Below, piece by piece: positions 1 through 64,000 of a DNA stretch of 64,000 nucleotides. The position numbers and the translations under genes are program-made. The stretch is taken from positions 62,001 through 126,000 of the forward strand of contig NZ_FOCM01000004.1 of NCBI RefSeq assembly GCF_900110115.1. Direction: 5' to 3'. Position 1 is the first letter of the stretch, and each line of letters starts with the position of its first letter. Below the pieces are notes generated by a model. It made no database searches and was not told where the DNA came from. It saw nothing but the letters and a program-made list of their open reading frames with translations. Source of the stretch: Palleronia pelagia (GTDB taxonomy: Bacteria > Pseudomonadota > Alphaproteobacteria > Rhodobacterales > Rhodobacteraceae).

Positions 1-1977
1 GGCTCGGGCGACGTGAAATACCATCTGGGCGCCTCCGATGACCGTGAATTCGACGGCAACACAGTGCACCTGTCGTTGACGGCGAACCCCAGCCACCTCG
101 AGGCGGTGAACCCCGTCGTGCTGGGCAAGGCGCGTGCCAAACAGGACCAGTTGAACGACACCGACCGGGACGAAGTCCTGCCGGTTCTGCTGCACGGCGA
201 CGCGGCCTTCGCCGGTCAGGGCGTGGTGGCCGAGTGTTTCCAGCTTTCGGGCATCCGCGGCCACCGCACGGGCGGCACCATCCATATCGTGGTGAATAAC
301 CAGATCGGCTTCACCACCGCGCCCAGCTTCTCGCGGTCGTCCCCCTACCCCACCGACATTGCCCTGATGGTCGAGGCGCCGATCTTCCACGTGAACGGCG
401 ACGATCCCGAGGCGGTGGTCCACGCCGCCAAGGTCGCGACCGAGTTCCGCCAGAAGTTCCGCAAGGACGTGGTGATCGACATCATCTGCTACCGCCGGTT
501 CGGCCATAACGAGGGCGACGAGCCCATGTTCACGAACCCGGCGATGTACAAGAAGATCAAGCAGCAGAAGACCACGCTGACCAAGTACACCGAACGGCTG
601 GTCGCAGAAGGGCTGATCCCCGAAGGCGAGATCGAGGACGCCAAGTCCAAGTTCCAGCAGCACCTGGCCGACGAGTTCGAGGCCGGGCGCGACTTCAAGC
701 CAAACAAGGCCGACTGGCTGGACGGACGCTGGTCGGGCCTGAACAAGCAGGGCGAGAAGTACCAGCGCGGCAAGACCGCCATCTCGCCCGAAACGCTGCA
801 GCAGGTCGGTAAGGCACTGACCACCACGCCCGACGGTTTTGCCGCCCACAAGACCGTTGACCGGTTGCTGGACGCAAAGCGGCAGATGTTCGAGTCGGGC
901 GAAGGCTTCGACTGGGCCACGGCCGAGGCGCTGGCCTTCGGGTCACTGCTGACGGAAGGCTACCCGGTGCGGCTGTCGGGCCAGGATTCGGGCCGGGGCA
1001 CGTTTTCGCAACGTCACTCGGCGCTGGTCGATCAGAAGACCGAGGATCGCTACTACCCGCTCAATCACATCAAGGAAGGGCAGGCCCAGTACGAGGTCAT
1101 CGACTCGATGCTGTCGGAATACGCCGTGCTGGGCTTCGAGTACGGCTATTCGCTGGCCGAGCCCAATGCCCTCACACTGTGGGAGGCGCAGTTCGGCGAC
1201 TTCGCCAACGGCGCGCAGATCATGTTCGACCAGTTCATCAGCTCGGGCGAGTCCAAGTGGCTGCGGATGTCGGGCCTCGTCTGCCTGCTGCCCCACGGCT
1301 ACGAGGGCCAGGGCCCCGAGCACAGCTCGGCCCGGCTGGAGCGGTTCCTGACCATGTCAGGGCAGGACAACTGGATCGTCGCGAACTGCACCACGCCCGC
1401 GAACTATTTCCACATCCTGCGCCGGCAGATGCATCGCAGCTTCCGAAAGCCGCTGATCCTGATGACGCCCAAGTCGCTGCTGCGCCACAAGCTGGCGGTG
1501 TCGAAGGCCGAGGAGATGGCCACCGGGTCGTCCTTCCACCGGATCCTGTGGGACGACGCCCAGCAGGGCAATTCCGAGCTGACGCTGAAGTCCGACGACC
1601 AGATCAAGCGCGTGGTCCTGTGCTCGGGCAAGGTCTATTACGACCTGCTGGAGAAGCGCGACGCCGAGGGTCTGGACGACGTCTATCTCCTGCGGATCGA
1701 GCAGTATTATCCTTTCCCAGCGCACAGCCTGGTGAAGGAGCTGACCCGCTTCAAGGATGCGAAAATGATCTGGTGCCAGGAAGAGCCCAAGAACCAGGGC
1801 GCCTGGAGCTTCGTCGAGCCCAACATCGAATGGGTGCTGAGCCGCATCAAGGCCAAGCACACCCGCCCGGAATATGCCGGTCGCCAGACCGCCGCGTCGC
1901 CCGCCACGGGCCTCGCCAGTCAACACAAGACCCAACAAGCGGCGCTGGTGAATGCCGCGCTGGGAATCGAAGGATAA
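1..1977 (+). CDS. sucA: 2-oxoglutarate dehydrogenase E1 component, 3' part
   Basis: The frame is open from the first base of the window, so the 5' part of the gene lies outside; about 659 codons remain. The protein is the thiamine-diphosphate-dependent E1 subunit of the 2-oxoglutarate dehydrogenase complex, which decarboxylates 2-oxoglutarate in the TCA cycle. The visible part begins at SGDVKYHLG and carries the E1o signatures [28 protein letters not shown], a transketolase-like pyrimidine domain with [14 protein letters not shown], and [20 protein letters not shown]. It is followed four bases later by sucB, consistent with one operon. Family assignment is secure. Confidence 0.97.
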
Positions 1978-1981
1978 GACC

Positions 1982-3526
1982 ATGACCGAAGTGCGCGTGC
2001 CCACGTTGGGCGAATCCGTCTCCGAAGCCACCGTCGCGACCTGGTTCAAGAAGCCCGGCGACAGCGTCGCTGTGGACGAGATGCTGTGCGAGCTTGAGAC
2101 CGACAAGGTCACCGTCGAGGTTCCGTCCCCCGTGGCCGGCACCCTGGGCGAGATCATCGCGAACGAGGGGGACACGGTGGGCGTCGACGCCCTGCTGGCC
2201 CAGATCGACGAGGGCGCGGGCAGCGGCGACGCGCCGGCCAAGCCCGCGTCGGAAGAGGACACCAAGGGCGGCTACTCGGGCGCGGACACGCCGAAGGACA
2301 CCGGCGCAGACGGCGGCGACGGTGGCGGCGACGAGATCGACGTCATGGTCCCGACCCTGGGCGAATCCGTGTCCGAGGCCACCATCGCCACCTGGTTCAA
2401 GTCCGAAGGCGACGCCGTCGAGGCCGACGAAATGCTGTGCGAGCTCGAGACCGACAAGGTCAGCGTCGAGGTGCCCGCCCCCGCCGCCGGCACGCTGGGC
2501 AAGATCCTGAAGGGTGAAGGCGAAACGGTCGAGGCCGGCGGCAAGCTTGCCACCATGACCACCGGCGGCGGCGGCGCCAAGGCGCCCGCCAAGTCCGATG
2601 ACGCGCCCAAGGCCGAGGCCCCGTCGGGCGGCGACAGCGGCCGCGATGTCGAGGATGCGCCCTCGGCCAAGAAGGCGATGGCCGAGAAGGGCATCAGCCG
2701 AGACCAGGTCAGCGGCTCGGGCCGCGACGGGCGCGTGATGAAGGAAGACGTGGCCAAGGCCGGGTCGGCCCCCAAGTCCGACAGCCCTGCCCCCGCGCCG
2801 AAATCGCCCACCCCCGCGGGCGACGCCGACCGCGAGGAGCGGGTCAAGATGACCCGCCTGCGCCAGACCATCGCCAAGCGCCTGAAAGAGGCGCAGAACA
2901 CCGCCGCCATGCTGACGACCTACAACGAGGTCGACATGACGGCGGTCATGGAACTGCGCAACGAATACAAGGACCTGTTCCTGAAGAAGCACGGCGTGAA
3001 GCTGGGCTTCATGTCGTTCTTCACCAAGGCCTGCTGCCACGCGCTGCAGGAAGTGCCCGAGGTGAACGCCGAGATCGACGGCACCGACGTGGTCTATCAC
3101 CACTTCGTCCACATGGGCATCGCCGTGGGCACGCCGACGGGCCTGGTCGTTCCTGTGGTGCGCGACGCCGACGCCATGTCCTTCGCCGAGATCGAGAAGA
3201 CGATCAACGACCTGGGCGTGAAGGCCCGCGACGGCAAGCTGTCCATGGCCGACATGCAGGGCGGCACGTTCACCATCTCGAACGGGGGCGTCTACGGCTC
3301 GCTCATGTCTTCGCCCATCCTGAACCCGCCGCAATCGGGTATCCTGGGCATGCACAAGATCCAGGAACGGCCCATGGTCATCGGCGGCGAGATCAAGATC
3401 CGTCCGATGATGTACCTGGCGCTGAGCTACGATCACCGCATCGTCGACGGCAAGGGCGCCGTGACCTTCCTCGTCCGCGTGAAAGAGGCGCTGGAAGATC
3501 CCCGCCGCCTGCTGATGGACCTGTGA
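1982..3526 (+). CDS. sucB: Dihydrolipoyl succinyltransferase (E2) with two lipoyl domains
   Basis: This is the E2 core of the 2-oxoglutarate dehydrogenase complex, which moves the succinyl group to CoA. It has 514 aa. The start is the ATG that gives [16 protein letters not shown], four bases after the sucA stop; the upstream in-frame ATG at 1952 would overlap sucA. Two tandem lipoyl domains are visible, each with the ETDKV lipoylation motif (about K42 and K159), joined by an Ala/Gly/Asp-rich linker. A peripheral-subunit-binding domain lies near residues 225-255 and the acyltransferase domain ends with DHRIVDG (catalytic His about 485). E. coli SucB has a single lipoyl domain, so the duplication is notable. 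Confidence 0.97.
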
Positions 3527-3582
3527 CCCCGTCGGCGGGCGGCTGACGCCGTCCGCCGCCTGACCATGCCGGGACGCCCGAA

Positions 3583-3924
3583 ATGACCGAAACGATCGCG
3601 ACCCCGATCCGAGTGCGGCGCATCGCCTGGCTGCTGCCCGCGGTCCTGTCGGCCTGCGTCGTCGCCCCGCGCGACCCGTCCGTCACCGTGCGCCACTTCG
3701 CCTCGACCGAAAGCGCGGGCGACGGCGCGCGCTGGCATATCTTCCTGTTCGACCCAAGCCAGCCGCGCGACCTTGATGCGCGGATCCGGCTGGCGCGGGC
3801 CAACCTGAATCCCGGGTGCCGATGGGTCGGGGCGCCGCGTGACGAGATCGTCTCGAAAACCAATTCGCAGGGCGCGCGTTATGCAGACACGGTGCTTGCC
3901 GCACCGCTGATTTGCAGAGGATAG
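3583..3924 (+). CDS. Small predicted lipoprotein
   Basis: This ORF encodes 113 aa and sits between sucB and lpdA on the same strand. The N-terminus has a basic stretch, a hydrophobic segment (IAWLLPAVLSAC) and a lipobox-like LSAC with Cys near position 25, so it is probably an exported, lipid-anchored protein. The rest is soluble and holds no motif I recognise. The next ORF begins four bases after its stop, which suggests co-transcription. Function is unknown. Confidence 0.72.
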   Translation: MTETIATPIRVRRIAWLLPAVLSACVVAPRDPSVTVRHFASTESAGDGARWHIFLFDPSQPRDLDARIRLARANLNPGCRWVGAPRDEIVSKTNSQGARYADTVLAAPLICRG

Positions 3925-3927
3925 ATC

Positions 3928-4176
3928 ATGCACGCACTCATCCGTTTCGACACCACCGATGCCGATGCCTTTCTCGACACCTATGCGTCCGCGTCCGAGC
4001 GACGCGACCAGGCCGGGCTCACGCAGTTGCAGCTCTGGCGCGAAAAGGGCACGTCGGCCGTCTGGGGCCTGTACGACGTGGCCGACCGCGAGAAGGTGGC
4101 CGAATGGCTGTCGTCCGAGACCGGGCTGCGCGACGCGCTGTCGGGCACCGAGGCGCACTACCTGAGGACCGTCTGA
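3928..4176 (+). CDS. Hypothetical small protein
   Basis: An 82-aa ORF with a clear Shine-Dalgarno (AGAGGA) before its ATG. It is acidic and soluble, with no signal peptide or membrane segment. I do not recognise the family. It is linked to the lipoprotein gene upstream (four-base gap), and its TGA directly abuts the next ATG, so the three small ORFs between sucB and lpdA look like one translational run inside the 2-oxoglutarate dehydrogenase operon. Confidence 0.7.
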   Translation: MHALIRFDTTDADAFLDTYASASERRDQAGLTQLQLWREKGTSAVWGLYDVADREKVAEWLSSETGLRDALSGTEAHYLRTV

Positions 4177-4572
4177 ATGACGCCCGAGCTCATCGCACTG
4201 ACCCTGGCCGCGCTGCTGCAATGCATCCAGTTCGTGGCCTACGCCATCCCCGCCAACCGTGAACTCGGGCCGGGCTACACCATGTCCGCCCGCGACCGCG
4301 AACCGTCGCGCGAGATGTCGGCCACGACCGCCCGGCTGGGCCGCGCGCTCGACAACCATTTCGAGGGGCTGATCCTCTTCACCATCGCCTGCGTGGTCAT
4401 CGCCGTCACGGGCCAGTCCACCTGGTTCACCGCCGCCTGCGCCTGGGTCTACCTGGCCGCGCGCGTCATCTACGTGCCCGCCTACGCGCTGGGGTGGCGG
4501 CCGGGACGGTCGCTGATCTGGGCTTGCGGTTGGGCCGCCACCGTTCTCATGTTAATCGCGGCGCTGATCTAG
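4177..4572 (+). CDS. MAPEG-family membrane protein
   Basis: A 131-aa integral membrane protein with four hydrophobic segments and the pattern typical of small bacterial MAPEG proteins: an N-terminal helix, a loop with SARDREPS, the LDNHFEGLILFT region, a helix with AARVIYVPAYALG, and a final C-terminal helix. MAPEG proteins include membrane glutathione transferases, but the bacterial paralogues mostly have unknown activity and no reaction can be assigned here. The start abuts the previous stop, and lpdA follows after 24 bases. Confidence 0.8.
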   Translation: MTPELIALTLAALLQCIQFVAYAIPANRELGPGYTMSARDREPSREMSATTARLGRALDNHFEGLILFTIACVVIAVTGQSTWFTAACAWVYLAARVIYVPAYALGWRPGRSLIWACGWAATVLMLIAALI

Positions 4573-4596
4573 GCGCCGACGCGAAAGGATTTCCCC

Positions 4597-5985
4597 ATGG
4601 CCAGCTACGACGTCATCATCATCGGATCCGGACCCGGCGGCTATGTCTGCGCCATCCGCTGCGCGCAGCTGGGCCTCAAGACCGCCTGCGTCGAGGGGCG
4701 CGAGACGCTGGGCGGCACCTGCCTGAACGTGGGCTGCATCCCGTCGAAGGCGCTGCTGCACGCCACCCACATGCTGCACGAGGCCGAGCACAACTTCGCC
4801 AAGATGGGCCTGAAGGGCAAAAGCCCCTCGGTCGACTGGGGCGACATGCAGTCCTACAAGGCCGACACGATCGGCCAGAACACCAAGGGCATCGAGTTCC
4901 TGTTCAAGAAGAACAAGATCGACTGGCTGAAGGGCTGGGGCACGATCCCCGAGGCCGGCAAGGTCAAGGTCGGCGACGAGGTGCACGAGGCCAAGAACAT
5001 CGTCATCGCCACCGGCTCGGACGTGGCGACCCTGCCCGGGGTCGAGATCGACGAGGATGTCGTGGTCAGCTCGACCGGGGCGCTGAGCCTCAAGAAGATC
5101 CCCAAGAAGATGGTGGTGATCGGCGCGGGCGTCATCGGGCTGGAAATGGGCAGCGTCTATTCCCGCCTCGGCTCGGAAGTGACGGTGGTCGAGTATCTCG
5201 ACACGATCACCCCCGGCATGGATGGCGAGGTGCAGAAGGGCTTCCAGAAGATCCTCAAGAAGCAGGGGATGGAGTTCATCCTGGGCGCCGCCGTCCAGGG
5301 GGTCGAGGTCAAGAACGGCAAGGCCAAGGTCGCCTACAAGCTGAAGAAGGACGACAGCGAGGCGACGCTGGACGCCGATACCGTGCTGGTCGCCACGGGC
5401 CGCCGCCCCTATACCGACGGGCTGGGCCTGGACAAGCTGGGCGTGTCCATGTCGAAGCGCGGACAGGTGGAAACCGACGGTCACTGGAAGACCTCGGTCG
5501 ACGGCGTCTATGCCATCGGCGACTGCATCGCCGGGCCCATGCTGGCCCACAAGGCCGAGGACGAGGGCATGGCCGTGGCCGAAGTGCTGGCGGGCAAGCA
5601 TGGCCACGTGAATTACGACGTGATCCCCGGCGTGATCTACACCCACCCCGAGGTCGCCAATGTCGGCAAGACCGAGGAACAGCTGAAAGAGGCCGGGACG
5701 CCCTACAAGGTCGGCAAGTTCAGCTTCATGGGCAATGGCCGCGCCAAGGCCAACTTCGCCGGCGAGGGCTTCGTCAAGATCCTCGCGCACAAGGAAACCG
5801 ACCGCATCCTGGGCGCCCATATCATCGGCCCCATGGCGGGCGACCTGATCCATGAGATCTGCGTCGCGATGGAGTTCGGCGCCGCGGCCGAGGACCTGGC
5901 GCTGACCTGCCATGCCCACCCGACCTATTCCGAGGCGGTGCGCGAGGCGGCGCTGGCCTGCGGCGACGGGCCGATCCACTCCTGA
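4597..5985 (+). CDS. lpdA: Dihydrolipoyl dehydrogenase (E3)
   Basis: This FAD flavoprotein reoxidises the dihydrolipoyl groups of 2-oxo acid dehydrogenase complexes and reduces NAD+. It has 462 aa, the usual length. It shows the FAD motif GSGPGGY near residues 10-16, the redox pair [14 protein letters not shown] (C42 and C47), an NAD-binding [11 protein letters not shown], the FAD segment YAIGDCIAG, and the C-terminal [10 protein letters not shown] with the active-site His. The ATG is preceded by AAAGGA. It closes the sucA-sucB operon and is the cognate E3. Confidence 0.97.
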
Positions 5986-5996
5986 GCTGGAATTCC

Positions 5997-6025
5997 TGCG
6001 CGCCCGCCGATCCGGTGGGCGCGCA
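5997..6025. terminator. Stem-loop between convergent lpdA and symporter genes
   Basis: A perfect 9-bp inverted repeat, TGCGCGCCC and GGGCGCGCA, flanks an 11-base loop just after the lpdA stop and before the end of the convergent symporter gene. It lacks a clear T-run on either strand, so it may be a weak or factor-assisted terminator, or an mRNA 3'-end stabiliser. Confidence 0.5.
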
Positions 6026-6088
6026 AGGCCCGCCTGCGCTGCAAGCCGGGCCGCGTGACGCCGGCGACGCGTGCCGCCGGCCCCTGCC

Positions 6089-7618
6089 CTACCCCTCGTA
6101 TTTCTTGATCTCGCCCGAGCGCAGCTTGCCCTGGTAGCGGCTGAGCTCGGCCTTCACGATGGGCATCAGGAAATACAGCGCGATGATGTTCACGATCGCC
6201 ATCGAGAACAGCATGGCGTCGGAGAAGTCGATCACGGGCCCGAGGCTCGCGGCCGATCCGATGATGATGAACAGGCAAAAGATGATCTTGAAGATCAGCT
6301 CCTTCATCCGTCCCTCGCCCAGGATGTAGGTCCACGCTTTCAGCCCGTAGTAGCTCCAGGACAACATGGTCGAGAACGCGAACAGCACGACCGAGATGGC
6401 CAGCAGCGGCGGGAACCACGAGAACGCCTGCGCATAGGCCGCCGAGGTCAGCGCCACGCCCGACACGTCGCCTTCGGTGGCGATGCGCCCCAATTCTGCG
6501 TTCCAGACATACATTCCGGTCTCCGCGTCCTGTTGCAGCACGCCGGTGATGACGATGACAAGCGCCGTCATGGTGCAGATCACGACGGTGTCGATGAACG
6601 GCTCCAGAAGCGCGACATAGCCCTCGGTCACCGGCTCCTTGGTCTTCACGGCCGAGTGGGCGATGGCCGCTGACCCGATCCCGGCCTCGTTCGAGAACGC
6701 GGCCCGGCGGAAGCCCTGAATCAGCGCGCCCGTGAACCCGCCCGCAACCCCGAGGCCGGTGAAGGCACCTTCGAAGATCTGGCCGAACGCCCACAGGATC
6801 TCGTCGTAATTGCGCAGCAGGATCACCAGCGACACGAGGACGTAGAAGATGCCCATGAAGGGCACAACCTTTTCGGTCACCTTGGCGATGGATTTCAGAC
6901 CGCCCGCGATCACCGCGAAGACGACGCCGGCAATGACCACGCCGGTGATCCAGCCGGGATAATCGCCCAGCACGTTGGCCAGCTGCGCGTGGGCCTGGTT
7001 GGCCTGGAACATGTTGCCGCCGCCCAGCGCACCCAGGATGGTGAAAAAGGCAAACAGGACCGCCATGGCCCCGCCCAGCGGAAGGCCCCGCTCCTTGAAG
7101 CCCTTCGTCATGTAATACATCGGCCCGCCCGACACCGTGCCGTCCGGGTATTCGTTGCGGTACTTCACCCCCAAGGTGCATTCGGTGAACTTCGTCGCCA
7201 TGCCGAACAGGCCCGCGATCACCATCCAGAAGGTGGCGCCCGGCCCGCCGATCGATACGGCCACGGCGACCCCCGCGATGTTGCCCAGCCCCACGGTGCC
7301 CGACAGTGCCGTGGCGAGAGCCTGGAAATGGCTGACCTCGCCCGCGTCGTTGGGGTCGGAGTAATCCCCCTTCACCAGGCGGATCGAATGGATGAAGCCC
7401 GACAGCTGGATGGCCCCGAAATAGACCGTGAAGACCACGGCGCCGACCACAAGCCACAGGGCGATCCAGCTGAAATTGGTCCCGGGCAGGTCCGCGAAAA
7501 TCAGGCTGACATACCAGCCTGTATAATCGGCGAAGATGCTGTTGATCGTCTCGTCGATGCCCTGCGCCGCAAGGGGCGATCCGAAAAGCGTTGCGAGAAC
7601 TGCAAGGAAGTATCGCAT
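6089..7618 (-). CDS. Sodium:alanine (AGCS-family) symporter
   Basis: An integral membrane transporter of the amino acid-cation (AGCS) family, which takes up alanine or glycine with Na+. It is 509 aa with about ten hydrophobic segments and family motifs such as GNIAGVAVAVSIGGPGA, TKFTECTLGVKYR and FRRAAFSNEAGIGSAAIAHS. The start MRYFLAVLATLFG is preferred over an ATG 21 bases upstream because GGAGG lies seven bases before it. The N-terminus resembles a signal peptide ending in AAQG. The universal stress protein gene lies directly upstream on the same strand, so the two may be co-transcribed. Substrate is inferred from family only. Confidence 0.93.
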   Translation of the reverse strand: MRYFLAVLATLFGSPLAAQGIDETINSIFADYTGWYVSLIFADLPGTNFSWIALWLVVGAVVFTVYFGAIQLSGFIHSIRLVKGDYSDPNDAGEVSHFQALATALSGTVGLGNIAGVAVAVSIGGPGATFWMVIAGLFGMATKFTECTLGVKYRNEYPDGTVSGGPMYYMTKGFKERGLPLGGAMAVLFAFFTILGALGGGNMFQANQAHAQLANVLGDYPGWITGVVIAGVVFAVIAGGLKSIAKVTEKVVPFMGIFYVLVSLVILLRNYDEILWAFGQIFEGAFTGLGVAGGFTGALIQGFRRAAFSNEAGIGSAAIAHSAVKTKEPVTEGYVALLEPFIDTVVICTMTALVIVITGVLQQDAETGMYVWNAELGRIATEGDVSGVALTSAAYAQAFSWFPPLLAISVVLFAFSTMLSWSYYGLKAWTYILGEGRMKELIFKIIFCLFIIIGSAASLGPVIDFSDAMLFSMAIVNIIALYFLMPIVKAELSRYQGKLRSGEIKKYEG

Positions 7619-7635
7619 GAATTGGCCTCCGGGCT

Positions 7636-8073
7636 TCATGGGACGATGACGGTGGGAACGGTGGCGATCTGCGCGATGGCCAGCGGGATCGATCCGAAGA
7701 TCCGGGCGCGCGCCGCGCTCGACCCCGAGCGGCCGACGAAGATGAAGCTGGCTTTCTCCTCGTTCGCCGTCTTGACGACGAGTTCGGCCGCCGAGCCGTG
7801 CTGCACCGTGCCTACCGCCTCGACGCCGGCCTCCTTCGCCTTGGCGATGGCCGGATCGAGCACGTGCTTGTGGGCGCGGTCCAGCTCTTGGGTCCGTTTC
7901 TTGTGACGCTCTTCAAGCTCTTGCTGCGTGAGGAAACTGTAGGGCGACCATTCAAGGACGTGGACGATGACCAGCCTGGCCCCCGAACGCGACGCGCGCG
8001 AGATCGCGCAATCCAGGACGGCCGTGTCCTCGGTGTTGTCGTCGTAGGCCACGACGAAGGTTTCCTGCGCCAT
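7636..8073 (-). CDS. Universal stress protein (UspA family)
   Basis: A 145-aa cytoplasmic protein. The start at MAQETFVVAYDD is supported by AAAGGA upstream. It has the Usp fold signatures: an N-terminal strand with VAYD, a middle Lys/Glu-rich helix, and the C-terminal phosphate-binding loop FVGRSGSSAARARIFGS, matching the G-2x-G-9x-G(S/T) motif of ATP-binding Usp proteins. It precedes the symporter gene by 17 bases. The biological role is not predictable; Usp proteins usually respond to stress or to oxygen or nutrient limitation. Confidence 0.92.
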   Translation of the reverse strand: MAQETFVVAYDDNTEDTAVLDCAISRASRSGARLVIVHVLEWSPYSFLTQQELEERHKKRTQELDRAHKHVLDPAIAKAKEAGVEAVGTVQHGSAAELVVKTANEEKASFIFVGRSGSSAARARIFGSIPLAIAQIATVPTVIVP

Positions 8074-8155
8074 ACCGATGTCCTTTCGATCCGGGCGGAC
8101 GCCCCCGCCGCTTTGCCCCGCACAGCGACCTGCCCGAGCGCAGATCAATCCCCCG

Positions 8156-8184
8156 ATGGTTGATGCAAGGTGCCGTTACGTCAA
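8156..8184 (-). promoter_or_regulatory. Candidate sigma-70-type promoter of the usp gene
   Basis: Read on the minus strand, TTGACG is followed after 17 bases by AACCAT, about 80 bases upstream of the usp start. The -35 is close to consensus and the -10 is weak, as is common in high-GC alphaproteobacteria. No convincing FNR-type half-sites were found nearby. Confidence 0.35.
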
Positions 8185-8427
8185 TGGACAAGTGTAATCA
8201 GGTGCTGATTCCCGCCGCACTCGCCCATAAATTGAACCGCTCGAGGTGCTTTCGAGCTACCGCCCCGAAACGGGGCGACACGGGCACGGGTGCAGGTGAT
8301 CGAATAGCATTGGGCGCAAAGAGCCCCCGGGCAGGATCAGGAGAACGGAAGACATGACGGAAGCGCGCCGAAATCTCGACGCGCCCCTCTCCGGGTCTAT
8401 GGGATGAATATTTGACGCCGATGGTCA

Positions 8428-8446
8428 CTTGCCCGTCACGGGCAAG
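8428..8446. repeat. 19-bp palindrome CTTGCCCGT-c-ACGGGCAAG
   Basis: Two perfect 9-base arms around one central base, in the middle of the long gap. It could be an operator, or a hairpin downstream of the alginate-like operon. There is no T-run, so an intrinsic terminator is less likely. Confidence 0.55.
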
Positions 8447-8601
8447 GTTCAGGGTTCAGCCCGGTCGGTCTCCAATGCCAGCGGCGATACGGATCTTAAG
8501 GAATAAGGGCAGGCAACGGGGTTTCGAGCCATCGCGGCCCGTCCGCGAGCCGCGAAACCGGATCGACTTTGGACTGTCACCGCCTGTCAGACGCCCTGCC
8601 C

Positions 8602-8620
8602 CCGGCAAAAACACTGCCGG
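8602..8620 (-). terminator. Possible hairpin 3' of the alginate-like operon
   Basis: CCGGCA and TGCCGG flank a 7-base loop, 28 bases past the stop codon of the last operon gene. The stem is short and no U-tract follows on the minus strand, so terminator function is uncertain. Confidence 0.3.
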
Positions 8621-8647
8621 AGGCGCGGCGCGCGGGGACCGATCCGG

Positions 8648-9664
8648 TTACCACAGGGCCGATTGCGATCCGCCCAGCTTGGAGTTGCCAAGAGGACGGT
8701 ACTCCTCGACGAAGGCTTCGATCTCGGGCGCGTCGAACAGCGACAGGTAGGCCTCGGCCCAGGCAAGTTCGAAGCTTTTCAACTCGTCCTCGCCGGTGCT
8801 AAACGTCTGCGGCTCGCCCGCCTTTTCCTCGACCATCTCTGGCGCCTCGAAGGCAGCGGGGATGAACTCTACCGCGCGGTGGACCGCGCCGTTGCACATC
8901 TCGAAGGTGGGATAGCCATCGTCCTGCAACAGCGCCCCGCCGACGACCAGCGGCGCCACTGCGTGGATCTGGTAGTGCAACGCGCGGGGGCCGCGCTCCA
9001 TCTCCCATTTCAGCGCGCCATCCTCGTCGGCCTGGCAGGCCACCAGCGCGAAGGTCGTGTGCGCCCAGGCCTTCAGGTAGTCGTTCCCGGCGGCCTCGCC
9101 CACGGCGGCGGCGGCGAGACCCGCCCAGGCGCGCAGGTTGTTCTGGCTGGCCATGGTCGGCGCCTCGGTGTCGAACCACTGGGTCGCGTGGCGCGCACGC
9201 TCGACCAGCCAGCCCTCGATCACCTCGGCCTGGTCGGGATCGATCTCGGCGGCGGACTTGGCCTGGAGATAGGCCAGCGCCATGGCGCCGAAGCGGGACG
9301 GCGAGGACAGGTTGGCGTTCATGCTTTCCAGGTCGCTGATCGCGTCGGCCTCGGCCCAGACGGCCAGCGCGTCGACCACGCAGGCCGCCGCTTCGGCGTC
9401 GCCGTCACGGGCAGCGTCGTTGGCCTTGCCCGTCAGCGCGACGATGAAGTCGTCGATGGGCCCCAGCGCCGCGTCGACCGCGTCGTTCGACGCCTCGTCG
9501 AGATCCGAGCGGTCCTCGCTCTCGTCTGTGTAGCGGCTCCCGTAGTCGAGCGAGACGACGGGTTCGGCCACCTCGATGCAGCTCACGTCGCTTGCCTCCT
9601 GCGCCATCAACGCGGGCGCGGGCAAGGCGGCGACAAGCGCGCCGGTCATCAGGATTCGTTTCAT
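8648..9664 (-). CDS. algL: AlgL-like (PL5 alginate lyase family) periplasmic protein lacking the catalytic His
   Basis: A 338-aa protein with a cleavable signal peptide (MKRILMTGALVAALPAPALMA). It aligns by eye over its length with AlgL of Pseudomonas: YGSRY corresponds to the TSKYEGSD region, NNLRAW to the NNHSYW active-site motif, and ERGPRALHY to the RRQRALAYH motif. The catalytic Arg and Tyr (about R224 and Y231) seem conserved, but the essential His is Leu177 and the catalytic Lys is Arg44. In Pseudomonas, AlgL is a periplasmic lyase that clears polymer trapped in the periplasm. Here it may have little or no lyase activity and a scaffold or binding role. Last gene of the operon. Confidence 0.82.
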   Translation of the reverse strand: MKRILMTGALVAALPAPALMAQEASDVSCIEVAEPVVSLDYGSRYTDESEDRSDLDEASNDAVDAALGPIDDFIVALTGKANDAARDGDAEAAACVVDALAVWAEADAISDLESMNANLSSPSRFGAMALAYLQAKSAAEIDPDQAEVIEGWLVERARHATQWFDTEAPTMASQNNLRAWAGLAAAAVGEAAGNDYLKAWAHTTFALVACQADEDGALKWEMERGPRALHYQIHAVAPLVVGGALLQDDGYPTFEMCNGAVHRAVEFIPAAFEAPEMVEEKAGEPQTFSTGEDELKSFELAWAEAYLSLFDAPEIEAFVEEYRPLGNSKLGGSQSALW

Positions 9665-9679
9665 GGCTCGTATCCTTCC

Positions 9680-12373
9680 TTACTGGATCATGCGCGCGGT
9701 CGACGCGGCCGTCTCGTTGCCCGCCTCGGCGGCGGCGGTCAGCCAGCGGCGCGACTGCGCGGCGGATTGTTCGACGCCCACGCCGTAGGCATAGGCTTGC
9801 GAAAGCAGGTACATCGCCTCGGCATTGCCACCGTCGGCGGACCGGCGCAGCAGGTCCGCATAGCGATCGGAGGTGTCGCCCGCGGCATCGCTGTCGCGCA
9901 CGATCCGCGCCAGTTCCAGTTGCGCCACCGCGTTTCCGTTCTCGGCGGCTTCGGTATAAAGCGCGCGACGGTCTATCTCGGCATTAACGATCTGGCGGAC
10001 CTGCGGGTCCGAGTACTCGAGGAAATTGAGGATTACCGGGATGTCCTCGGTATCGGCGATGCGCAGCAGGCGGATCGACATGCGGGCCGTCTCGTCGGCG
10101 GTCATCTGGATCTCGCCGTCCTGGCGCAGCGACAGGAGGCGGCGCAGCCCGACCGAATAGCCGTCATCGGCCGCCGCCCGGTAAAGCTCCAGCGCACGCG
10201 CCTCATCCGCTTCTTTGCCGCCCAGCTCGCGCAGCGCGTCGCCGATGGCGACCCGTTCCCATCCGTCGCCGCCTGAAGCGGCCTCTGCCACATCGATCCA
10301 TTGACCGACGGCATCGTCGGCCCCGATTTCCCGCAGCACCCGGGCATATTCCAATGCCTTCGACGTGGTGCAGTCGATCGTGCTGCGGATGCGGTTCCGG
10401 TATTCCTCGGTCCGCGAAGCGCTCTCCAGGTAGGGCAGCGCGAACAGCAATGCGTCCACGTCGCCGTTACGCGCGATGGCGTCCGAATAGCGCTGCCAGG
10501 CGGCGTCAGGATCGGTTTCGCCGATCTCGATCAGCGTGCGGATCGCCGCGCCGTTGCCCTCGGCGGCCAAGTCGCGCGCAAGCGTGACCAGCCGCGCGCG
10601 GCGGTCGCCGTCCAGATCCTTCGTGTCCGACAGGAGCGACACCAGCTGCGCCCGGGCGCCCGGCTCGCCCGCGTCGATGGCGCGGTCCAGTCGGTCCTCG
10701 GCGGCGCCGACATCGCCGCGGTTCAGGGCGAGCTTGGCCTCGGCCACGAACAGCGCGCCGCCCGCCTCGCGCGTCATACGGCGCATGGCGTCGCTGGCGC
10801 CGCCGGGCAGGACTTCGTGGAAATTGGCCAGGGAGCGCGACCGCATGTTGACGGCCTGCGATTGCAGTCGGGCCAGTGTCATCGGGTCGTCCTCGACCGT
10901 CAGCTCGTCCAGCCGTCCGGGATCGACCTCGACGGTCGTGTCGCCGGCGAAACTTTCCATCCGGGTCCAGTACTCGGCCTCGGACGGGACCGGCGCCACG
11001 GCCGAGCGGCAGCGGAAGATCGCTTGCAGATCCTGCATCGGCTCGGTCTGGCCGTCCACGTAGACGGCGTTGCGCAGGGTCGACACCACGTCGAGCAGGT
11101 CCTGCTCCGTCTCGGTCTCACGCAGCATCAGACCGGCCAGCCGCATCTGCGCCGCCGACAGGGACGGGTCGATTTCCACGGCCGTCCGGTAGAGCTCGGC
11201 CGCCCGGTCCGCGCCCGCCCAGCGGCCGTCCTCGGCCATCACCAGGTCGCCGCGCTGCACGTAGGCCCAGCCGGGCGTGTCGGGCGCGTCGATCATGCGA
11301 TCGAGCGCCGCCGCTAGCCGGTCGCGCTCCTCGGGCCCGTCGGCCCGGTCGCGGGCGAGGTTCACCAGCCGGATGCGCGCCGTGGGATCGCCGAAATCGG
11401 CCGCTTCCTCGTAGAGCGCGCGGGCCTCGGCCAGGTCTTGTTCGGCCAGCGCACCGCGTTCGAGAATGGCGGCCAGCTGAAGCATGGCGTAGGGCAGATC
11501 GAACCCGGCCGCCTGGCGCAGGCTCTGCATCATCAGGTCGTTGTCCTTCTCGACCTCGATGGCCTCGCGGTGCATCTCGGCCAGGTTCCAGGCGGCGTTG
11601 TGGCCGCCGAGGTCGGCCGCGAAGCGGTACCAGTCCTCGGCCAGGTCGGGATCCGGCGCGACGGCCTCGCCATCGAGGAACACTGCCGCGATGCGGTTCA
11701 CCCGGTCGCACAGGCGCGGATCGAGATCGCCCAGCAGGTCGCCCAGCGCCATGGTCACGGCCACGTCCGGTGCGATGTCCCAATCGTCCAGGTCCCGCTC
11801 GTAGGACAGCTCGACCATGCGCAGAAGCGACGCGCCGTCGCCCGCGTAAGCGGCCTGGCGCCACAGGTCGATGGCGCGGTCCTGGTCGCGCTCGACGCCC
11901 GTGCCTTCGAAAAGCAGGTCGGCCGCCGTGCGCTTGGCCGAGGTGGTTCCGCTCGGGGCAATCTCAAGCACCCTGTCCACGAGGCCGGACTCGGCCAGCT
12001 CCGCCATCCGGCCGGCGGCGACGAGCAGGTCCAGCCGGTCGAGCAGGCGGTTCGTCTCGTCGTAGCTATCGACGACCTCAAGCAGCCGGTCATTGGCCGC
12101 CTCGATGGTGTCGAACCAGCGTTCGGGGTCGTTCTGGCGCAGCAGGCGCAGGTCGCGCCGGATCAGCGCGATGTCGCGTCCGCCGACGGGTCCGCCGTCG
12201 TAGTCCTGCCAGCGTTCGGTCAGCACGTGTTGCGGCGGGCGCGGCAGACAGGTGTCGGAGCCTGCCTCGACCCGGGGCGGATCGAACGGCACCGAGACCG
12301 GGTCGGCGCGGACCGGTCCCGTCAGGGCGACAAGACCCAGGGCGGTGGCGGAGAGGGCGCGTGTGAAGGTCAT
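9680..12373 (-). CDS. Large periplasmic Sel1/TPR-like repeat protein of the alginate-like operon
   Basis: An 897-aa protein made mainly of helical Sel1-like repeats, for example YRTAVEIDPSLSAAQMRLAGLM, YRAAADDGYSVGLRRLL and LRRSADGGNAEAMYLLSQAY. The start giving MTFTRALSATALGLVAL has GGAGGA upstream, better than an ATG 30 bases earlier. A signal peptide ends near PVRADP and no lipobox Cys is present. By position and repeat type it may replace AlgK, the Sel1-type outer-membrane scaffold of Pseudomonas, but it is about twice AlgK's length and is not predicted to be lipidated. It probably binds other periplasmic export components. Confidence 0.8.
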   Translation of the reverse strand: MTFTRALSATALGLVALTGPVRADPVSVPFDPPRVEAGSDTCLPRPPQHVLTERWQDYDGGPVGGRDIALIRRDLRLLRQNDPERWFDTIEAANDRLLEVVDSYDETNRLLDRLDLLVAAGRMAELAESGLVDRVLEIAPSGTTSAKRTAADLLFEGTGVERDQDRAIDLWRQAAYAGDGASLLRMVELSYERDLDDWDIAPDVAVTMALGDLLGDLDPRLCDRVNRIAAVFLDGEAVAPDPDLAEDWYRFAADLGGHNAAWNLAEMHREAIEVEKDNDLMMQSLRQAAGFDLPYAMLQLAAILERGALAEQDLAEARALYEEAADFGDPTARIRLVNLARDRADGPEERDRLAAALDRMIDAPDTPGWAYVQRGDLVMAEDGRWAGADRAAELYRTAVEIDPSLSAAQMRLAGLMLRETETEQDLLDVVSTLRNAVYVDGQTEPMQDLQAIFRCRSAVAPVPSEAEYWTRMESFAGDTTVEVDPGRLDELTVEDDPMTLARLQSQAVNMRSRSLANFHEVLPGGASDAMRRMTREAGGALFVAEAKLALNRGDVGAAEDRLDRAIDAGEPGARAQLVSLLSDTKDLDGDRRARLVTLARDLAAEGNGAAIRTLIEIGETDPDAAWQRYSDAIARNGDVDALLFALPYLESASRTEEYRNRIRSTIDCTTSKALEYARVLREIGADDAVGQWIDVAEAASGGDGWERVAIGDALRELGGKEADEARALELYRAAADDGYSVGLRRLLSLRQDGEIQMTADETARMSIRLLRIADTEDIPVILNFLEYSDPQVRQIVNAEIDRRALYTEAAENGNAVAQLELARIVRDSDAAGDTSDRYADLLRRSADGGNAEAMYLLSQAYAYGVGVEQSAAQSRRWLTAAAEAGNETAASTARMIQ

Positions 12374-12405
12374 GGTGGGGTCCTCCGGGTCGAGGCGTGT
12401 CAAGG

Positions 12406-13023
12406 TCAGTCGGCGTAGGTGCTGTCGGCGGCGACGAGCCCGCCGTCATCGGTGACGATCACCGTGGTCGCGGTGCCGCGGCGCAGGTCGACCGGGTCGA
12501 GGCTGGCCAGCGTCTCGCCGTCCTGGCGCAGCTCGAAGGTCAGCGTCAGCGGCGCCTTCAGGCCGACCGCGTCGTGGCCGTTGGGCGCGACGTCGGACAG
12601 GGCGGCCGTCTCGGCCTCGGTGGCGTAGAGATCGAAGCTCTCCATCTCGCCGAGGTTGTAGAGCAGCAGGTCCGCCTGGGCCGGGCTTTCGGTCACGCCG
12701 TCCTCGATCAGCGGCTGCGCCTCGGCCGAGGACAGCACGGTGTAGTGGGTGCTGGCGCCGACCTCGACGGTGGTCTCCTCGTCGCCGACGGAGATGGTAA
12801 CTTCGCCCGGGGAGACCTCGGCATAGGGCGTGAGGCCCGCGTCGGTGGGATCGAGCACGGTGCCGTCGACCGTGACATTGTTCGCCTCGGGCGCGATCAC
12901 GCGCAGGAAGGACGCGTCGGGCGAGGACGGATCGGGATAAAGTCCCTCGTCCTGCGCCACCGCGGGCAGCGCGGGCAGCAGGGCGATGGGAAGGCTGAGC
13001 AGGAGCGTTCGCTTGGTCATCAT
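12406..13023 (-). CDS. algF: Alginate O-acetylation protein AlgF
   Basis: A 205-aa exported protein with a signal peptide (LLLSLPIALLPALPAVAQ) and the AlgF-type start of the mature chain, GLYPDPSSPDASFLRVIAP. AlgF is a periplasmic partner of AlgI, AlgJ and AlgX in acetylating mannuronate residues. Two adjacent ATGs overlap the algX stop codon (ATGA); GGA lies about eight bases before the first. The rest is beta-rich, with YTVLSSAEAQPL and LTFELRQDGE resembling the family. Its own catalytic activity is not established in the family. Confidence 0.85.
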   Translation of the reverse strand: MMTKRTLLLSLPIALLPALPAVAQDEGLYPDPSSPDASFLRVIAPEANNVTVDGTVLDPTDAGLTPYAEVSPGEVTISVGDEETTVEVGASTHYTVLSSAEAQPLIEDGVTESPAQADLLLYNLGEMESFDLYATEAETAALSDVAPNGHDAVGLKAPLTLTFELRQDGETLASLDPVDLRRGTATTVIVTDDGGLVAADSTYAD

Positions 13024-14336
13024 GTCTGGGGTCCTTTCACGGTACATGTGGAGATAGTCGCGCCGTCGTCGGCCGGCTGGTCGAGCTTAACGCGCACTTG
13101 GGTGTAGTCGTCGCGCCAAAGCGGGCGCGCATACTCGTAAAACCAGCGGGTGGGTCCGACCCGTTCGGAGCGCTGGATGATCGCGTCACCGGTCAAGCCG
13201 TCCTCGGTGGTGAAGCTCAGCACGGCCCGGCGGCCATTGGCGCTGCCGGTGTCCACGCCCAGATAGGTCTCGGGCGTGAACCGATCGGCTGGCAGATCGG
13301 CGGTCAGGACGCGCGGCTCCGGATTGGCCGTCTCGAGCGGCTCGCAATTCGCACCCGCCGCCGCGATCAGCTCGCGCAGCGGGCGTTCGCCAAAGCCACC
13401 GAGGTTGTTGTAGATCGGGTTTTCCCAGATCAGGACGCGCGGCGCGGTCTCGCGGAATTCTCCGGACAGCAGGAACGACGTGATGCCGCCGAACTGGTTG
13501 CCGCCGGTGATCGAGTAGTTGGCGACCTGCGCCTGGGTCTCGACCGAAATGGAATCCTCGAAGTTGAACGTCCCTTCGTCCGACATCGACGTGCCGACCA
13601 GCGCGATGGGCGGACCCGCGCTGTCGGCCGCGAAGATCCCACCGCCGTCGGCGTCGCCGCCGACCTCGGTCGTCTCGAACCGCTCGGTCCGCGGCAGCGG
13701 CAGGCTTTCGCGGCAGAAGCTCTGGATGTGGCGCCGCAGGGCCGAGTCCATCGGCTTGCTTCCGGTCGAGGTCATGTCGATCTCGGTCGTGGGCATGTCG
13801 TCCAGCGCCGGGGTCTCGTCGATCCGGTCGGCGATGGCGCCGGCCACGGCCCGCGCGCCGGCGGGCGTCCAGTGGAAGTCGAGCCCGATGAAGGGCGCGC
13901 GGTCCTCGGGCAGCGCCCGCATCGCGGCGACCGTGTCGATCGCGGCCACGCCGGCGGCGTCGAGCTCGGACAGGAACGCGGCGTAGCCGGTCTGTGCCAG
14001 GTCCTCGTCATAGCCGTAATCGGCTGCCGCCGCGGGCAACTTGCCGGGCATGGCGAGGCTTTTCGTCGGGACGGGCACGTAGATCAGCTGCGTCCCCCGC
14101 TCGGCAAGGACGCGGCTCAAGGTGCCCACCGTCTCGGCCGCGGCGGTCGACAGCGGGTGGTAGGTCCGCATGTTCAGGTTCAGGCGATAGAAGAACCCGT
14201 CCTGCCCTTCCAACACGGGCAGTTCGTCGGCGGTGGCAAGCCCGCGGCAGTCGTAGGCCGAGGCGTCCTGTGCGGCGGCCAGTCCGGTGCCGGCCACGAG
14301 AAGCCCCGCGGCCAGGGGAAGCGATCGGAAGCTCAT
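13020..14336 (-). CDS. algX: Alginate O-acetyltransferase AlgX
   Basis: A 438-aa periplasmic SGNH-like acetyltransferase with a signal peptide (LAAGLLVAGTGLAAAQ). The catalytic residues are visible: DFHW with D153 and H155, and GTSMS with nucleophile S250, matching the Asp-His-Ser triad of AlgX. The C-terminal portion from about residue 340 is beta-rich and fits the carbohydrate-binding module of AlgX. In Pseudomonas, AlgX transfers acetyl groups onto the polymer. It overlaps algF by four bases and the preceding gene by four bases, so translation is coupled. Confidence 0.9.
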   Translation of the reverse strand: MSFRSLPLAAGLLVAGTGLAAAQDASAYDCRGLATADELPVLEGQDGFFYRLNLNMRTYHPLSTAAAETVGTLSRVLAERGTQLIYVPVPTKSLAMPGKLPAAAADYGYDEDLAQTGYAAFLSELDAAGVAAIDTVAAMRALPEDRAPFIGLDFHWTPAGARAVAGAIADRIDETPALDDMPTTEIDMTSTGSKPMDSALRRHIQSFCRESLPLPRTERFETTEVGGDADGGGIFAADSAGPPIALVGTSMSDEGTFNFEDSISVETQAQVANYSITGGNQFGGITSFLLSGEFRETAPRVLIWENPIYNNLGGFGERPLRELIAAAGANCEPLETANPEPRVLTADLPADRFTPETYLGVDTGSANGRRAVLSFTTEDGLTGDAIIQRSERVGPTRWFYEYARPLWRDDYTQVRVKLDQPADDGATISTCTVKGPQT

Positions 14337-15058
14337 TGCGTGTCCTTTCCGGTGTCGTCGTTGCGGGCGTCGAGCTGCGCGAGCAGCGAGCGCGCGGCGG
14401 TGCGGGTGCCCAGCGTGTCGCCATCCTCGGCGGCCAGGGACAGGATCCCGCGCAGCCGATCGGGTGCGACCGCGCCCGGGTTCTGCAGGGCGTTCGACCC
14501 GATCCGGAGGGCCGCCGCGCCGTCACCGGCCTCGGCCCGTTCCAGCAGCAGCGACCGGGCCCGGTCGGGATGGCGGCCGAAGGGTTCGCCGGTCTCGTAG
14601 AACCGCGCCAGCGCCTCGCCCGCCTCGGGATAGCCCTGCACCGCCATGGTGCGCATGGCGTTCTCAAGGTGGTCGAGCCGCTTGTCCGACACGTCGAGAC
14701 CGGGGCGTTCGAGGATGCGGATCAGCGGGCCCAGCGCGTAGTCGCGCCCGGTGAACACGGCCGAGGCGTAGTAGAGCGCGGCATCGCCAACCAGGTCGTC
14801 GGCGTTGTCGAGCTCCATCAGACGGTTGGCATAGCGGAACGCGGCTAGGCCGTCGCCCGCATCGGCGAGCGCCCGCATCTCGGGGAAACTCAGGTAGCCG
14901 TCGTTCAACATGCGCTTGCGGTCGCGTTGCAGCTGCCAGGTGGGCAGATCGTCCGTCCGGGTCACGCGGTCGTCGATGACCGCCTGCGCGGCCAGGGGAC
15001 CCGCGAGCGAAACGGCGATAAGGCCCGCGAGGGCCGCGGGAAGGCGTCGATCAGCCAT
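14333..15058 (-). CDS. Periplasmic Sel1-like repeat protein, alginate-like operon
   Basis: A 241-aa protein with a signal peptide (LPAALAGLIAVSLAGPLAAQA) and no lipobox. The mature part is helical with Sel1/TPR-like units such as ADAGDGLAAFRYANRLMEL, AVQGYPEAGEALARFYETG and AEAGDGAAALRIGSNALQ. It lies between algJ and algX and overlaps both, so it probably works with the acetylation machinery or the export scaffold. It is a second candidate for an AlgK-like function but lacks the lipid anchor. No gene symbol is assigned. Confidence 0.78.
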   Translation of the reverse strand: MADRRLPAALAGLIAVSLAGPLAAQAVIDDRVTRTDDLPTWQLQRDRKRMLNDGYLSFPEMRALADAGDGLAAFRYANRLMELDNADDLVGDAALYYASAVFTGRDYALGPLIRILERPGLDVSDKRLDHLENAMRTMAVQGYPEAGEALARFYETGEPFGRHPDRARSLLLERAEAGDGAAALRIGSNALQNPGAVAPDRLRGILSLAAEDGDTLGTRTAARSLLAQLDARNDDTGKDTQ

Positions 15059-16121
15059 TGCTGGCCTCCTCGGTGTCGGTGTGTTTCGGCGCGCCCAGGT
15101 AGCGGACCGGGAATTCCCAGATCACGTGCGCGGGCGGCGCATCGGCGAAGGCCGGGTCGGAAAGAACATCGCGCATGGGCGCGATCGGGCCCCGGCCCTC
15201 TTCGGCCAGGTTCAGGATGTCGCGCCCGAGCGCGATCTTGAGCGCGGGGACGAAGCTCCAGGCCTCGTTCGCGCTGTAGCTCGTGCCGACGAGCACCGTG
15301 TCGATGGGGTCGTCGTCGGAGGCGAAGATGCCGCCTTCCGTCGCGTCGGCTTCCTCTGCCACGTAAGGGGTGACCCGCTCGGGTCCAAGCCCCACCCGGG
15401 GCGCGAAATCGTCGGTGGTGACGAACGAAACAAGGTCACCGATGAATTCTTCGGGTCGTGCCGGGACCTTGGCGAACTCCTTGTCGCCGCGAGAAATTTT
15501 TTCGGAACCCGCCACGGCCTCGGCCACGTCCGCGGCGCCCGCGGGGGTCCAGTGGGTATCGCGGGTCAGGAAAACCGGATCGCCGTCCACATCGGCCAGG
15601 GCGGGGCGGGTATCGACGCTCTCGACCCCAGCCTCGTGCAGCGCGGCGCGAAAGGCGAGATACTGCTCTTCCATCGCGGCGCCGGCCTCGGCATCGCCCC
15701 GGTCGCGGTAGATGTCGATCTTGGCCGGAACCGGCACGACGGTCAGCTCGCTGCCCAGGGCATCGAGCTCGGCGTCGACCTCTTCGATGATGCGGGTCGC
15801 GGTCGCGATCTCGGGCGTCGTGGCGCGCTGGAACTCCTCGTCGGAGAACAGCCAGCCGTCCTCGCCCGCGGTGACGCCGTCGCGGCCCTCGCCGATCAGC
15901 GCGTAGCGCGCCGCGCCGATGAGGCCCACGGCCGTGTCGCGATGGGGCTGCGCCTGCCCGTAGAGCGTGTCGAGCGACAGCGCCGCGCGGCCGGTGACCA
16001 CGTCGCCCTCGACCTCGCCGGGCAGCCCCTCGCCGAAGATGGCGAGGTTCACGACCACGGCGTAGCCCAGGAACAGGATCGGGACGCTGTAGCGTATGGT
16101 CTTCAGGATCGTCTGCATCAT
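15051..16121 (-). CDS. algJ: Alginate O-acetyltransferase AlgJ
   Basis: A 356-aa protein with one N-terminal membrane anchor (YSVPILFLGYAVVVNLAIF) and a periplasmic SGNH-like domain. The catalytic elements are DTHW (D188, H190) and GTSYS (S281), close to their spacing in Pseudomonas AlgJ. AlgJ is thought to receive acetyl groups delivered across the membrane by AlgI and pass them on toward AlgX and the polymer. It follows algI after nine bases. No key residue is missing. Confidence 0.92.
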   Translation of the reverse strand: MMQTILKTIRYSVPILFLGYAVVVNLAIFGEGLPGEVEGDVVTGRAALSLDTLYGQAQPHRDTAVGLIGAARYALIGEGRDGVTAGEDGWLFSDEEFQRATTPEIATATRIIEEVDAELDALGSELTVVPVPAKIDIYRDRGDAEAGAAMEEQYLAFRAALHEAGVESVDTRPALADVDGDPVFLTRDTHWTPAGAADVAEAVAGSEKISRGDKEFAKVPARPEEFIGDLVSFVTTDDFAPRVGLGPERVTPYVAEEADATEGGIFASDDDPIDTVLVGTSYSANEAWSFVPALKIALGRDILNLAEEGRGPIAPMRDVLSDPAFADAPPAHVIWEFPVRYLGAPKHTDTEEASNG

Positions 16122-16130
16122 GTCGGTCCT

Positions 16131-17552
16131 TCAGAACTGGAAGTAGAGGAAGGGCGAGAAGCTCTGCTCGGCGAGCTTCAGGATCGTGAGGGTCGCCAGC
16201 GCGGTGACCGCGATGGGCGGAACGATGGCGCTGGTCGCCGTCAGCGTGCCGTCTGGACGCGGCGACAGCGGGCCATCCACCGCGCGGCCGAGCCAGGGCT
16301 CGATCATCGCCACGAGGATGGCCAGGATCAGCACGGCGACGCTTTCGCCGGTGATCTCGAAGGCCGCCGCCGGCGACAGGGCGATGCCGTTGGCCCCGAA
16401 CATGCCCGCGAAGACCTGCCCCGCCTCGACCACGGATGTCGCGCGGAACACGACCCAGCCGAGCAGCACGACGATCAGCGTGCGCAGCAGCGCGGCGGTC
16501 GAGCGGGACGTGGCCCAGCCCGAGAACCGCTCCCACGCCAGCCACGCGCCGTGCCAGAAGCCCCAGATCACGAAGGTCCAGGCCGCGCCGTGCCAAAGGC
16601 CCCCCAGCACCATGATCGTCATCAGGTTGACGTGGGTGCGCACGGGACCCAGGCGGTTGCCGCCCAGCGGGATGTAGAGGTAGTCGCGCAGCCAGACCGA
16701 CAGCGAGATGTGCCAGCGGCGCCAGAACTCGGTGATCGAGCGCGAGATATAGGGCGCGTTGAAATTCTCGGTGAAGCGGAAGCCCAGCATCATGCCAAGC
16801 CCGATCGCCATGTCCGAATAGCCCGAGAAATCGAAGTAGAGCTGCATCATGTACGCAACGGCCCCAGCCCAGGCGAGCGCCATGGACGGATCGGGCGTCG
16901 AGAAGGCAAGGTCGGCCAGCGGGGCCACGGCATCGGCCAGCAGCACCTTCTTCGCCAGCCCGATGAAGAAGCGCATCATCCCGTCCGAGAACATCTGGAC
17001 CGAGTGGGTGCGGTGCCGGAACTGGTGGGCCAGATCCTTGTAGCGCAGGATCGGCCCAGCGATGAGCTGCGGGAACAGCGCGATGAACGCCGCGAAGTCG
17101 AGCGGGTTCACGTCCTCGGGCGCATCGCCGCGATAGGTATCGACGAGATAGCTCACCGACTGGAACACGTAGAACGACACGCCGATGGGCAGGATGATCT
17201 GCCAGTGCACACCGATGGCGTCGGGCGTGGTGCCAACAAGCCCGGTCAGGCTATCGAGGAAGAAGTTGAAATACTTGAAGAAGCCCAGCACAGCGAGGCA
17301 ACCCGCCACGCCGATCCCGGTCCAGACCCTGGCGATCCGGTCGGTCGCGGCATGACGGATCATGCGGCCGGTGATCCAGGTCCAGGCCGTCGTGCCGATC
17401 AGCAGCAACAGGAAATCGACCCGCCACCACGCGTAGAAGACGTAGGAGACGCCCAGCAGCGTCAGCGACTTCCAGCGGCCCGGCGTCAGGTAGTAGAGCG
17501 CCAGCGCCAGCGGCAGGAACAGGAACAGGAAAGTCTCAGAGGAAAAGACCAT
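16131..17552 (-). CDS. algI: MBOAT-family acetyl transporter AlgI
   Basis: A 473-aa polytopic membrane O-acyltransferase. It begins MVFSSETFLFLFLPLALALYY, a typical AlgI/DltB-type N-terminus, and contains FWRRWHISLSVWLRDYLYIP and the conserved-His segment LGGLWHGAAWTFVIWGFWHG. AlgI moves acetyl groups from a cytoplasmic donor to periplasmic AlgJ/AlgX. The stop of the epimerase-like gene overlaps this start by one base. The sequence looks intact, so polymer acetylation is likely. Confidence 0.94.
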   Translation of the reverse strand: MVFSSETFLFLFLPLALALYYLTPGRWKSLTLLGVSYVFYAWWRVDFLLLLIGTTAWTWITGRMIRHAATDRIARVWTGIGVAGCLAVLGFFKYFNFFLDSLTGLVGTTPDAIGVHWQIILPIGVSFYVFQSVSYLVDTYRGDAPEDVNPLDFAAFIALFPQLIAGPILRYKDLAHQFRHRTHSVQMFSDGMMRFFIGLAKKVLLADAVAPLADLAFSTPDPSMALAWAGAVAYMMQLYFDFSGYSDMAIGLGMMLGFRFTENFNAPYISRSITEFWRRWHISLSVWLRDYLYIPLGGNRLGPVRTHVNLMTIMVLGGLWHGAAWTFVIWGFWHGAWLAWERFSGWATSRSTAALLRTLIVVLLGWVVFRATSVVEAGQVFAGMFGANGIALSPAAAFEITGESVAVLILAILVAMIEPWLGRAVDGPLSPRPDGTLTATSAIVPPIAVTALATLTILKLAEQSFSPFLYFQF

Positions 17553-18919
17553 CAGGTGGTGCCCTCTCCGGAACAGGTTTCAAAAGCGGCCTGCGCGGCG
17601 TCGCGGCGCAGGGGCGTGGGGTCGAGCGAGCGGACGCCGTCGACGCTCAGCTCGTCCGTGTCGGCGCGCAGGAAGGCAGGCGTCATCTGGTCGAGGTCAC
17701 CCGACAGCAGCCGCGGGCGCTGATCGCGGAAATCGTTGGCGTGCAGGCGGATCTCGGCAAGGCCGGTGCCCCGCAGCCCCATGCGGTTGCCCGCGAAGGT
17801 GCTGGAAGTGACGAGCACGCGGGTCTCGGGGCGTTGCCGGTCGATCATCAGGCCGGGGCCGTCATTGTCGACGAGGCGGCTGTCGCTGACGATGGCGGTG
17901 CCGGCGCCGCGCATGGCCAGACCCGCGCCATTGTTGCCGGCGATCTCGACATTTTGCATGAGCACGCAGGTCGCGCCCTGCGCCAGCGTGGCGCCGGACC
18001 CGTCGAAGCCGTTCACGGCCACGTCCGAAAGCCGCATCGCGCGGCTGGTATCGTCCACGCGCAGGCCCTTGCCCTGCCCCCCATCGAGGTCGATATCGAC
18101 AAGACCCATCCCGGTGACCCCGGACAGGTGCAGCGCCTGTGGTCCGCCGGTGTCTCGCACCGAAAGGCCCGCCAGGGTGCCGCCGTCGACATCGCGCAGC
18201 ATCAGGCCGGTGCCCCGCGCGCCGTCGATGGTGTTCTCGCTCAGGTTCACGCCATCGAGCCCTTGCAGGACCACGCCGCGCATGTCTTTGAAATCGTTTC
18301 CGGTCATCGCTGCCGGGCTACCGAAGCTCATCAGGCCCCGGCCGCCCAGGAACAGCCCGGCACTGTAGGGCCGATCACCGTAGCCGAGACCGGTGAGGGT
18401 CGCGTTCTTCAGCGACAGGCTTTGCGGGCCCAGCGCGGCGATGAAGGGACGGAAGCCCTCGATCTCGGGGTGGATGTCCGGCCCCGCGGCGACGGTCGCG
18501 CCGTCCACCGCGAGTTGCCCGAAGGCCAGGACATAGCTGCCCGCACCGCGCGACAGCTCAAGCCGGTCGCCCGCTTCAAGGCGCAGGGACGCGCCCTGCA
18601 GAAGCACGATGGGCAGCTCGGCCGAAAAGCCGTCCGCGTCCCGGGTCAGCACGTCCGGGTGGCCCTTGGCGTCCAGAAGATCGTCCAGCTCGGCCAGGGT
18701 CACGTCGCCCGCGCTCAGGTAGATCGCGTCGCCGTCCCGCGCCTCGGCCAGCAGGTCGGAGTCGATTTCGACCCCGCCGCCGGTGGCGAGCTGCGTCAAC
18801 GCCAGCCGCACGCCAGAGACCGAGGCGCGAACCTCGTCCTGGGCGACGGCGGGCGCGGCCAACGGCAGCGCAAGCGCCGCCGCCAGGCCGAAACGGGTGA
18901 GCCATTCAGGCGCGCGCAT
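17552..18919 (-). CDS. algG: AlgG-like beta-helix protein without the epimerase DPHD motif
   Basis: A 455-aa periplasmic protein with a signal peptide (LAAALALPLAAPAVAQ) and a parallel beta-helix of repeated short units (residues about 150-400). The stretch FRPFIAALGPQSLSLKNA resembles the FRPF region of AlgG, the mannuronan C5-epimerase. Where AlgG has YGIDPHDRS, this protein reads GTGLMLRDVDGG (residues 236-247), so the catalytic DPHD is absent. It may be a structural homologue that protects or guides the polymer. The start is placed at MRAPEWLTRF, with GGAAGG eight bases upstream; it overlaps the manC end by 14 bases. Confidence 0.8.
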   Translation of the reverse strand: MRAPEWLTRFGLAAALALPLAAPAVAQDEVRASVSGVRLALTQLATGGGVEIDSDLLAEARDGDAIYLSAGDVTLAELDDLLDAKGHPDVLTRDADGFSAELPIVLLQGASLRLEAGDRLELSRGAGSYVLAFGQLAVDGATVAAGPDIHPEIEGFRPFIAALGPQSLSLKNATLTGLGYGDRPYSAGLFLGGRGLMSFGSPAAMTGNDFKDMRGVVLQGLDGVNLSENTIDGARGTGLMLRDVDGGTLAGLSVRDTGGPQALHLSGVTGMGLVDIDLDGGQGKGLRVDDTSRAMRLSDVAVNGFDGSGATLAQGATCVLMQNVEIAGNNGAGLAMRGAGTAIVSDSRLVDNDGPGLMIDRQRPETRVLVTSSTFAGNRMGLRGTGLAEIRLHANDFRDQRPRLLSGDLDQMTPAFLRADTDELSVDGVRSLDPTPLRRDAAQAAFETCSGEGTT

Positions 18920-20309
18920 ACCGCTTGCCTTCCCACGGCGCGTCCGCGTCGTCGTCGCCAAGGTCGATCTCGAAGATCCGCAGCGGATCGTCGCCGGTGT
19001 TCCACAGCTCGACCGAGCTGCCGGGCGCGACGTTCACGTTCTGCCCGGGGCTGCAATCGTGCACGGGTCCGCCGTTCTTCCAACGGCCCTGCCCGTCCGA
19101 CACGGCCAGCAGTTTGCCGCCCGACGCGGTGCCGCGGAAGGTCGCGGATTCGCCCACGTCCAGCGTGCGGCGCGACACGGCCGGCACGGCCCTGCCGCCC
19201 TGGCCGATATCCGCCGGCGCCGACTCGGAATGGCGTGCGACCTCGCTGCGGCCGTCGGCCTTCAGGCGGGTCACCGCGTCCTTCACCTTCTGGGCGTTGG
19301 CGTGGTTCGTCACGAGAAGCGCGTCGGGTGTGTCCACCACGATCACGTCGTCCATGCCGATCACGGTCACCAGCTTGTCGCCCGCGCGGATCAGTGAATT
19401 GCGGGTGTCGAAGGTCATGGCCTCGCCGCTGGAGACGTTGCCGTCGTCGGTCTTCGGGCTGATCGAATGGATGGCGGTCCACGCCCCCACGTCGTTCCAG
19501 TCCACCGAAACGGGCGCCACGGCGACGCGGTCCGAGCGTTCGAAGATCAGGCGTTCGGTCGGCTCGTTCGCGGCGTTGCGGAACGGTGCCTCCGACAGCT
19601 TGACGCCCGTCTCGGTCACCTTGGCATCGGCGATCGCCGCGCGTACGGCGGCCAGGGTGTCGGGATCGTGCTTGGCGAATTCGTCGATCAGGACATCGGC
19701 GCGCATCATCGAGATGCCCGACGCCCAGAGCGTGTCCCCCGCGGCCACGAGGCGCTCGGCCTCTTCGAGGGCCGGCTTCTCGATGAAGCGGCTGACCTCG
19801 TACAGACCTTCCTGCTCGTCCGTGGGCGCGCCGCAGGTGATGTATCCGAAGCCGGTCTCGGCGTGTTTCGGCACCACGCCGAACAGCACGATCCGTCCCG
19901 CCTCGGCGCCGGGGCGCATTGCAGTGACGACGGTGTTCATGTCGCCCTCGATCTTGTGGTCAGAGGGCAGCACCAGCATGGTCGCGGACGGATCGTCCTT
20001 GGCCAGCGTCAGCGCGGCGGCCAGGACGGCGGGGCCGGTGTTGCGGCCCACCGGTTCGCCCACGAAGCGGGCCGGCGTTTCGATCGCGGCTAGCTGGTCG
20101 CGCACCAGGATCTCTTCCGAAGCGGCGGCGATCAGCAGCGGGTCGGCGAACCCGTCGCCGCGGTGCCGCGCGACGGTCGCCTGCAGGAAGCTGGGGCCGC
20201 CCACGCCGTCAACGGATTGAAACTGCTTGGGTTGAGCGACGCGGGACATCGGCCAAAGGCGTGTCCCCATGCCGCCCGACAATACGACGGGATGAATAAT
20301 GCTGCTCAT
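18906..20309 (-). CDS. algA: Mannose-1-phosphate guanylyltransferase with degenerate isomerase domain
   Basis: A 467-aa cytoplasmic enzyme that makes GDP-mannose from mannose-1-phosphate and GTP, the precursor used by AlgD. The nucleotidyltransferase domain is intact: LSGGMGTRLWPMSR near residue 10, PKQF, and the active-site FIEKP. The family usually also carries a C-terminal type II phosphomannose isomerase cupin with RPWG and QMHHHR...EHW. Here residues about 350-467 resemble a cupin but lack those His residues, so isomerase activity is probably lost. The name manC would serve equally well. The start codon overlaps the alg44 stop (TAATG). Confidence 0.9.
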   Translation of the reverse strand: MSSIIHPVVLSGGMGTRLWPMSRVAQPKQFQSVDGVGGPSFLQATVARHRGDGFADPLLIAAASEEILVRDQLAAIETPARFVGEPVGRNTGPAVLAAALTLAKDDPSATMLVLPSDHKIEGDMNTVVTAMRPGAEAGRIVLFGVVPKHAETGFGYITCGAPTDEQEGLYEVSRFIEKPALEEAERLVAAGDTLWASGISMMRADVLIDEFAKHDPDTLAAVRAAIADAKVTETGVKLSEAPFRNAANEPTERLIFERSDRVAVAPVSVDWNDVGAWTAIHSISPKTDDGNVSSGEAMTFDTRNSLIRAGDKLVTVIGMDDVIVVDTPDALLVTNHANAQKVKDAVTRLKADGRSEVARHSESAPADIGQGGRAVPAVSRRTLDVGESATFRGTASGGKLLAVSDGQGRWKNGGPVHDCSPGQNVNVAPGSSVELWNTGDDPLRIFEIDLGDDDADAPWEGKRYARA

Positions 20310-21439
20310 TATTGGTCTCCATTCTGGGTAATGCGATTGAAAATCGGCAGGACGGTTTCGTCCCGGAAGGCGCGCGCTTCGGTCAGCGCTTCGCCGGTGA
20401 GAGTGGTCCAGTCGACGCCGAACGCGTCGCGCGTGACACTGAGCGCCGCCACCTGGCCGGCGGTGTCGTCGGGAAGGTCGATGGAGGGCACGAGGTTCGT
20501 GCGCACCAGCCCATCGGACCCCACGGCGCCCGGCGCGCGGAAGCCTTCGGCCAGCGTCGCGCGGAATTCGGCGCCACCGGGCAGCGTCACGTCGACACCG
20601 CCGGTCTGTTGCACTTCGAACAGAAGCTCCTGCGGCAGGCGTGCCTCAATGGTCAGGGCGGCGTCCTCGGGCGACACGGCGAACAGCGGCTCGCCGGCGA
20701 GGACGGTGCTGCCCTCGGTCACCGAGATCGGCTGCGCCACGCCGTCGATCGGCATGGCGATCGACAGCGTTTCGCCGTCCACGGTGTCGAGCGCGAAGAG
20801 CACGTCGCCGGCCTGGGCCTCGGCGTCGATGAAGCTGATCTGGCCGTCCGCGGTGGCGCGGATCGTCTGCCCCTCGGGCACGACGCGGCCGGGGGCGGCG
20901 ATGTCGGTGGTGAACAGGCGCGCCTGCATCAGGCTCACGGCCAGGGCGATCAGTGCGACGGTCAGCGCCAGGACCATCAGGGTCGCGGCGCCGCTGCGGA
21001 CGCGCTGACCGACGGTCGGCTTGCCCGGGGCACCGCTGCCGCCGTTCTTGGGCTGGGCTAGCGCGCCCGACCGGATCAGGCGGCCCGAGCTGGTCAGGTC
21101 CCCCGAGATATAGTCGTTCAGGACCTGGCGCAGCTGGGCGGAGTGGTCGCCGGTCGGCTCGGAGAAGACCAGCACGCCGGTATTGTCGTCGATCACGCGG
21201 ACCTGCGCGGCGGGCGACAGGGCCAGCTGGAAGCCGGGAAAATCGAAGATCAGCCGCACGATGTTCTGGGTGCCGTCGATGCCCCGGTCGATCAGGCCGG
21301 TGACCTGTGCCGTGGTCATCGACAGCCCGTCGCCGGAATAGCGGCGTCCGTCGATCACGGCGGTGAACGGGATGTCGATCAGCGGGTGTTCGTTCCCGGC
21401 CGAAAGCGGCGCGGGGGACGTGTCGGGTGCGTGTGTCAT
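20309..21439 (-). CDS. alg44: Alg44-like copolymerase protein with degenerate PilZ region
   Basis: A 376-aa inner-membrane protein: cytoplasmic N-terminal PilZ-like region (residues about 15-120), one membrane helix near 136-157 (LMVLALTVALIALAVSLMQA) and a periplasmic membrane-fusion-like domain with a lipoyl/barrel-sandwich pattern (GRVVPEGQTIRATADGQI). In Pseudomonas, Alg44 binds c-di-GMP through RxxxR and DxSxxG and activates Alg8. Here the first motif position reads EHPLI and the second GLSMTTA, so the binding residues are missing. It sits between alg8 and manC as expected for an Alg44 role. Confidence 0.85.
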   Translation of the reverse strand: MTHAPDTSPAPLSAGNEHPLIDIPFTAVIDGRRYSGDGLSMTTAQVTGLIDRGIDGTQNIVRLIFDFPGFQLALSPAAQVRVIDDNTGVLVFSEPTGDHSAQLRQVLNDYISGDLTSSGRLIRSGALAQPKNGGSGAPGKPTVGQRVRSGAATLMVLALTVALIALAVSLMQARLFTTDIAAPGRVVPEGQTIRATADGQISFIDAEAQAGDVLFALDTVDGETLSIAMPIDGVAQPISVTEGSTVLAGEPLFAVSPEDAALTIEARLPQELLFEVQQTGGVDVTLPGGAEFRATLAEGFRAPGAVGSDGLVRTNLVPSIDLPDDTAGQVAALSVTRDAFGVDWTTLTGEALTEARAFRDETVLPIFNRITQNGDQ

Positions 21440-21460
21440 TGGGTGCGTCCTGTCGGTCGT

Positions 21461-22924
21461 TCAGAGAAGTCCGGTCGCGAGCGCCGCGCCGAGTGTGAGC
21501 CAGCCCAGCGCGAGGCCGTGCATGTAGGTGGAGGAGGCCGAGCGCAGCCGCGCGCCCAGCGGCATCCGCGCCGCCGCCTTCTTCGAGGCCTGGCGCGTCC
21601 ATTTCTGCCGGTCGAGCCGGAACAGCGCCGAGCTCTTGACCGAGGCGCCGACGACCTGCCCGAAGTACAGCAGCGGCGCGTAGACGATGGGGAAGCCGCC
21701 GCCCCGGAAGGTCGAGAGCATCCAGCAGAAGACGTAGCGGGTGAACATGACCCAGGCGATGTAGGCGGGGATCACGGCGGGCGTCAGGAACAGCGCGGTC
21801 AGCGCGATGGAGATCGGGCCGAACAGCGTGGTCCAGATCGACACGCGCTGGTCGAGGATCGACCACCATGTGAAGAACCCGATCCGCGCCGGCCCCAGCC
21901 CCAGCGCGCGGCCGTTGGTGCGCAGCATGTTGCCGAACCACCGCTTCATCAGCGCCACGGCGCTTTCGAAGAAGCCCGGCATAGGCTGGTCCTCGTACGA
22001 GACGCAGTGCACGTCCGGCAGGTAGGTCATGTGGTAGCCGCGGCTGAGCAGCCAGAACCAGGTCGACTTGTCGTCGCCGGTCAGGAAGTTGATGCGTCCC
22101 AGCCGCCAGTGGTCGATGTGGTCGGACTGCACCTGGCGGATGAAGGACGGGTCGGTGGCGAGATCCGCGCGGAAGACCGACATGCGGCCCGTCAGCGTCA
22201 GGACCCGGCCGCCGAACGCCATGGACGACATCATCATCTGGCGCTGCATGAAGCGCAGGTCGAACCAGTTGCGGAACAGCCAGTCGTTCGGGATCTCGAC
22301 GGATTCGTCGGTGGTCAGCGCGCCGACGCGGTCGTCGGTGAAGAAGGGCGCCGCGCGCGCGACGATGTCGGCGGGAACGGCGCTGTCGCCGTCCACGAAC
22401 AGCATGATGTCGTCACGCCGGGGCGCCTCACGCTGCAACAGCCGCAGCGACCGGGCGATGGCGTCGCGTTTCCCCGACCCGGGGATCTGGTCGATGATGA
22501 AGCGGACATCGGGCATGTCCGCGCGCCGCGCCTCGAACAGGTCGCGCAGCACCCGCAGGTCGGCCCCGTCCACCACCGACGCGACGATGGTGGCGCCACC
22601 GGGGGACCGGCGGGCGGCCTCGAAGATCGAGCCGTAGACCGCGGTCGTCACGCCCGGTTTGATCTTGAAGGTCGTGACCATGAAATAGGCGTGAGCGGGC
22701 ACGGCCCGGCCGGCATAGGCCGCCTCGGCCCGCGCGCGACTGCGGGGATAGATCCACCGGGTATAGGCCGTCGCGCGCAGGAAGTTCAGGGTGGCCCATC
22801 CATACCGCCACAGGCCGATCGCGCCGAGCACCACGATGGCTTCTTCGGCGGCGGCGAAGCTGGTGTCGCGCACGGCGAGCGCCAGGGCCAGGAAGGCCGC
22901 GATATAGATGAGATGACCCAGCAT
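21461..22924 (-). CDS. alg8: Alg8-like processive glycosyltransferase (mannuronan synthase)
   Basis: A 487-aa inner-membrane family 2 glycosyltransferase that should polymerise mannuronate from GDP-mannuronate. N-terminal membrane helices are followed by a cytoplasmic GT domain with FVDGDS (DxD), DHIDHW, TGDDKSTWFW and LMKRWFGNMLR (the QxxRW-equivalent), then several C-terminal membrane helices. The pattern fits Alg8 rather than cellulose synthase, and algD and alg44 flank it. Catalytic motifs look intact. The start is six bases after the algD stop. Confidence 0.93.
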   Translation of the reverse strand: MLGHLIYIAAFLALALAVRDTSFAAAEEAIVVLGAIGLWRYGWATLNFLRATAYTRWIYPRSRARAEAAYAGRAVPAHAYFMVTTFKIKPGVTTAVYGSIFEAARRSPGGATIVASVVDGADLRVLRDLFEARRADMPDVRFIIDQIPGSGKRDAIARSLRLLQREAPRRDDIMLFVDGDSAVPADIVARAAPFFTDDRVGALTTDESVEIPNDWLFRNWFDLRFMQRQMMMSSMAFGGRVLTLTGRMSVFRADLATDPSFIRQVQSDHIDHWRLGRINFLTGDDKSTWFWLLSRGYHMTYLPDVHCVSYEDQPMPGFFESAVALMKRWFGNMLRTNGRALGLGPARIGFFTWWSILDQRVSIWTTLFGPISIALTALFLTPAVIPAYIAWVMFTRYVFCWMLSTFRGGGFPIVYAPLLYFGQVVGASVKSSALFRLDRQKWTRQASKKAAARMPLGARLRSASSTYMHGLALGWLTLGAALATGLL

Positions 22925-22930
22925 GGCGGC

Positions 22931-24250
22931 TTACCAGCAGATGCCTTGGTAACCCGCGTCGCTGACGACGTCAGGGTCGATACGGCCGAGATCGACCACG
23001 CGGCGGTTGCCGAGGCTGCCTTTCAGCCGCTCGGTCACCTCGGGGTACTTGTTGCCCACGACGATGACTTCGCTGTCCTCGATCAGCTTGTCGATATCGT
23101 CTTCCATCCGCTCGGACAGGTCGGGAACGACGGCGTTGCCGCGTCCCACGGCGCTCGGGTCGTTGGCGAAGGCGGTGGCGACATAGGGATCGTAGACGCG
23201 CACCTCCTGGCCGCTGTCGATCAACCGCGCGGCCAGGTCGGCCAGCGGGCTTTCACGCAGGTCGTCGGTGCCCGACTTGAAGCTCACGCCGACAAGGCCG
23301 ACGGCCTTCTTCGACGCCGCGCGCACCATGGTCTCGGCCCGCTCGATCTGGGCGTCATTGGCCTCGAGGATGGCGTTCAGAAGCGGCGTGGCGATGCCCG
23401 AGGACTGGCCCACGGCCTTCAGCGCGCGCACGTCCTTGGGCAGGCACGAGCCGCCGAAGGCGAAGCCGGGCCGCAGGAAGGCCGGCGACATGGCGACCTT
23501 GGTGTCGGAACACAGGATCGACATCACCTTCTGGCCGTCGAGCTCGTTCGCCTTGGCGATGTTGCCGATCTCGTTGGCGAAGCTGATCTTGGCCGCGCGC
23601 CAGCTGTTCGACGTGTACTTCACCATCTCGGCGGTGCGGATATCGACCTTGTTCATCTCGCAGGGCAGGTCCTGGTTGATCTCGGTCAGGATCTGTTCGG
23701 TCTGCTCGTCGAGGCTGCCGAAGACGATCAGGCCGGGATCGGCGTAGTCCTCGATCGCGGTGCTTTCGCGCAGGAACTCGGGGAAGTAGCCGACGCCGAA
23801 ATCACGGCCGGCCCGCTTGCCCGACGCCTTTTCCAGCGTGGGAATACAGACCTCTTCCATGGTGCCGGGCACGATGGTCGAGCGCATGATGACGGTGTGG
23901 CGGTCCCGCTTGGCGGCGATGGCACGGCCGATATCCTCGCAGACGGACACCACGAAATCGAGCCCGACCGACCCGTCCGGCGCCGACGGCGTGCCGACGC
24001 AGACGAAGGACGCGTCGGTCTTGGCGACGGCCTCGGCGGCATCGGTGGTGGCGGTCATGCGGCCGCTTTCGGCCATCTCGGCGACGAGGGCATCGAGGCC
24101 CTTCTCGACGATGGGCGCGCGGCCGGCATTCAGCCCGTCCACCTTGTCCTGGTCGAGGTCGACGGCAATCACCTCGTGGCCGTCGCGGGCCAGGCACGCC
24201 GCGGACACGACGCCCACGTAGCCGATCCCGAAAACACTGATCTTTGTCAT
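22931..24250 (-). CDS. algD: GDP-mannose 6-dehydrogenase AlgD
   Basis: A 439-aa cytoplasmic NAD-dependent four-electron dehydrogenase that converts GDP-mannose to GDP-mannuronate, the committed step of alginate synthesis. The start at MTKISVFGIGYVGVV has AAGGAAG upstream; the frame stays open far upstream without a better start. Visible are the Rossmann motif GIGYVG, the catalytic Cys269 in FGGSCLPKD, SFKSGTDDLRESP, and the C-terminal GYQGICW that is typical of GDP-mannose dehydrogenases. First gene of the twelve-gene operon. Confidence 0.96.
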   Translation of the reverse strand: MTKISVFGIGYVGVVSAACLARDGHEVIAVDLDQDKVDGLNAGRAPIVEKGLDALVAEMAESGRMTATTDAAEAVAKTDASFVCVGTPSAPDGSVGLDFVVSVCEDIGRAIAAKRDRHTVIMRSTIVPGTMEEVCIPTLEKASGKRAGRDFGVGYFPEFLRESTAIEDYADPGLIVFGSLDEQTEQILTEINQDLPCEMNKVDIRTAEMVKYTSNSWRAAKISFANEIGNIAKANELDGQKVMSILCSDTKVAMSPAFLRPGFAFGGSCLPKDVRALKAVGQSSGIATPLLNAILEANDAQIERAETMVRAASKKAVGLVGVSFKSGTDDLRESPLADLAARLIDSGQEVRVYDPYVATAFANDPSAVGRGNAVVPDLSERMEDDIDKLIEDSEVIVVGNKYPEVTERLKGSLGNRRVVDLGRIDPDVVSDAGYQGICW

Positions 24251-24365
24251 GGCTCTTCCTTCTCTGGCCCTTCGGACCGCATCGAAATCCGTGTCGGACG
24301 GCAGTCCCGCCCGGTTCGATTGAGAAGGTAAGGAAAGTTGCTGGGTCCCATCAGTCGGGAAAGCG

Positions 24366-24424
24366 CCGGACCCCTTGTGGGAATTCATGGAAGGGGTCGG
24401 GAGCTTCCGGACCCCTTTGTGGGG
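24366..24424. promoter_or_regulatory. Repeated GACCCCTT elements in the algD leader
   Basis: Between the upstream LuxR-type gene and algD lie two direct copies of CCGGACCCCTT(T)GTGGG (24366-24381 and 24407-24424), 41 bp apart, about four helical turns. An inverted AAGGGGTC (24391-24398) lies between them. The array is a good candidate operator for the alginate-like operon; the inverted pair could also form an RNA hairpin. No clear promoter hexamers were found beside it. Confidence 0.5.
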
Positions 24425-24450
24425 CATTTCGCCACGCGCCCCGTCAAATG

Positions 24451-25086
24451 TTAATTCAGCCAGCCTCGCGCGCTGGCCATGCGGATCAGCGCGGGTCGAT
24501 CGGCCAGCCCAAGCTTGGCCATGCCGCGCGCCCGGTGGGTGTCCACTGTCTTGGGGCTCAGCCCGATGCGCCCGGCGATATCGCTGTTGGAATAGCCGCG
24601 CGCCCAAAGCTTGAGGATATCCTCCTCGCGCGCGGTGGGGATCTTGCCCTCGGTCGGACCGGCCTGCGGCGCCGTGGCCGCGCGGCCCACCGACCGTTCG
24701 ACGAAACTGCCGCCGGCCATCGCCACGCGGATCACCCGCATCAGCGCGCTGCCCGACACCGATTTCGACACGACCGAGCGGAAGCCGGCATCAAGGCAAA
24801 CGTCGACAAGCTCGCGCGTGGGAAGCGACGCAACGGCGATCAGCGCCATGCCCGGCCGCGCCGACAGCATCTGCGGCACGAGCGTCATGAGCGTCGGTGT
24901 GAAAAGGGGATCGATCAGCAGGACGTCCCAGGACGGCGCGCGCAGGCGATCCAGATCCTCGGCGTCGATGGCCTCGCCGTCCAGCCCGTCGGCTTCGAAA
25001 GCGCGCGTGGCCAGGTCGATCACGGCCGAGGCGAAAATCGGGCTGCGATCCGCGACGCCGAGACGAATGGGGGAATTCGACACCAT
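24451..25086 (-). CDS. LuxR/NarL-type response-regulator-like transcription factor
   Basis: A 211-aa DNA-binding protein. The N-terminal half resembles a receiver domain, with an acidic start (VADRSP), a possible phospho-Asp in LLIDPLF, and a Lys in VVSKSV. The C-terminal 60 residues are a LuxR-type helix-turn-helix: PTAREEDILKLWARGYSNSDIAGRIGLS. It sits 200 bp upstream of algD on the same strand, making it the leading candidate for control of the polysaccharide operon. A second LuxR-type gene lies six bases upstream. Confidence 0.88.
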   Translation of the reverse strand: MVSNSPIRLGVADRSPIFASAVIDLATRAFEADGLDGEAIDAEDLDRLRAPSWDVLLIDPLFTPTLMTLVPQMLSARPGMALIAVASLPTRELVDVCLDAGFRSVVSKSVSGSALMRVIRVAMAGGSFVERSVGRAATAPQAGPTEGKIPTAREEDILKLWARGYSNSDIAGRIGLSPKTVDTHRARGMAKLGLADRPALIRMASARGWLN

Positions 25087-25092
25087 CGCGGG

Positions 25093-25752
25093 TCAGGCCG
25101 CCCAGGCGTTGTCCCGGGCGAAAAGTTCGAGATCGCGCGCGCCGGTCAGCCCCAGCTTCGACATGGCGCGGTACTTGTGGGTCTCGACGGTCTTGCCGCT
25201 GATCGACAGGTCGCGCCCGATGGCGCGGCAGCTGCGCCCGCCCACGACCGCCTTCAGGACCTCGCGCTCGCGCTCGGTCAGGTCCTCGTCCGCCTGGGGG
25301 CCGTCGGCCGGATGCGCCTCGCCCAGTTCGGCAAAGCAGCCATCCACGTAGAGCCCGCCTGCCGAAACGCAGAGCAGCGCGTCGCCCAGCATCTCGATGT
25401 CCCCGGCCCGCGACACGACGCCGTCGTATTGCGCGCCGAGACACCGGCGCGCCACGTCTTCCGAGGTTTCGGAAACGTAGGCGACGATCGCCGCGGGACC
25501 GAACGCCTCGCGCATGACATCCAGCGCAACAGCCGGGTCGCTGCCCGATTGCTCGGGGTCGAAGACGACCACGTCGAAGCCGGGACAGGCGGATTGGCCC
25601 CCCGTGACGATGGACGGCTGACCGTCGCAGCGGCCGATCACGGCCAGGTCGCCACCCTTGTTCAATTCCCGTTCGACGGCCCGGGACAGGATCGCGCTGT
25701 CATCGATGAACAGCACGCGGGGCAGATCCGGGGCGTTGGAAAAATCTGTCAT
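25093..25752 (-). CDS. Second LuxR-type response-regulator-like transcription factor
   Basis: A 219-aa protein. The start MTDFSNAPDLPRV is supported by GGAG seven bases upstream. The receiver-like part has the acidic pair IDDS and a possible phospho-site in VVFDPEQ; the C-terminal helix-turn-helix is LTEREREVLKAVVGGRSCRAIGRDLS. It is co-linear with the other regulator (six-base gap), so the pair is probably co-transcribed. The two proteins look paralogous in layout but are well diverged. No histidine kinase is encoded nearby. Confidence 0.88.
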   Translation of the reverse strand: MTDFSNAPDLPRVLFIDDSAILSRAVERELNKGGDLAVIGRCDGQPSIVTGGQSACPGFDVVVFDPEQSGSDPAVALDVMREAFGPAAIVAYVSETSEDVARRCLGAQYDGVVSRAGDIEMLGDALLCVSAGGLYVDGCFAELGEAHPADGPQADEDLTEREREVLKAVVGGRSCRAIGRDLSISGKTVETHKYRAMSKLGLTGARDLELFARDNAWAA

Positions 25753-25841
25753 GAGGGAACTCCGTAAGTGCGACGGGAAAATGAGCCCGCTTCGAATTTG
25801 TTCCTGCGAACCTGTCTGGTTTCCGGCCGTCTCCTGCAAGA

Positions 25842-25860
25842 TCACGCCAAGATTTCGTGA
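25842..25860. repeat. Small inverted repeat upstream of the LuxR-type pair
   Basis: TCACG and CGTGA flank nine bases, about 90 bp upstream of the first LuxR-type start. Short dyads like this can bind regulators, but this one may be chance. Confidence 0.25.
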
Positions 25861-25940
25861 ATTCGGCAAACCTCCGCCGATTGACGTGGCGGAGCCCCGG
25901 CACGCCGGCCGCGGCCGTCGCCGGTCCATCACTGGTCCTC

Positions 25941-25987
25941 AAATACCTCCGGGGGAGTCCGCGACAGCGGACGGGGGCAGCGCCCCC
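25941..25987 (+). repeat. Palindromic intergenic element, copy 1
   Basis: It begins AAATACCTCCGGGGGAG, then has two stem-loops, GTCCGCgacaGCGGAC and GGGGGcagcGCCCCC. The same architecture recurs at 34173, 36327 and 57478 in this window, always between genes. Confidence 0.8.
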
Positions 25988-26020
25988 ATCCCCGCCGCGC
26001 AACGAACGCGCGGCGGCGCG

Positions 26021-26785
26021 CTAGCCGCAGACCAGACCGCCATCCACGACCAGCGTCTGGCCCGTCACCGCGCGCGCCCAGGGCGAGGCGAAGAACAGCA
26101 CCGCGTCGGCCAGTTCATCGGGCGTGGTGACATGGCCCAGCGGCGTCTGGCCGGCGATCAGGTCGAACACCGCGTCCGGCGTCGCCGCGCTGGCGTCGGT
26201 GGTGCGCAGAAGGCCGCCCGCGACCATGTTCACCGTCACACCCAGAGGGCCCAGGTCCTTCGACGCCGTGCGCGTGAAGGCCATCAGCGCGGCCTTGGCG
26301 GCGGTGTAATCGTGGTAGGGCACCACCGGGTTCTGCACCAGGTTCGACCCGATGGTGACCACCCGGCCCTCGCCCGCCGCCTGGAAATGCGGCCGCATGG
26401 CCTTGATGGCGTGCAGCGCGCCCGCCACCGCCGTTTCGGTCTGGCGGGCGATCTCGGACCACTCCAGCGTCTCCAGCGTCGCGCGGGCGTCGCCGTTGAA
26501 GCTGTAGGTGGCCAGCGCGTTGTGGACCAGCGTGGTGGGCGGGCCCAGCCGCTCGGAGATTTCGGCGACCATGGCGCTCACGGCAGCGGCGTCGGTCACG
26601 TCGGCCCGCACGGTGATGGCATTGTCGCCAAGCTCGGCGGCAAGGGCCTCGGCCGCGTCTGCGCTGGCGCGGTAGTTTATGGCGACCTTTGCGCCCTCGC
26701 GGGCGAAAGCCCGTGCGATGGCGGCGCCGAGGCCCCGTCCCGCCCCGGTGACGAGGACGGTCTGGCGATCGAGGGGACGTGTCAT
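26021..26785 (-). CDS. Short-chain dehydrogenase/reductase under a TPP riboswitch
   Basis: A 254-aa SDR oxidoreductase. The cofactor motif TGAGRGLG lies near residues 13-20, followed by the active-site Ser in TIGSN and the catalytic YTAAK, with the C-terminal TGQTLVVDGG typical of the FabG-like group. The start MTRPLDRQ has AGGAG upstream; the longer frame would run into the riboswitch. It would be annotated as a 3-oxoacyl-ACP reductase by default, but the TPP riboswitch in its leader suggests a role tied to thiamine or a thiamine-related substrate. The actual substrate is unknown. Confidence 0.9.
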   Translation of the reverse strand: MTRPLDRQTVLVTGAGRGLGAAIARAFAREGAKVAINYRASADAAEALAAELGDNAITVRADVTDAAAVSAMVAEISERLGPPTTLVHNALATYSFNGDARATLETLEWSEIARQTETAVAGALHAIKAMRPHFQAAGEGRVVTIGSNLVQNPVVPYHDYTAAKAALMAFTRTASKDLGPLGVTVNMVAGGLLRTTDASAATPDAVFDLIAGQTPLGHVTTPDELADAVLFFASPWARAVTGQTLVVDGGLVCG

Positions 26786-26891
26786 GCTGGTTGGCTCCTG
26801 CAACTGTTTGAAAGGGTGCAAGGGGCCGTCCGGGCGCGGACCACCGACGGGCCACGACGGACTGGAATTGGCAGGAAGGATAGATCCAACT

Positions 26892-26917
26892 GTGCCTCCT
26901 TCACGAACGGAAGGCAC
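26892..26917 (-). promoter_or_regulatory. Hairpin in the SDR leader downstream of the riboswitch
   Basis: On the minus strand, GTGCCTTC and GAAGGAGGCAC can pair around a short loop, between the riboswitch and the SDR start. No U-tract follows, so it may be part of the expression platform rather than an intrinsic terminator. Confidence 0.35.
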
Positions 26918-26951
26918 GGCGGACGGGGGCCATCTACCCCGAAGCATCCCC

Positions 26952-27030
26952 GCAACTTCCTCCGCCGGCATGATCCGGTTCAGGTTCGAAGGGTGCTTCT
27001 CAGCCCGCGCGATGCGGACGCCCCCGTTGC
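26952..27030 (-). ncRNA. TPP riboswitch (THI element)
   Basis: On the minus strand the 79-nt element is closed by a perfect P1 stem, GCAAC with GTTGC. It contains the hallmark segments of the thiamine-pyrophosphate aptamer: GGCTGAGA, CACCCTTCGAACCTGA and CCGGATCATGCCGGCGGAGG. This is the only riboswitch seen in the window. It lies 166 nt upstream of the SDR start. THI elements normally reduce expression of thiamine synthesis or uptake genes when TPP is plentiful. Confidence 0.96.
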
Positions 27031-27037
27031 TGGGCGC

Positions 27038-27065
27038 AAGATGCCGCGCGGCCGTGGGATGTCAA
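27038..27065 (-). promoter_or_regulatory. Promoter of the riboswitch-SDR transcript
   Basis: On the minus strand a perfect TTGACA is followed, after 16 bases, by CATCTT. Transcription would begin about eight bases later, just at the first base of the TPP aptamer, which supports both calls. Confidence 0.7.
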
Positions 27066-27092
27066 CCGACGCACATTGGCCGGTTCGGCGCG

Positions 27093-27698
27093 CTAGCCCC
27101 CGAAGCTGCGCCCGCCGAAGCCGCCGCCGGTGCGTGCGGCGCCGAAGCCGCCCCGGCTCTGGACCGCCGCACGGCTGAGCGGCGCGGCCGTCCGGGTATT
27201 GGGCGACGCCCCGAACGAACTGGAGCGCAGCGTCGTGCTGCCGCGGTTGCCCGACAGGACCGTGCCGCCGCCGGGCGTGGCGAAGCTGCCACCGGGCGTG
27301 CGGTAAAGCGGCTTCGCCCCCATGCCGCGCCCGCCCATCATGTTGCCGATCATGTATCCCGCCAGCAGCGGCAGGAAGATCGACGACCCGTCCGACCGGG
27401 TCTCGACCGCGCATTCGCCGCCGTGCTGCTCCTCGCACAGCGCCTGGGACTCGTAGCGCGGCGCGCTTTCGCGGTGCACCTCCTGCGCCTCGGCGAAGCC
27501 CGACGCGCAGTCGTCGACGGTGAAGTCGTTCTGCGGCAGCTCGGCCAGCGCGCGGCATTCCTCGACCGAGGGAAACACCTTGGCCTCGACCCGGTCCTCC
27601 TGGCAGGCGGCCAGGCCGAAGGCGGCACTGCCAAGCAGCAGGACACGCGCGGTGCGGGCGCGCTTGCGGGGGCGGGTTGGTGGCGTTTGTCTGGTCAT
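27093..27698 (-). CDS. DUF1190 (YgiB-like) lipoprotein
   Basis: A 201-aa protein with a basic N-terminus, hydrophobic segment and lipobox (LLLGSAAFGLAACQ; Cys near 32). The middle has FPSVEECRA and CEEQHGGECA, then LPLLAGYMIGNMMGGRG, and a Gly/Ser/Arg-rich tail ending GGFGGRSFGG. This matches the DUF1190/YgiB group, which is often encoded beside a glutathionylspermidine-synthase-like gene, as here. The start lies one base after the upstream gene's stop. Function is unknown. Confidence 0.85.
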   Translation of the reverse strand: MTRQTPPTRPRKRARTARVLLLGSAAFGLAACQEDRVEAKVFPSVEECRALAELPQNDFTVDDCASGFAEAQEVHRESAPRYESQALCEEQHGGECAVETRSDGSSIFLPLLAGYMIGNMMGGRGMGAKPLYRTPGGSFATPGGGTVLSGNRGSTTLRSSSFGASPNTRTAAPLSRAAVQSRGGFGAARTGGGFGGRSFGG

Positions 27699-27699
27699 C

Positions 27700-28857
27700 T
27701 CAAGGCTCGATATAATGCGGACGGAAGCGGCTGGTATCCTGGGTGATGCGCGACACATCCTCGCGCAGGCCGAGACCGTGTGCCTCGTGCCCCACCATCC
27801 AGACGCCGCAGACCGTGTGATCCTCGCCGAACCGCGGCAGCGGGGCATAGGCCTGAAGAATGCGCGGGTGGGCATCGTAGGTCGTGTCCGACGAAACCTC
27901 GTCCACCGCGCCGCGGATGCGTATCCCGGCCCCCTCGCGCGAAAAGATCGGCTTCTCGACCACCGTATCGCCCAGCGCGCTCGCGTCCTCGTCGGCGAAG
28001 ACGGACGGCAGCAGGTTGGGATGGCCCGGGAACATCCGCCACAGCACCGGCAGGATCCCCTTGTTCGACACAAGCGCCTTCCAGGCGGGTTCGATGATCC
28101 GCACCCGCGCTCCGGCGATGGCGTCGGCGAAATCGTCGCGCAGCATGTCTTCCCACGGGTAGAGCTTGAAGAGCGTGCCGATCACCCGGTCCTCTTCGTC
28201 GGTGAACTGGCCCGACTCGCCCAGCCCGATCTTGCGGATGTCGGTGAAATGCGCGCCCATGCCCGCCTCGCGCGCGGCCCAGCCGATGGTCTCGACGGTG
28301 GCGTAATCCTCGACCGCGTCGGCGAAGGCGGCGAAGTGGATGTCGGTATCGGGCTCGAACATCTGCGCCAGCCGCGCGGCCAGCGCCTCGTGCAGCCCGT
28401 TGAACTGGTCGGCGCCCTCGGGCAGGCGGCCGCTGGCGATCATGTCCTCGAGCCAGTGCCACTGGAAGCCGCTGGTCTCGTAAAGCGTGGTGGGCGTATC
28501 GGCGTTGTATTCCAGCAGCTTGGCCGGCCCGCCCGCGCCATAGGCGAAATCCATCCGACCGTAGAGCTCGGGCTGATCCTCGGCCCAGCTGGCGGCGACG
28601 AGGTCGCGATGCGCCTCGGGAATCGCCAGCCGCTCCATCAGCTCTTCCGAGCCCACGATCTCGGCCACGGCCTCGCGGCACATGCGGTGCAGTTCCTCGG
28701 CCGGGCCTTCCAGCTTGGTCTCGATCTCGTCGAGCGTGAAGGCATAGGCCGCGCTTTCATCCCAGTAGAGCGCGCCGTCCAGGTGGTGGAACGTGAAGCC
28801 CGCATCGCGGGCCTTGTCCTCCCAGTCGGGCCGGGCGCCCAGGTCGTGTCGCTGCAT
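27700..28857 (-). CDS. Glutathionylspermidine-synthase-like ATP-grasp protein (YgiC type)
   Basis: A 385-aa enzyme of the glutathionylspermidine synthase C-terminal-domain family, an ATP-grasp ligase fold. Visible signatures are GRMDFAYG, LLEYNADTPTTLYETSGFQWHW, NKGILPVLWRMFPGHPNLLP, VVEKPIFSREGAGI and CGVWMVG. The start chosen is MQRHDLGARPDW with an AAAGGA upstream. It is paired with the DUF1190 lipoprotein gene as in E. coli ygiBC. The substrate of YgiC-type proteins is not known to be glutathione plus spermidine; only the fold and ligase chemistry are inferred. Confidence 0.9.
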   Translation of the reverse strand: MQRHDLGARPDWEDKARDAGFTFHHLDGALYWDESAAYAFTLDEIETKLEGPAEELHRMCREAVAEIVGSEELMERLAIPEAHRDLVAASWAEDQPELYGRMDFAYGAGGPAKLLEYNADTPTTLYETSGFQWHWLEDMIASGRLPEGADQFNGLHEALAARLAQMFEPDTDIHFAAFADAVEDYATVETIGWAAREAGMGAHFTDIRKIGLGESGQFTDEEDRVIGTLFKLYPWEDMLRDDFADAIAGARVRIIEPAWKALVSNKGILPVLWRMFPGHPNLLPSVFADEDASALGDTVVEKPIFSREGAGIRIRGAVDEVSSDTTYDAHPRILQAYAPLPRFGEDHTVCGVWMVGHEAHGLGLREDVSRITQDTSRFRPHYIEP

Positions 28858-29065
28858 GTCGCGTGGTGATCCTTTCGCTGCGACGCCAACCATCCCAGCG
28901 CAACGGTCCGGCCGCAAGGGGCCGCGCCACGGCGGTGGTCCCTTGCCACCGGCCGCAGGGAATTATTTGCGGGGCCGTGGCGCCCTGCCCTTGTGACGCG
29001 ACCCGCGCGGTCACATCTGCGCGCAACGCGGGGACGGGTGTCCGGCGAAAACGGGAGAGATTTCG

Positions 29066-29986
29066 GTGGATTATCTGTTGGTGGCGGGCGGGCTGCTGGG
29101 GCTGTTCCTCGGCGGCGAGGCCCTGGTGCGCGGCGCGGTGGGCATCGCCCGGAAACTGGGCCTTCCGGCCCTGCTGATCGGGCTGACGGTGGTGGGCTTC
29201 GGCACCTCGACGCCCGAACTTCTGGTGTCGGTCGACGCGGCGCTGGGTGGTGTGCCGGATATCGCCATCGGCAACGTCCTGGGCTCGAACATCGCCAATA
29301 TCCTGCTCATCATCGGGGTGACCGCGCTGCTGCGGCCGATCCCCGTGCCGGCGGCGGGGCTGCGCCGCGACCTGGGCGTCATGCTGGCCGGCGCGCTGGT
29401 CCTGCTGCCGGTCTTCGCCCTATCCCAGGTGGCGCGTCCGGCGGGCGCGTTGCTGGTGGCCGGCCTTGTCGCCTACCTGGTCTGGGCCTATCGCAGCCCC
29501 GGCCCCGCCACCCCCGAGGCCGAGGACACGCCCGCGCCGGCGGCCATGGGCGTTTCGCTCGTCTGGCTGGCGGTCGGGCTGGTCGCGCTGATGCTGGGCG
29601 CGCGGTTCCTGGTGGATGGCGCCAGCAACATCGCGCGGGGGCTCGGCGTGTCCGAGGCGTTCATCGGGCTGACGGTGGTGGCGGTGGGCACGTCCCTGCC
29701 CGAGCTCGCCACCTCGATCATCGCCGCGCTGCGCCGCCAGTCCGAGATCGCCATCGGCAACGTGGTGGGGTCGAACATCTTCAATATCCTGGGCATCCTC
29801 GGGCTGACGGCTGTCATCTCGCCGATCCCGGTGGCCGAGCGGTTCCTGCGATTCGATTTGCCGGTGGTGATCGGCGTGTCCCTGGTCCTGGCCGCGCTGC
29901 TGCTGGCGCGCCCGCGGATCGGACGGGTCTTCGGCCTGCTGCTTCTGGCGGGGTACGCGGCCTACGTCTTCGCGGCGCAGGGCTGA
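29066..29986 (+). CDS. Calcium/sodium antiporter (CaCA, YrbG type)
   Basis: A 306-aa membrane protein with about ten helices in two homologous halves. Each half carries the cation-exchange alpha-repeat: GFGTSTPELLVS...GNVLGSNIANI in the first and AVGTSLPELATS...GNVVGSNIFNI in the second. It exchanges Ca2+ for Na+ or H+ across the inner membrane. The start is GTG with GGGAGAG seven bases before it. It is transcribed away from the glutathionylspermidine-synthase-like gene and ends seven bases from the convergent HAD gene. Confidence 0.95.
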   Translation: MDYLLVAGGLLGLFLGGEALVRGAVGIARKLGLPALLIGLTVVGFGTSTPELLVSVDAALGGVPDIAIGNVLGSNIANILLIIGVTALLRPIPVPAAGLRRDLGVMLAGALVLLPVFALSQVARPAGALLVAGLVAYLVWAYRSPGPATPEAEDTPAPAAMGVSLVWLAVGLVALMLGARFLVDGASNIARGLGVSEAFIGLTVVAVGTSLPELATSIIAALRRQSEIAIGNVVGSNIFNILGILGLTAVISPIPVAERFLRFDLPVVIGVSLVLAALLLARPRIGRVFGLLLLAGYAAYVFAAQG

Positions 29987-29993
29987 GCGGCTT

Positions 29994-30617
29994 TCACGGC
30001 CACATCCGGTCGAGTTCGTCGAAAAGACGCAGGCCGCTTTCTTCCGCGCCGGGGCCATAGCGGAACACGGTCATCCCGGCCGCCGCGCCGGCCGCCGCCC
30101 CGGTGTCGCTGTCCTCGACCACGGCAACGCGGGACGGCGCGACGCCCAGAAGATGCGCCGCGCGCAGGTAGGGCTCGGGTGCGGGCTTGCCGTCGCGCAC
30201 GTCGTTGCGGGTGATCGTGGTCGCCATCGGATGGTTCAGGCCCAGCACCCGCAGGTTCGCCTCGACGAAGGGCCGCATGGAGTTCGACACGAAGCCCTGC
30301 GCGACCCCCGCCGCCGCGACCCGGCGGTAGAGATCGACAGGCGCGTCGAAGACCCACACCCTGTCCAGATGGTCCATGTAGATCATGGCGCGCAGGGCGA
30401 CCCATTCGTGCAGGTTCAGGGTCAACCCGACATTCTGGGTCATCCAGGCATGGCTCGCGTCCTCGGATTTGCCCAGTACGACCGCGTGGAAGTCTTCGGG
30501 CAGCTGCAGCCCGAGCCGCTCGGCCGCCAGGCCGAAGCTCAGATCGTGGACCGGCTCGCTGTCGGCAAGGGTGCCGTCGATATCCCACAGAACCGCGTCG
30601 AAAGGATGATCCGTCAT
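29994..30617 (-). CDS. HAD-superfamily phosphatase/phosphomutase-like
   Basis: A 207-aa haloacid-dehalogenase hydrolase of the beta-phosphoglucomutase-like group. Motif I is DIDGTL (nucleophile Asp near 11), motif II is VSNSMR, the Lys is in DGKPAPEPY, and motif IV is VVEDSDTGAAAG. The start has GAGGAG upstream. It follows xylulokinase by nine bases on the same strand, so it may act on a pentose- or polyol-derived phosphate. The exact substrate cannot be assigned. Confidence 0.9.
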   Translation of the reverse strand: MTDHPFDAVLWDIDGTLADSEPVHDLSFGLAAERLGLQLPEDFHAVVLGKSEDASHAWMTQNVGLTLNLHEWVALRAMIYMDHLDRVWVFDAPVDLYRRVAAAGVAQGFVSNSMRPFVEANLRVLGLNHPMATTITRNDVRDGKPAPEPYLRAAHLLGVAPSRVAVVEDSDTGAAAGAAAGMTVFRYGPGAEESGLRLFDELDRMWP

Positions 30618-30626
30618 GCCCGCTCC

Positions 30627-32072
30627 TCAGATGTCGCCAGCGGCCGCCAGTGGCCGCAACGCGCGGTAAAGCGCGCGGTAACGGGCCAGCCGCGCGGCCA
30701 GATCGGGGCTGTCCTGCGGGGTGAAGATATCGCCAGCCCCGGGTGACCGGGACAGGTCCGCGAATGTCATCGCGCCGGTGCCGACGGCGGCCAGCTTGGC
30801 GGCGCCCAGAGCCGGTCCCGCCGCGGCCCCTTCCGCGCGGGCCAGCGTCAGGCCGGTGGCGTCACAGATGGTCTGGACCACAAGGTCGCCCCTAGCGCCG
30901 CCGCCAAGGGTCAGCAGCTGTGGCACGTCGTCCAGCGCGCCCGCGAAGCTCGCCGCGCCATCGGCGAAGGAAAACGCGATGGCCTCGATCACCGCGCGGG
31001 CGATGGCGGCGCGATCGGTCGAATCCTCCAGCCCGTAAAAGGCCGCGCGGATATGCGGGTCGGCATGGGGGCTGCGCTCGCCGGTCAGGTACGGCAGGAA
31101 CAGCGGCACGCGGCCCGGGTCGGCCGTGGCGGCCAGCGCCAGCGTGTCCGGCACGCCGAGGTTCAGCTGTCCTGCGATCCAGGCGAGGGGGCGTCCACCG
31201 TTCAGCATCGCCGCCATCTGGTACCACCGTCCGGGCACGGCATGGGCGAAAGCGTGCAGCGTGGCGCCGGGATTGGGGGCATACCTGTCGCCCGCGAGGA
31301 AGATCTGGCCCGAGGTGCCCAGCGACAGCACCGCGCGCCCCGGTTCGACCGCGCCGACGGCCACGGCGCCCACGGCCGTGTCGCCGCCACCGATGACCAC
31401 CGGACACCCTGCGGGCAGGCCGGTATGGGCGGCGGCCTCGGGCGTGACGCTTCCCGCGATCTCGGTGCCTTCCAGCAAGCGCGGCAGCCAACCGGGGTCG
31501 ATCCCGGCGGCCGCGACGATGTCGCCCGACCAGTCGCGCGCCGCCTCGTCCAGCAAAAGCGCACCGGCCGCGTCCGACATGTCGGTGGCGCATTCGCCGG
31601 TCAGCCGCAGCGCCACGTAATCCTTCGGCAGCAGCAGGTGGGCGATGCGGGCGTAGAGCCCGGGCTCTTCCGCCGCCAGCCACAGCAGCTTCGGCGCCGT
31701 GAACCCCGGCAGCGGCGGCACCCCGGCGATCTGCCCGATCGCGGGAACACGCTCGGACAGCGTCTTGCACTCGGCCACCGCGCGGCTGTCGTTCCACAGG
31801 ATCGCCGGGCGCAGCGGTCGGTGCTCCGCGTCCAGCACCACCGCGCCGTGCATCTGCCCCGACAGCCCGACGCCCGTCACGCCGCCCAGGTCGGTCGACA
31901 GGTTGCGCGCCGCCGCCCCGATTGCCGTCCACCAGGCCTCGGGATCCTGCTCGGACCAGCCGGGCCGGGGCGAGGCGACGGACAGTTCGGCACTGGACTG
32001 CTCGATCACCCGTCCGTCGCGCATGACGGCCAGCTTTACGGCAGAGGTGCCGATATCGATCCCCAGGTGCAT
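30627..32072 (-). CDS. xylB: Xylulokinase
   Basis: A 481-aa FGGY-family sugar kinase that phosphorylates D-xylulose with ATP. It begins MHLGIDIGTSAVKLAVM, has the GLSGQMHGAV segment characteristic of xylulokinases, LPKDYVALRLTGE, the ATP-site SLGTSGQIF, and the C-terminal TLGGGARGDLVVQTICD with catalytic Asp upstream in GGGDTAVGAV. Length is normal for XylB. The ATG has GGGAGGG upstream. The HAD gene follows; no xylose isomerase or polyol transporter is in the window. Confidence 0.94.
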   Translation of the reverse strand: MHLGIDIGTSAVKLAVMRDGRVIEQSSAELSVASPRPGWSEQDPEAWWTAIGAAARNLSTDLGGVTGVGLSGQMHGAVVLDAEHRPLRPAILWNDSRAVAECKTLSERVPAIGQIAGVPPLPGFTAPKLLWLAAEEPGLYARIAHLLLPKDYVALRLTGECATDMSDAAGALLLDEAARDWSGDIVAAAGIDPGWLPRLLEGTEIAGSVTPEAAAHTGLPAGCPVVIGGGDTAVGAVAVGAVEPGRAVLSLGTSGQIFLAGDRYAPNPGATLHAFAHAVPGRWYQMAAMLNGGRPLAWIAGQLNLGVPDTLALAATADPGRVPLFLPYLTGERSPHADPHIRAAFYGLEDSTDRAAIARAVIEAIAFSFADGAASFAGALDDVPQLLTLGGGARGDLVVQTICDATGLTLARAEGAAAGPALGAAKLAAVGTGAMTFADLSRSPGAGDIFTPQDSPDLAARLARYRALYRALRPLAAAGDI

Positions 32073-32149
32073 GCAAACCCTCCCGCGTTGTCGCCTGAGC
32101 CTAGCGCGCCAGTCGCCCGACCAGAAGGCCCGGTCGCGCCGCTTGCGCC

Positions 32150-32178
32150 TTGCATCGCCGCGGCTCTGACGCTAGCTA
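32150..32178 (+). promoter_or_regulatory. Candidate tRNA-Gly promoter
   Basis: TTGCAT and TAGCTA are separated by 17 bases; the -10 ends nine bases before the tRNA 5' end, a fitting distance. Confidence 0.5.
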
Positions 32179-32187
32179 GGGCACGAC

Positions 32188-32261
32188 GCGGGCGTTGTGT
32201 AATGGTAAGACCTCAGCCTTCCAAGCTGATGATACGGGTTCGATTCCCGTCGCCCGCTCCA
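32188..32261 (+). tRNA. tRNA-Gly (anticodon TCC)
   Basis: A 74-nt tRNA including the encoded CCA. The acceptor arms GCGGGCG and CGCCCGC pair perfectly; the anticodon stem TCAGC/GCTGA encloses the loop CTTCCAA with anticodon TCC; the T arm is ACGGG-TTCGATT-CCCGT. A possible promoter lies just upstream. No integrase or duplicated 3' end was seen nearby. Confidence 0.97.
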
Positions 32262-32365
32262 ATCCCCTCCCTGCCCTGTTGCCGCAGCCCCGGCCCAAGC
32301 CTTGTCGGCCCGTGCCCGTCGGCCTAGAAGGGCCGGACGACGACACCACACGCACGAGGCCCGCC

Positions 32366-34147
32366 TTGGCAGACCCCACCGCGGAGGAGCGGGCGAAATC
32401 CAGGAAGATCGGCGCGCTTGCCGCGCTCTGGCCGTTCCTGAGCCCCTACCGGACCCTGATGATCGCCGCCGGGCTGGCGCTGGTGCTGACGGCCTGCGTG
32501 TCGCTGGCGCTGCCCATCGCCGTGCGCCGCGTGGTGGACGGGTTCGAGACCTCGGCCGAACAGCTACTCGACAGCTACTTCCTGGCCTTCCTCGCCATCG
32601 CGGGGCTGATGGCCGTGGGCACGGGCCTGCGCTATTACCTCGTCACGCGGCTGGGCGAACGGGTCGTGGCCGATATCCGCAAAGCCGTTTTCGATCGCGT
32701 CATCAGGATGAGCCCGGCCTTCTACGAGCGCATCATGACCGGCGAGGTGCTGAGCCGTATCACCACCGACACCACGCTTCTGCTGTCGGTGATCGGCTCG
32801 TCGGTCAGCGTCGCGCTGCGCAACGTGCTGATCCTGATCGGCGGTCTGGTGCTGCTGCTTTTCACCTCGGTGAAGCTCACGCTGATGGTCCTGCTGATCG
32901 TGCCGCTGGTGATCGTGCCGATCATAACGCTGGGCCGGCGGCTGCGCCGTCTCAGCCGCGAGAACCAGGACTGGATCGCGCAAAGCTCGGGCAACGCGTC
33001 CGAGGCGCTCCTGTCGGTGCAGACCGTGCAGGCCTTCACCCACGAACGGGCCTCGCAGGCGGCATTCGCGACCGTGACCGAGGAATCGTTCCGCTCGGCC
33101 AGGACGCGCATCGCGGTGCGCGCCGCCATGACGGTGATCGTCATCACGCTGGTCTTTTTCGGCATCGTCGGCGTGCTGTGGATCGGTGCGCGCGACGTCC
33201 GCGCCGACCTGATGACCGTGGGCGAGCTGGTTCAGTTCGTCATCTACGCGGTGATGGTCGCGGGCTCGGTCGCGGCCCTGTCCGAGATCTGGGGCGAGCT
33301 TCAGCGCGCCGCCGGCGCGACCGAGCGGCTGGTCGAGCTGCTGACCGCCACCGACAGCGTGACCGACCCCGAGGCCCCGCGCCCCCTGCCCGCCCCGCGC
33401 GGCGAGATCCGCTTCGACGACGTGCGCTTCGCCTACCCCGCGCGGCCCGACATCGCGGCGCTGGACGGGGTCAGCTTCACCGTGGCGCCCGGCGAGACCG
33501 TTGCGCTGGTGGGCCCCTCCGGCGCCGGCAAGACCACGATCATCCAGCTGCTCCTGCGGTTCTACGACCCCGAAGCGGGAACCATCGCGCTGGACGGCGT
33601 CGCGTTGTCGAAGATGGCGCGCAAGGACTTCCGGCGCCACATGGCGCTGGTGCCGCAGGACCCGGTGATTTTCGCCGCCTCCGCGCGCGAGAACATCCGC
33701 TTCGGCCGCCCCGATGCGTCGGATGCCGAGGTCGAATCCGCCGCCCGCGCCGCCGCCGCGCACGACTTCCTGACCCGCCTGCCGGACGGCTACGACACCT
33801 ATGTGGGCGAACGCGGCGTGATGCTGTCGGGCGGCCAGAAGCAGCGCATCGCCATCGCCCGCGCCATCCTGCGCGACGCGCCGGTGCTGCTGCTGGACGA
33901 GGCGACATCGGCGCTCGACGCCGAATCCGAGGCCGCGGTGCAGCGCGCGGTCGAGGACCTCGCCAAGGGCCGCACCACGCTGGTCGTGGCCCACCGGCTG
34001 GCCACCGTGAAGAAGGCCGACCGCATCCTGGTGTTCGAGGCCGGGCGGATCGTCGCCACCGGCACCCACGATCAGCTCGTGGCCCAGGGCGGCCTTTACG
34101 CGCGGCTGGCCCGGCTGCAATTCACCGAAGGCCTCGCCGCCGAGTAA
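32366..34147 (+). CDS. MsbA-like ABC exporter (fused membrane and ATPase domains)
   Basis: A 593-aa half-transporter of the MsbA/LmrA type. The N-terminal transmembrane domain has six helices (residues about 25-300), and the ATPase domain has Walker A GPSGAGKTT, the Q-loop VPQDPVIF, the signature LSGGQKQRIAIAR, Walker B VLLLDEATSALD and the H-loop VVAHRLATV. The start is taken as TTG, giving L/MADPTAEERAKSRK, with GAGG upstream; an upstream ATG in the same frame lies inside the tRNA and is impossible. A GTG at 32312 is a less likely option. The substrate is unknown, perhaps a lipid. Confidence 0.9.
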   Translation: MADPTAEERAKSRKIGALAALWPFLSPYRTLMIAAGLALVLTACVSLALPIAVRRVVDGFETSAEQLLDSYFLAFLAIAGLMAVGTGLRYYLVTRLGERVVADIRKAVFDRVIRMSPAFYERIMTGEVLSRITTDTTLLLSVIGSSVSVALRNVLILIGGLVLLLFTSVKLTLMVLLIVPLVIVPIITLGRRLRRLSRENQDWIAQSSGNASEALLSVQTVQAFTHERASQAAFATVTEESFRSARTRIAVRAAMTVIVITLVFFGIVGVLWIGARDVRADLMTVGELVQFVIYAVMVAGSVAALSEIWGELQRAAGATERLVELLTATDSVTDPEAPRPLPAPRGEIRFDDVRFAYPARPDIAALDGVSFTVAPGETVALVGPSGAGKTTIIQLLLRFYDPEAGTIALDGVALSKMARKDFRRHMALVPQDPVIFAASARENIRFGRPDASDAEVESAARAAAAHDFLTRLPDGYDTYVGERGVMLSGGQKQRIAIARAILRDAPVLLLDEATSALDAESEAAVQRAVEDLAKGRTTLVVAHRLATVKKADRILVFEAGRIVATGTHDQLVAQGGLYARLARLQFTEGLAAE

Positions 34148-34172
34148 CCCGGCCCCGGCTTCATCTTTCCCG

Positions 34173-34219
34173 AAATACCTCCGGGGGAGTCCGCGCCAGC
34201 GGACGGGGGCAGCGCCCCC
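34173..34219 (+). repeat. Palindromic intergenic element, copy 2
   Basis: It starts AAATACCTCCGGGGGAG and repeats the stem-loops GTCCGCgccaGCGGAC and GGGGGcagcGCCCCC, nearly identical to copy 1. It is preceded by TTCATCTTTCC, which is also present at the copy near 36.3 kb and, reversed, at 47385. Confidence 0.8.
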
Positions 34220-34340
34220 GCGCCGGTCCGGCCACTTTCGCCTTGCGCCGATGTATCGCAGCGTCAGACTTGATCTGCGCCGGGAATGCACCAACAACCC
34301 GGCGCCAAGAAACGGGCACCAAAACGGGGAGGAGACCGCC

Positions 34341-36215
34341 ATGGGCTACGCGAACTACGACGACCGTCGCGCCATCGAAAACGCGGCGAAATGGGAAGAC
34401 CGCGACCTGCCGGTCACCGCCTGGCAGATGCTGAACCGCACCGCCGACAAGTTCGGCACGCGGCCCGCCGTCACCTTTCAGCTGTTCTCGGGGGAATCCG
34501 ACCCGGCCGAAACGCTCAGCTGGAACGCGCTGCGCAACCAGACCGCGCAGATGGCCAACCTGCTGCGCGAGCTGGGCGTGGGCGAGACCGACAAGGTCGC
34601 CTACCTTCTGCCCAACTGCAACGAGGCCATCGTCACCTACCTGGGCGGCATGGTCGCGGGCGTCGTGAACCCGATCAACCCGCTGCTGGACGCCGAGCAG
34701 ATCGCCGCCATCCTGCGCCAGACCGACGCCAAGGTCCTCGTCACCCTGCGCGCCTTCCCCAAGACCGACGTCGCGCAGAAGGCCGCCAAGGCGGTCGAGC
34801 TGGCGCCGAACGTGAAACACGTGGTCGAGGTCGACCTGCACCGCTACCTCACCGGGTTGAAGAAGCTGATCGTGCCGCTGATCCGCCCCAAGGTCGAGGT
34901 CAAGCACAAGGCCAAGGTCCACGCCTTCACCAAGGCGGTGGGCGCCCAGCCCACCAAGCTGACGTTCCAGGACAGCACCACCGACCGCGTCTGCACCAAC
35001 TTCCACACCGGCGGCACCACGGGCATGCCCAAGGTCGCCCAGCACAAGTACTCTGGCGTCATCTACAACGGCTGGCTGGGACAGGAGTTGCTGTTCAACG
35101 AGGACGACAACCTGATCTGCCCGTTGCCCATGTTCCACGTCTTCGCGGCCATCGTGGTCATGGGGGCCTCGCTGGCCTCGGGCGCGCACGTGGTCTTCCC
35201 CACGCCCCAGGGCTATCGCGGCGAAGGCGTGTTCGACAATTTCTGGAAGCTCTGCCAGCGCCACGACATCACCTTCATGATCACCGTGCCCACCGCCATG
35301 TCGGCGCTGATGCAGCGCAAGGTGGATGCCGACATCACGAAGCTGAAGATCGCCTTCTGCGGCTCGGCCCCCCTGCCGCTGGAGCTCTATCGCCGGTTCG
35401 AGGAAGCGGCGGGCGTCACCATCTGCGAGGGCTACGGCCTGACCGAGGCGACCTGCCTGGTGTCGATCAACCCGCCCGACGGCGAGAAGAAGGTCGGCTC
35501 CATCGGCATCCCCTTCCCCTACACGGACGTGAAGATCGTCAAGAACGGCCAGGAATGCGAGGTCGACAGCATCGGCGAGATCTGCGTGTCCAGCCCCGGT
35601 GTCTTCGCCGGCAAGACCTATACCGAGGAAGACAAGAACAAGGACCTGTTCTACCAGGACCGCTACCTGCGCACCGGTGACCTGGGCCGCGTCGATGGCG
35701 ACGGCTACCTCTGGATCACCGGCCGCGCCAAGGACCTGATCATCCGTGGCGGCCACAATATCGACCCCGCCGAGATCGAAGAGGCGCTGGCCGGCCATGA
35801 CGCCGTCGCCATGGTGGGCGCCATCGGCCAGCCGGACGCCCACGCGGGCGAATTGCCCTGCGCCTATGTCGAGCTGGTGGGCGACGCCACCGTCACCACC
35901 GACGAGCTGCTGGAATATGCCAAGGGCAAGATCCACGAACGCGCCGCCTGGCCCAAGTTCGTGGGCATTCTGGACGAGCTGCCCAAGACCGCCGTGGGCA
36001 AGGTCTTCAAGCCCGACCTGCGGCGCCTGGCGATCAAGCGGGTCTATGACAAGGCCCTGGACGATGCGGGCCTGAACGCGCGGGTCGACAGCGTGGTCGA
36101 GGACAAGAAGCGCGGCCTCGTCGCCCGGATCCAGTCGGACGCCGGCACAGACCGCGACGCGGTGGCGCGCGTCATGGGCGACTATCCCGGCCATTGGGAC
36201 TGGGCCGACGCCTGA
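34341..36215 (+). CDS. AMP-forming acyl-CoA synthetase
   Basis: A 624-aa enzyme of the ANL adenylate-forming family that activates a carboxylic acid to its CoA thioester via an acyl-AMP. The start MGYANYDDRRAIEN has GGGGAGGAG upstream. It shows the P-loop-like HTGGTTGMPKVAQHK, GYGLTEATC, the adenine-site YLRTGDLGRVDGDG and ITGRAKDLIIRGGHNIDP, and the C-terminal PKTAVGKVFKPDLRR with the catalytic Lys. The chain-length preference cannot be read from the sequence. It stands alone with its own terminator, between repeat copies 2 and 3. Confidence 0.93.
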   Translation: MGYANYDDRRAIENAAKWEDRDLPVTAWQMLNRTADKFGTRPAVTFQLFSGESDPAETLSWNALRNQTAQMANLLRELGVGETDKVAYLLPNCNEAIVTYLGGMVAGVVNPINPLLDAEQIAAILRQTDAKVLVTLRAFPKTDVAQKAAKAVELAPNVKHVVEVDLHRYLTGLKKLIVPLIRPKVEVKHKAKVHAFTKAVGAQPTKLTFQDSTTDRVCTNFHTGGTTGMPKVAQHKYSGVIYNGWLGQELLFNEDDNLICPLPMFHVFAAIVVMGASLASGAHVVFPTPQGYRGEGVFDNFWKLCQRHDITFMITVPTAMSALMQRKVDADITKLKIAFCGSAPLPLELYRRFEEAAGVTICEGYGLTEATCLVSINPPDGEKKVGSIGIPFPYTDVKIVKNGQECEVDSIGEICVSSPGVFAGKTYTEEDKNKDLFYQDRYLRTGDLGRVDGDGYLWITGRAKDLIIRGGHNIDPAEIEEALAGHDAVAMVGAIGQPDAHAGELPCAYVELVGDATVTTDELLEYAKGKIHERAAWPKFVGILDELPKTAVGKVFKPDLRRLAIKRVYDKALDDAGLNARVDSVVEDKKRGLVARIQSDAGTDRDAVARVMGDYPGHWDWADA

Positions 36216-36244
36216 GCGGCTGCTTCGTAACGAAAGTCGATGTG

Positions 36245-36276
36245 ATCGCCCGCCCCGCGCGGGCGATTTTCGTTTT
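36245..36276 (+). terminator. Rho-independent terminator after the acyl-CoA synthetase gene
   Basis: The perfect 9-bp stem ATCGCCCGC/GCGGGCGAT with a five-base loop is followed by a T-rich run, TTTTCGTTTT, 30 bases after the stop codon. Confidence 0.88.
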
Positions 36277-36326
36277 GCCCCGGACTCCGTCGACACAGGA
36301 GATCCGCCCCATCTTCATCTCTCCAT

Positions 36327-36371
36327 AAATACCTCCGGGGGAGGCCCGGCACGGGCCGGGGGCAGAGCCCC
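36327..36371 (+). repeat. Palindromic intergenic element, copy 3
   Basis: It starts AAATACCTCCGGGGGAGG, then has GCCCGGcacGGGCCGGGG and a shortened second stem GGGGcagaGCCCC. It is more diverged from copies 1 and 2 but keeps compensating changes in the first stem, and is preceded by a TTCATCT-like segment. Confidence 0.75.
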
Positions 36372-36380
36372 AGAGCCGCT

Positions 36381-36704
36381 TCAGCCCGCGCGCCCGCCCG
36401 AAAGGATCACCGCGGCGCCAGCGATGCACAGGGCCGCTCCGGCAAGGTCCCATCCGACCGGGCGCTGCCCCTCGACGGCCCAGAGCCAGACCAGCGAGGC
36501 GGCGATATAGACGCCGCCATAGGCCGCGAAGGCGCGACCGGCGAAGCCCGCCGGGGAAAGGGCCAACAGCAACGCGAACCCCGCGAGCGCCCCGAGGCCG
36601 GGGACAAGCCACAGGGCACTTGCCCCGCCCCGCCACCAGGACCAGACGGCGAAGCAGCCGGCGATCTCGGCCAGCGCGGCGGCGAGGTGGACGAGCGCCG
36701 TCAT
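36381..36704 (-). CDS. YnfA-family (UPF0060) small membrane protein
   Basis: A 107-aa protein with four membrane helices and the YnfA pattern: [44 protein letters not shown] and [17 protein letters not shown]. Family members resemble small multidrug-resistance transporters. The start overlaps the stop of the oligopeptide ATPase gene (ATGA), so it could be the last gene of the opp operon, though its function is unlikely to be linked. Confidence 0.9.
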
Positions 36705-37720
36705 TCGGCCGGTTCGGTCGCGGCCTCCGCCCCCATCGGCGCGTGGTAGGGGCAGGCGACCAGGTGATCCTGGTCCAGCCGTTCCACCGGGGGTAGCCCC
36801 TCGGCGCAGTCGGGCCGGGCCTTGGGGCAGCGGGTGCGGAACACGCAGCCCGACGGCGGGTCCAGCGGCGACGGAAGCTCGCCCGAAAGCGGCGCACGGC
36901 CGGCCCGTGCGGCTTCGCGTGCGGGGTCGGGCACCGGGACCGACGCGATCAGCGCTTGTGTATAAGGGTGGCGCGGCGCGCGGACGATGGTGCGGGCCTC
37001 GGCCTCTTCCATCTTGCGGCCCAGATACATGACCAGCGTGCGGTCGGACACGTGCTTCACCACAGACAGGTCATGGGCGATGAAAAGCATCGCCAGTCCC
37101 AGGTCGCGGCTCAGCTCTTTCAGCAGGTTCACCACCTGCGCCTGGACCGACACGTCCAGCGCCGAAACCGGCTCGTCGCAGATCAGGAGTTTCGGCTCCA
37201 GCACCAGCGCGCGGGCGATCCCGATGCGCTGGCACTGGCCGCCCGAGAACTCGTGCGGATAGCGGTTCTGCAGGTTCGGCAGCAGGCCAACCCGCTCCAT
37301 CATCTCGCCCACCTTGGCGCGGCGGTCCGCGGACGACATGTCGCGGCGATGGGTGACCAGCGGCTCGGCGATGATCTGGCCCACGGTCATGCGCGGGTCC
37401 AGCGCGGCCAGCGGGTCCTGGAACACCATCTGCACGTCGCGGCGATGGGCGCGGCGCGCGCGCGGCGACAGCTGCGCGAGGTCCTGCCCCTGCCACAGGA
37501 TCTGCCCCGAGGCGGCCGGCACCGTGCCGATGATCGCGCGCGCGAGGGTCGACTTGCCCGAGCCGGATTCGCCGACGATGCCCAGCGTCTCGCCGGGTTC
37601 CACGTCGAACCCCATGTCGCTGACGGCCCTGAGCATCCGCGGCCTGGTCCAGGGCCAGGCCCCGCGCGGCATCACCGGGAAGGTCACGTTCAGGTCACGG
37701 ACGGACAGAAGGCTGCTCAT
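36701..37720 (-). CDS. oppF: Oligopeptide ABC transporter ATP-binding protein (OppF type)
   Basis: A 339-aa cytoplasmic ATPase. Walker A is GESGSGKST, the signature is [13 protein letters not shown], Walker B is [12 protein letters not shown], and the H-loop is FIAHDLS. The C-terminal extension with [14 protein letters not shown] and CPYHAP carries the Cys residues of the oligopeptide/dipeptide transporter domain, which hold an Fe-S cluster in some members. The start lies in the overlap with oppD. One of two ATPases energising the permease below. Confidence 0.94.
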
Positions 37721-38697
37721 GCCGCATCCCTTTCGATCACGGTTTCGGGCGCCGCATGGCAGGCCCGGTGAAGCGCGCCGTGCGGCGCAAGCGGTGGCAT
37801 CGCCCGGCGGCAGGCATCGTGGGCGAAGGCGCAGCGCGGGACGAAGGGGCACCCGGGCCCCAGTGCGGCCATGTCGGGCGGCTCGCCCGGGATGGTGGTC
37901 AGCACCTCCTGGTCGATGTCCAGCCGCGGCACGGCGCGCATCAGCCCGCGGGTGTAGGGATGCGTGGGCTGGGCGAACAGCGCGTCGGTCGGCCCGGTCT
38001 CCATCACCCGGCCGCCATACATCACCAGCGTGCGTTCGCAGCTGCCCGCCACCACGCCCAGGTCGTGGGTGATCAGGATCATGGCGGTCCCGAACTCGGC
38101 CCGGATCTCGGCCAGAAGCGCCATGATCTGCGCCTGCACGGTAACGTCCAGCGCGGTGGTCGGCTCGTCCGCGATCAGCAGCTTCGGGCGGCACAGAAGC
38201 GCCATGGCGATCATGATCCGCTGCCGCATCCCGCCCGAGAACTCGTGCGGGTACTGCTCCAGCCGCGCGCGCGCGTCGGGGATGCGCACCGCGTCCAGCA
38301 TCCGCGACGCCTCGTCCCGGGCCTTGCGCCGCGACTGGCCCTTGTGGACCTGCAGCACCTCGGCCATCTGCGTGCCGACCTTCAGGTAGGGGTTCAGCGA
38401 CGTCATGGGATCCTGGAAGATCATCGTCATGGCGTCGCCCCGCACGCGGTTCAGCTGCTTGGCGGGCAGGCCCAGCAGCTCGGTCCCGTCGAACCTGACC
38501 GACCCGGTGGCCCGGCCGTTCTTGGCCAGCAGGCCCATTGTGGCGAACGCCGATTGCGACTTGCCGGAACCGGACTCGCCCACGATGGCCAGGGTTTCCC
38601 CCGCGTCCAACGACAGCGACAACCCGTTCACCGCGTTGACGGTCCCGTCGGGCGTGTCGAAGGCCACGGCCAGGTCTGTGACATCCAGCAGGGCCAT
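37717..38697 (-). CDS. oppD: Oligopeptide ABC transporter ATP-binding protein (OppD type)
   Basis: A 326-aa ATPase. Walker A is GESGSGKSQ, typical of OppD/DppD with Ser-Gln after the Lys; the signature is [15 protein letters not shown], Walker B is [12 protein letters not shown] and the H-loop is LITHDLG. The C-terminus has the Cys-rich [14 protein letters not shown]. It overlaps oppF by four bases and the permease oppC by one base. Confidence 0.94.
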
Positions 38698-39605
38698 CAG
38701 CGATCCTTAGGGTCCAGCGCATCGCGCAGACCGTCGCCGAGGAAGAACAGGGCAAACAGCGTCACCACGAAGAAGAACAGCGGAAAGCCCAGCATCCACG
38801 GCGTGCCGTTGCGCATGTTGGCGGCCCCCTGGTTGATCAGCGCCCCCCACGAGGTCGACGGCTCCTGCACGCCGAGCCCGAGGAAACTGATGAAGGATTC
38901 GAAGATGATCATCTGCGGCACCAGCAACGTGGCATAGACGATGATGACGCCCAGCAGGTTGGGCACGATATGGCGGCGGATGATCGTGCCGCCCGAGACG
39001 CCGATGGCCCGCGCCGCCTCGACGTAGTCGGCGTTCTTGATCGACAGGGTCTGGCCGCGCGCGATCCGGGCCATGTCCAGCCACGAGATCAGCCCGATCC
39101 CCACGAACAGCATCACGATCGAGCGCGAGAAGATCACCAGCAGCAGGATCAGCACGAACATGTAGGGGATGGACATCATCAGGTCGACGAAGCGCATCAT
39201 CACGTTGTCGGTGCGCCCGCCCACGTAGCCCGCGACGGCGCCGTAGGCCGTGCCCACCAGCACCGCGATCAAAGCCCCGACGATGCCCACCGCAAGGCTG
39301 ATCCGCGTGCCCTGCACCGTGCGCTGGAACAGGTCGCGCCCGGTCTCGTCCACGCCGAAATAATGGCCGTTCGACAGGGACGGCCCGCCGATCTCGGGGA
39401 TCATGCCCAGCATCTCCCAGTCGATCTCCTCGTTGGACCACTGGTTCAGGTATTGCCCGAACGCCGCGAACAGCAGGACGAGCACCAGGACCACGGCCGA
39501 CGCCATGGCGGCGCGGTTGCGCAGGAACCGCCGCCGTGCATCGGCCCAGAGCGATCGCGCCTTGCCCTGCGGCAGCCCGGCGGTGTCGATGGTCGCATCA
39601 GCCAT
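38697..39605 (-). CDS. oppC: Oligopeptide ABC transporter permease (OppC type)
   Basis: A 302-aa inner-membrane permease with six helices. It has the N-terminal OppC-like segment [19 protein letters not shown], a periplasmic loop with [19 protein letters not shown], and the EAA loop [21 protein letters not shown] that contacts the ATPases. It lies between oppB and oppD. Confidence 0.94.
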
Positions 39606-39606
39606 G

Positions 39607-40530
39607 TCAGTACCGGATCTTGGGGTCGATCCAAGCGTATGCCACGTCGACCAGCAGGTTGAAGAAGATGGTCAGCGCCCCGAACAGGATGGTGATGCCC
39701 AAGATGACCGAGTAGTCGCGCGCCAGCGCGGCGTTCACGAAGAACTGCCCGATCCCGCCCGTCGAGAAGAAGACGTCGATCACCACCGACCCGGTGATCA
39801 TGCCCACGAAGGCCGGGCCGAGGTAGCTGACGACCGGCAGCAGCGCGGGCTTAAGCGCGTGGCGCAGGATCACCCGGTGCGCGGGCAGCCCCTTGGCCCG
39901 CGCGGTGCGCACGAAGCCCGCGTTCAGCACGTCGAGCATGGAGGACCGCGTGATCCGCGCGATGGACGCCATGTACGAGGTCGAGAGCGCGATGACCGGC
40001 AGGATCACGTATTCCACCTGCCCCCCGCGCCAGCCGCCGCCGGGCAGCCACCCCAGCCACAGGGTGAAGATCAGCACGAGGATCGGCGCCATGACGAAGT
40101 TCGGCAGCACCTGCGCGCCCACGGTCACGCCGACGGCCGCGTAGTCGAGCGCCGAGTTATGCTTGATCGCCGCGACGGCACCCAGCGTCACGCCCACGAC
40201 CACCGCGACCACGAAGGACCAGAACCCGTAGGTCAGCGTGACCGGGAAACCCTGCGCGATGATGTCGTTCACGCTGCGGTCGGGGAAGGTGAAGGACGGC
40301 CCGAAATCGAACTGGGTGACCACGCTCCAGACATACGTCGCCATACGTTCCCAAAGCGGACGGTCGAGCCCGTATTCCCGTTCGAGGTTGGCCATCACCG
40401 CCTCGGGGATGCCCCGCTCGGTCGCGAAGGGCGAGCCGGGTGCGAATTCCATCAGCAGGAACGACAGCACGATCAGCGCAAGAAGGGTGGGAACCGCCAC
40501 CAGAAGGCGGCGCAGGATATAGCTTGTCAC
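39607..40530 (-). CDS. oppB: Oligopeptide ABC transporter permease (OppB type)
   Basis: A 307-aa permease of the OppB/DppB type: MTSYILRRLLVAVPTLLAL at the N-terminus, six helices, and the EAA-type loop TARAKGLPAHRVILRHALKP. The start codon is GTG. It forms the membrane channel with OppC for peptides delivered by the periplasmic binding protein encoded just upstream. Confidence 0.94.
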   Translation of the reverse strand: MTSYILRRLLVAVPTLLALIVLSFLLMEFAPGSPFATERGIPEAVMANLEREYGLDRPLWERMATYVWSVVTQFDFGPSFTFPDRSVNDIIAQGFPVTLTYGFWSFVVAVVVGVTLGAVAAIKHNSALDYAAVGVTVGAQVLPNFVMAPILVLIFTLWLGWLPGGGWRGGQVEYVILPVIALSTSYMASIARITRSSMLDVLNAGFVRTARAKGLPAHRVILRHALKPALLPVVSYLGPAFVGMITGSVVIDVFFSTGGIGQFFVNAALARDYSVILGITILFGALTIFFNLLVDVAYAWIDPKIRY

Positions 40531-40595
40531 GGGGGCTGTGCCTTGTCGGTCAGATGGCGCGGGCGGGGGCCGCCCGCGCCGGTGTCAGGAAAGGA

Positions 40596-42212
40596 TCAGT
40601 CTTCCGCCACGCGGTAGAAGTCCTTCACGTACCAGTTGTTTTCAACGTTGTTCATGGGGAAGCCCTTCAGCGTCGGGTCCAGCAGGAACGAGTTGGCGTA
40701 GTGGTAGATCGGGATGATCGGCATTTCCTGCGCCAGCACCTGCTCGGCGGCGGTATAGGCCTCCTGCGGGTTCTCGGCCGTCGTCGCGGATGCGATCAGG
40801 TTGTCGTATTCCTCGTTCGAGAACTTGCCCGAGTTCTGGGGCACACCCGTGGTCAGCAGGTCGAGGAAGGTCGACGCCTCGTTGTAGTCGCCGCACCAGG
40901 CCGCGCGGGCTACGTCGAAGCCACCGGCCCGCCGGGTTTCCAGGTAGGTCGACCATTCCTGGTTCTCGAGCGTCGTCTCGACCCCCAGCTTCTGGCTCCA
41001 CATCTGGCTGATGACCGTGGCGATCTGGCGGTGCGACTCGTCGGTGTTGTAGAGCAGGTCGAGATTCACGTCGGTGTATCCCGCCTCGTCCCAAAGGCGC
41101 TTGGCCTCCTCGTCACGCTCGGCCTGGGTCCAGCCAGCATACTCGATTTCCGGGGCCGAGAAGCCCGAGGTCGCGTCGGGCGTGAACGAGAAGGCCGGCG
41201 TCTGGCCGCCCTGCAGGATGCGGTCGGTGATGATCTCGCGATCGATGGCCAGGCCAAGCGCGCGACGCACGCGGGCGTCCTTCAGGGCCTCGGGGCCGCC
41301 CTCACCCTGGTTCAGCGTGTAATAGTACGAACAGAGCCGCGGCGTTGAGTGCGCGGCATCGGGGTATTCTTCCTGCAGGCGCGGGAAGGTTCCGGCCGGC
41401 ACGGGCTCCAGCAGGTCGAACTCGTCCGCTTCCCACCGGGTCAGGGCCTGGCTGGTGTCGTTGATGACGTAGGAGGTCACTTCCTCGATCACGGTGTTCT
41501 CGGCGTCCCAGTACTCGGGGTTCTTGGTGGCCAACCAGAACTCGTTCAGGCGGACCTCGCTCAGGGTGTAGGCGCCGTTCGAGACGATGTTCTCGGGGTC
41601 GAGCCAGTTGTCGCCGTGCTCTTCGATGGTGGCCTGCGGCGTGGGGAACAGCGTCGTGTGGGTCGTCATCAGCGGGAAATACGGCTTGGGCCCGGTCAGC
41701 GTGACGCGCAGGGTGGTGGCGTCCACCGCCTCGACGCCCAGCGCGTCGGGCTCCATCTCGCCGGCGATGATCTCGGCCGCGTTGACGATGCCCGACAGCT
41801 CGACGAACCAGGCATAGCTGGACGCGGTGGCCGGGTCGGCGGCGCGGCGCCAGGCGTAGACGAAATCGCCGGCCGTCACCGGCTCGCCGTTGGACCAGCG
41901 GGCGTTGTCGCGCAGGGTAAAGGTGTAGACGGTGTTGTCGTCGTTCACCTCGAACCCGGTGGCGACGCCAGGCACGAGGTCACCGTTCTCGTCCTGGTTC
42001 ATCAGCCCTTCGAACAGCTGGCGCGCGGCGTGGCTGCCCGGCACCCCTTCGATCAGCTGCGGGTCGATCGAGGCGAACTGGTCGAGCTCGCGATAGGAAA
42101 AGGTCTGGCTGTCGGCCAGCGTCACGCCGTCGGGCACGTCGGCGGCCTGGACCGCACCGGCGGCGAGCATGGCGGTGGCGCTCGCCATGGAGAGGACTGT
42201 GGATCTGTTCAT
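40596..42212 (-). CDS. oppA: Periplasmic oligopeptide-binding protein (OppA type)
   Basis: A 538-aa exported solute-binding protein of the SBP_bac_5 family. The signal peptide is MNRSTVLSMASATAMLAAGAV, cleaved near VQAAD. Family features are the early QTFSYRELDQFASIDPQLI, the domain junction YTFTLRDNARWSNGEPVTAGDFVYAWRR split over several strands, and SNGAYTLSEV. The high similarity in layout to OppA, rather than DppA, suggests oligopeptides as ligand. First gene of oppABCDF on the minus strand. Confidence 0.94.
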   Translation of the reverse strand: MNRSTVLSMASATAMLAAGAVQAADVPDGVTLADSQTFSYRELDQFASIDPQLIEGVPGSHAARQLFEGLMNQDENGDLVPGVATGFEVNDDNTVYTFTLRDNARWSNGEPVTAGDFVYAWRRAADPATASSYAWFVELSGIVNAAEIIAGEMEPDALGVEAVDATTLRVTLTGPKPYFPLMTTHTTLFPTPQATIEEHGDNWLDPENIVSNGAYTLSEVRLNEFWLATKNPEYWDAENTVIEEVTSYVINDTSQALTRWEADEFDLLEPVPAGTFPRLQEEYPDAAHSTPRLCSYYYTLNQGEGGPEALKDARVRRALGLAIDREIITDRILQGGQTPAFSFTPDATSGFSAPEIEYAGWTQAERDEEAKRLWDEAGYTDVNLDLLYNTDESHRQIATVISQMWSQKLGVETTLENQEWSTYLETRRAGGFDVARAAWCGDYNEASTFLDLLTTGVPQNSGKFSNEEYDNLIASATTAENPQEAYTAAEQVLAQEMPIIPIYHYANSFLLDPTLKGFPMNNVENNWYVKDFYRVAED

Positions 42213-42591
42213 GATTTGGATCTCCCTGCGTGGTTCCGGGCCGATTTGGCGGCACCGTTCCATTTCGATGGCGGGTAGAAAGCCAGTTACAGCCGATGCA
42301 CGCAACCGCCACCGGCAGCATCCCGCCCGCTTGACGCCCGGTCAACCCGGGGTTGCAGAAACCGGGCTTTGCCATCCGCTTTGCAGAAGATGGCGCAAGT
42401 CGTGCAGCAGTCGATAATATTCGATCCGAAAAGCTGCGCGGCCCGGCGCATCCATTGCGCATGGTCTGGTCCGCCGCGGACAGCGTCTTTCTGACGTTTT
42501 CTTGAAGAAAACGGTCCGCGGCGTTCCCAGAATGCACAACACGCGGGCAGCTACCAACGCGGGCGCCGCACTCCGACGGGGTGGGTCCGAC
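42213..42591. other. 379-bp region between lrp and oppA
   Basis: No gene was found. It should contain the promoter of the opp operon on the minus strand and the 3' end of the Lrp gene transcript. The only clear structure is the palindrome at 42495-42513. No confident -35/-10 pair was identified. Confidence 0.55.
42495..42513. repeat. 19-bp AT-rich palindrome upstream of oppA
   Basis: CGTTTTCTT and AAGAAAACG are perfect 9-base arms around a central G, unusually AT-rich for this GC-rich DNA. It is either an operator or a weak hairpin 79 bases after the lrp stop. There is no T-run, so an operator is more likely. Confidence 0.6.
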
Positions 42592-43053
42592 TCAGACCGG
42601 CAGCTCGGTCGTGCTCTTCAGTTCTTCCATCGACAGCAACGCGGTGACGTTGTGGATCTTCACCTGCGCGATCAGCGCCTGGTAGAAACTGTCATAGGCC
42701 CGCGCGTTGGCCACGCGCACCTTCAGGATGTAGTCGATATCGCCCGCCAGCCGGTGCGCCTCGAGCACCTCGGGACGGGCGCGCAGAGTTTCGAGGAAGC
42801 GATTCTGCCACTCGGCGTCGTGCTCCGACGTGCGGATCAGCACGAAGAAGCACGCTTCCAGTCCCAGCTTCTCGGGGTCCAGCAGCACGGTCTGCTGGCC
42901 GATGACCCCGGCCTCGCGCAGCTTGCGCATCCGGTTCCAGACGGGCGTCTTCGACGAGCCCACCGTCTTGGCGATGTCGTCCAGGGACTGCCCGGCGTCG
43001 CGCTGCACCGCGCGCAGGATTTTCCGGTCCAGCGCATCCAGTTGAACGTTCAT
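42592..43053 (-). CDS. Lrp/AsnC-family transcriptional regulator
   Basis: A 153-aa regulator with an N-terminal helix-turn-helix (LDRKILRAVQRDAGQSLDDI followed by TPVWNRMRKLREAGVI) and a C-terminal RAM domain (VLEAHRLAGDIDYILKVRVAN). The start is MNVQLDALDRK, preceded by GGAAGG. It is divergent from the sulfate-assimilation operon across 140 bp that hold repeated GTTCC half-sites, so it is the likely regulator of that operon and possibly of itself. Confidence 0.92.
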   Translation of the reverse strand: MNVQLDALDRKILRAVQRDAGQSLDDIAKTVGSSKTPVWNRMRKLREAGVIGQQTVLLDPEKLGLEACFFVLIRTSEHDAEWQNRFLETLRARPEVLEAHRLAGDIDYILKVRVANARAYDSFYQALIAQVKIHNVTALLSMEELKSTTELPV

Positions 43054-43082
43054 TCCAAACCTACCTTCCCAAGCGAAACACC

Positions 43083-43117
43083 GTTCCGCGGGCGGCGCCA
43101 TGCGGAACAAACGTTCC
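43083..43117. promoter_or_regulatory. Candidate Lrp-type operator in the lrp-cysG divergent region
   Basis: Inverted GTTCCGC (43083-43089) and GCGGAAC (43102-43108) are 19 bp centre to centre. A third half-site, GTTCC (43113-43117), forms a second dyad with GGAAC across four bases. The array lies between the divergent lrp and cysG genes. Confidence 0.55.
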
Positions 43118-43193
43118 TTAACTCGGCCGGGACCCTGCCGGGAAGGGGGAAAATGTTCTATCTGTCAGGGCAAGCAACCAAACGGATTCCGCG

Positions 43194-44618
43194 ATGAAGC
43201 ACTTTCCGATCTTCCTGGCCGTCGAGGGCCGCCGCATCCTCCTGGCCGGCGGTGGCGACGCCGCGCTGGCCAAGCTGCGGCTGCTGATGAAGACCGAGGC
43301 GCGGATCACGGTGCTGGCCGAAGACCCTGCCCCCGAGATCGAGACCTGGGCCGCGCAAGGCAAGCTGGTCCTGCACCGTCGCGCCATGGCGCCCGGCGAC
43401 GCGATCTGCGCCAAGCTGTTCTACGCGGCCTCCGAAGATGCGGACGAGGATGCGCGCACCGCCGCCATCGCCCATGCCGAGGGCGCGCTGGTGAACATCG
43501 TCGACAACCTGCACGACAGCACCTTCATCACGCCCGCCATCGTCGACCGCGACCCGGTCACGGTGGCCATCGGCACCGAGGGTGCGGCGCCCGTGCTGGC
43601 CCGCCAGATCAAGCGCGACCTGGAAGAACGCCTGCCCGCCGCCCTGGGCACGCTGGCGCGCATCGGCAAGGAATTCCGCAAGATGGCCGACCGCCTGCCC
43701 TTCGGTCGGCCGCGCCGCGACTTCTGGTCCGACTATTACAACCGCAGCGGCCCCCGCGACATCGCGGGCGGCGAAGACGCCGTTCGCGCCGGGCTGGACG
43801 ACCTTCTGGGTCATCACCTCGGCGTCCAGGCCCGCGACGGCCACGTGCACTTCGTGGGCGCAGGCCCCGGCGATCCGGACCTTCTGACCATGAAGGCCCG
43901 CCGCGCCCTGCACGAGGCCGACGTGGTGATCCACGACAGGCTGGTCACGCCCGAGATCCTGGAACTCGCGCGCCGCGAGGCGATGATCCTCGACGTGGGC
44001 AAGACCGGCTTCGGCCCGTCCACCAGCCAAGACGACATCAACGACCTGATCGTGCGTCACGGGCTGGAAGGTGCGCAGGTCGTCCGCCTGAAGTCGGGCG
44101 ATCCCACCGTCTTCGGCCGACTGGACGAGGAGCTCGAGGCCGTCGAGGCCGCCGGTATCGCCTATACCATCGTGCCGGGCATCACCGCCGCCTCGGCCGC
44201 GGTCGCGGGCCTCGGTCAAAGCCTGACGCGGCGCGGCCGCAACGCCGATGTGCGGTTCCTGACCGGCCACGACATGAAGGGCTTCGCCGATCACGATTGG
44301 GCCGCGCTGGCCCGCCCCGGCGCGGTCGCGGCGATCTACATGGGCAAGCGCGCCGCGCGGTTCATGCAGGGCCGGCTGATGATGCACGGGGCCGACCCGG
44401 CCACGCCGGTCACCGTGGTCGAGAACGCCGGGCGTCCGACCATGCGCGTGCTGCCCAGCACGCTGTCGCGGCTCGAGCCGGACCTGTCCGAGGCCGGGCT
44501 GACCGGCCCCGCCGTGGTGATGCTGGGCCTCGCGCCGCGCGCCGCCGTCACGGCCCTGTCGCAGACCGACGTCACCCTGTCCGCACCCGATGCAACCGCG
44601 AAGGAGGCCATGCTATGA
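43194..44618 (+). CDS. cysG: Siroheme synthase CysG
   Basis: A 474-aa multifunctional enzyme that makes siroheme from uroporphyrinogen III for sulfite reductase. The N-terminal precorrin-2 dehydrogenase/ferrochelatase part has FLAVEGRRILLAGGGDAALAK; the C-terminal uroporphyrinogen methyltransferase starts at HFVGAGPGDPDLLTMKARRAL and holds VVIHDRLV, RLKSGDPTVFGR and VVPGITAASA-like motifs. It is the first gene of the operon leading to fpr. Its stop overlaps the next start (ATGA). Confidence 0.95.
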   Translation: MKHFPIFLAVEGRRILLAGGGDAALAKLRLLMKTEARITVLAEDPAPEIETWAAQGKLVLHRRAMAPGDAICAKLFYAASEDADEDARTAAIAHAEGALVNIVDNLHDSTFITPAIVDRDPVTVAIGTEGAAPVLARQIKRDLEERLPAALGTLARIGKEFRKMADRLPFGRPRRDFWSDYYNRSGPRDIAGGEDAVRAGLDDLLGHHLGVQARDGHVHFVGAGPGDPDLLTMKARRALHEADVVIHDRLVTPEILELARREAMILDVGKTGFGPSTSQDDINDLIVRHGLEGAQVVRLKSGDPTVFGRLDEELEAVEAAGIAYTIVPGITAASAAVAGLGQSLTRRGRNADVRFLTGHDMKGFADHDWAALARPGAVAAIYMGKRAARFMQGRLMMHGADPATPVTVVENAGRPTMRVLPSTLSRLEPDLSEAGLTGPAVVMLGLAPRAAVTALSQTDVTLSAPDATAKEAML

Positions 44619-44920
44619 GCCGCCGTTTCACCCCCAAGGTCGTCACCGCCAATCACCTGATGGAGGGCGACGCCATCTGGCTGTGCGAGGACGACAGCTG
44701 GACCCGCGACATGTCCCGCGCCGAAATCCTCGAGGACGTGGCCCATGCCGACCTGCGGCTACTGCACGCGCAGGCGCAGCCGCATATCGCGGTGGGCGCA
44801 TACCTCGCCGATGCCGAGCCGACGCCGAAAGGTCCGCAGCCGACCCATTTCCGCGAGGCGTTTCGCACGCGCGGTCCCTCGAACTATGACCATGGCAAGC
44901 AGGCCGAGGCGGATCTCTGA
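44615..44920 (+). CDS. DUF2849-family protein
   Basis: A 101-aa soluble protein with AAGGAGG in front of its ATG. It begins MSRRFTPKVVTANHLMEGDAIW and fits the small DUF2849 family that occurs between cysG and the sulfite reductase gene in alphaproteobacteria. The position suggests an accessory role in sulfite reduction. No catalytic motif is visible. Confidence 0.85.
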   Translation: MSRRFTPKVVTANHLMEGDAIWLCEDDSWTRDMSRAEILEDVAHADLRLLHAQAQPHIAVGAYLADAEPTPKGPQPTHFREAFRTRGPSNYDHGKQAEADL

Positions 44921-44980
44921 TCCCGCGTGCTTGACCTTTTCGAACATCCTGCCCGCCACCGGGCATGACAGGAGCCGATG

Positions 44981-46648
44981 ATGTATCACTATTCCGATTT
45001 CGACGCCGCCTTCGTCCGCGAACGCGTGGCGCAGTTCCGCGGCCAGGTCGAACGCCGCATCGACGGGTCGCTGACCGAGGATGAATTCAAGCCGCTGCGC
45101 CTGATGAACGGGCTGTACCTGCAGCTGCACGCCTACATGCTGCGGGTGGCGATCCCCTATGGCACGCTGAACGGCCGTCAGATGCGGCAGCTGGCGATGA
45201 TCGCCAAACGCTGGGACAAGGGCTATGGCCACTTCACCACGCGCCAGAACATCCAGTTCAACTGGCCCAAGCTGGCCGACGTGCCCGATATGCTGGACGC
45301 GCTGGCGGACGTGGAGATGCACGCCATCCAGACCAGCGGCAACACCATCCGCAACGTGACCGCCGACCATTTCGCCGGGGCCGCGGGCGACGAGATCGCC
45401 GATCCGCGCCCCTATGCCGAGCTGCTGCGGCAGTGGTCCACCGACCACCCCGAGTTCCAGTTCCTGCCGCGCAAGTTCAAGGTCGCCGTCACCGGGGCCG
45501 AGGCCGACCGCGCCGTGATCCGCGCCCACGACATCGGCCTGCAGATCGTCGAGCGTGACGGCGCGCGCGGCTTCCGCGTCTTCGTGGGTGGCGGTCTTGG
45601 CCGCACGCCGATGATCGGCAAGGTCCTGCGCGACTTCCTGCCCGAGGAAGACCTGCTGCCCTACTCCGAGGCCATCGTGTCGGTCTGGAACCTGCTGGGC
45701 CGCCGCGACAACAAGTACAAGGCCCGCATCAAGATCACCGTGCACGAGCACGGGGTCGAGGAGATCTCGCGCCTGGTCGAGGAGCGCTTCGCCCAGATCC
45801 GCCCGAACTTCTCGGGCGTGGATCAGCAGATGCTGGCCGCGATCCGCAAGCAGTTCTCGCTGCCCGACCTGGACGACCGCCCGACGGACGGCTTCACGGC
45901 TGCCTACGACTCGGACCCGGTGTTCCGCTCGTGGGTGGACACCAACGTGACCGCGCATCGCCGCGACGACCACGCCATCGTGTCGATCTCGCTCAAGGCC
46001 CATGGCGCCACGCCCGGCGACGCGACGTCCGAACAGATGGAAGTCATGGCCGCGCTGGCCGAGGGCTTCGGCCACGACGAGCTGCGCATCAGCCACGAGC
46101 AGAACGTCATCCTGCCCCACGTGGCGCGTGCCGACCTGCCTACGATCCACGCCACGCTGAGGGAAGCGGGCCTGGCCACCGCCAATATCGGCCTCGCGTC
46201 CGACATCATCGCCTGCCCCGGCATGGATTACTGCGCCCTGGCCACCGCCCGGTCAATCCCCGTCGCCCAGGACATCGCCACGCGCCTGGACGCGCTGAAG
46301 GTCGAGCGCGACGTGGGCCCGCTGAAGATCAAGATCTCGGGCTGCATCAACGCCTGCGGCCACCACCACGTAGGCCATATCGGCATCCTGGGTCTCGATC
46401 GCGCGGGGGTCGAGAACTACCAGATAACGCTGGGCGGCGACGGGACCGAGGACGCGGCCATCGGCACGCGCACCGGCCCCGGCTTCGCCTACGACCAGAT
46501 CGTTCCGGCGGTCGAGCGGCTGATCGACTGCTATCTCGACCTGCGCGAGGACCCGTCCGAGACCTTCATCCAGGCCTATCGCCGCGTGGGCATGGGCCCG
46601 TTCAAATCCGCGCTGTACCCCGAGAAGGAGGCCGCACGTGCCGCTTGA
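44981..46648 (+). CDS. cysI: Sulfite reductase hemoprotein (nitrite/sulfite reductase family)
   Basis: A 555-aa siroheme and Fe-S enzyme reducing sulfite to sulfide. The cluster ligands are CPGMDYC (C-x5-C) and CINAC (C-x3-C), with TTRQNIQFNWP and GTRTGPGFAYDQ typical of the family. The second of two adjacent ATGs is preferred because AGGAG lies six bases before it. Genes for siroheme synthesis (upstream) and APS/PAPS reduction and electron supply (downstream) confirm an assimilatory sulfite role. Electrons probably come from ferredoxin via the Fpr at the operon end. Confidence 0.93.
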   Translation: MYHYSDFDAAFVRERVAQFRGQVERRIDGSLTEDEFKPLRLMNGLYLQLHAYMLRVAIPYGTLNGRQMRQLAMIAKRWDKGYGHFTTRQNIQFNWPKLADVPDMLDALADVEMHAIQTSGNTIRNVTADHFAGAAGDEIADPRPYAELLRQWSTDHPEFQFLPRKFKVAVTGAEADRAVIRAHDIGLQIVERDGARGFRVFVGGGLGRTPMIGKVLRDFLPEEDLLPYSEAIVSVWNLLGRRDNKYKARIKITVHEHGVEEISRLVEERFAQIRPNFSGVDQQMLAAIRKQFSLPDLDDRPTDGFTAAYDSDPVFRSWVDTNVTAHRRDDHAIVSISLKAHGATPGDATSEQMEVMAALAEGFGHDELRISHEQNVILPHVARADLPTIHATLREAGLATANIGLASDIIACPGMDYCALATARSIPVAQDIATRLDALKVERDVGPLKIKISGCINACGHHHVGHIGILGLDRAGVENYQITLGGDGTEDAAIGTRTGPGFAYDQIVPAVERLIDCYLDLREDPSETFIQAYRRVGMGPFKSALYPEKEAARAA

Positions 46649-47369
46649 ATCTCCCCTCGCCCCCGCGGCCGAACGGGCCGCCGAGCTGAACGCGCGCTAC
46701 GCGCATCACGGCGCCGTGGCGGTTCTGCGCCACGCGCTCACCGATCCGCAGGTCGGGGCCAGCGCCCTGGTTTCGAGCTTCGGGGCCGAGTCGGTGGTGC
46801 TTCTGCACATGCTCAGCCGCATCGACCGCAGCGTGCCGGTGATCTTCCTCGACACCGAGATGCTGTTCCCCGAGACGCTGGACTACCAGCGCGACGTGGC
46901 CGCACGGCTGGAGCTGACCGATGTCCGCCGCGTGCGGCCCGACCGGGCGCAGGTCCTGACCCGCGACAGTGACGGCGTGCTGCACCGCTCGGACCCCGAC
47001 GCTTGCTGCACCCTGCGCAAGACCGAGCCGCTGGAACGCGCGCTGAAGGGCTTCGACGCCTGGATCACCGGGCGCAAGCGGTTCCAGGGCGGCGCGCGCA
47101 CCGCGATGGAGTTCTTCGAGGCGGATGCCGACGGGCGGATCAAGGTCAACCCGCTGGCCCACTGGGACAAGGCGGACGTGCAGGACTACATGCTGAACAA
47201 CCGCCTGCCGCGCCACCCGCTGACGCGCGACGGCTTCGCCTCGATCGGCTGCGCCCCCTGCACCTCGCGGGTGAAGCCCGGCGAGGACGAGCGCGCGGGC
47301 CGCTGGCGCGGCCTCGACAAGGTCGAGTGCGGCATCCACTTCGAGAACGGCCGCGCCGTGCGGGGCTGA
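46638..47369 (+). CDS. cysH: Adenylyl-/phosphoadenylyl-sulfate reductase
   Basis: A 243-aa enzyme that reduces activated sulfate to sulfite. The start is GTG with AAGGAGG six bases upstream, overlapping cysI. The P-loop-like SSFGAESVVLLHM is followed by the cysteine pairs CC in DACCTLRK and CAPC in IGCAPCTSR, the [4Fe-4S] pattern found in APS-type reductases, plus the catalytic ECGIH near the C-terminus. The cluster ligands suggest APS rather than PAPS as substrate. Confidence 0.93.
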   Translation: MPLESPLAPAAERAAELNARYAHHGAVAVLRHALTDPQVGASALVSSFGAESVVLLHMLSRIDRSVPVIFLDTEMLFPETLDYQRDVAARLELTDVRRVRPDRAQVLTRDSDGVLHRSDPDACCTLRKTEPLERALKGFDAWITGRKRFQGGARTAMEFFEADADGRIKVNPLAHWDKADVQDYMLNNRLPRHPLTRDGFASIGCAPCTSRVKPGEDERAGRWRGLDKVECGIHFENGRAVRG

Positions 47370-47384
47370 ACCGCCGCGAGTCCA

Positions 47385-47405
47385 GGTATTTTTGGAAAGA
47401 TGAAG
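47385..47405 (-). repeat. Half copy of the palindromic element family
   Basis: GGTATTTTTGGAAAGATGAAG is the reverse complement of CTTCATCTTTCCAAAAATACC, which precedes copies 2 and 3 of the element. The GC-rich stems are missing here. It lies in the cysH-DUF934 gap. Confidence 0.6.
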
Positions 47406-47433
47406 ACGGACGTCTTCACGAGAGGATGAAACG

Positions 47434-47805
47434 ATGAGCGTGATCGTGACAGACGCGGGCTTCGGCCCGGACACATGGACGGGCGACGCGGCGCTGGACC
47501 TGCCGTCGGACACCGCGCCCGCCGAGCTCGAGGCCGCGCTGGGTGCCGAACTGGTCCGCGTGGACTTCCCCAGCTTCTCGGACGGGCGTGGCTTCACCCT
47601 GGCCGCGATGCTGCGGCGCATGGGCTATGCCGGGCGCCTGCGCGCGCGGGGCCACGTGATCGCCGACCAGTACGCCATGGCGCGCCGGTCGGGCTTCGAC
47701 GAGGTCGAGATCGACGAGGCGCTGGCCGCGCGCCAGCCCGAGGACCAGTGGCTGGCCCGCGCCGACTGGCGTGCCCATGACTACCAGTCGCGCCTGCGCG
47801 GCTGA
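47434..47805 (+). CDS. DUF934-family protein (sulfate assimilation operon)
   Basis: A 123-aa soluble protein with LVRVDFPSFSDGRGFTLAAMLR, followed by RGHVIADQYAMARRSGFDE, the typical DUF934 sequence. These proteins are encoded with sulfite reductase and CysH in many proteobacteria; a role in electron transfer or regulation of the pathway has been suggested but is not shown by the sequence. The ribosome binding site is AGAGGA. Confidence 0.9.
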   Translation: MSVIVTDAGFGPDTWTGDAALDLPSDTAPAELEAALGAELVRVDFPSFSDGRGFTLAAMLRRMGYAGRLRARGHVIADQYAMARRSGFDEVEIDEALAARQPEDQWLARADWRAHDYQSRLRG

Positions 47806-47878
47806 GCGCCGCCTTTCCCCCACCCGAAATTCCCGATAACGAGAGGCCGGACCGATCACCGCGGTCCGGAAACCAGCG

Positions 47879-48715
47879 ATGAATGACATGACGCCCAGCC
47901 CCGCCCGCACCGACGCGGCCAGCGCCACCCGCGCCCTGCCCGACGCGCAGACCGTGACCGACGTGACCCATTGGACCGACCGGCTGTTTTCCTTCAAGGT
48001 CACGCGCCCCGCGTCCCTGCGCTTCCGCTCGGGCGAGTTCGTGATGATCGGGCTGTTGAAGGATGACGGCAAGCCGCTGCTGCGGGCCTATTCCATCGCC
48101 TCGCCCGCCTGGGACGACGAACTGGAATTCTACTCGATCAAGGTTCAGGACGGACCGCTGACCAGCCGGTTGCAGCATATCCAGCCGGGCGAGCAGATCA
48201 TCCTGCGCCCCAAGCCCGTGGGCACGCTCGTCCATGACGCGCTGTTGCCGGGCAAGCGGCTGTGGTTCTTCTCCACCGGCACCGGGATCGCGCCCTTCGC
48301 CAGCCTCATCCGCGAGCCGCAGACCTACAGCGACTACGACGAGGTGATCCTGACCCATACCTGCCGCGACGTGGCCGAGCTGGAATACGGCCGCCGGCTG
48401 GTCGAGCAGGTCAAGTCGGACGAGATGCTGGCCGAACTGACCGATGGCGGCACGTCGAAGCTGCGCTATTACCCCACGACCACCCGGGAAGAGAGCCCGA
48501 AGATGGGGCGGATCACCGACCTGATCGACAACGGCACGCTGTTCGACGACCTGGGCCTGCCGCACGGCCTGAGCCCCGAGACCGACCGCGCCATGGTCTG
48601 CGGGTCGATCGGGCTGAACACCGACCTGAAGGCCATCTTCGAGCGCTATGGCCTGCGCGAGGGCGCCAACAGCGCGCCCGCGGAGTTCGTGGTGGAGAAG
48701 GCCTTCGTCGGCTGA
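47879..48715 (+). CDS. fpr: Ferredoxin/flavodoxin-NADP reductase
   Basis: A 278-aa FAD enzyme that moves electrons between NADPH and ferredoxin or flavodoxin. It has the FAD motif RAYSIASPAWDDELEFYSIKV split by the usual loop, FFSTGTGIAPFASLIREP for NADP binding, HTCRDVAELEYG, and the terminal FVVEKAFVG of the bacterial subclass. The nearby in-frame ATG at 47888 is an alternative start. It closes the cysG operon and probably supplies electrons to the sulfite reductase. Confidence 0.95.
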   Translation: MNDMTPSPARTDAASATRALPDAQTVTDVTHWTDRLFSFKVTRPASLRFRSGEFVMIGLLKDDGKPLLRAYSIASPAWDDELEFYSIKVQDGPLTSRLQHIQPGEQIILRPKPVGTLVHDALLPGKRLWFFSTGTGIAPFASLIREPQTYSDYDEVILTHTCRDVAELEYGRRLVEQVKSDEMLAELTDGGTSKLRYYPTTTREESPKMGRITDLIDNGTLFDDLGLPHGLSPETDRAMVCGSIGLNTDLKAIFERYGLREGANSAPAEFVVEKAFVG

Positions 48716-48747
48716 CACGACCGGCCCGCGCCGGATCACGGAATGAA

Positions 48748-48777
48748 AAAGGCCGCTGCGCAATGCAGCGGCCTTTT
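48748..48777. terminator. Strong bidirectional terminator between fpr and the lipoprotein gene
   Basis: AAAGGCCGCTGC and GCAGCGGCCTTT form a perfect 12-bp stem with a five-base loop, A-rich before and T-rich after, so it can stop transcripts from both sides. Confidence 0.95.
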
Positions 48778-48801
48778 GTCTTTGGCGGCGGTTCGGCCCA
48801 G

Positions 48802-49971
48802 TCACTCGGTCGTGGCGTCGGTCCCGTCGTCCAGCGCGGGAAGCTCCAGCGCCTCGCGAACACGTTCGAGCACGTCGCGCAGCGTGTCGGGCGATCCTTC
48901 CGCGGCGCGCAGCGCCTCGGTCAGCGTACGCTGCTGCAAGGCCCCAAGGTCGGAGTTCTCGATACCGGCCAGCGCGCGGTCGAGATCGAACTCGTCCACG
49001 GTGAGGATGGTGTCGAGCGTGGTCTCGCCCTCGGCCGTGGCGCCGACCACGCCTTCGTCGGTCGCGGCCTCGACGGTCTCGTCCTGCGCGGCGGTGGTCG
49101 GCGACTCGCCGTCCTCGATGGCCTCGACGGCGGCCGAGGTGGCATCCTGCGATGCGTCGCCGATATCGCTGGTTTCTTCCTCGACCTCGGCGGCGACGCC
49201 GTCCACCGCGGTGTCGACGTCGGGCGCGGCGTCTTCGGCGGCCTCTTCGGTAGCTTGCGCGGCCTCGGCCGTTTCGGTCGCGACATCCCTGGCGGCGTCC
49301 GCGGTCTCCTCGACACCCTCCTCGACGACCTCTTCGGTCGCCTGCGCCGCCTCGGCGGTCTCGGCCGCGGCTTCATCGGCGGCCTCCCCGGTCGCCTCGG
49401 CGGCGGCTTCGGCGCCGGACTCGACCGCTTCGCCGGTCGCCTCGGCCGCGTCGGCCGCCGCGTTCGCGCCGTCCTCGACGGTCTCTTCGGTGGTCTCGGC
49501 GGCGTCTTCCGCCATGTCGCCTGCGGCCTCCGCGGACTGGGCGGCCTCGATCGCCGCGTCCTCGGCCGTCGCCTCGGCGACCTCGCCCGCCGCCTCGGCG
49601 CCTTCCATCACCTCGTCGACCTCGTTCGCGACCTCGTCCGCCGCGGTATCGGCGGTCTGTTCGGTCAGGTTCAGGGCGTCGTCCACCGCGTCGGAGGCCG
49701 CGGTCATGGCGCCATCGACCGCCGCCGCGGCGTCGTCTGCCGCCTGGTCCAGCTGCTCGGCCAGCGCGTCCGTGGCATCCTCGGCCTCTTCAGCGGCCGC
49801 GTCCGCGGCGGCATCGGCGGCATCCGCGGTCTCGGCGCCGGCCTCTTCCACCGCCTCGGCGGCCTGCTCGGTCTCGGTCTCGACCGTCGTGCTGGTGTCG
49901 TCCTCTTCCTGGCAGGCGGCGACAAGCATGCCGGCGGCCAGGAGCGCGATGAGGGATGTGGTGCGCATCAT
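48802..49971 (-). CDS. Ala/Glu/Asp-rich low-complexity lipoprotein
   Basis: A 389-aa acidic protein. The signal sequence MMRTTSLIALLAAGMLVAAC ends in a lipobox, so it is probably anchored in a membrane. Residues about 30-290 are built from Ala with acidic residues and Thr in roughly heptad or 11-residue patterns (for example AADAAEATGEAVESGAEAA and TAEAAQATEEVVEEG), predicting long amphipathic or coiled helices. The C-terminal 90 residues look folded (VDEFDLDRALAGIENSD). GGAGG precedes its paired ATGs. Function is unknown. Confidence 0.8.
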   Translation of the reverse strand: MMRTTSLIALLAAGMLVAACQEEDDTSTTVETETEQAAEAVEEAGAETADAADAAADAAAEEAEDATDALAEQLDQAADDAAAAVDGAMTAASDAVDDALNLTEQTADTAADEVANEVDEVMEGAEAAGEVAEATAEDAAIEAAQSAEAAGDMAEDAAETTEETVEDGANAAADAAEATGEAVESGAEAAAEATGEAADEAAAETAEAAQATEEVVEEGVEETADAARDVATETAEAAQATEEAAEDAAPDVDTAVDGVAAEVEEETSDIGDASQDATSAAVEAIEDGESPTTAAQDETVEAATDEGVVGATAEGETTLDTILTVDEFDLDRALAGIENSDLGALQQRTLTEALRAAEGSPDTLRDVLERVREALELPALDDGTDATTE

Positions 49972-50074
49972 CGTGGCAACCTCCATTCGTCTTGTATGTT
50001 CAGTTGTCGCTTAGATAGCGCCCCCAGAGGTGTTGAAAAGCGCCCGCACGTTGCGGGATCGGCGCGAACACGCC

Positions 50075-50103
50075 TTGAAAGCCCGTCTTGGCGCGGCTAC
50101 TTT
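50075..50103 (+). promoter_or_regulatory. Promoter of infC
   Basis: TTGAAA and TACTTT are separated by 17 bases. Transcription would start near 50110, downstream of the ATG at 50088, so that ATG cannot initiate infC from this promoter. Confidence 0.65.
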
Positions 50104-50138
50104 CCACTTCCGTAAATCATGACCGAAAGGATACCCCC

Positions 50139-50681
50139 ATCGCCCGCAGACCTCACAACGCGCCGCCCACACGCGACACCGGCCCCCGTGTCAACGGCCG
50201 CATCCGAGCGCCGGAAATCCGCCTGATCGGCGCCGACGGTGAAAACGTGGGCGTGGTCAGCCCTGATCGTGCCATGGAGCTTGCCGAGGAGGCCGGGCTG
50301 GACCTGGTCGAGATCTCGCCCAACGCCAAGCCGCCGGTCTGCAAGATCATGGACTTCGGCAAGTTCAAGTACGAACAGCAGAAGCGCGAGTCCGAGGCCC
50401 GCAAGAAGCAGAAGACGATCGAGGTGAAGGAGGTGAAATTCCGCCCCAACACCGATACGCATGACTACGACGTCAAGATGCGAAACGTCGTCAAGTTTCT
50501 GGAAGCCGGCGACAAGGTGAAGGTCACGCTGCGGTTCCGCGGCCGCGAGATGGCGCACCAGAACCTGGGCCGCGAGCTGCTGGAACGGGTGGCCGACGAC
50601 ACCAAGGAAATCGGCAAGGTCGAGAACTTCCCCAAGATGGAAGGCCGGCAGATGGTCATGATGATCGGCCCGACCAAGTGA
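50139..50681 (+). CDS. infC: Translation initiation factor IF-3, probable ATC start
   Basis: IF-3 binds the 30S subunit and checks start codon and initiator tRNA. The 180-aa protein has the expected N-terminus [19 protein letters not shown], the linker [16 protein letters not shown], and the C-domain [19 protein letters not shown]. No ATG, GTG or TTG fits that N-terminus; an ATC codon lies there, preceded by AAAGGA at good spacing. Rare start codons at infC are known from E. coli (ATT) and underlie autoregulation. The ATG in frame at 50088 lies upstream of the predicted transcript start. Confidence 0.93.
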
Positions 50682-50709
50682 CCGGCTCACGCCGAACCTG
50701 AGCCAACGC

Positions 50710-50729
50710 GGGCGGCCCCGGGGCCGCCC
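50710..50729 (+). terminator. Perfect 20-bp GC palindrome after infC
   Basis: GGGCGGCCCCGGGGCCGCCC forms a strong hairpin 28 bases after the infC stop. There is no T-run, so termination efficiency is uncertain. Confidence 0.5.
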
Positions 50730-50761
50730 AATTCGTGACCAAGACCCGCCGGGGACCCTCG

Positions 50762-51868
50762 ATGCTCAATACCGTCATGGTCACCGTGATCATCCTGGGA
50801 GCGGCACTGGTCGTCATCGGGACGCTTCTGCCGCTGGTCCCCTCGCACGCGTGGTGGGTGCGTGGCTGGGACTTCCCCCGGGTCCAGCTGCTCATCCTGG
50901 GGGTCGCGATCCTTGTCATCGGTTTGCTGACGAGCTTTCCCGGCAAGCTCGTGTTGCTGGGCCTGGTCCTGGCCGCCTGCGTCTACCAGGCGGTGCGCAT
51001 CCTGCCCTACACGCCGCTCTACCCGAAGGAGATGGAGCTGGTCGACGTCGCGCCCTCGGGCTCGCAGCTTGTCCTGCTATCCGCCAATGTCGAGATGCCG
51101 AATGACCGCTACGACGCGGTCAACGACCTGATCGATACGGTCGATGCCGATATCGTCTTCCTGATGGAAACCGACCAGACCTGGTACGACAGCCTCGAGC
51201 CGAAGCTGTCGGCATATCCCACTGTCGTGACTGAGCTGCGCGACAACTACTACGGCGCGATCTTCGCCACGCGTCTGAAGGTGAACGAGGCGCGGTTCGT
51301 CTATCTCAGCCACGACGACACGCCGACCCTTTTCGCCGAGTTGGAAACGCAGGACGGCCACACCTTCCGCTTCGTCGGCCTGCATCCGCGTCCGCCGGTG
51401 CCCGGCAACACCACCCGCGACCGGGACGCCGAGATCATCTATTCGGCCCGTTTCGCCCGCAAGACCGGGCTGCCGCTGATCGCCGTGGGCGATTTCAACG
51501 ACGCGGCGTGGTCCGACACCTCGCGGCGGTTCAAGCGTGTCGGCGGCTATGTCGACCCGCGCGTGGGCCGTGGCCTGATCGCCAGCTTCGACGCCCAGTC
51601 GCGACTGGTGCGCGTCCCCATCGACCAGTTCTACGCGACACCCGACATCGCGGTGGCCAGCTTCGCGCGCGGACCCAATATCGGGTCCGACCATTTCCCG
51701 CTGATCGCGCGCATCGACCTGGACGAGGACAAGGCACGCGCGGCGAACAACCCGCCCGCGCCGCTGAACCCCGACGAGATCGAGGAGCTCGACCGCATCG
51801 CGGCCGAGTATCGCGCGGACCTGAAGGACCCCAACCTGCCGAAACCGGGCTTTCCTGACGAGAACTGA
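50762..51868 (+). CDS. Membrane-anchored endonuclease/exonuclease/phosphatase family protein
   Basis: A 368-aa protein with two or three N-terminal membrane helices (VMVTVIILGAALVVIGTLLPLV and further) and a C-terminal EEP domain: SANVEMPNDRY, FLMETDQTWYD with the metal-binding Glu, FVGLHPRPP, VGDFNDAAWSDTS and GSDHFPLIARI with the catalytic Asp-His. The ATG is chosen because GGGGA precedes it; a GTG at 50735 is an alternative. Substrate is unknown: the fold covers nucleases, phosphodiesterases and lipid phosphatases. Confidence 0.88.
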   Translation: MLNTVMVTVIILGAALVVIGTLLPLVPSHAWWVRGWDFPRVQLLILGVAILVIGLLTSFPGKLVLLGLVLAACVYQAVRILPYTPLYPKEMELVDVAPSGSQLVLLSANVEMPNDRYDAVNDLIDTVDADIVFLMETDQTWYDSLEPKLSAYPTVVTELRDNYYGAIFATRLKVNEARFVYLSHDDTPTLFAELETQDGHTFRFVGLHPRPPVPGNTTRDRDAEIIYSARFARKTGLPLIAVGDFNDAAWSDTSRRFKRVGGYVDPRVGRGLIASFDAQSRLVRVPIDQFYATPDIAVASFARGPNIGSDHFPLIARIDLDEDKARAANNPPAPLNPDEIEELDRIAAEYRADLKDPNLPKPGFPDEN

Positions 51869-51880
51869 GGCGCGCCGCGC

Positions 51881-52866
<986 letters not shown>

Positions 52867-52867
<1 letters not shown>

Positions 52868-53841
52868 CAGCCGCGACGCAGGCGCTGAATGATTTCGGCC
52901 ATGACGGCGACGGCGATCTCGGCCGGGCTGCGGGCACCGATATCGAGGCCCACCGGCGCATGGATGCGCGCGATGTCGTCGGGCCCGAAGCCCTGCTCTT
53001 CCAGCCGCGCGACGCGCTTGGCGTGGGTCCGGGTCGACCCGAGGCAGCCCAGGTAGAAGACCGGCGAGCGCAGGGCCACAAGGATGGCGGGATCGTCGAG
53101 CTTGGGGTCGTGCGTCAGGGTCACCACGGCCGTGCGCGGGTCGAGCCCGTGCGCGGCCAGCGCCGCATCGGGCCAGTCGTGGATCAGCGTCTCGCCCGGG
53201 AACCGCGCGGCCGAGGCGAAGCTTTCGCGCGGGTCGACCAGAACGGCGTCGAACCCGGACAGCCGCGCCATCTGCATCAGCGGCTGGGCGATATGAACGC
53301 CCCCCACCACGACCATGCGCAGGGGCGGGTTGTGGATGGCGATGAAGCGCGCGCCGCCCTCCTCGAAGCCCGAGCGGTCCAGCCGGAACCGATCCGCGTG
53401 CGTCGGGGGGTGCTCGATCCCGCGCGTCCAGCTGTCGGTATCGACGGTGTAGGCGACCTGTCGCCGCGCCGCGCGGGCGGCGACCAGATCGGCCAGCAGG
53501 TCGCGCGGCAGGTCGGCGTCGCGGACCGGCTCGACCATGACGCGGATGCGCCCGCCGCAGGCCAGGCCCACCGCGAAGGCCTCGTCATCGCTGACCCCGA
53601 ATTCCATCAGGCGCGATCCGCCGTCCCCGACCGCCTCCATCGCCTCGACCACCACGGCGCCCTCGACGCAGCCGCCCGAGACCGATCCCGCGATCTCGCC
53701 ATCGCCCGAAATGGCCAGCTGGCTGCCCACCGGGCGCGGCGCCGAGCCCCAGGTCTCGATCACGGTGGCAAGCGCCGCGCCGCGGCCCGCGTCGACCCAG
53801 CGAAGGGCGATGGCCGGAATGTCGTCGTGGTCGGCGGTCAT
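52867..53841 (-). CDS. XdhC/CoxF-family molybdenum hydroxylase maturation protein
   Basis: A 324-aa protein with an XdhC N-terminal domain (ALATVIETWGSAPRPVGSQLA, SGSVSGGCVEGAVV-like) and a C-terminal Rossmann domain (RMVVVGGVHIAQPLM, VVTLTHDPKLDDPAI, YLGCLGS-like and RIHAPVGLDIGARSPAEIAVA). The start MTADHDD has AGGAG upstream. XdhC proteins bind and sulfurate the molybdenum cofactor before insertion. Together with the MoxR and VWA genes at 56-58 kb it matches coxD, coxE and coxF of CO dehydrogenase clusters, but no structural subunit gene is in the window. Confidence 0.92.
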
Positions 53842-54004
53842 GGGATGCTCCTGCAAATCGCGCCGATCCTAGCGGGGAGCGACAGCGGGTGAAACCGGCG
53901 CGGTGCCCCGCGGGCCGCGGCTTTGGTCGCAAGGTTGCGCCGGTCGAGACGGCGGGCGGAGCGCCCAATCCCCTCATCATTCCGGAAGGACGCGATCCCA
54001 CAGG

Positions 54005-54039
54005 AAAAAGGACGCGCACCGCTTGGCCGGTGCGCGTCC
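54005..54039 (-). terminator. Rho-independent terminator of the OmpA-like gene
   Basis: On the minus strand a perfect 12-bp stem (GGACGCGCACCG/CGGTGCGCGTCC, six-base loop) is followed by TTTTT. It separates the OmpA-like gene from the XdhC-like gene. Confidence 0.93.
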
Positions 54040-54114
54040 ACTCTCATTACGCTGTCCCCGGACGTCGCCGAAGCCCGTGGAAAGGCTCGGCGACCCCAAG
54101 GGCGACGCGCGAGC

Positions 54115-56133
54115 TCAGTTCGCCCGCGCGACCTGCAGCAGCGGCGTGATCCGGCGCAGGGTGGCGCGGCGGTTGGCGCGCTCGGCCTCCAGCGTCGGGA
54201 CCTTCAGGAACCGCTCGCCATAGCCCTGCACCACCAGGTTCTCGGGCGGCACGTCGAAATACTCGGTCAGCGCCAGCGCCACCGATTCCGCGCGGCGGTC
54301 AGACAGCGCCAGGTTGTAGGCGGCGTTGCCCACCGCATCGGTGTGCCCCTCGACCATGAAGATCTCGCGCGGGTTCTCCTCAATCCGTTCGCGGATGAAG
54401 CGGCCCAGCGCGGTCAGCTCGTCGGCCTGCTCGGGCTGGATCGCGGCCGATCCGGTCTCGAACGTGATGTTGTCCAGCGAGATCGCGGGCACCTGGTTGC
54501 GCACTTCCGCGATATTGCGGACCTGCGAGAGCGAATAGCCGCGATCGAACGCCCCCTCGTTGGCCAGCGCGCGGCGCAGGTCGTCCTCGGTCATCCCCGT
54601 GGTCTCGGTCGCGGGCTGCTGCAGACGGCTCACGTCCACGGCCTGCACCTCGGCGGTGTCATCCAGCAGCACGGTCCGGGTGCCGTCCGGATCGATCCGG
54701 GTGCGGCGCAGGACGCGCAGGTCCGAATCGCGGATGGTGACGATGCGGGTGCCATCCTCGCGCGTGACGGTCGTCCGGGTCGAGCCGTCGTCGAAACGCT
54801 CGGTCGACACGTCGGTGCCGGGACGCTGCAGGATCGCCGTGTCGTCCTTGATCAACTCGAGCCCGCCGTCCTGGCCCTCGACCACGACGCGGTCCTGCGA
54901 CGAGGCAACGACCTGGCGGTTGTTGTTCAGAAGCGCACCGACGGCCAGCACACCGGCGCCCGCGATCAGGGCCTTCTGCAGGGTGCTGAGCCCGTCGTCA
55001 TCTTCCTCGACCGCAACCTGGGCTTCTCCTTCGGCAGCGGCCGCGTCACGATCGATGGCGCTGTCGAAATCCTCGGTGGAGGAACGGGCGGTCTCGTCGG
55101 TCACGGTCTGGTTGGCGATTTCCTCGGCCGGCGCCGCGTCATCGTCGGTGGCCGCGACCTCGGCCGCACCACCGCCTTCGAGGGCCGCGCGCTCGCTGTC
55201 GGTCATCTGGTTTTCGGGGGCCATTTCGGGGTTTTCGACCTCTGCGGTCTCGGACTCCGCTTCGGCCTCGGCTTCCACTTCGGCCTGCGCTTCGGTCTCA
55301 GCATCCGTCTCGGCATCACCGGCCAGCCCTTCGGCCACGCGAGCGGCTTCGTCATCGGCGGAGGGCGCGTTCTCGGCGGTTTCTGCTTCGGCCTCGGCTT
55401 CGGCGGCAGCGGTAGCTTCGGCCTCGGATTCGGCGGCGGCGGCCTCCTCGGCGGCCTGCGCTTCTTCCGCGGCGGCGGCTTCGGCCTGGGCCTCCTGCTC
55501 GGCGGCGGCCTCGGCTTCGGCGGCGGCGGCCTCCTCGGCGGCCTGCGCTTCTTCCGCGGCGGCGGCTTCGGCCTGGGCCTGCTGTTCGGCGGCGGCCTCG
55601 GCTTCGGCGGCGGCGGCTTCCTCGGCGGCCTGCGCTTCTTCCGCGGCGGCGGCTTCGGCCTGGGCCTGCGCTTCCTCGGCGGCCTCTGCTTCGGCGGCAG
55701 CGGCTTCCTCGGCGGCCTGCGCTTCTTCCGCGGCGGCGGCTTCGGCCTGGGCCTGCTGTTCGGCGACGGCCTCGGCCTCGGCGGCGTCCGCAGCGGCCGA
55801 GCCTTCGGCGGCTTGCGCCTGTCCTTGGGCACTGGCATTCGCATTGCCCTGCGCCGACTGTCCCCCGGCGTTGCCGTTCGCTGCGCCCTGACCTTCGGCA
55901 TTGGCGTTCGCGGCGCCTTCGGCCCCCTGTCCCTCGGCGTCCGCATCCAGCACGGCCTGGACCTCTTCGACGCTGATCCCCAGCGTCTCGGCGCAATCCT
56001 CGGCCCCGATCTCGGCGCAGACCTCACGGATCTGCGCGGCGGTTGCGTCGTCCTGTTGCGCGAACGCGGCGTGCGGGAAGGCGAGGTGAAGCGACGCGAC
56101 GAGCGCCGTGGTGGTGTTGAGCGTCTTACGCAT
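54115..56133 (-). CDS. OmpA-domain protein with long Ala/Glu repeat region
   Basis: A 672-aa exported protein. The signal peptide is MRKTLNTTTALVASLHLAF and following residues to AFAQ, with AGGAGG before the ATG. Residues about 60-290 are low complexity, rich in Ala, Glu and Gln, with four 29-aa repeats. A hydrophobic segment near 390 (KALIAGAGVLAVGALL) may be a membrane helix. The C-terminus is an OmpA/MotB peptidoglycan-binding domain: ITFETGSAAIQPEQADEL, FMVEGHTDAVGNAAYNLALS and RRAESVALAL. It probably links the envelope to peptidoglycan. It sits between coxE- and coxF-like genes but has its own terminator. Confidence 0.88.
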   Translation of the reverse strand: MRKTLNTTTALVASLHLAFPHAAFAQQDDATAAQIREVCAEIGAEDCAETLGISVEEVQAVLDADAEGQGAEGAANANAEGQGAANGNAGGQSAQGNANASAQGQAQAAEGSAAADAAEAEAVAEQQAQAEAAAAEEAQAAEEAAAAEAEAAEEAQAQAEAAAAEEAQAAEEAAAAEAEAAAEQQAQAEAAAAEEAQAAEEAAAAEAEAAAEQEAQAEAAAAEEAQAAEEAAAAESEAEATAAAEAEAEAETAENAPSADDEAARVAEGLAGDAETDAETEAQAEVEAEAEAESETAEVENPEMAPENQMTDSERAALEGGGAAEVAATDDDAAPAEEIANQTVTDETARSSTEDFDSAIDRDAAAAEGEAQVAVEEDDDGLSTLQKALIAGAGVLAVGALLNNNRQVVASSQDRVVVEGQDGGLELIKDDTAILQRPGTDVSTERFDDGSTRTTVTREDGTRIVTIRDSDLRVLRRTRIDPDGTRTVLLDDTAEVQAVDVSRLQQPATETTGMTEDDLRRALANEGAFDRGYSLSQVRNIAEVRNQVPAISLDNITFETGSAAIQPEQADELTALGRFIRERIEENPREIFMVEGHTDAVGNAAYNLALSDRRAESVALALTEYFDVPPENLVVQGYGERFLKVPTLEAERANRRATLRRITPLLQVARAN
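55425..55785 (-). repeat. Four tandem 87-bp units inside the OmpA-like gene
   Basis: The marker CTTCTTCCGC (plus-strand reading) recurs at 55461, 55548, 55635 and 55722, exactly 87 bp apart. Each unit encodes 29 residues of the type AEAAAAEEAQAAEEAAAAEA with small changes. Repeat number may vary between strains. The outer limits of the array are approximate. Confidence 0.88.
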
Positions 56134-56198
56134 GGGATCCTCCTGGTACGAACTCATTCGTTGCCCCCAGTAACGTCATCCCCATGCGACAAGTTGCA

Positions 56199-57461
56199 TC
56201 ACGCCTCCGATAGGGCCGCCATCATGCGCGCCTTTTCGCCCACATCGTCGCGCCGGGCCAGGGCGGCGGCCAACCCTTCGAGCGAGGCGATGTCGTGGCC
56301 CGCGCGGAAGCTGTCCACGTGCGGCATCATCGCGGCGATGCCCCTGGCGCGCGGTGCGAAGCCGTCGAAGCGCAGCAGCGGGTTCAGCCAGATCACCTTG
56401 CGCGCCGTCAGGTGCAGCCGCCGCATCGCCGCCTCGAGCTGCGCGGGATCCCCCCGGTCGAGCCCGTCGGTGATCAGGAGCACGATCGCCCCCTGCCCCA
56501 TCACCCGGCGCGACCAGTCGCGGTTGAAGGTCCGGAGGCATTCGCCGATCCGCGTGCCGCCTTCCCAGTCCTGCGCTTCGGCCCCGGCGGCGGCCAGGGC
56601 GGCATCCACGTCGCGCTGACGCAGGTGGCGGGTGATGTTGGTCAGCCGCGTGCCGAAGGTGAAGGCGTGGACCTGCGCCCAGCCCGCGCCCTTCTCGTTC
56701 GCCACCGCGTGCAGGAAATGAAGCACGGCACGGGAATAGTGGGACATGGACCCCGAGATGTCGCAGATCGCCACGAGGTTGGGCCAGCGGATGCGCTGGT
56801 CGCGGGTGGCGAAGCGGGTGACGTCACCGCCCTTGCGCATGGCCGCGCGCATGGTGGCGGGCCAGTCGGGGCGCGCGCCGTTCGGCGCCGCGATGGTGCG
56901 GCGTGATTTCACGGGCTGCACCGGCAGGGTGAGGCGCGCGATCATGCGCTTTGCCCGCGCCATTTCGGCGGTGGACATCTGTTCGAAGTCCAGCGTGCGC
57001 AGCCGTTCCTCGTCGGACACGGTGCGCGAGGCATCGATCTCGATCAGGGTTTCCTGCTCGTCCTCGTCGGGCTGGGGCACGTCGTCGGCCTCGGCCCCGT
57101 CGAGCATGGCTTCGGCCGCCCGTTTCTCGGCCGGCTTCGCCGTGCGGTCTTCCTGCGTGCCGCGCACCGAGGGCAGCAGCCAGCTCATCATCTGCTCCAT
57201 GTAGCGCGGGTCGCGCCAGTAGAGCCGGAAGATCTGGTCGAACGTGTCGCGCTGGTCGGGCTTGGTGACGAAGCAGGCCTGCAGCGTGTAATAGAAATCA
57301 CGCCGGTCGGTGAAACCTGCCGCTTCGACCGCGCGGATCGCGTCCATGGTGCGGCCCGGCCCGATGGGCAGACCGGCCTTCCTGAGCGCCCGCGCGAACC
57401 AGGTGATGTTCTGCGCGAGCTTGGGGTTCTCGGGCAGTTCGAGTTCGGCGAGCTCTACCAT
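56199..57461 (-). CDS. coxE: CoxE-like von Willebrand factor A domain protein
   Basis: A 420-aa cytoplasmic protein. It has the N-terminal CoxE-like region (ITWFARALRKAGLPIGPGR and FYYTLQACFVTKPDQRDTF), a middle acidic stretch, and a VWA domain with the MIDAS motif DISGSMS and LLITDGLDRGD. In CO dehydrogenase clusters, CoxE works with the MoxR ATPase CoxD to mature the molybdenum-copper site. The gene starts 137 bp after the coxD-like gene, with a palindromic element between them. Confidence 0.9.
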   Translation of the reverse strand: MVELAELELPENPKLAQNITWFARALRKAGLPIGPGRTMDAIRAVEAAGFTDRRDFYYTLQACFVTKPDQRDTFDQIFRLYWRDPRYMEQMMSWLLPSVRGTQEDRTAKPAEKRAAEAMLDGAEADDVPQPDEDEQETLIEIDASRTVSDEERLRTLDFEQMSTAEMARAKRMIARLTLPVQPVKSRRTIAAPNGARPDWPATMRAAMRKGGDVTRFATRDQRIRWPNLVAICDISGSMSHYSRAVLHFLHAVANEKGAGWAQVHAFTFGTRLTNITRHLRQRDVDAALAAAGAEAQDWEGGTRIGECLRTFNRDWSRRVMGQGAIVLLITDGLDRGDPAQLEAAMRRLHLTARKVIWLNPLLRFDGFAPRARGIAAMMPHVDSFRAGHDIASLEGLAAALARRDDVGEKARMMAALSEA

Positions 57462-57477
57462 GGATGATCCATGATAA

Positions 57478-57521
57478 GGGGGGCGCCCCCCCCCCGCCCT
57501 GCGGGCCCCCCCGAAGTATTT
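57478..57521 (-). repeat. Palindromic intergenic element, copy 4 (reverse)
   Basis: On the minus strand it begins AAATACTTCGGGGGGG, then GCCCGCaGGGCGGGG and a long G run pairing with GCGCCCCCC. The layout is that of copies 1-3 with a more diverged sequence. It lies just upstream of the coxE-like start. Confidence 0.7.
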
Positions 57522-57598
57522 CACGACCAGTGATGATGCGCGCGCGGGCGCGGTGCCCCGATGGCGGGGACGGGCGGGGTCGAGGGCGCGGCAGGGCA

Positions 57599-58510
57599 TC
57601 AGGCGGCGTTCAACTCGGCGCGGACCTTGTCGAGCAGCTGCGTGGCCTCGGCGCCCTGCAGTTTCTGAATGTCGTCCTGGTACTTCAGGATTGCGCCCAG
57701 CGTGTCGGCGATGACCTGCGGGCTGAGCTCGATCATGTCGAGCGCCAGCAGGCATTTCGCCCAGTCGATCGTTTCGGCCACGCCCGGTTTCTTGAACAGG
57801 TCCTCGCTGCGCAGGGCCTGCACGAAGGCGACGACCTCGCGGCTGAGGTTCTCGGCGGCCTCGGGCGCGCGGGCGTGCAGGATCTCGATCTCGCGGTCGA
57901 AATCGGGGTAGTCGACCCAGTGGTAGAGGCAGCGCCGCTTCAGCGCATCGTGCACCTCGCGCGTGCGGTTGGACGTGAGGATGACGATGGGCGGCTCGGG
58001 CGCGCGGATGGTGCCGAGCTCGGGGATGGTGACGGCGAAATCGCTGAGCGCTTCGAGCAGGAAGGCCTCGAACGGGGCATCCGTGCGGTCGATCTCGTCG
58101 ATGAGCAGGACCGGCGCACCGCCCGGTTGCGGGCGCATGGCGTCGAGCAGCGGGCGCGAGATCAGGTAGTCCTCGGTGAAGAGCTCGGTCTTCAGTGCGT
58201 CCCGGTCGGCCCCACCCGTGGCCTCGGCGGTGCGGATCGCGATCATCTGCTCGGCGAAGTTCCATTCGTAGACGGCCGAGGCGGCGTCGAGCCCCTCGTA
58301 ACACTGCAGACGAATGAGCTTGCGGCCCAGCGCGGCGGCGATGGCCTTGGCGATCTCGGTCTTGCCGGTGCCGGCCTCGCCTTCCAGGAAGAGCGGGCGG
58401 CCCAGCTTCATCGACAGGAACGCCACCGTGGCAAGCGCGCGGCCGCAGACGTAATCCTGCCCCGCCAGCGCGTCCTGCACGGCATCGATCGACGCGGGAA
58501 TTTCGGACAT
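57599..58510 (-). CDS. coxD: CoxD-like MoxR-family AAA+ ATPase
   Basis: A 303-aa AAA+ ATPase. Walker A is GEAGTGKTE, Walker B is VLLIDEIDRTD, and EAFLLEALSDF with TSNRTREVHDALKRRCLYHW is characteristic of the MoxR/CoxD group. The start MSEIPASIDAVQ has AAGG upstream. CoxD is a chaperone ATPase needed to build the CuSMoO2 site of aerobic CO dehydrogenase; the VWA gene downstream is its usual partner. Other MoxR-VWA pairs have other targets, but the XdhC-like gene nearby supports the cox reading. Confidence 0.9.
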   Translation of the reverse strand: MSEIPASIDAVQDALAGQDYVCGRALATVAFLSMKLGRPLFLEGEAGTGKTEIAKAIAAALGRKLIRLQCYEGLDAASAVYEWNFAEQMIAIRTAEATGGADRDALKTELFTEDYLISRPLLDAMRPQPGGAPVLLIDEIDRTDAPFEAFLLEALSDFAVTIPELGTIRAPEPPIVILTSNRTREVHDALKRRCLYHWVDYPDFDREIEILHARAPEAAENLSREVVAFVQALRSEDLFKKPGVAETIDWAKCLLALDMIELSPQVIADTLGAILKYQDDIQKLQGAEATQLLDKVRAELNAA

Positions 58511-58605
58511 GCGGACACCTTCCTTCTGGGACACGCCTAGAACTGCACCCGCGGCGCGGAGGGTCAAGCAAGGCTAAGGTGGCATGGATCGCCCCCGCGG
58601 GCGGA

Positions 58606-59655
58606 TCAGCCGCGCGGCGCCTGGGCGTTCTGGTAGAGCGCGACGAGCTTCTGGGCCAGCCCCGGGGGCGGCGGACGGCTGCCCGCGGCCAGAAGCAGCC
58701 GGCCGTAGAGCTTGACCGCGTCGGGATCGGCCAGCGCGAGGCGGAAGGCCTCGGCGTGCCAGTGCCGGCAAGCGTCGCCGGCCGCGGCGACGCCGGGTAG
58801 GTCGCGCAGCCGCGCAAGCTCGACCGCCGTGCGCGGGGCCATGCGGGCGATGCTGTCTTCGCGCACCGTGTTGAAGTTCCGCTCCACCCAGTAGGTCAGG
58901 TCCACGGGCTTGTCGGTGTGGTTGGGCAGCCCGCGCCGCGCCTTGGCCAAGAACTCTTCGGCCGAGCGGACCGAATAGTGGTTCAGTTGCACGAGGTCAT
59001 GGGCGATGGGCGGCCCCCAGAGCATGATCTGGCCCTGGTTGCGCGCGACGCCCTCGGGCAGCGGCCGGCCCGACCCGTCGACCCAGCGCGGCGTGGCGCC
59101 ATCCTCCTGCTTCGGGCGGTGCACGCCCGGGCCCTTGAACGGCCCGCGGCGGCGGTAGAGCGTCTTGATGAAGCGCGACAGCGCCGGGTAAAGCGCATCG
59201 TCGGGGATGGCGCGAGTGAAGGCCTCGGTCGGCGGCGTCTCGGGCCGGGTGGCGTGGCCGGCATGCCCGAACAGCCGCCAGGGCAGCGCGACCGCGTCGG
59301 CGTCGAGGCCTGCCAGCATGTCCTGCAGCGTGTCGTGCGGCGCGCGCAGGTTGAGGTATTCGTCGCAGTCCAGGACGGCGATCCAGTCGGCCTGCGCGGT
59401 CAGGGGATGGTCGCGCGCGGCGCGCAGCGCGGCCCATTGGGGGCGCTTGCCCTCGGGGACACGGTTGCGGACATGCGTCAGTACCCCGCCGCCCTGTAGA
59501 AGGTCGAGCAGCGCGTCGCTGCCGTCGGCGCAGTCGTTGGTGAAGACGAGGAAATCCGTCACCCCGGCCCCACGGCAATGGGCCAGCCAGTGCAGGATGT
59601 TCGGCCCCTCGTCGCGCATGGTGGTGATGACGAGGATGCGCGGCGCCTCAGCCAT
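58606..59655 (-). CDS. Glycosyltransferase family 2-like protein
   Basis: A 349-aa protein that begins MAEAPRILVITTMRDEGPNIL and has FLVFTNDCADGSDALL and the metal-binding VLDCDEYLNL, the pattern of GT2-like proteins that start from an (M/K)xDE motif and carry DxD. It is related in its first 130 residues to the larger protein encoded at 60523-62382. The start overlaps the upstream gene by eight bases. Donor and acceptor are unknown; surface glycan synthesis is the likely context. Confidence 0.85.
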   Translation of the reverse strand: MAEAPRILVITTMRDEGPNILHWLAHCRGAGVTDFLVFTNDCADGSDALLDLLQGGGVLTHVRNRVPEGKRPQWAALRAARDHPLTAQADWIAVLDCDEYLNLRAPHDTLQDMLAGLDADAVALPWRLFGHAGHATRPETPPTEAFTRAIPDDALYPALSRFIKTLYRRRGPFKGPGVHRPKQEDGATPRWVDGSGRPLPEGVARNQGQIMLWGPPIAHDLVQLNHYSVRSAEEFLAKARRGLPNHTDKPVDLTYWVERNFNTVREDSIARMAPRTAVELARLRDLPGVAAAGDACRHWHAEAFRLALADPDAVKLYGRLLLAAGSRPPPPGLAQKLVALYQNAQAPRG

Positions 59656-60526
59656 GGGCGGGCTGCTCCAACCCTTCGCGCAAGGACGCGGCGTTGTGGG
59701 GCAGCCGACCGCCGAGGTCCGTCACAAGCTGGTCGAAGGCGGGCGCGAAAAAGGGCCAGCCGTGGTTGTGGGCGAAGCGGTGATAGTGGATCACGGCAGC
59801 GTCGTTGGGCTCGAACGCGCGATCCGAGATCGAGTAGTTGTAGCGTTCGTCCAGCACGGCGACCGGGATCCCGAACCGCGCGCAGGTGAGGGGCAGCGCG
59901 ATCTGGTCGAGCCACGGGCGTTTCTGCGCGATGGCCAGGTTCCAGTCGATATCGCGGGCGGTGTCGAACCAGCGGCGCGCGAAAGCGGGCGGCGCGCCTT
60001 CGCGAAACGCCAGGAACCCGGCGTTGTAATAGGGATAGAACTCGATCCGGCGACCGCGCGTCAGGCGTACGCGCTCGGTCGGGACCTCCATGCCGAAATG
60101 GGCGTAGGCGCGCGGCCAGCGCTCGTTGGTCTTGCCCCATGTGGGCTTGCCCTCGGGCACCGCCGCGATGCCGCCCTCGGGGGCAAGGCCGCGCAGGTCC
60201 AGGTCGCCGCCGATCAGCATGTCGGTATCGAAGAACACGCCCGTGTCACCGTCACGCGGGGCGAGACAGGCGAAGATCTTGTTGCCGTGGGGAAAGGGCT
60301 TCTTCCAGGTGTCGGCGGGGATGGCGATGGTCTCGACCCGGGCGCCCAGCCGGTCGTAGGCCGCGCGCAGGTCATCGGGGATGGCGCCATTTCCGGGCTC
60401 GGGCGCGTAGGCGACGATGTCGAGGTCGTGGACCACCCGCGCGCGCAGGGACGAGGCCAGGAGCAGCCCCTGCGCCGCCATGTCGGGCCCGTCGATGACG
60501 AAGAAGGCCGTGACGCGTTCGCTCAT
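59648..60526 (-). CDS. GT8-like glycosyltransferase
   Basis: A 292-aa protein: TAFFVIDGPDMAAQGLLLAS at the start, HGNKIFACLAP, the metal-binding VFFDTDMLIGGD (DxD), YPYYNAGFLAF, and a final VIHYHRFAHNHGWPF. This is the layout of family 8-type or related retaining glycosyltransferases. It overlaps both neighbours, so the three genes are co-transcribed. Substrate is unknown. Confidence 0.82.
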   Translation of the reverse strand: MSERVTAFFVIDGPDMAAQGLLLASSLRARVVHDLDIVAYAPEPGNGAIPDDLRAAYDRLGARVETIAIPADTWKKPFPHGNKIFACLAPRDGDTGVFFDTDMLIGGDLDLRGLAPEGGIAAVPEGKPTWGKTNERWPRAYAHFGMEVPTERVRLTRGRRIEFYPYYNAGFLAFREGAPPAFARRWFDTARDIDWNLAIAQKRPWLDQIALPLTCARFGIPVAVLDERYNYSISDRAFEPNDAAVIHYHRFAHNHGWPFFAPAFDQLVTDLGGRLPHNAASLREGLEQPAHG

Positions 60527-62382
60527 GGCGCGGGCTCCAACGGTTCGGGGCGGTCGTAGGCCGCGGCCACGGCGGGATCCACCGGCAGGCGGCGGGTATA
60601 GCCCAGCGCCTTCAGCACGGCCTCCCACGGTTTCAGCGCCGTGAACGCCTCGACCCAGAGCCGGCCGGTCAGCGCGACGAAGCGCGGGGTCAGGTCCAGC
60701 CCCGAAAGGGCCGCGCGCAACAGCTCGGGCGTCAGGCGCGGATCGCCCAGCGCGAGGAAGTCCACCTGCGTCTCGGACATCAGCGCCGCCAATGCCGCGC
60801 CGTCTTCCGCGATGTCGTCCGCCACCAGCCGCAGACGTTCGTTCTCGGTCAACCCGTTTCGCGCCCACAGCCGGTTGATGAAGGCGCGCAGATCGGCGCT
60901 GCCCTGTTGCAGCGTGATCCGCATGTCGGGGCGTTCGTTGGCCAGGTGGCTGCCGATGAAACCCGAGGTCGCGCCGATCTCGAGGTAATGGGCGAATTCG
61001 GGCAGCATTTTCGGAACGTTGCGCGCCAGGTTCCGCTCGAACTTGCCCTCGGTGATCTGGATCAGGCCCGGCGGGGTGAACAGCCGCGGATCGCAAGGCA
61101 GCTCGACCGAGTGGTTGCGGACCCATTCCATCGGCGGATCGGCGGTCATGTCGGGGATGTCGCGCACGTAGGTGTCCACCGGCAGGATCATGCGGTCCAG
61201 CGGCTCTTTCGCCTTCTCGTCGCTGCGCTTGATGGCCGCGCGCTTTTCCATGTCCTTCATCTTGGCGGCGATGGCCTCGGGGTCCCGTTCCTTCGGCGGC
61301 TTGGCCTCGACCTGGGTGATGGGGATCTGCGAGGCGGCGTTCAGCTCGGCCACGAAGGCCTCGTATTCGGGGCCGCCCTTGAACGCGGCCAGGCGCGTCT
61401 CGACCCGCTCCAACGCGGCGTGGTGCAGGCTGTTCAGCATCGGGTCCGTCAGCAGCCCCTCGAAGATTTCGCGCCGCCGGTCCGAGTAGCGCAGCATGGC
61501 GTCGTCGCGCACCTCGTTGCGGTCCTGCAGCGCCCAGTACTCGTGGTTGTACTTGTTGGCCTTGTTGTTGACGTTGCCGCGGAACTTGCGGATCGCGTAG
61601 CTGTCGACGGATTTCACGGCATAGTGGTTCATCTGCGCCCAGTCGTAGCCGATGGTGCGCACGATGGACCGCCAGCCGCGGAACTTGAAATACTCTTCCA
61701 TCTCGCGGCCCGAGCCGTTCAGCCACTTCACCGAATGGGGATAGTCGGTGTCGAGCGTCTTGTTCTTCATCTTCGGGCGGTGGATGCCCAGCTTCCAGTG
61801 CTCGGGTTCGAACTGGAACAGGGTCTTCACGCCCCAGCCCTTGTTCCACATGGGTGGCGCGGCCATCAGGTACTGCTCGGTCACGAAATCGCGCGACCAG
61901 TGCTGCACCCCGCCCGACCCGAAGATCCGCCAGGTGATGACCATGCCGTTGGCGCCCGCGTCCTTGATGCTGTCGATCATCCCGTCGAGGCTGCCGTCGC
62001 CGTGCTTGATGCACAGGAACTCGTCCGCGTCGAAGACCAGCACCCAGTCGCTCTCCATCACGACCGGCTCGTCCTGGGCATACTTGATGGCCGAGGGCTG
62101 CGGCTTCAGCCCCTTGGGAATGTCGTTGCGGCGGTGGTGGACCAGCCCAAGCTCGTCCAGCCGGATCAGCATGGTGTCGGTGCCGTCCGTGCAATCGTTG
62201 GTGTAGACGACCAGGTCGGTGAACCCGACGGCGATATGATGGGCCACCCATTCCAGAAGATAGGGCCCCTCGTCCTTCATCATCGACACGGCGGTGACGC
62301 GCCCGTGGCGAGACGTATTCGGCACGGGCATGGCCGGGGCTTCCGCCTTCACGGCCCCATCGGTCGTTTCAACGACTGGCAT
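60523..62382 (-). CDS. GT2-like glycosyltransferase with C-terminal methyltransferase-like region
   Basis: A 619-aa protein. The N-terminal 280 residues are GT2-like: SMMKDEGPYLLEWVAHH, VVYTNDCTDGTDTML, VLVFDADEFLCIKHG and IFGSGGVQHW. A linker with many charged residues (about 350-410) leads to a C-terminal part with YLEIGATSGFIGSHLANE and DFLALGDPRLTPELL that resembles a class I methyltransferase fold. The start is placed at MPVVETTDGA because GGAAGGGGG precedes it; ATGs at 62403 and 62427 are alternatives. First gene of the minus-strand glycosyltransferase operon. Confidence 0.82.
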   Translation of the reverse strand: MPVVETTDGAVKAEAPAMPVPNTSRHGRVTAVSMMKDEGPYLLEWVAHHIAVGFTDLVVYTNDCTDGTDTMLIRLDELGLVHHRRNDIPKGLKPQPSAIKYAQDEPVVMESDWVLVFDADEFLCIKHGDGSLDGMIDSIKDAGANGMVITWRIFGSGGVQHWSRDFVTEQYLMAAPPMWNKGWGVKTLFQFEPEHWKLGIHRPKMKNKTLDTDYPHSVKWLNGSGREMEEYFKFRGWRSIVRTIGYDWAQMNHYAVKSVDSYAIRKFRGNVNNKANKYNHEYWALQDRNEVRDDAMLRYSDRRREIFEGLLTDPMLNSLHHAALERVETRLAAFKGGPEYEAFVAELNAASQIPITQVEAKPPKERDPEAIAAKMKDMEKRAAIKRSDEKAKEPLDRMILPVDTYVRDIPDMTADPPMEWVRNHSVELPCDPRLFTPPGLIQITEGKFERNLARNVPKMLPEFAHYLEIGATSGFIGSHLANERPDMRITLQQGSADLRAFINRLWARNGLTENERLRLVADDIAEDGAALAALMSETQVDFLALGDPRLTPELLRAALSGLDLTPRFVALTGRLWVEAFTALKPWEAVLKALGYTRRLPVDPAVAAAYDRPEPLEPAP

Positions 62383-62450
62383 ATTGCCCCCTTCCACGCT
62401 CATCGCCGGATATCGTGACACGGCCATGCGGCGATTTTAAGGCTACTGGT

Positions 62451-62490
62451 CACGATCCGGCACAAATGAGACAAATCCGATGGGATCGTG
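62451..62490. promoter_or_regulatory. Inverted repeat in the divergent glycosyltransferase promoter region
   Basis: CACGATCC (62451-62458) and GGATCGTG (62483-62490) are perfect 8-bp arms, 32 bp centre to centre (about three helical turns), between divergently transcribed genes. It is a candidate operator acting on both directions. Confidence 0.5.
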
Positions 62491-62592
62491 CCGTTTTCCG
62501 CAATCTTGCCGCATTCCCGTCCTAAGCGTCTGCGAAACCCGATCATCATAAAGCCCCGCGCGCAATCGCGCGTGCAGCAAGGAGCAGGACAG

Positions 62593-63405
62593 ATGTCATC
62601 CCCGCAACGGCGCCCGGTCGCATCCCTCTGGATCGGCGAACGGCTGCAATACCTCAACCAGCTTTGCCTGGCGAGCCACGTGCAGCAGGGCCACCAGACC
62701 ATTCTCTATACCACCCACAAGGTCGAGAACGTCCCCGAGGGTGTCGAGGTGCGCGATGCGAACGACGTGATGGCCATCGACCTGGAGCTGGTGCAGGGCA
62801 CCTCGGCCTCGTTCTGGTCCAACGTCTTCCGCTACAAGATGATCAAGAAGGACGACGCGATCTGGATCGACTGCGACGCCTTCTGCCACCGCCCCTTCCC
62901 CGACGAGATGGACAATATCTTCGCCGGGCACGGCATGCGCGGCGCGCTGAACTGCGGCGTGGTGAAGATCCCGCGCGAGGGCGAGCTGATCGACATGCTG
63001 CTGGACTACTACGACAACCTCCCGGACTACCCGCCCTGGTTCAACAAGAATCAGCGCAAGAAGCTGGACCGCCAGAAGGACGACGTTCCGCATTCCGAGA
63101 AGATCTACAAGGCCGAGCGCACGGCGTTCGGACCGCAGGCCTTCACCTACTTCGCCCAGCAGACGGGCGACTACGACAAGGCGATGACGCCCGATGTGCT
63201 CTACCCGGTGCCGTTCCAGCTGAACGACATCTTCTACGACCCCCACGGGCGGGTCGAAGGCTGGTTCACCGACAACACGTTGTCGGTCCATCTTTACACC
63301 AACGGGACCAAGCCCTGGTGGCGCAAGAACCCGCCGCTGGAAAATTCCTACGCCTGGCGGATGTGCCAGCAAGTGGGGATCGACCCGAAGCAGGCGCTGG
63401 AATAG
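62593..63405 (+). CDS. Glycosyltransferase-like protein with DxD motif
   Basis: A 270-aa protein. The start MSSPQRRPVASLWIGERLQYL has AAGGAG upstream. It shows LQYLNQLCLASHVQQGHQ, WSNVFRYKMIKKDDAIWIDCDAF with a DxD-type motif, and LNCGVVKIPREGELIDML, a pattern like capsular or alpha-galactosyltransferase-like (GT32-type) proteins. The next gene begins four bases after its stop. Substrate is unknown. Confidence 0.8.
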   Translation: MSSPQRRPVASLWIGERLQYLNQLCLASHVQQGHQTILYTTHKVENVPEGVEVRDANDVMAIDLELVQGTSASFWSNVFRYKMIKKDDAIWIDCDAFCHRPFPDEMDNIFAGHGMRGALNCGVVKIPREGELIDMLLDYYDNLPDYPPWFNKNQRKKLDRQKDDVPHSEKIYKAERTAFGPQAFTYFAQQTGDYDKAMTPDVLYPVPFQLNDIFYDPHGRVEGWFTDNTLSVHLYTNGTKPWWRKNPPLENSYAWRMCQQVGIDPKQALE

Positions 63406-63409
63406 GGCC

Positions 63410-64000
63410 ATGGGTATCAGCCTGATCCCGGCCGCCTTTCTGCTGCGCCATGCGGCCCACGTGAAAGACGCGAAAAGCGGCGTGATTTTGGGGCGGCAGA
63501 AGCTGCACATGAAGCCAGGCGCGCTGGACCGGTTCGTGAAACTGGCGCAGGCCAGTGGATACGACGTCGCGCCCCAGGACCTGCGCCAGGAAGACGGGTT
63601 CACCGAGCGGCTGCTGGACGCCATCGGCTATCCCCGGTTGGAGGCGCTGGACTTCACCGATTCCGAAGGGGCCGAGCACGTCCATGACCTGAACCGCCCC
63701 CTGCCCGACGATCTGCAGGAACGGTTCGACCTGGTCATCGACGGCGGCACGACCGAGCACGTGTTCAACATCGGACAGGCCATCGACAATTGCTATGCCA
63801 TGCTGAAGCCGGGCGGACTGATGCTGGCCTACATCGCCTGCGACGGCTGGTTCGGACACGGCTTCTTCCAGACCGGGCCGGACGTGCCGTGGCGCTATTG
63901 GCATCACACCCGCGGATGCGAGATGCTCGAGGTCAGCGTGGTGGGACGCCGCACGCCGCGCAAGATCGTCTCCATCCCCGACCCCACGGGGCGCCGGCGC
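63410..64000 (+). CDS. Methyltransferase-like protein, 3' end outside the window
   Basis: An open frame of 197 codons from the ATG runs off the window edge without a stop. The ATG follows GGAATAGGGCC. It contains FDLVIDGGTTEHVFNIGQAIDN followed by CYAMLKPGGLMLAYIACDGW, the typical motif of class I SAM-dependent methyltransferases of surface-polysaccharide clusters. The frame continues the short operon started by the DxD glycosyltransferase gene. Acceptor is unknown and the C-terminus is missing. Confidence 0.75.
   Translation, partial: MGISLIPAAFLLRHAAHVKDAKSGVILGRQKLHMKPGALDRFVKLAQASGYDVAPQDLRQEDGFTERLLDAIGYPRLEALDFTDSEGAEHVHDLNRPLPDDLQERFDLVIDGGTTEHVFNIGQAIDNCYAMLKPGGLMLAYIACDGWFGHGFFQTGPDVPWRYWHHTRGCEMLEVSVVGRRTPRKIVSIPDPTGRRR

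Follow-up and report, generated by a model that had tools for sequence, protein, structure and literature searches.

A candidate alginate-type system for polymannuronate without guluronate in Palleronia pelagia and related Alphaproteobacteria

Introduction

In Pseudomonas and Azotobacter the alginate operon has the gene order algD, alg8, alg44, algK, algE, algG, algX, algL, algI, algJ, algF and algA. Atypical alginate operons are already in print (Bundalovic-Torma et al. 2020; PMC7112194); in the parts of that paper considered here they are rearranged and devoid of algKE or of parts of the modification set, and by the legend of S5 the atypical examples come from deep-sea bacteria. Pure mannuronan is a substrate for making defined alginates, and a review from 2015 states that no mannuronan-producing organism had been identified in nature, chain stiffness being put forward as a possible reason (PMC4444821).

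The present work covers an operon found in Palleronia pelagia, within a window (the whole stretch of DNA that was analysed) of 64,000 nucleotides (NCBI RefSeq assembly GCF_900110115.1, contig NZ_FOCM01000004.1, positions 62,001 to 126,000 of the forward strand). The host genome comprises 3.85 Mb in 25 contigs, with an estimated completeness of 99.96%. Among the synthase-dependent secretion systems of alginate type, this operon would belong to an alphaproteobacterial branch and represent it in the Palleronia lineage. It is moderately probable that the branch is a conserved alginate-type system for polymannuronate without guluronate, O-acetylated in the case of P. pelagia, in which the AlgG homologue acts as a scaffold.

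No description of this clade was found among the open-licence papers listed, judged by titles and abstract openings. In two plasmid records the AlgG homologue goes under the name of a beta-helix or NosD-domain protein, AlgX is called hypothetical and the alginate name is given to algL only; with such scant annotation the operon is easily overlooked. For Salipiger/Yangia sp. CCB-MM3, PMC7892980 lists a gene under alginate biosynthesis, which lies on another replicon than the cluster seen in one of these plasmid records.

Organisation of the operon

The operon extends from position 24253 to position 8648 of the window, on the minus strand, as do all the features described below. It is an intact run of 12 same-strand genes, spaced by about 20 bases or less or with short overlaps, in the order algD, alg8, an alg44-like gene, manC, an algG-like gene, algI, algJ, a gene encoding 241 amino acids, algX, algF, a large Sel1-repeat gene and an algL-like gene. 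Pfam and NCBIfam back 11 of the 12 at family level or better, the classes being NDP-sugar dehydrogenase, GT2, HlyD-like, ManC, beta-helix, MBOAT, ALGX (two genes), AlgF, Sel1 and PL5. The exception is the 241-aa gene (14333..15058), which has no Pfam match; its family profile reaches the Sel1 structure 8sxq (E 4.3e-8), which places this protein near Sel1. The twelve-gene operon recognised in the first-pass annotation is confirmed. A promoter and terminator scan upstream of the operon found none, and the downstream neighbour genes presumably encode relatives of UspA and of an AGCS symporter.

The first-pass annotation had further proposed that the tailoring functions were apparently disarmed in this one operon. 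This is not supported, since the same changes recur across the clade, the AlgG losses and others being found again in the relatives examined from Rhodobacteraceae, Rhizobiaceae and Devosia. Comparison with Palleronia salina gave dN/dS values of 0.029-0.219 across the operon genes (algG 0.123, algL 0.070), based on few changes per gene, with AlgL taken from locus L176 and Sel1 covered over 302 codons only. Local decay into pseudogenes is ruled out on both grounds; the recurrence of the changes across the clade and the purifying selection indicated by these ratios (0.03-0.22) argue for a stable system.

Distribution and operon types

Relatives of Alg8 at E <= 1e-30 are present in 41 of the 295 genomes of the family, 21 of them with at least 54% identity and 20 at 31-39% only. 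Among the best 80 of 232 loci, the closest named Alg8 is that of Palleronia salina (98% identical), and the named genomes belong to Rhodobacteraceae and their kin, Rhizobium/Agrobacterium, Devosia, Roseibium and Martelella; in the one other Palleronia genome covered, no relative of Alg8 was detected at E <= 1e-30. Matches to Alg8 at E <= 1e-20 were found in 14 of 72,556 plasmid records.

Two operon types were distinguished by profile searches on 114 fetched loci plus the window, a sample that includes some genomes twice: type A, with algI present (69 loci), and type B, without algI, algJ and algF (22 loci), 24 loci being neither or too short. Type A loci commonly have their genes in the order seen in the window, and the 241-aa gene and algG are retained in both types. 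In a quick Alg8 tree, type B forms one group inside type A (SH-aLRT 100; 19 typed rows and a truncated one), while a further type B row, from Martelella, has a long branch (support 87). Type B is thus apparently derived from type A, with two origins in this tree. Both types occur together in two genomes, G183 and Jannaschia pagri.

Precursor supply and polymerisation

The product of algD (22931..24253) has as its best PDB match the GDP-mannose 6-dehydrogenase (GMD) of P. aeruginosa (1mfz; E 3.4e-128, 432 bits), whereas the top-scoring UDP-glucose dehydrogenase (UGD) reaches 241 bits, and the FGGSCLPKD motif is present. By these matches AlgD, kept in the operon as first annotated, is GMD-like and not UGD-like. 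Together with ManC it would supply GDP-mannuronate.

The manC gene (18906..20309) encodes a GDP-mannose pyrophosphorylase without the isomerase motif: TIGR01479 covers the protein over model positions 1-358 of 467 only, and QxHxHR is present in 0/84 clade rows (two of them short, L033 included) vs 6/6 full-length outgroup rows, which serve as control and bear out the earlier claim that the isomerase domain is without its key residues. In the host genome, a type I phosphomannose isomerase was not found (PF20511, E <= 0.01), and MannoseP_isomer (PF01050) gives just three matches, all below the cut-off (best E 0.018). It does contain two PGM/PMM matches and one AGE-family protein (PF07221), the latter being a candidate isomerase by family.

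Alg8 (21461..22924) is assigned by Pfam to the GT2 family, and by homology it would polymerise and extrude polymannuronate together with Alg44. NCBIfam gives Alg8 a weak NodC match only, which would suit another explanation, namely that the enzyme uses another donor or that the product is a heteropolymer rather than a mannuronate homopolymer. This is unlikely in view of the GMD-like AlgD, which would provide GDP-mannuronate, and of the single glycosyltransferase present in the operon.

Acetylation and the two forms of AlgX

The acetylation set of the window is complete, with the catalytic motifs of AlgI, AlgJ and AlgX intact, as had been claimed at first. AlgI (16131..17552) is an MBOAT O-acyltransferase with the LWHG histidine; AlgJ (15051..16121) is an SGNH acetyltransferase related to AlgJ 4o8v (E 4.7e-43), with DTHW and GTSYS; AlgX (13020..14336; Pfam ALGX) is another SGNH acetyltransferase, with DFHW and GTSMS; and AlgF (12406..13047) matches Pfam AlgF (E 1.1e-11). 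The four proteins are expected to O-acetylate the polymannuronate.

The comparison of both operon types is informative in this respect. In type A, the rows covering the sites have the catalytic His of AlgX in 59/59 and the catalytic Ser in 58/58 cases (alignment of 60 rows, one or two of them gapped there). In type B both residues are gone in 20/20 rows, His being replaced by R, Q or L and Ser by D, E, R or G, and 39 of the 68 type-A-conserved columns are also kept. The acetylation genes and the chemistry of AlgX have therefore been lost together while the protein stays, which means that active sites are lost when unused. This pattern is evidence that the acetylation set of the window is functional and that AlgX has a structural role. 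Besides, it predicts plain polymannuronate in type B, where AlgX is retained without its catalytic residues. Evolution has thus set structural roles apart from catalytic ones in the two operon types: AlgG and the type B AlgX are retained after catalytic loss, and AlgL is retained with a changed site.

The AlgG homologue

The algG-like gene (17552..18919) encodes a beta-helix protein with a weak match to the AlgG family of NCBIfam (E 1.3e-5). The AlgG of P. syringae (4ozz) is matched at E 2.3e-39 by a profile built from 47 sequences of the clade, and the AlgG fold was recovered by structure prediction (pLDDT 92.5; top PDB fold match AlgG 4nk6, E 5.5e-14, TM 0.56). The residue numbers used below for Tyr314, Asp317, His319 and Arg345 are in part those of PMC4444821. 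According to the same review, the histidine of the DPHD motif has a catalytic role in AlgG (PMC4444821).

This histidine is present in 0/84 clade rows covering the site in the 86-row profile alignment; the outgroup L062 (Alg8 31% identical) alone has it, the other 85 rows being gapped at that position, L033 among them owing to truncation. Tyr314, Asp317 and His319 are kept in L062 only, whereas Arg345 is shared by L062 with two rows of the clade. In L062 these columns hold Tyr, DGHD and Arg, which makes it a positive control for the alignment. A misaligned motif was considered and ruled out: the profile match is strong, the fold search agrees (with a TM of only 0.56) and L062 is in register. 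The loss of key residues first noticed in the epimerase homologue of the window is therefore a property of the clade, and an epimerase of the known kind is very unlikely from these alignments. Related to this, the host genome has no second AlgG (no NF038177 match at E <= 1). In 20 carrier and outgroup genomes no match to this model passes the 700-bit cut-off, which is a weak test; at E <= 0.001, 16 of the 20 have matches, one of which lies off the operon (G082, contig C15, E 6.8e-4).

A protein that is still an enzyme, with novel catalytic residues in an unchanged groove, giving a polymer with guluronate or another epimer, would agree with the presence of the gene in both operon types and with its dN/dS of 0.12 against P. 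salina. We consider this quite unlikely, in view of the variability of the catalytic columns, where no residue occurs in more than 18 of 86 rows at the Y314 site or in more than 19 at the R345 site, and of the nature of the 12 invariant columns, which are limited to G, F, L, C, N and Q, with one nearly invariant Asp. In the AlgL homologue, on the other hand, R, Y, N, W, H, E and Q are found among the invariant residues. By analogy with the AlgX retained without catalytic residues in type B, the AlgG homologue is probably a scaffold, a beta-helix without the known chemistry that would only guide or shield the chain, so that no periplasmic guluronate would be formed.

Neighbour genes with a possible role outside the cell

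Among the neighbour genes of 90 type A and type B loci, the largest clusters include a beta-helix/RTX protein in type A and a PF14099 lyase in type B, besides a seemingly mixed ABC-transporter cluster. The first one was defined by the beta-helix domain alone, since RTX repeats pull unrelated RTX proteins together. It is present near the operon in 20/69 type A loci (duplicates included) and in L122, many loci being too short to judge; 20 of these 21 proteins carry RTX motifs and 20 lie upstream, L032 being the exception in both. In type B, 13/22 loci carry a member of another upstream cluster, and 3/3 scanned members match the PF14099 polysaccharide lyase. Both proteins are candidates for an extracellular action on the polymer.

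The architecture of the beta-helix/RTX proteins resembles that of AlgE-type epimerases. Their frequent upstream position and this resemblance would fit a mannuronate-based polymer that is epimerised or tailored extracellularly, the final product containing guluronate. Such an outcome is improbable, as the DPH[DE] motif occurs in 0/21 of them, and the protein is absent from the window and from the P. salina locus L066, which covers 10 kb upstream of alg8.

The AlgL homologue

The algL-like gene (8648..9664) encodes a PL5 protein (Pfam Alginate_lyase, E 2.5e-22) with Asn176, Arg224 and Tyr231 present and Leu177 in place of His. Its predicted model (pLDDT 91) recovered the PL5 lyase fold, the best match being 7fi2 (E 2.2e-13), with AlgL 4ozv at E 8e-13. 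A relative is present in 38/38 named type A genomes searched, 30 of which were fetched, and the host genome has no second PL5 protein at E <= 1.

In 53 rows (23 of the A2 set and the 30 newly fetched, some species twice) compared with the AlgL of P. aeruginosa, Asn201, Trp205, Arg249 and Tyr256 are each unchanged in 53/53. His202 is replaced by Leu in 52/53, the His remaining in L193, whereas Lys66 -> Arg, Ser203 -> Arg and Tyr259 -> His are each found in 53/53. An earlier set of 30 rows had Leu in 29 and His in the outgroup L052; A2 omits seven of those rows, L052 among them, through length or redundancy filters or by choice. In the earlier set, the two sites newly occupied by Arg are Pro and Ala in L137, which is not one of the 53, and the truncated L132 is without the last three sites.

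In PL5 lyases, neutralisation is the task of Asn and Arg, and Tyr serves as both acid and base in the syn-elimination on mannuronate, His being a possible base for guluronate (PMC8511899). The conservation pattern fits a homologue restricted to mannuronate, which looks remodelled and not plainly dead. It probably still clears stray polymer containing mannuronate only, the His usable as base on guluronate having gone. However, it could also be inactive, since the H202A mutant of P. aeruginosa AlgL is reported to have no detectable in vitro activity on polyM (PMC8829089) and Smlt1473 H168A is termed an inactive mutant (PMC8511899). A lyase that loses key residues, as first annotated, is thus correct for the change of His to Leu; "disarmed" goes too far, as Asn, Arg and Tyr are invariant and H202A is reported to behave like the wild type in vivo (PMC8829089).

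Regulation and export

The alg44-like gene (20309..21439) encodes a degenerate PilZ-like N-terminus and a HlyD-like part (Pfam HlyD_3). The family profile reaches the Alg44 PilZ structure 4xrn weakly (E 0.0054) and over the second half of the domain only. RxxxR, the c-di-GMP-binding PilZ motif of Alg44, is absent in 27/27 rows aligned by eye and found in 0/96 by regular expression, two outgroup rows included. The absence of key residues noted initially in this region is therefore upheld with respect to that motif, but not its clade-specificity, as both outgroup rows also lack it and there is no positive control. Sensing of c-di-GMP by Alg44 has probably been lost, as this absence suggests. Upstream of algD there are two LuxR-type genes (24451..25086 and 25093..25932, both Pfam GerE); genes of this type occur upstream in 54/69 type A and 0/22 type B loci, and by position they may control transcription.

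The large Sel1-repeat gene (9680..12373; Pfam Sel1) encodes 907 amino acids from the first start. Its family profile reaches AlgK (7ula, E 1.2e-5; 3e4b, E 1.1e-4), generic Sel1 proteins scoring far better, and a lipobox is found by simple regular expression in 3/83 rows. From the match to 7ula, the protein is a possible counterpart of AlgK and probably stands in for it, and the view of the Sel1 genes as mere insertions is not supported.

No AlgE porin (PF13372) was found in the host genome at E <= 1, an absence that the first-pass annotation does not mention; with PF20511 and an above-cut-off MannoseP_isomer also missing there, both precursor supply and export have gaps. At E <= 0.01, PF13372 is missing from 19/20 genomes, and the remaining one (G279) has matches on contigs C17 and C20, whereas the operon of this genome is on C12. 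No adjacent conserved exporter gene was recognised in the largest neighbour clusters of the 90 loci mentioned above.

Nature of the product

The simplest product to expect is an acetylated polymannuronate in which guluronate is scarce or absent, given that GDP-mannuronate would be supplied, that the acetylation set is complete and that AlgG is without the residues of the known DPHD mechanism. This part of the first interpretation is maintained as a prediction from sequence, while the parts concerning an operon disarmed on its own, a disarmed lyase and inserted Sel1 genes are not supported. A wider version is quite possible, although short of probable: a pure natural polymannuronate would be made in Rhodobacterales and Rhizobiales by an acetylated type and a derived plain type with a dead AlgX scaffold, with an AlgL confined to mannuronate as its substrate would contain no guluronate, and with neither c-di-GMP control nor an AlgE porin.

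Comparison with known systems

The operon shares with that of Pseudomonas and Azotobacter the homologues of algD, alg8, alg44, algG, algX, algL, algI, algJ, algF and manC, as well as the intact acetylation motifs. Unlike in those genera, manC is in fourth place and is devoid of the isomerase motif, AlgG has no DPHD, AlgL carries Leu for His202, Alg44 has no RxxxR, a large Sel1 protein probably replaces AlgK, and AlgE was not found in the host genome. With the PL5 lyases AlgL (4ozv), Smlt1473 (7fhu) and PanPL (7wxm), the AlgL homologue has in common the fold and the Asn/Arg/Tyr set for syn-elimination on mannuronate; the clade differs from them by His -> Leu, Ser203 -> Arg, Lys66 -> Arg and Tyr259 -> His in nearly all rows, with L193 and L137 as exceptions.

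The rearrangement is shared with the atypical operons of Bundalovic-Torma et al. (2020; PMC7112194), the portions of text compared being silent on catalytic residues. The laboratory mannuronan producers with a mutant AlgG (PMC4444821) have the same expected mannuronate-only product, whereas the clade described here is natural and common to Rhodobacterales and Rhizobiales, and provides a natural test of why mannuronan producers had gone unseen in nature at the time of the 2015 review.

Polysaccharide lyase candidates near the operons

Near the type A operons (those with algI) a beta-helix/RTX protein is conserved, encoded at 5031-7424 in locus L079, at 4135-6960 in L110 and in 19 other loci. 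The pattern K-Y-RH-RDINFHGG is strongly conserved in these proteins, which possibly constitute a new, putative family of polysaccharide lyases or epimerases. A PF14099 polysaccharide lyase is encoded upstream of some type B operons, the sister type without algI/J/F (L039:14331-15341 and L132:7328-8593); its N-terminus, judged by eye in these two loci, is lipoprotein-like. In this upstream cluster, 12 of the 13 genes lie on the strand opposite to the operon.

Regarding AlgL itself, the only one of 53 rows with the catalytic His is that of Rhizobiales bacterium AFS091568 (L193), and the remaining changes of the clade are present in it. Second, more distant PL5 proteins (E 3e-66 to 4e-40) were found in three Rhizobiales genomes (G303, G306 and G300), and these are perhaps true lyases.

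A candidate isomerase and additional alg8 clusters

In the genome of the window, no type I phosphomannose isomerase was matched and no type II isomerase domain scored above the cut-off. An AGE-family protein encoded there at 71426-72469 of contig C10 is a candidate that may fill this role.

Type A and type B clusters occur together in genome G183 (L043/L044) and in Jannaschia pagri (L142/L145); neither algD nor manC was found within the fetched stretch of their type A copies, nor in that of L143. Another alg8-like system is present in the same family, Rhodobacteraceae (L053-L061, L064 and L065; Alg8 identity 36-39%): algD occurs in most of these loci together with a gene of the LuxR type, and six loci carry a full-length manC in which the isomerase motif is intact.
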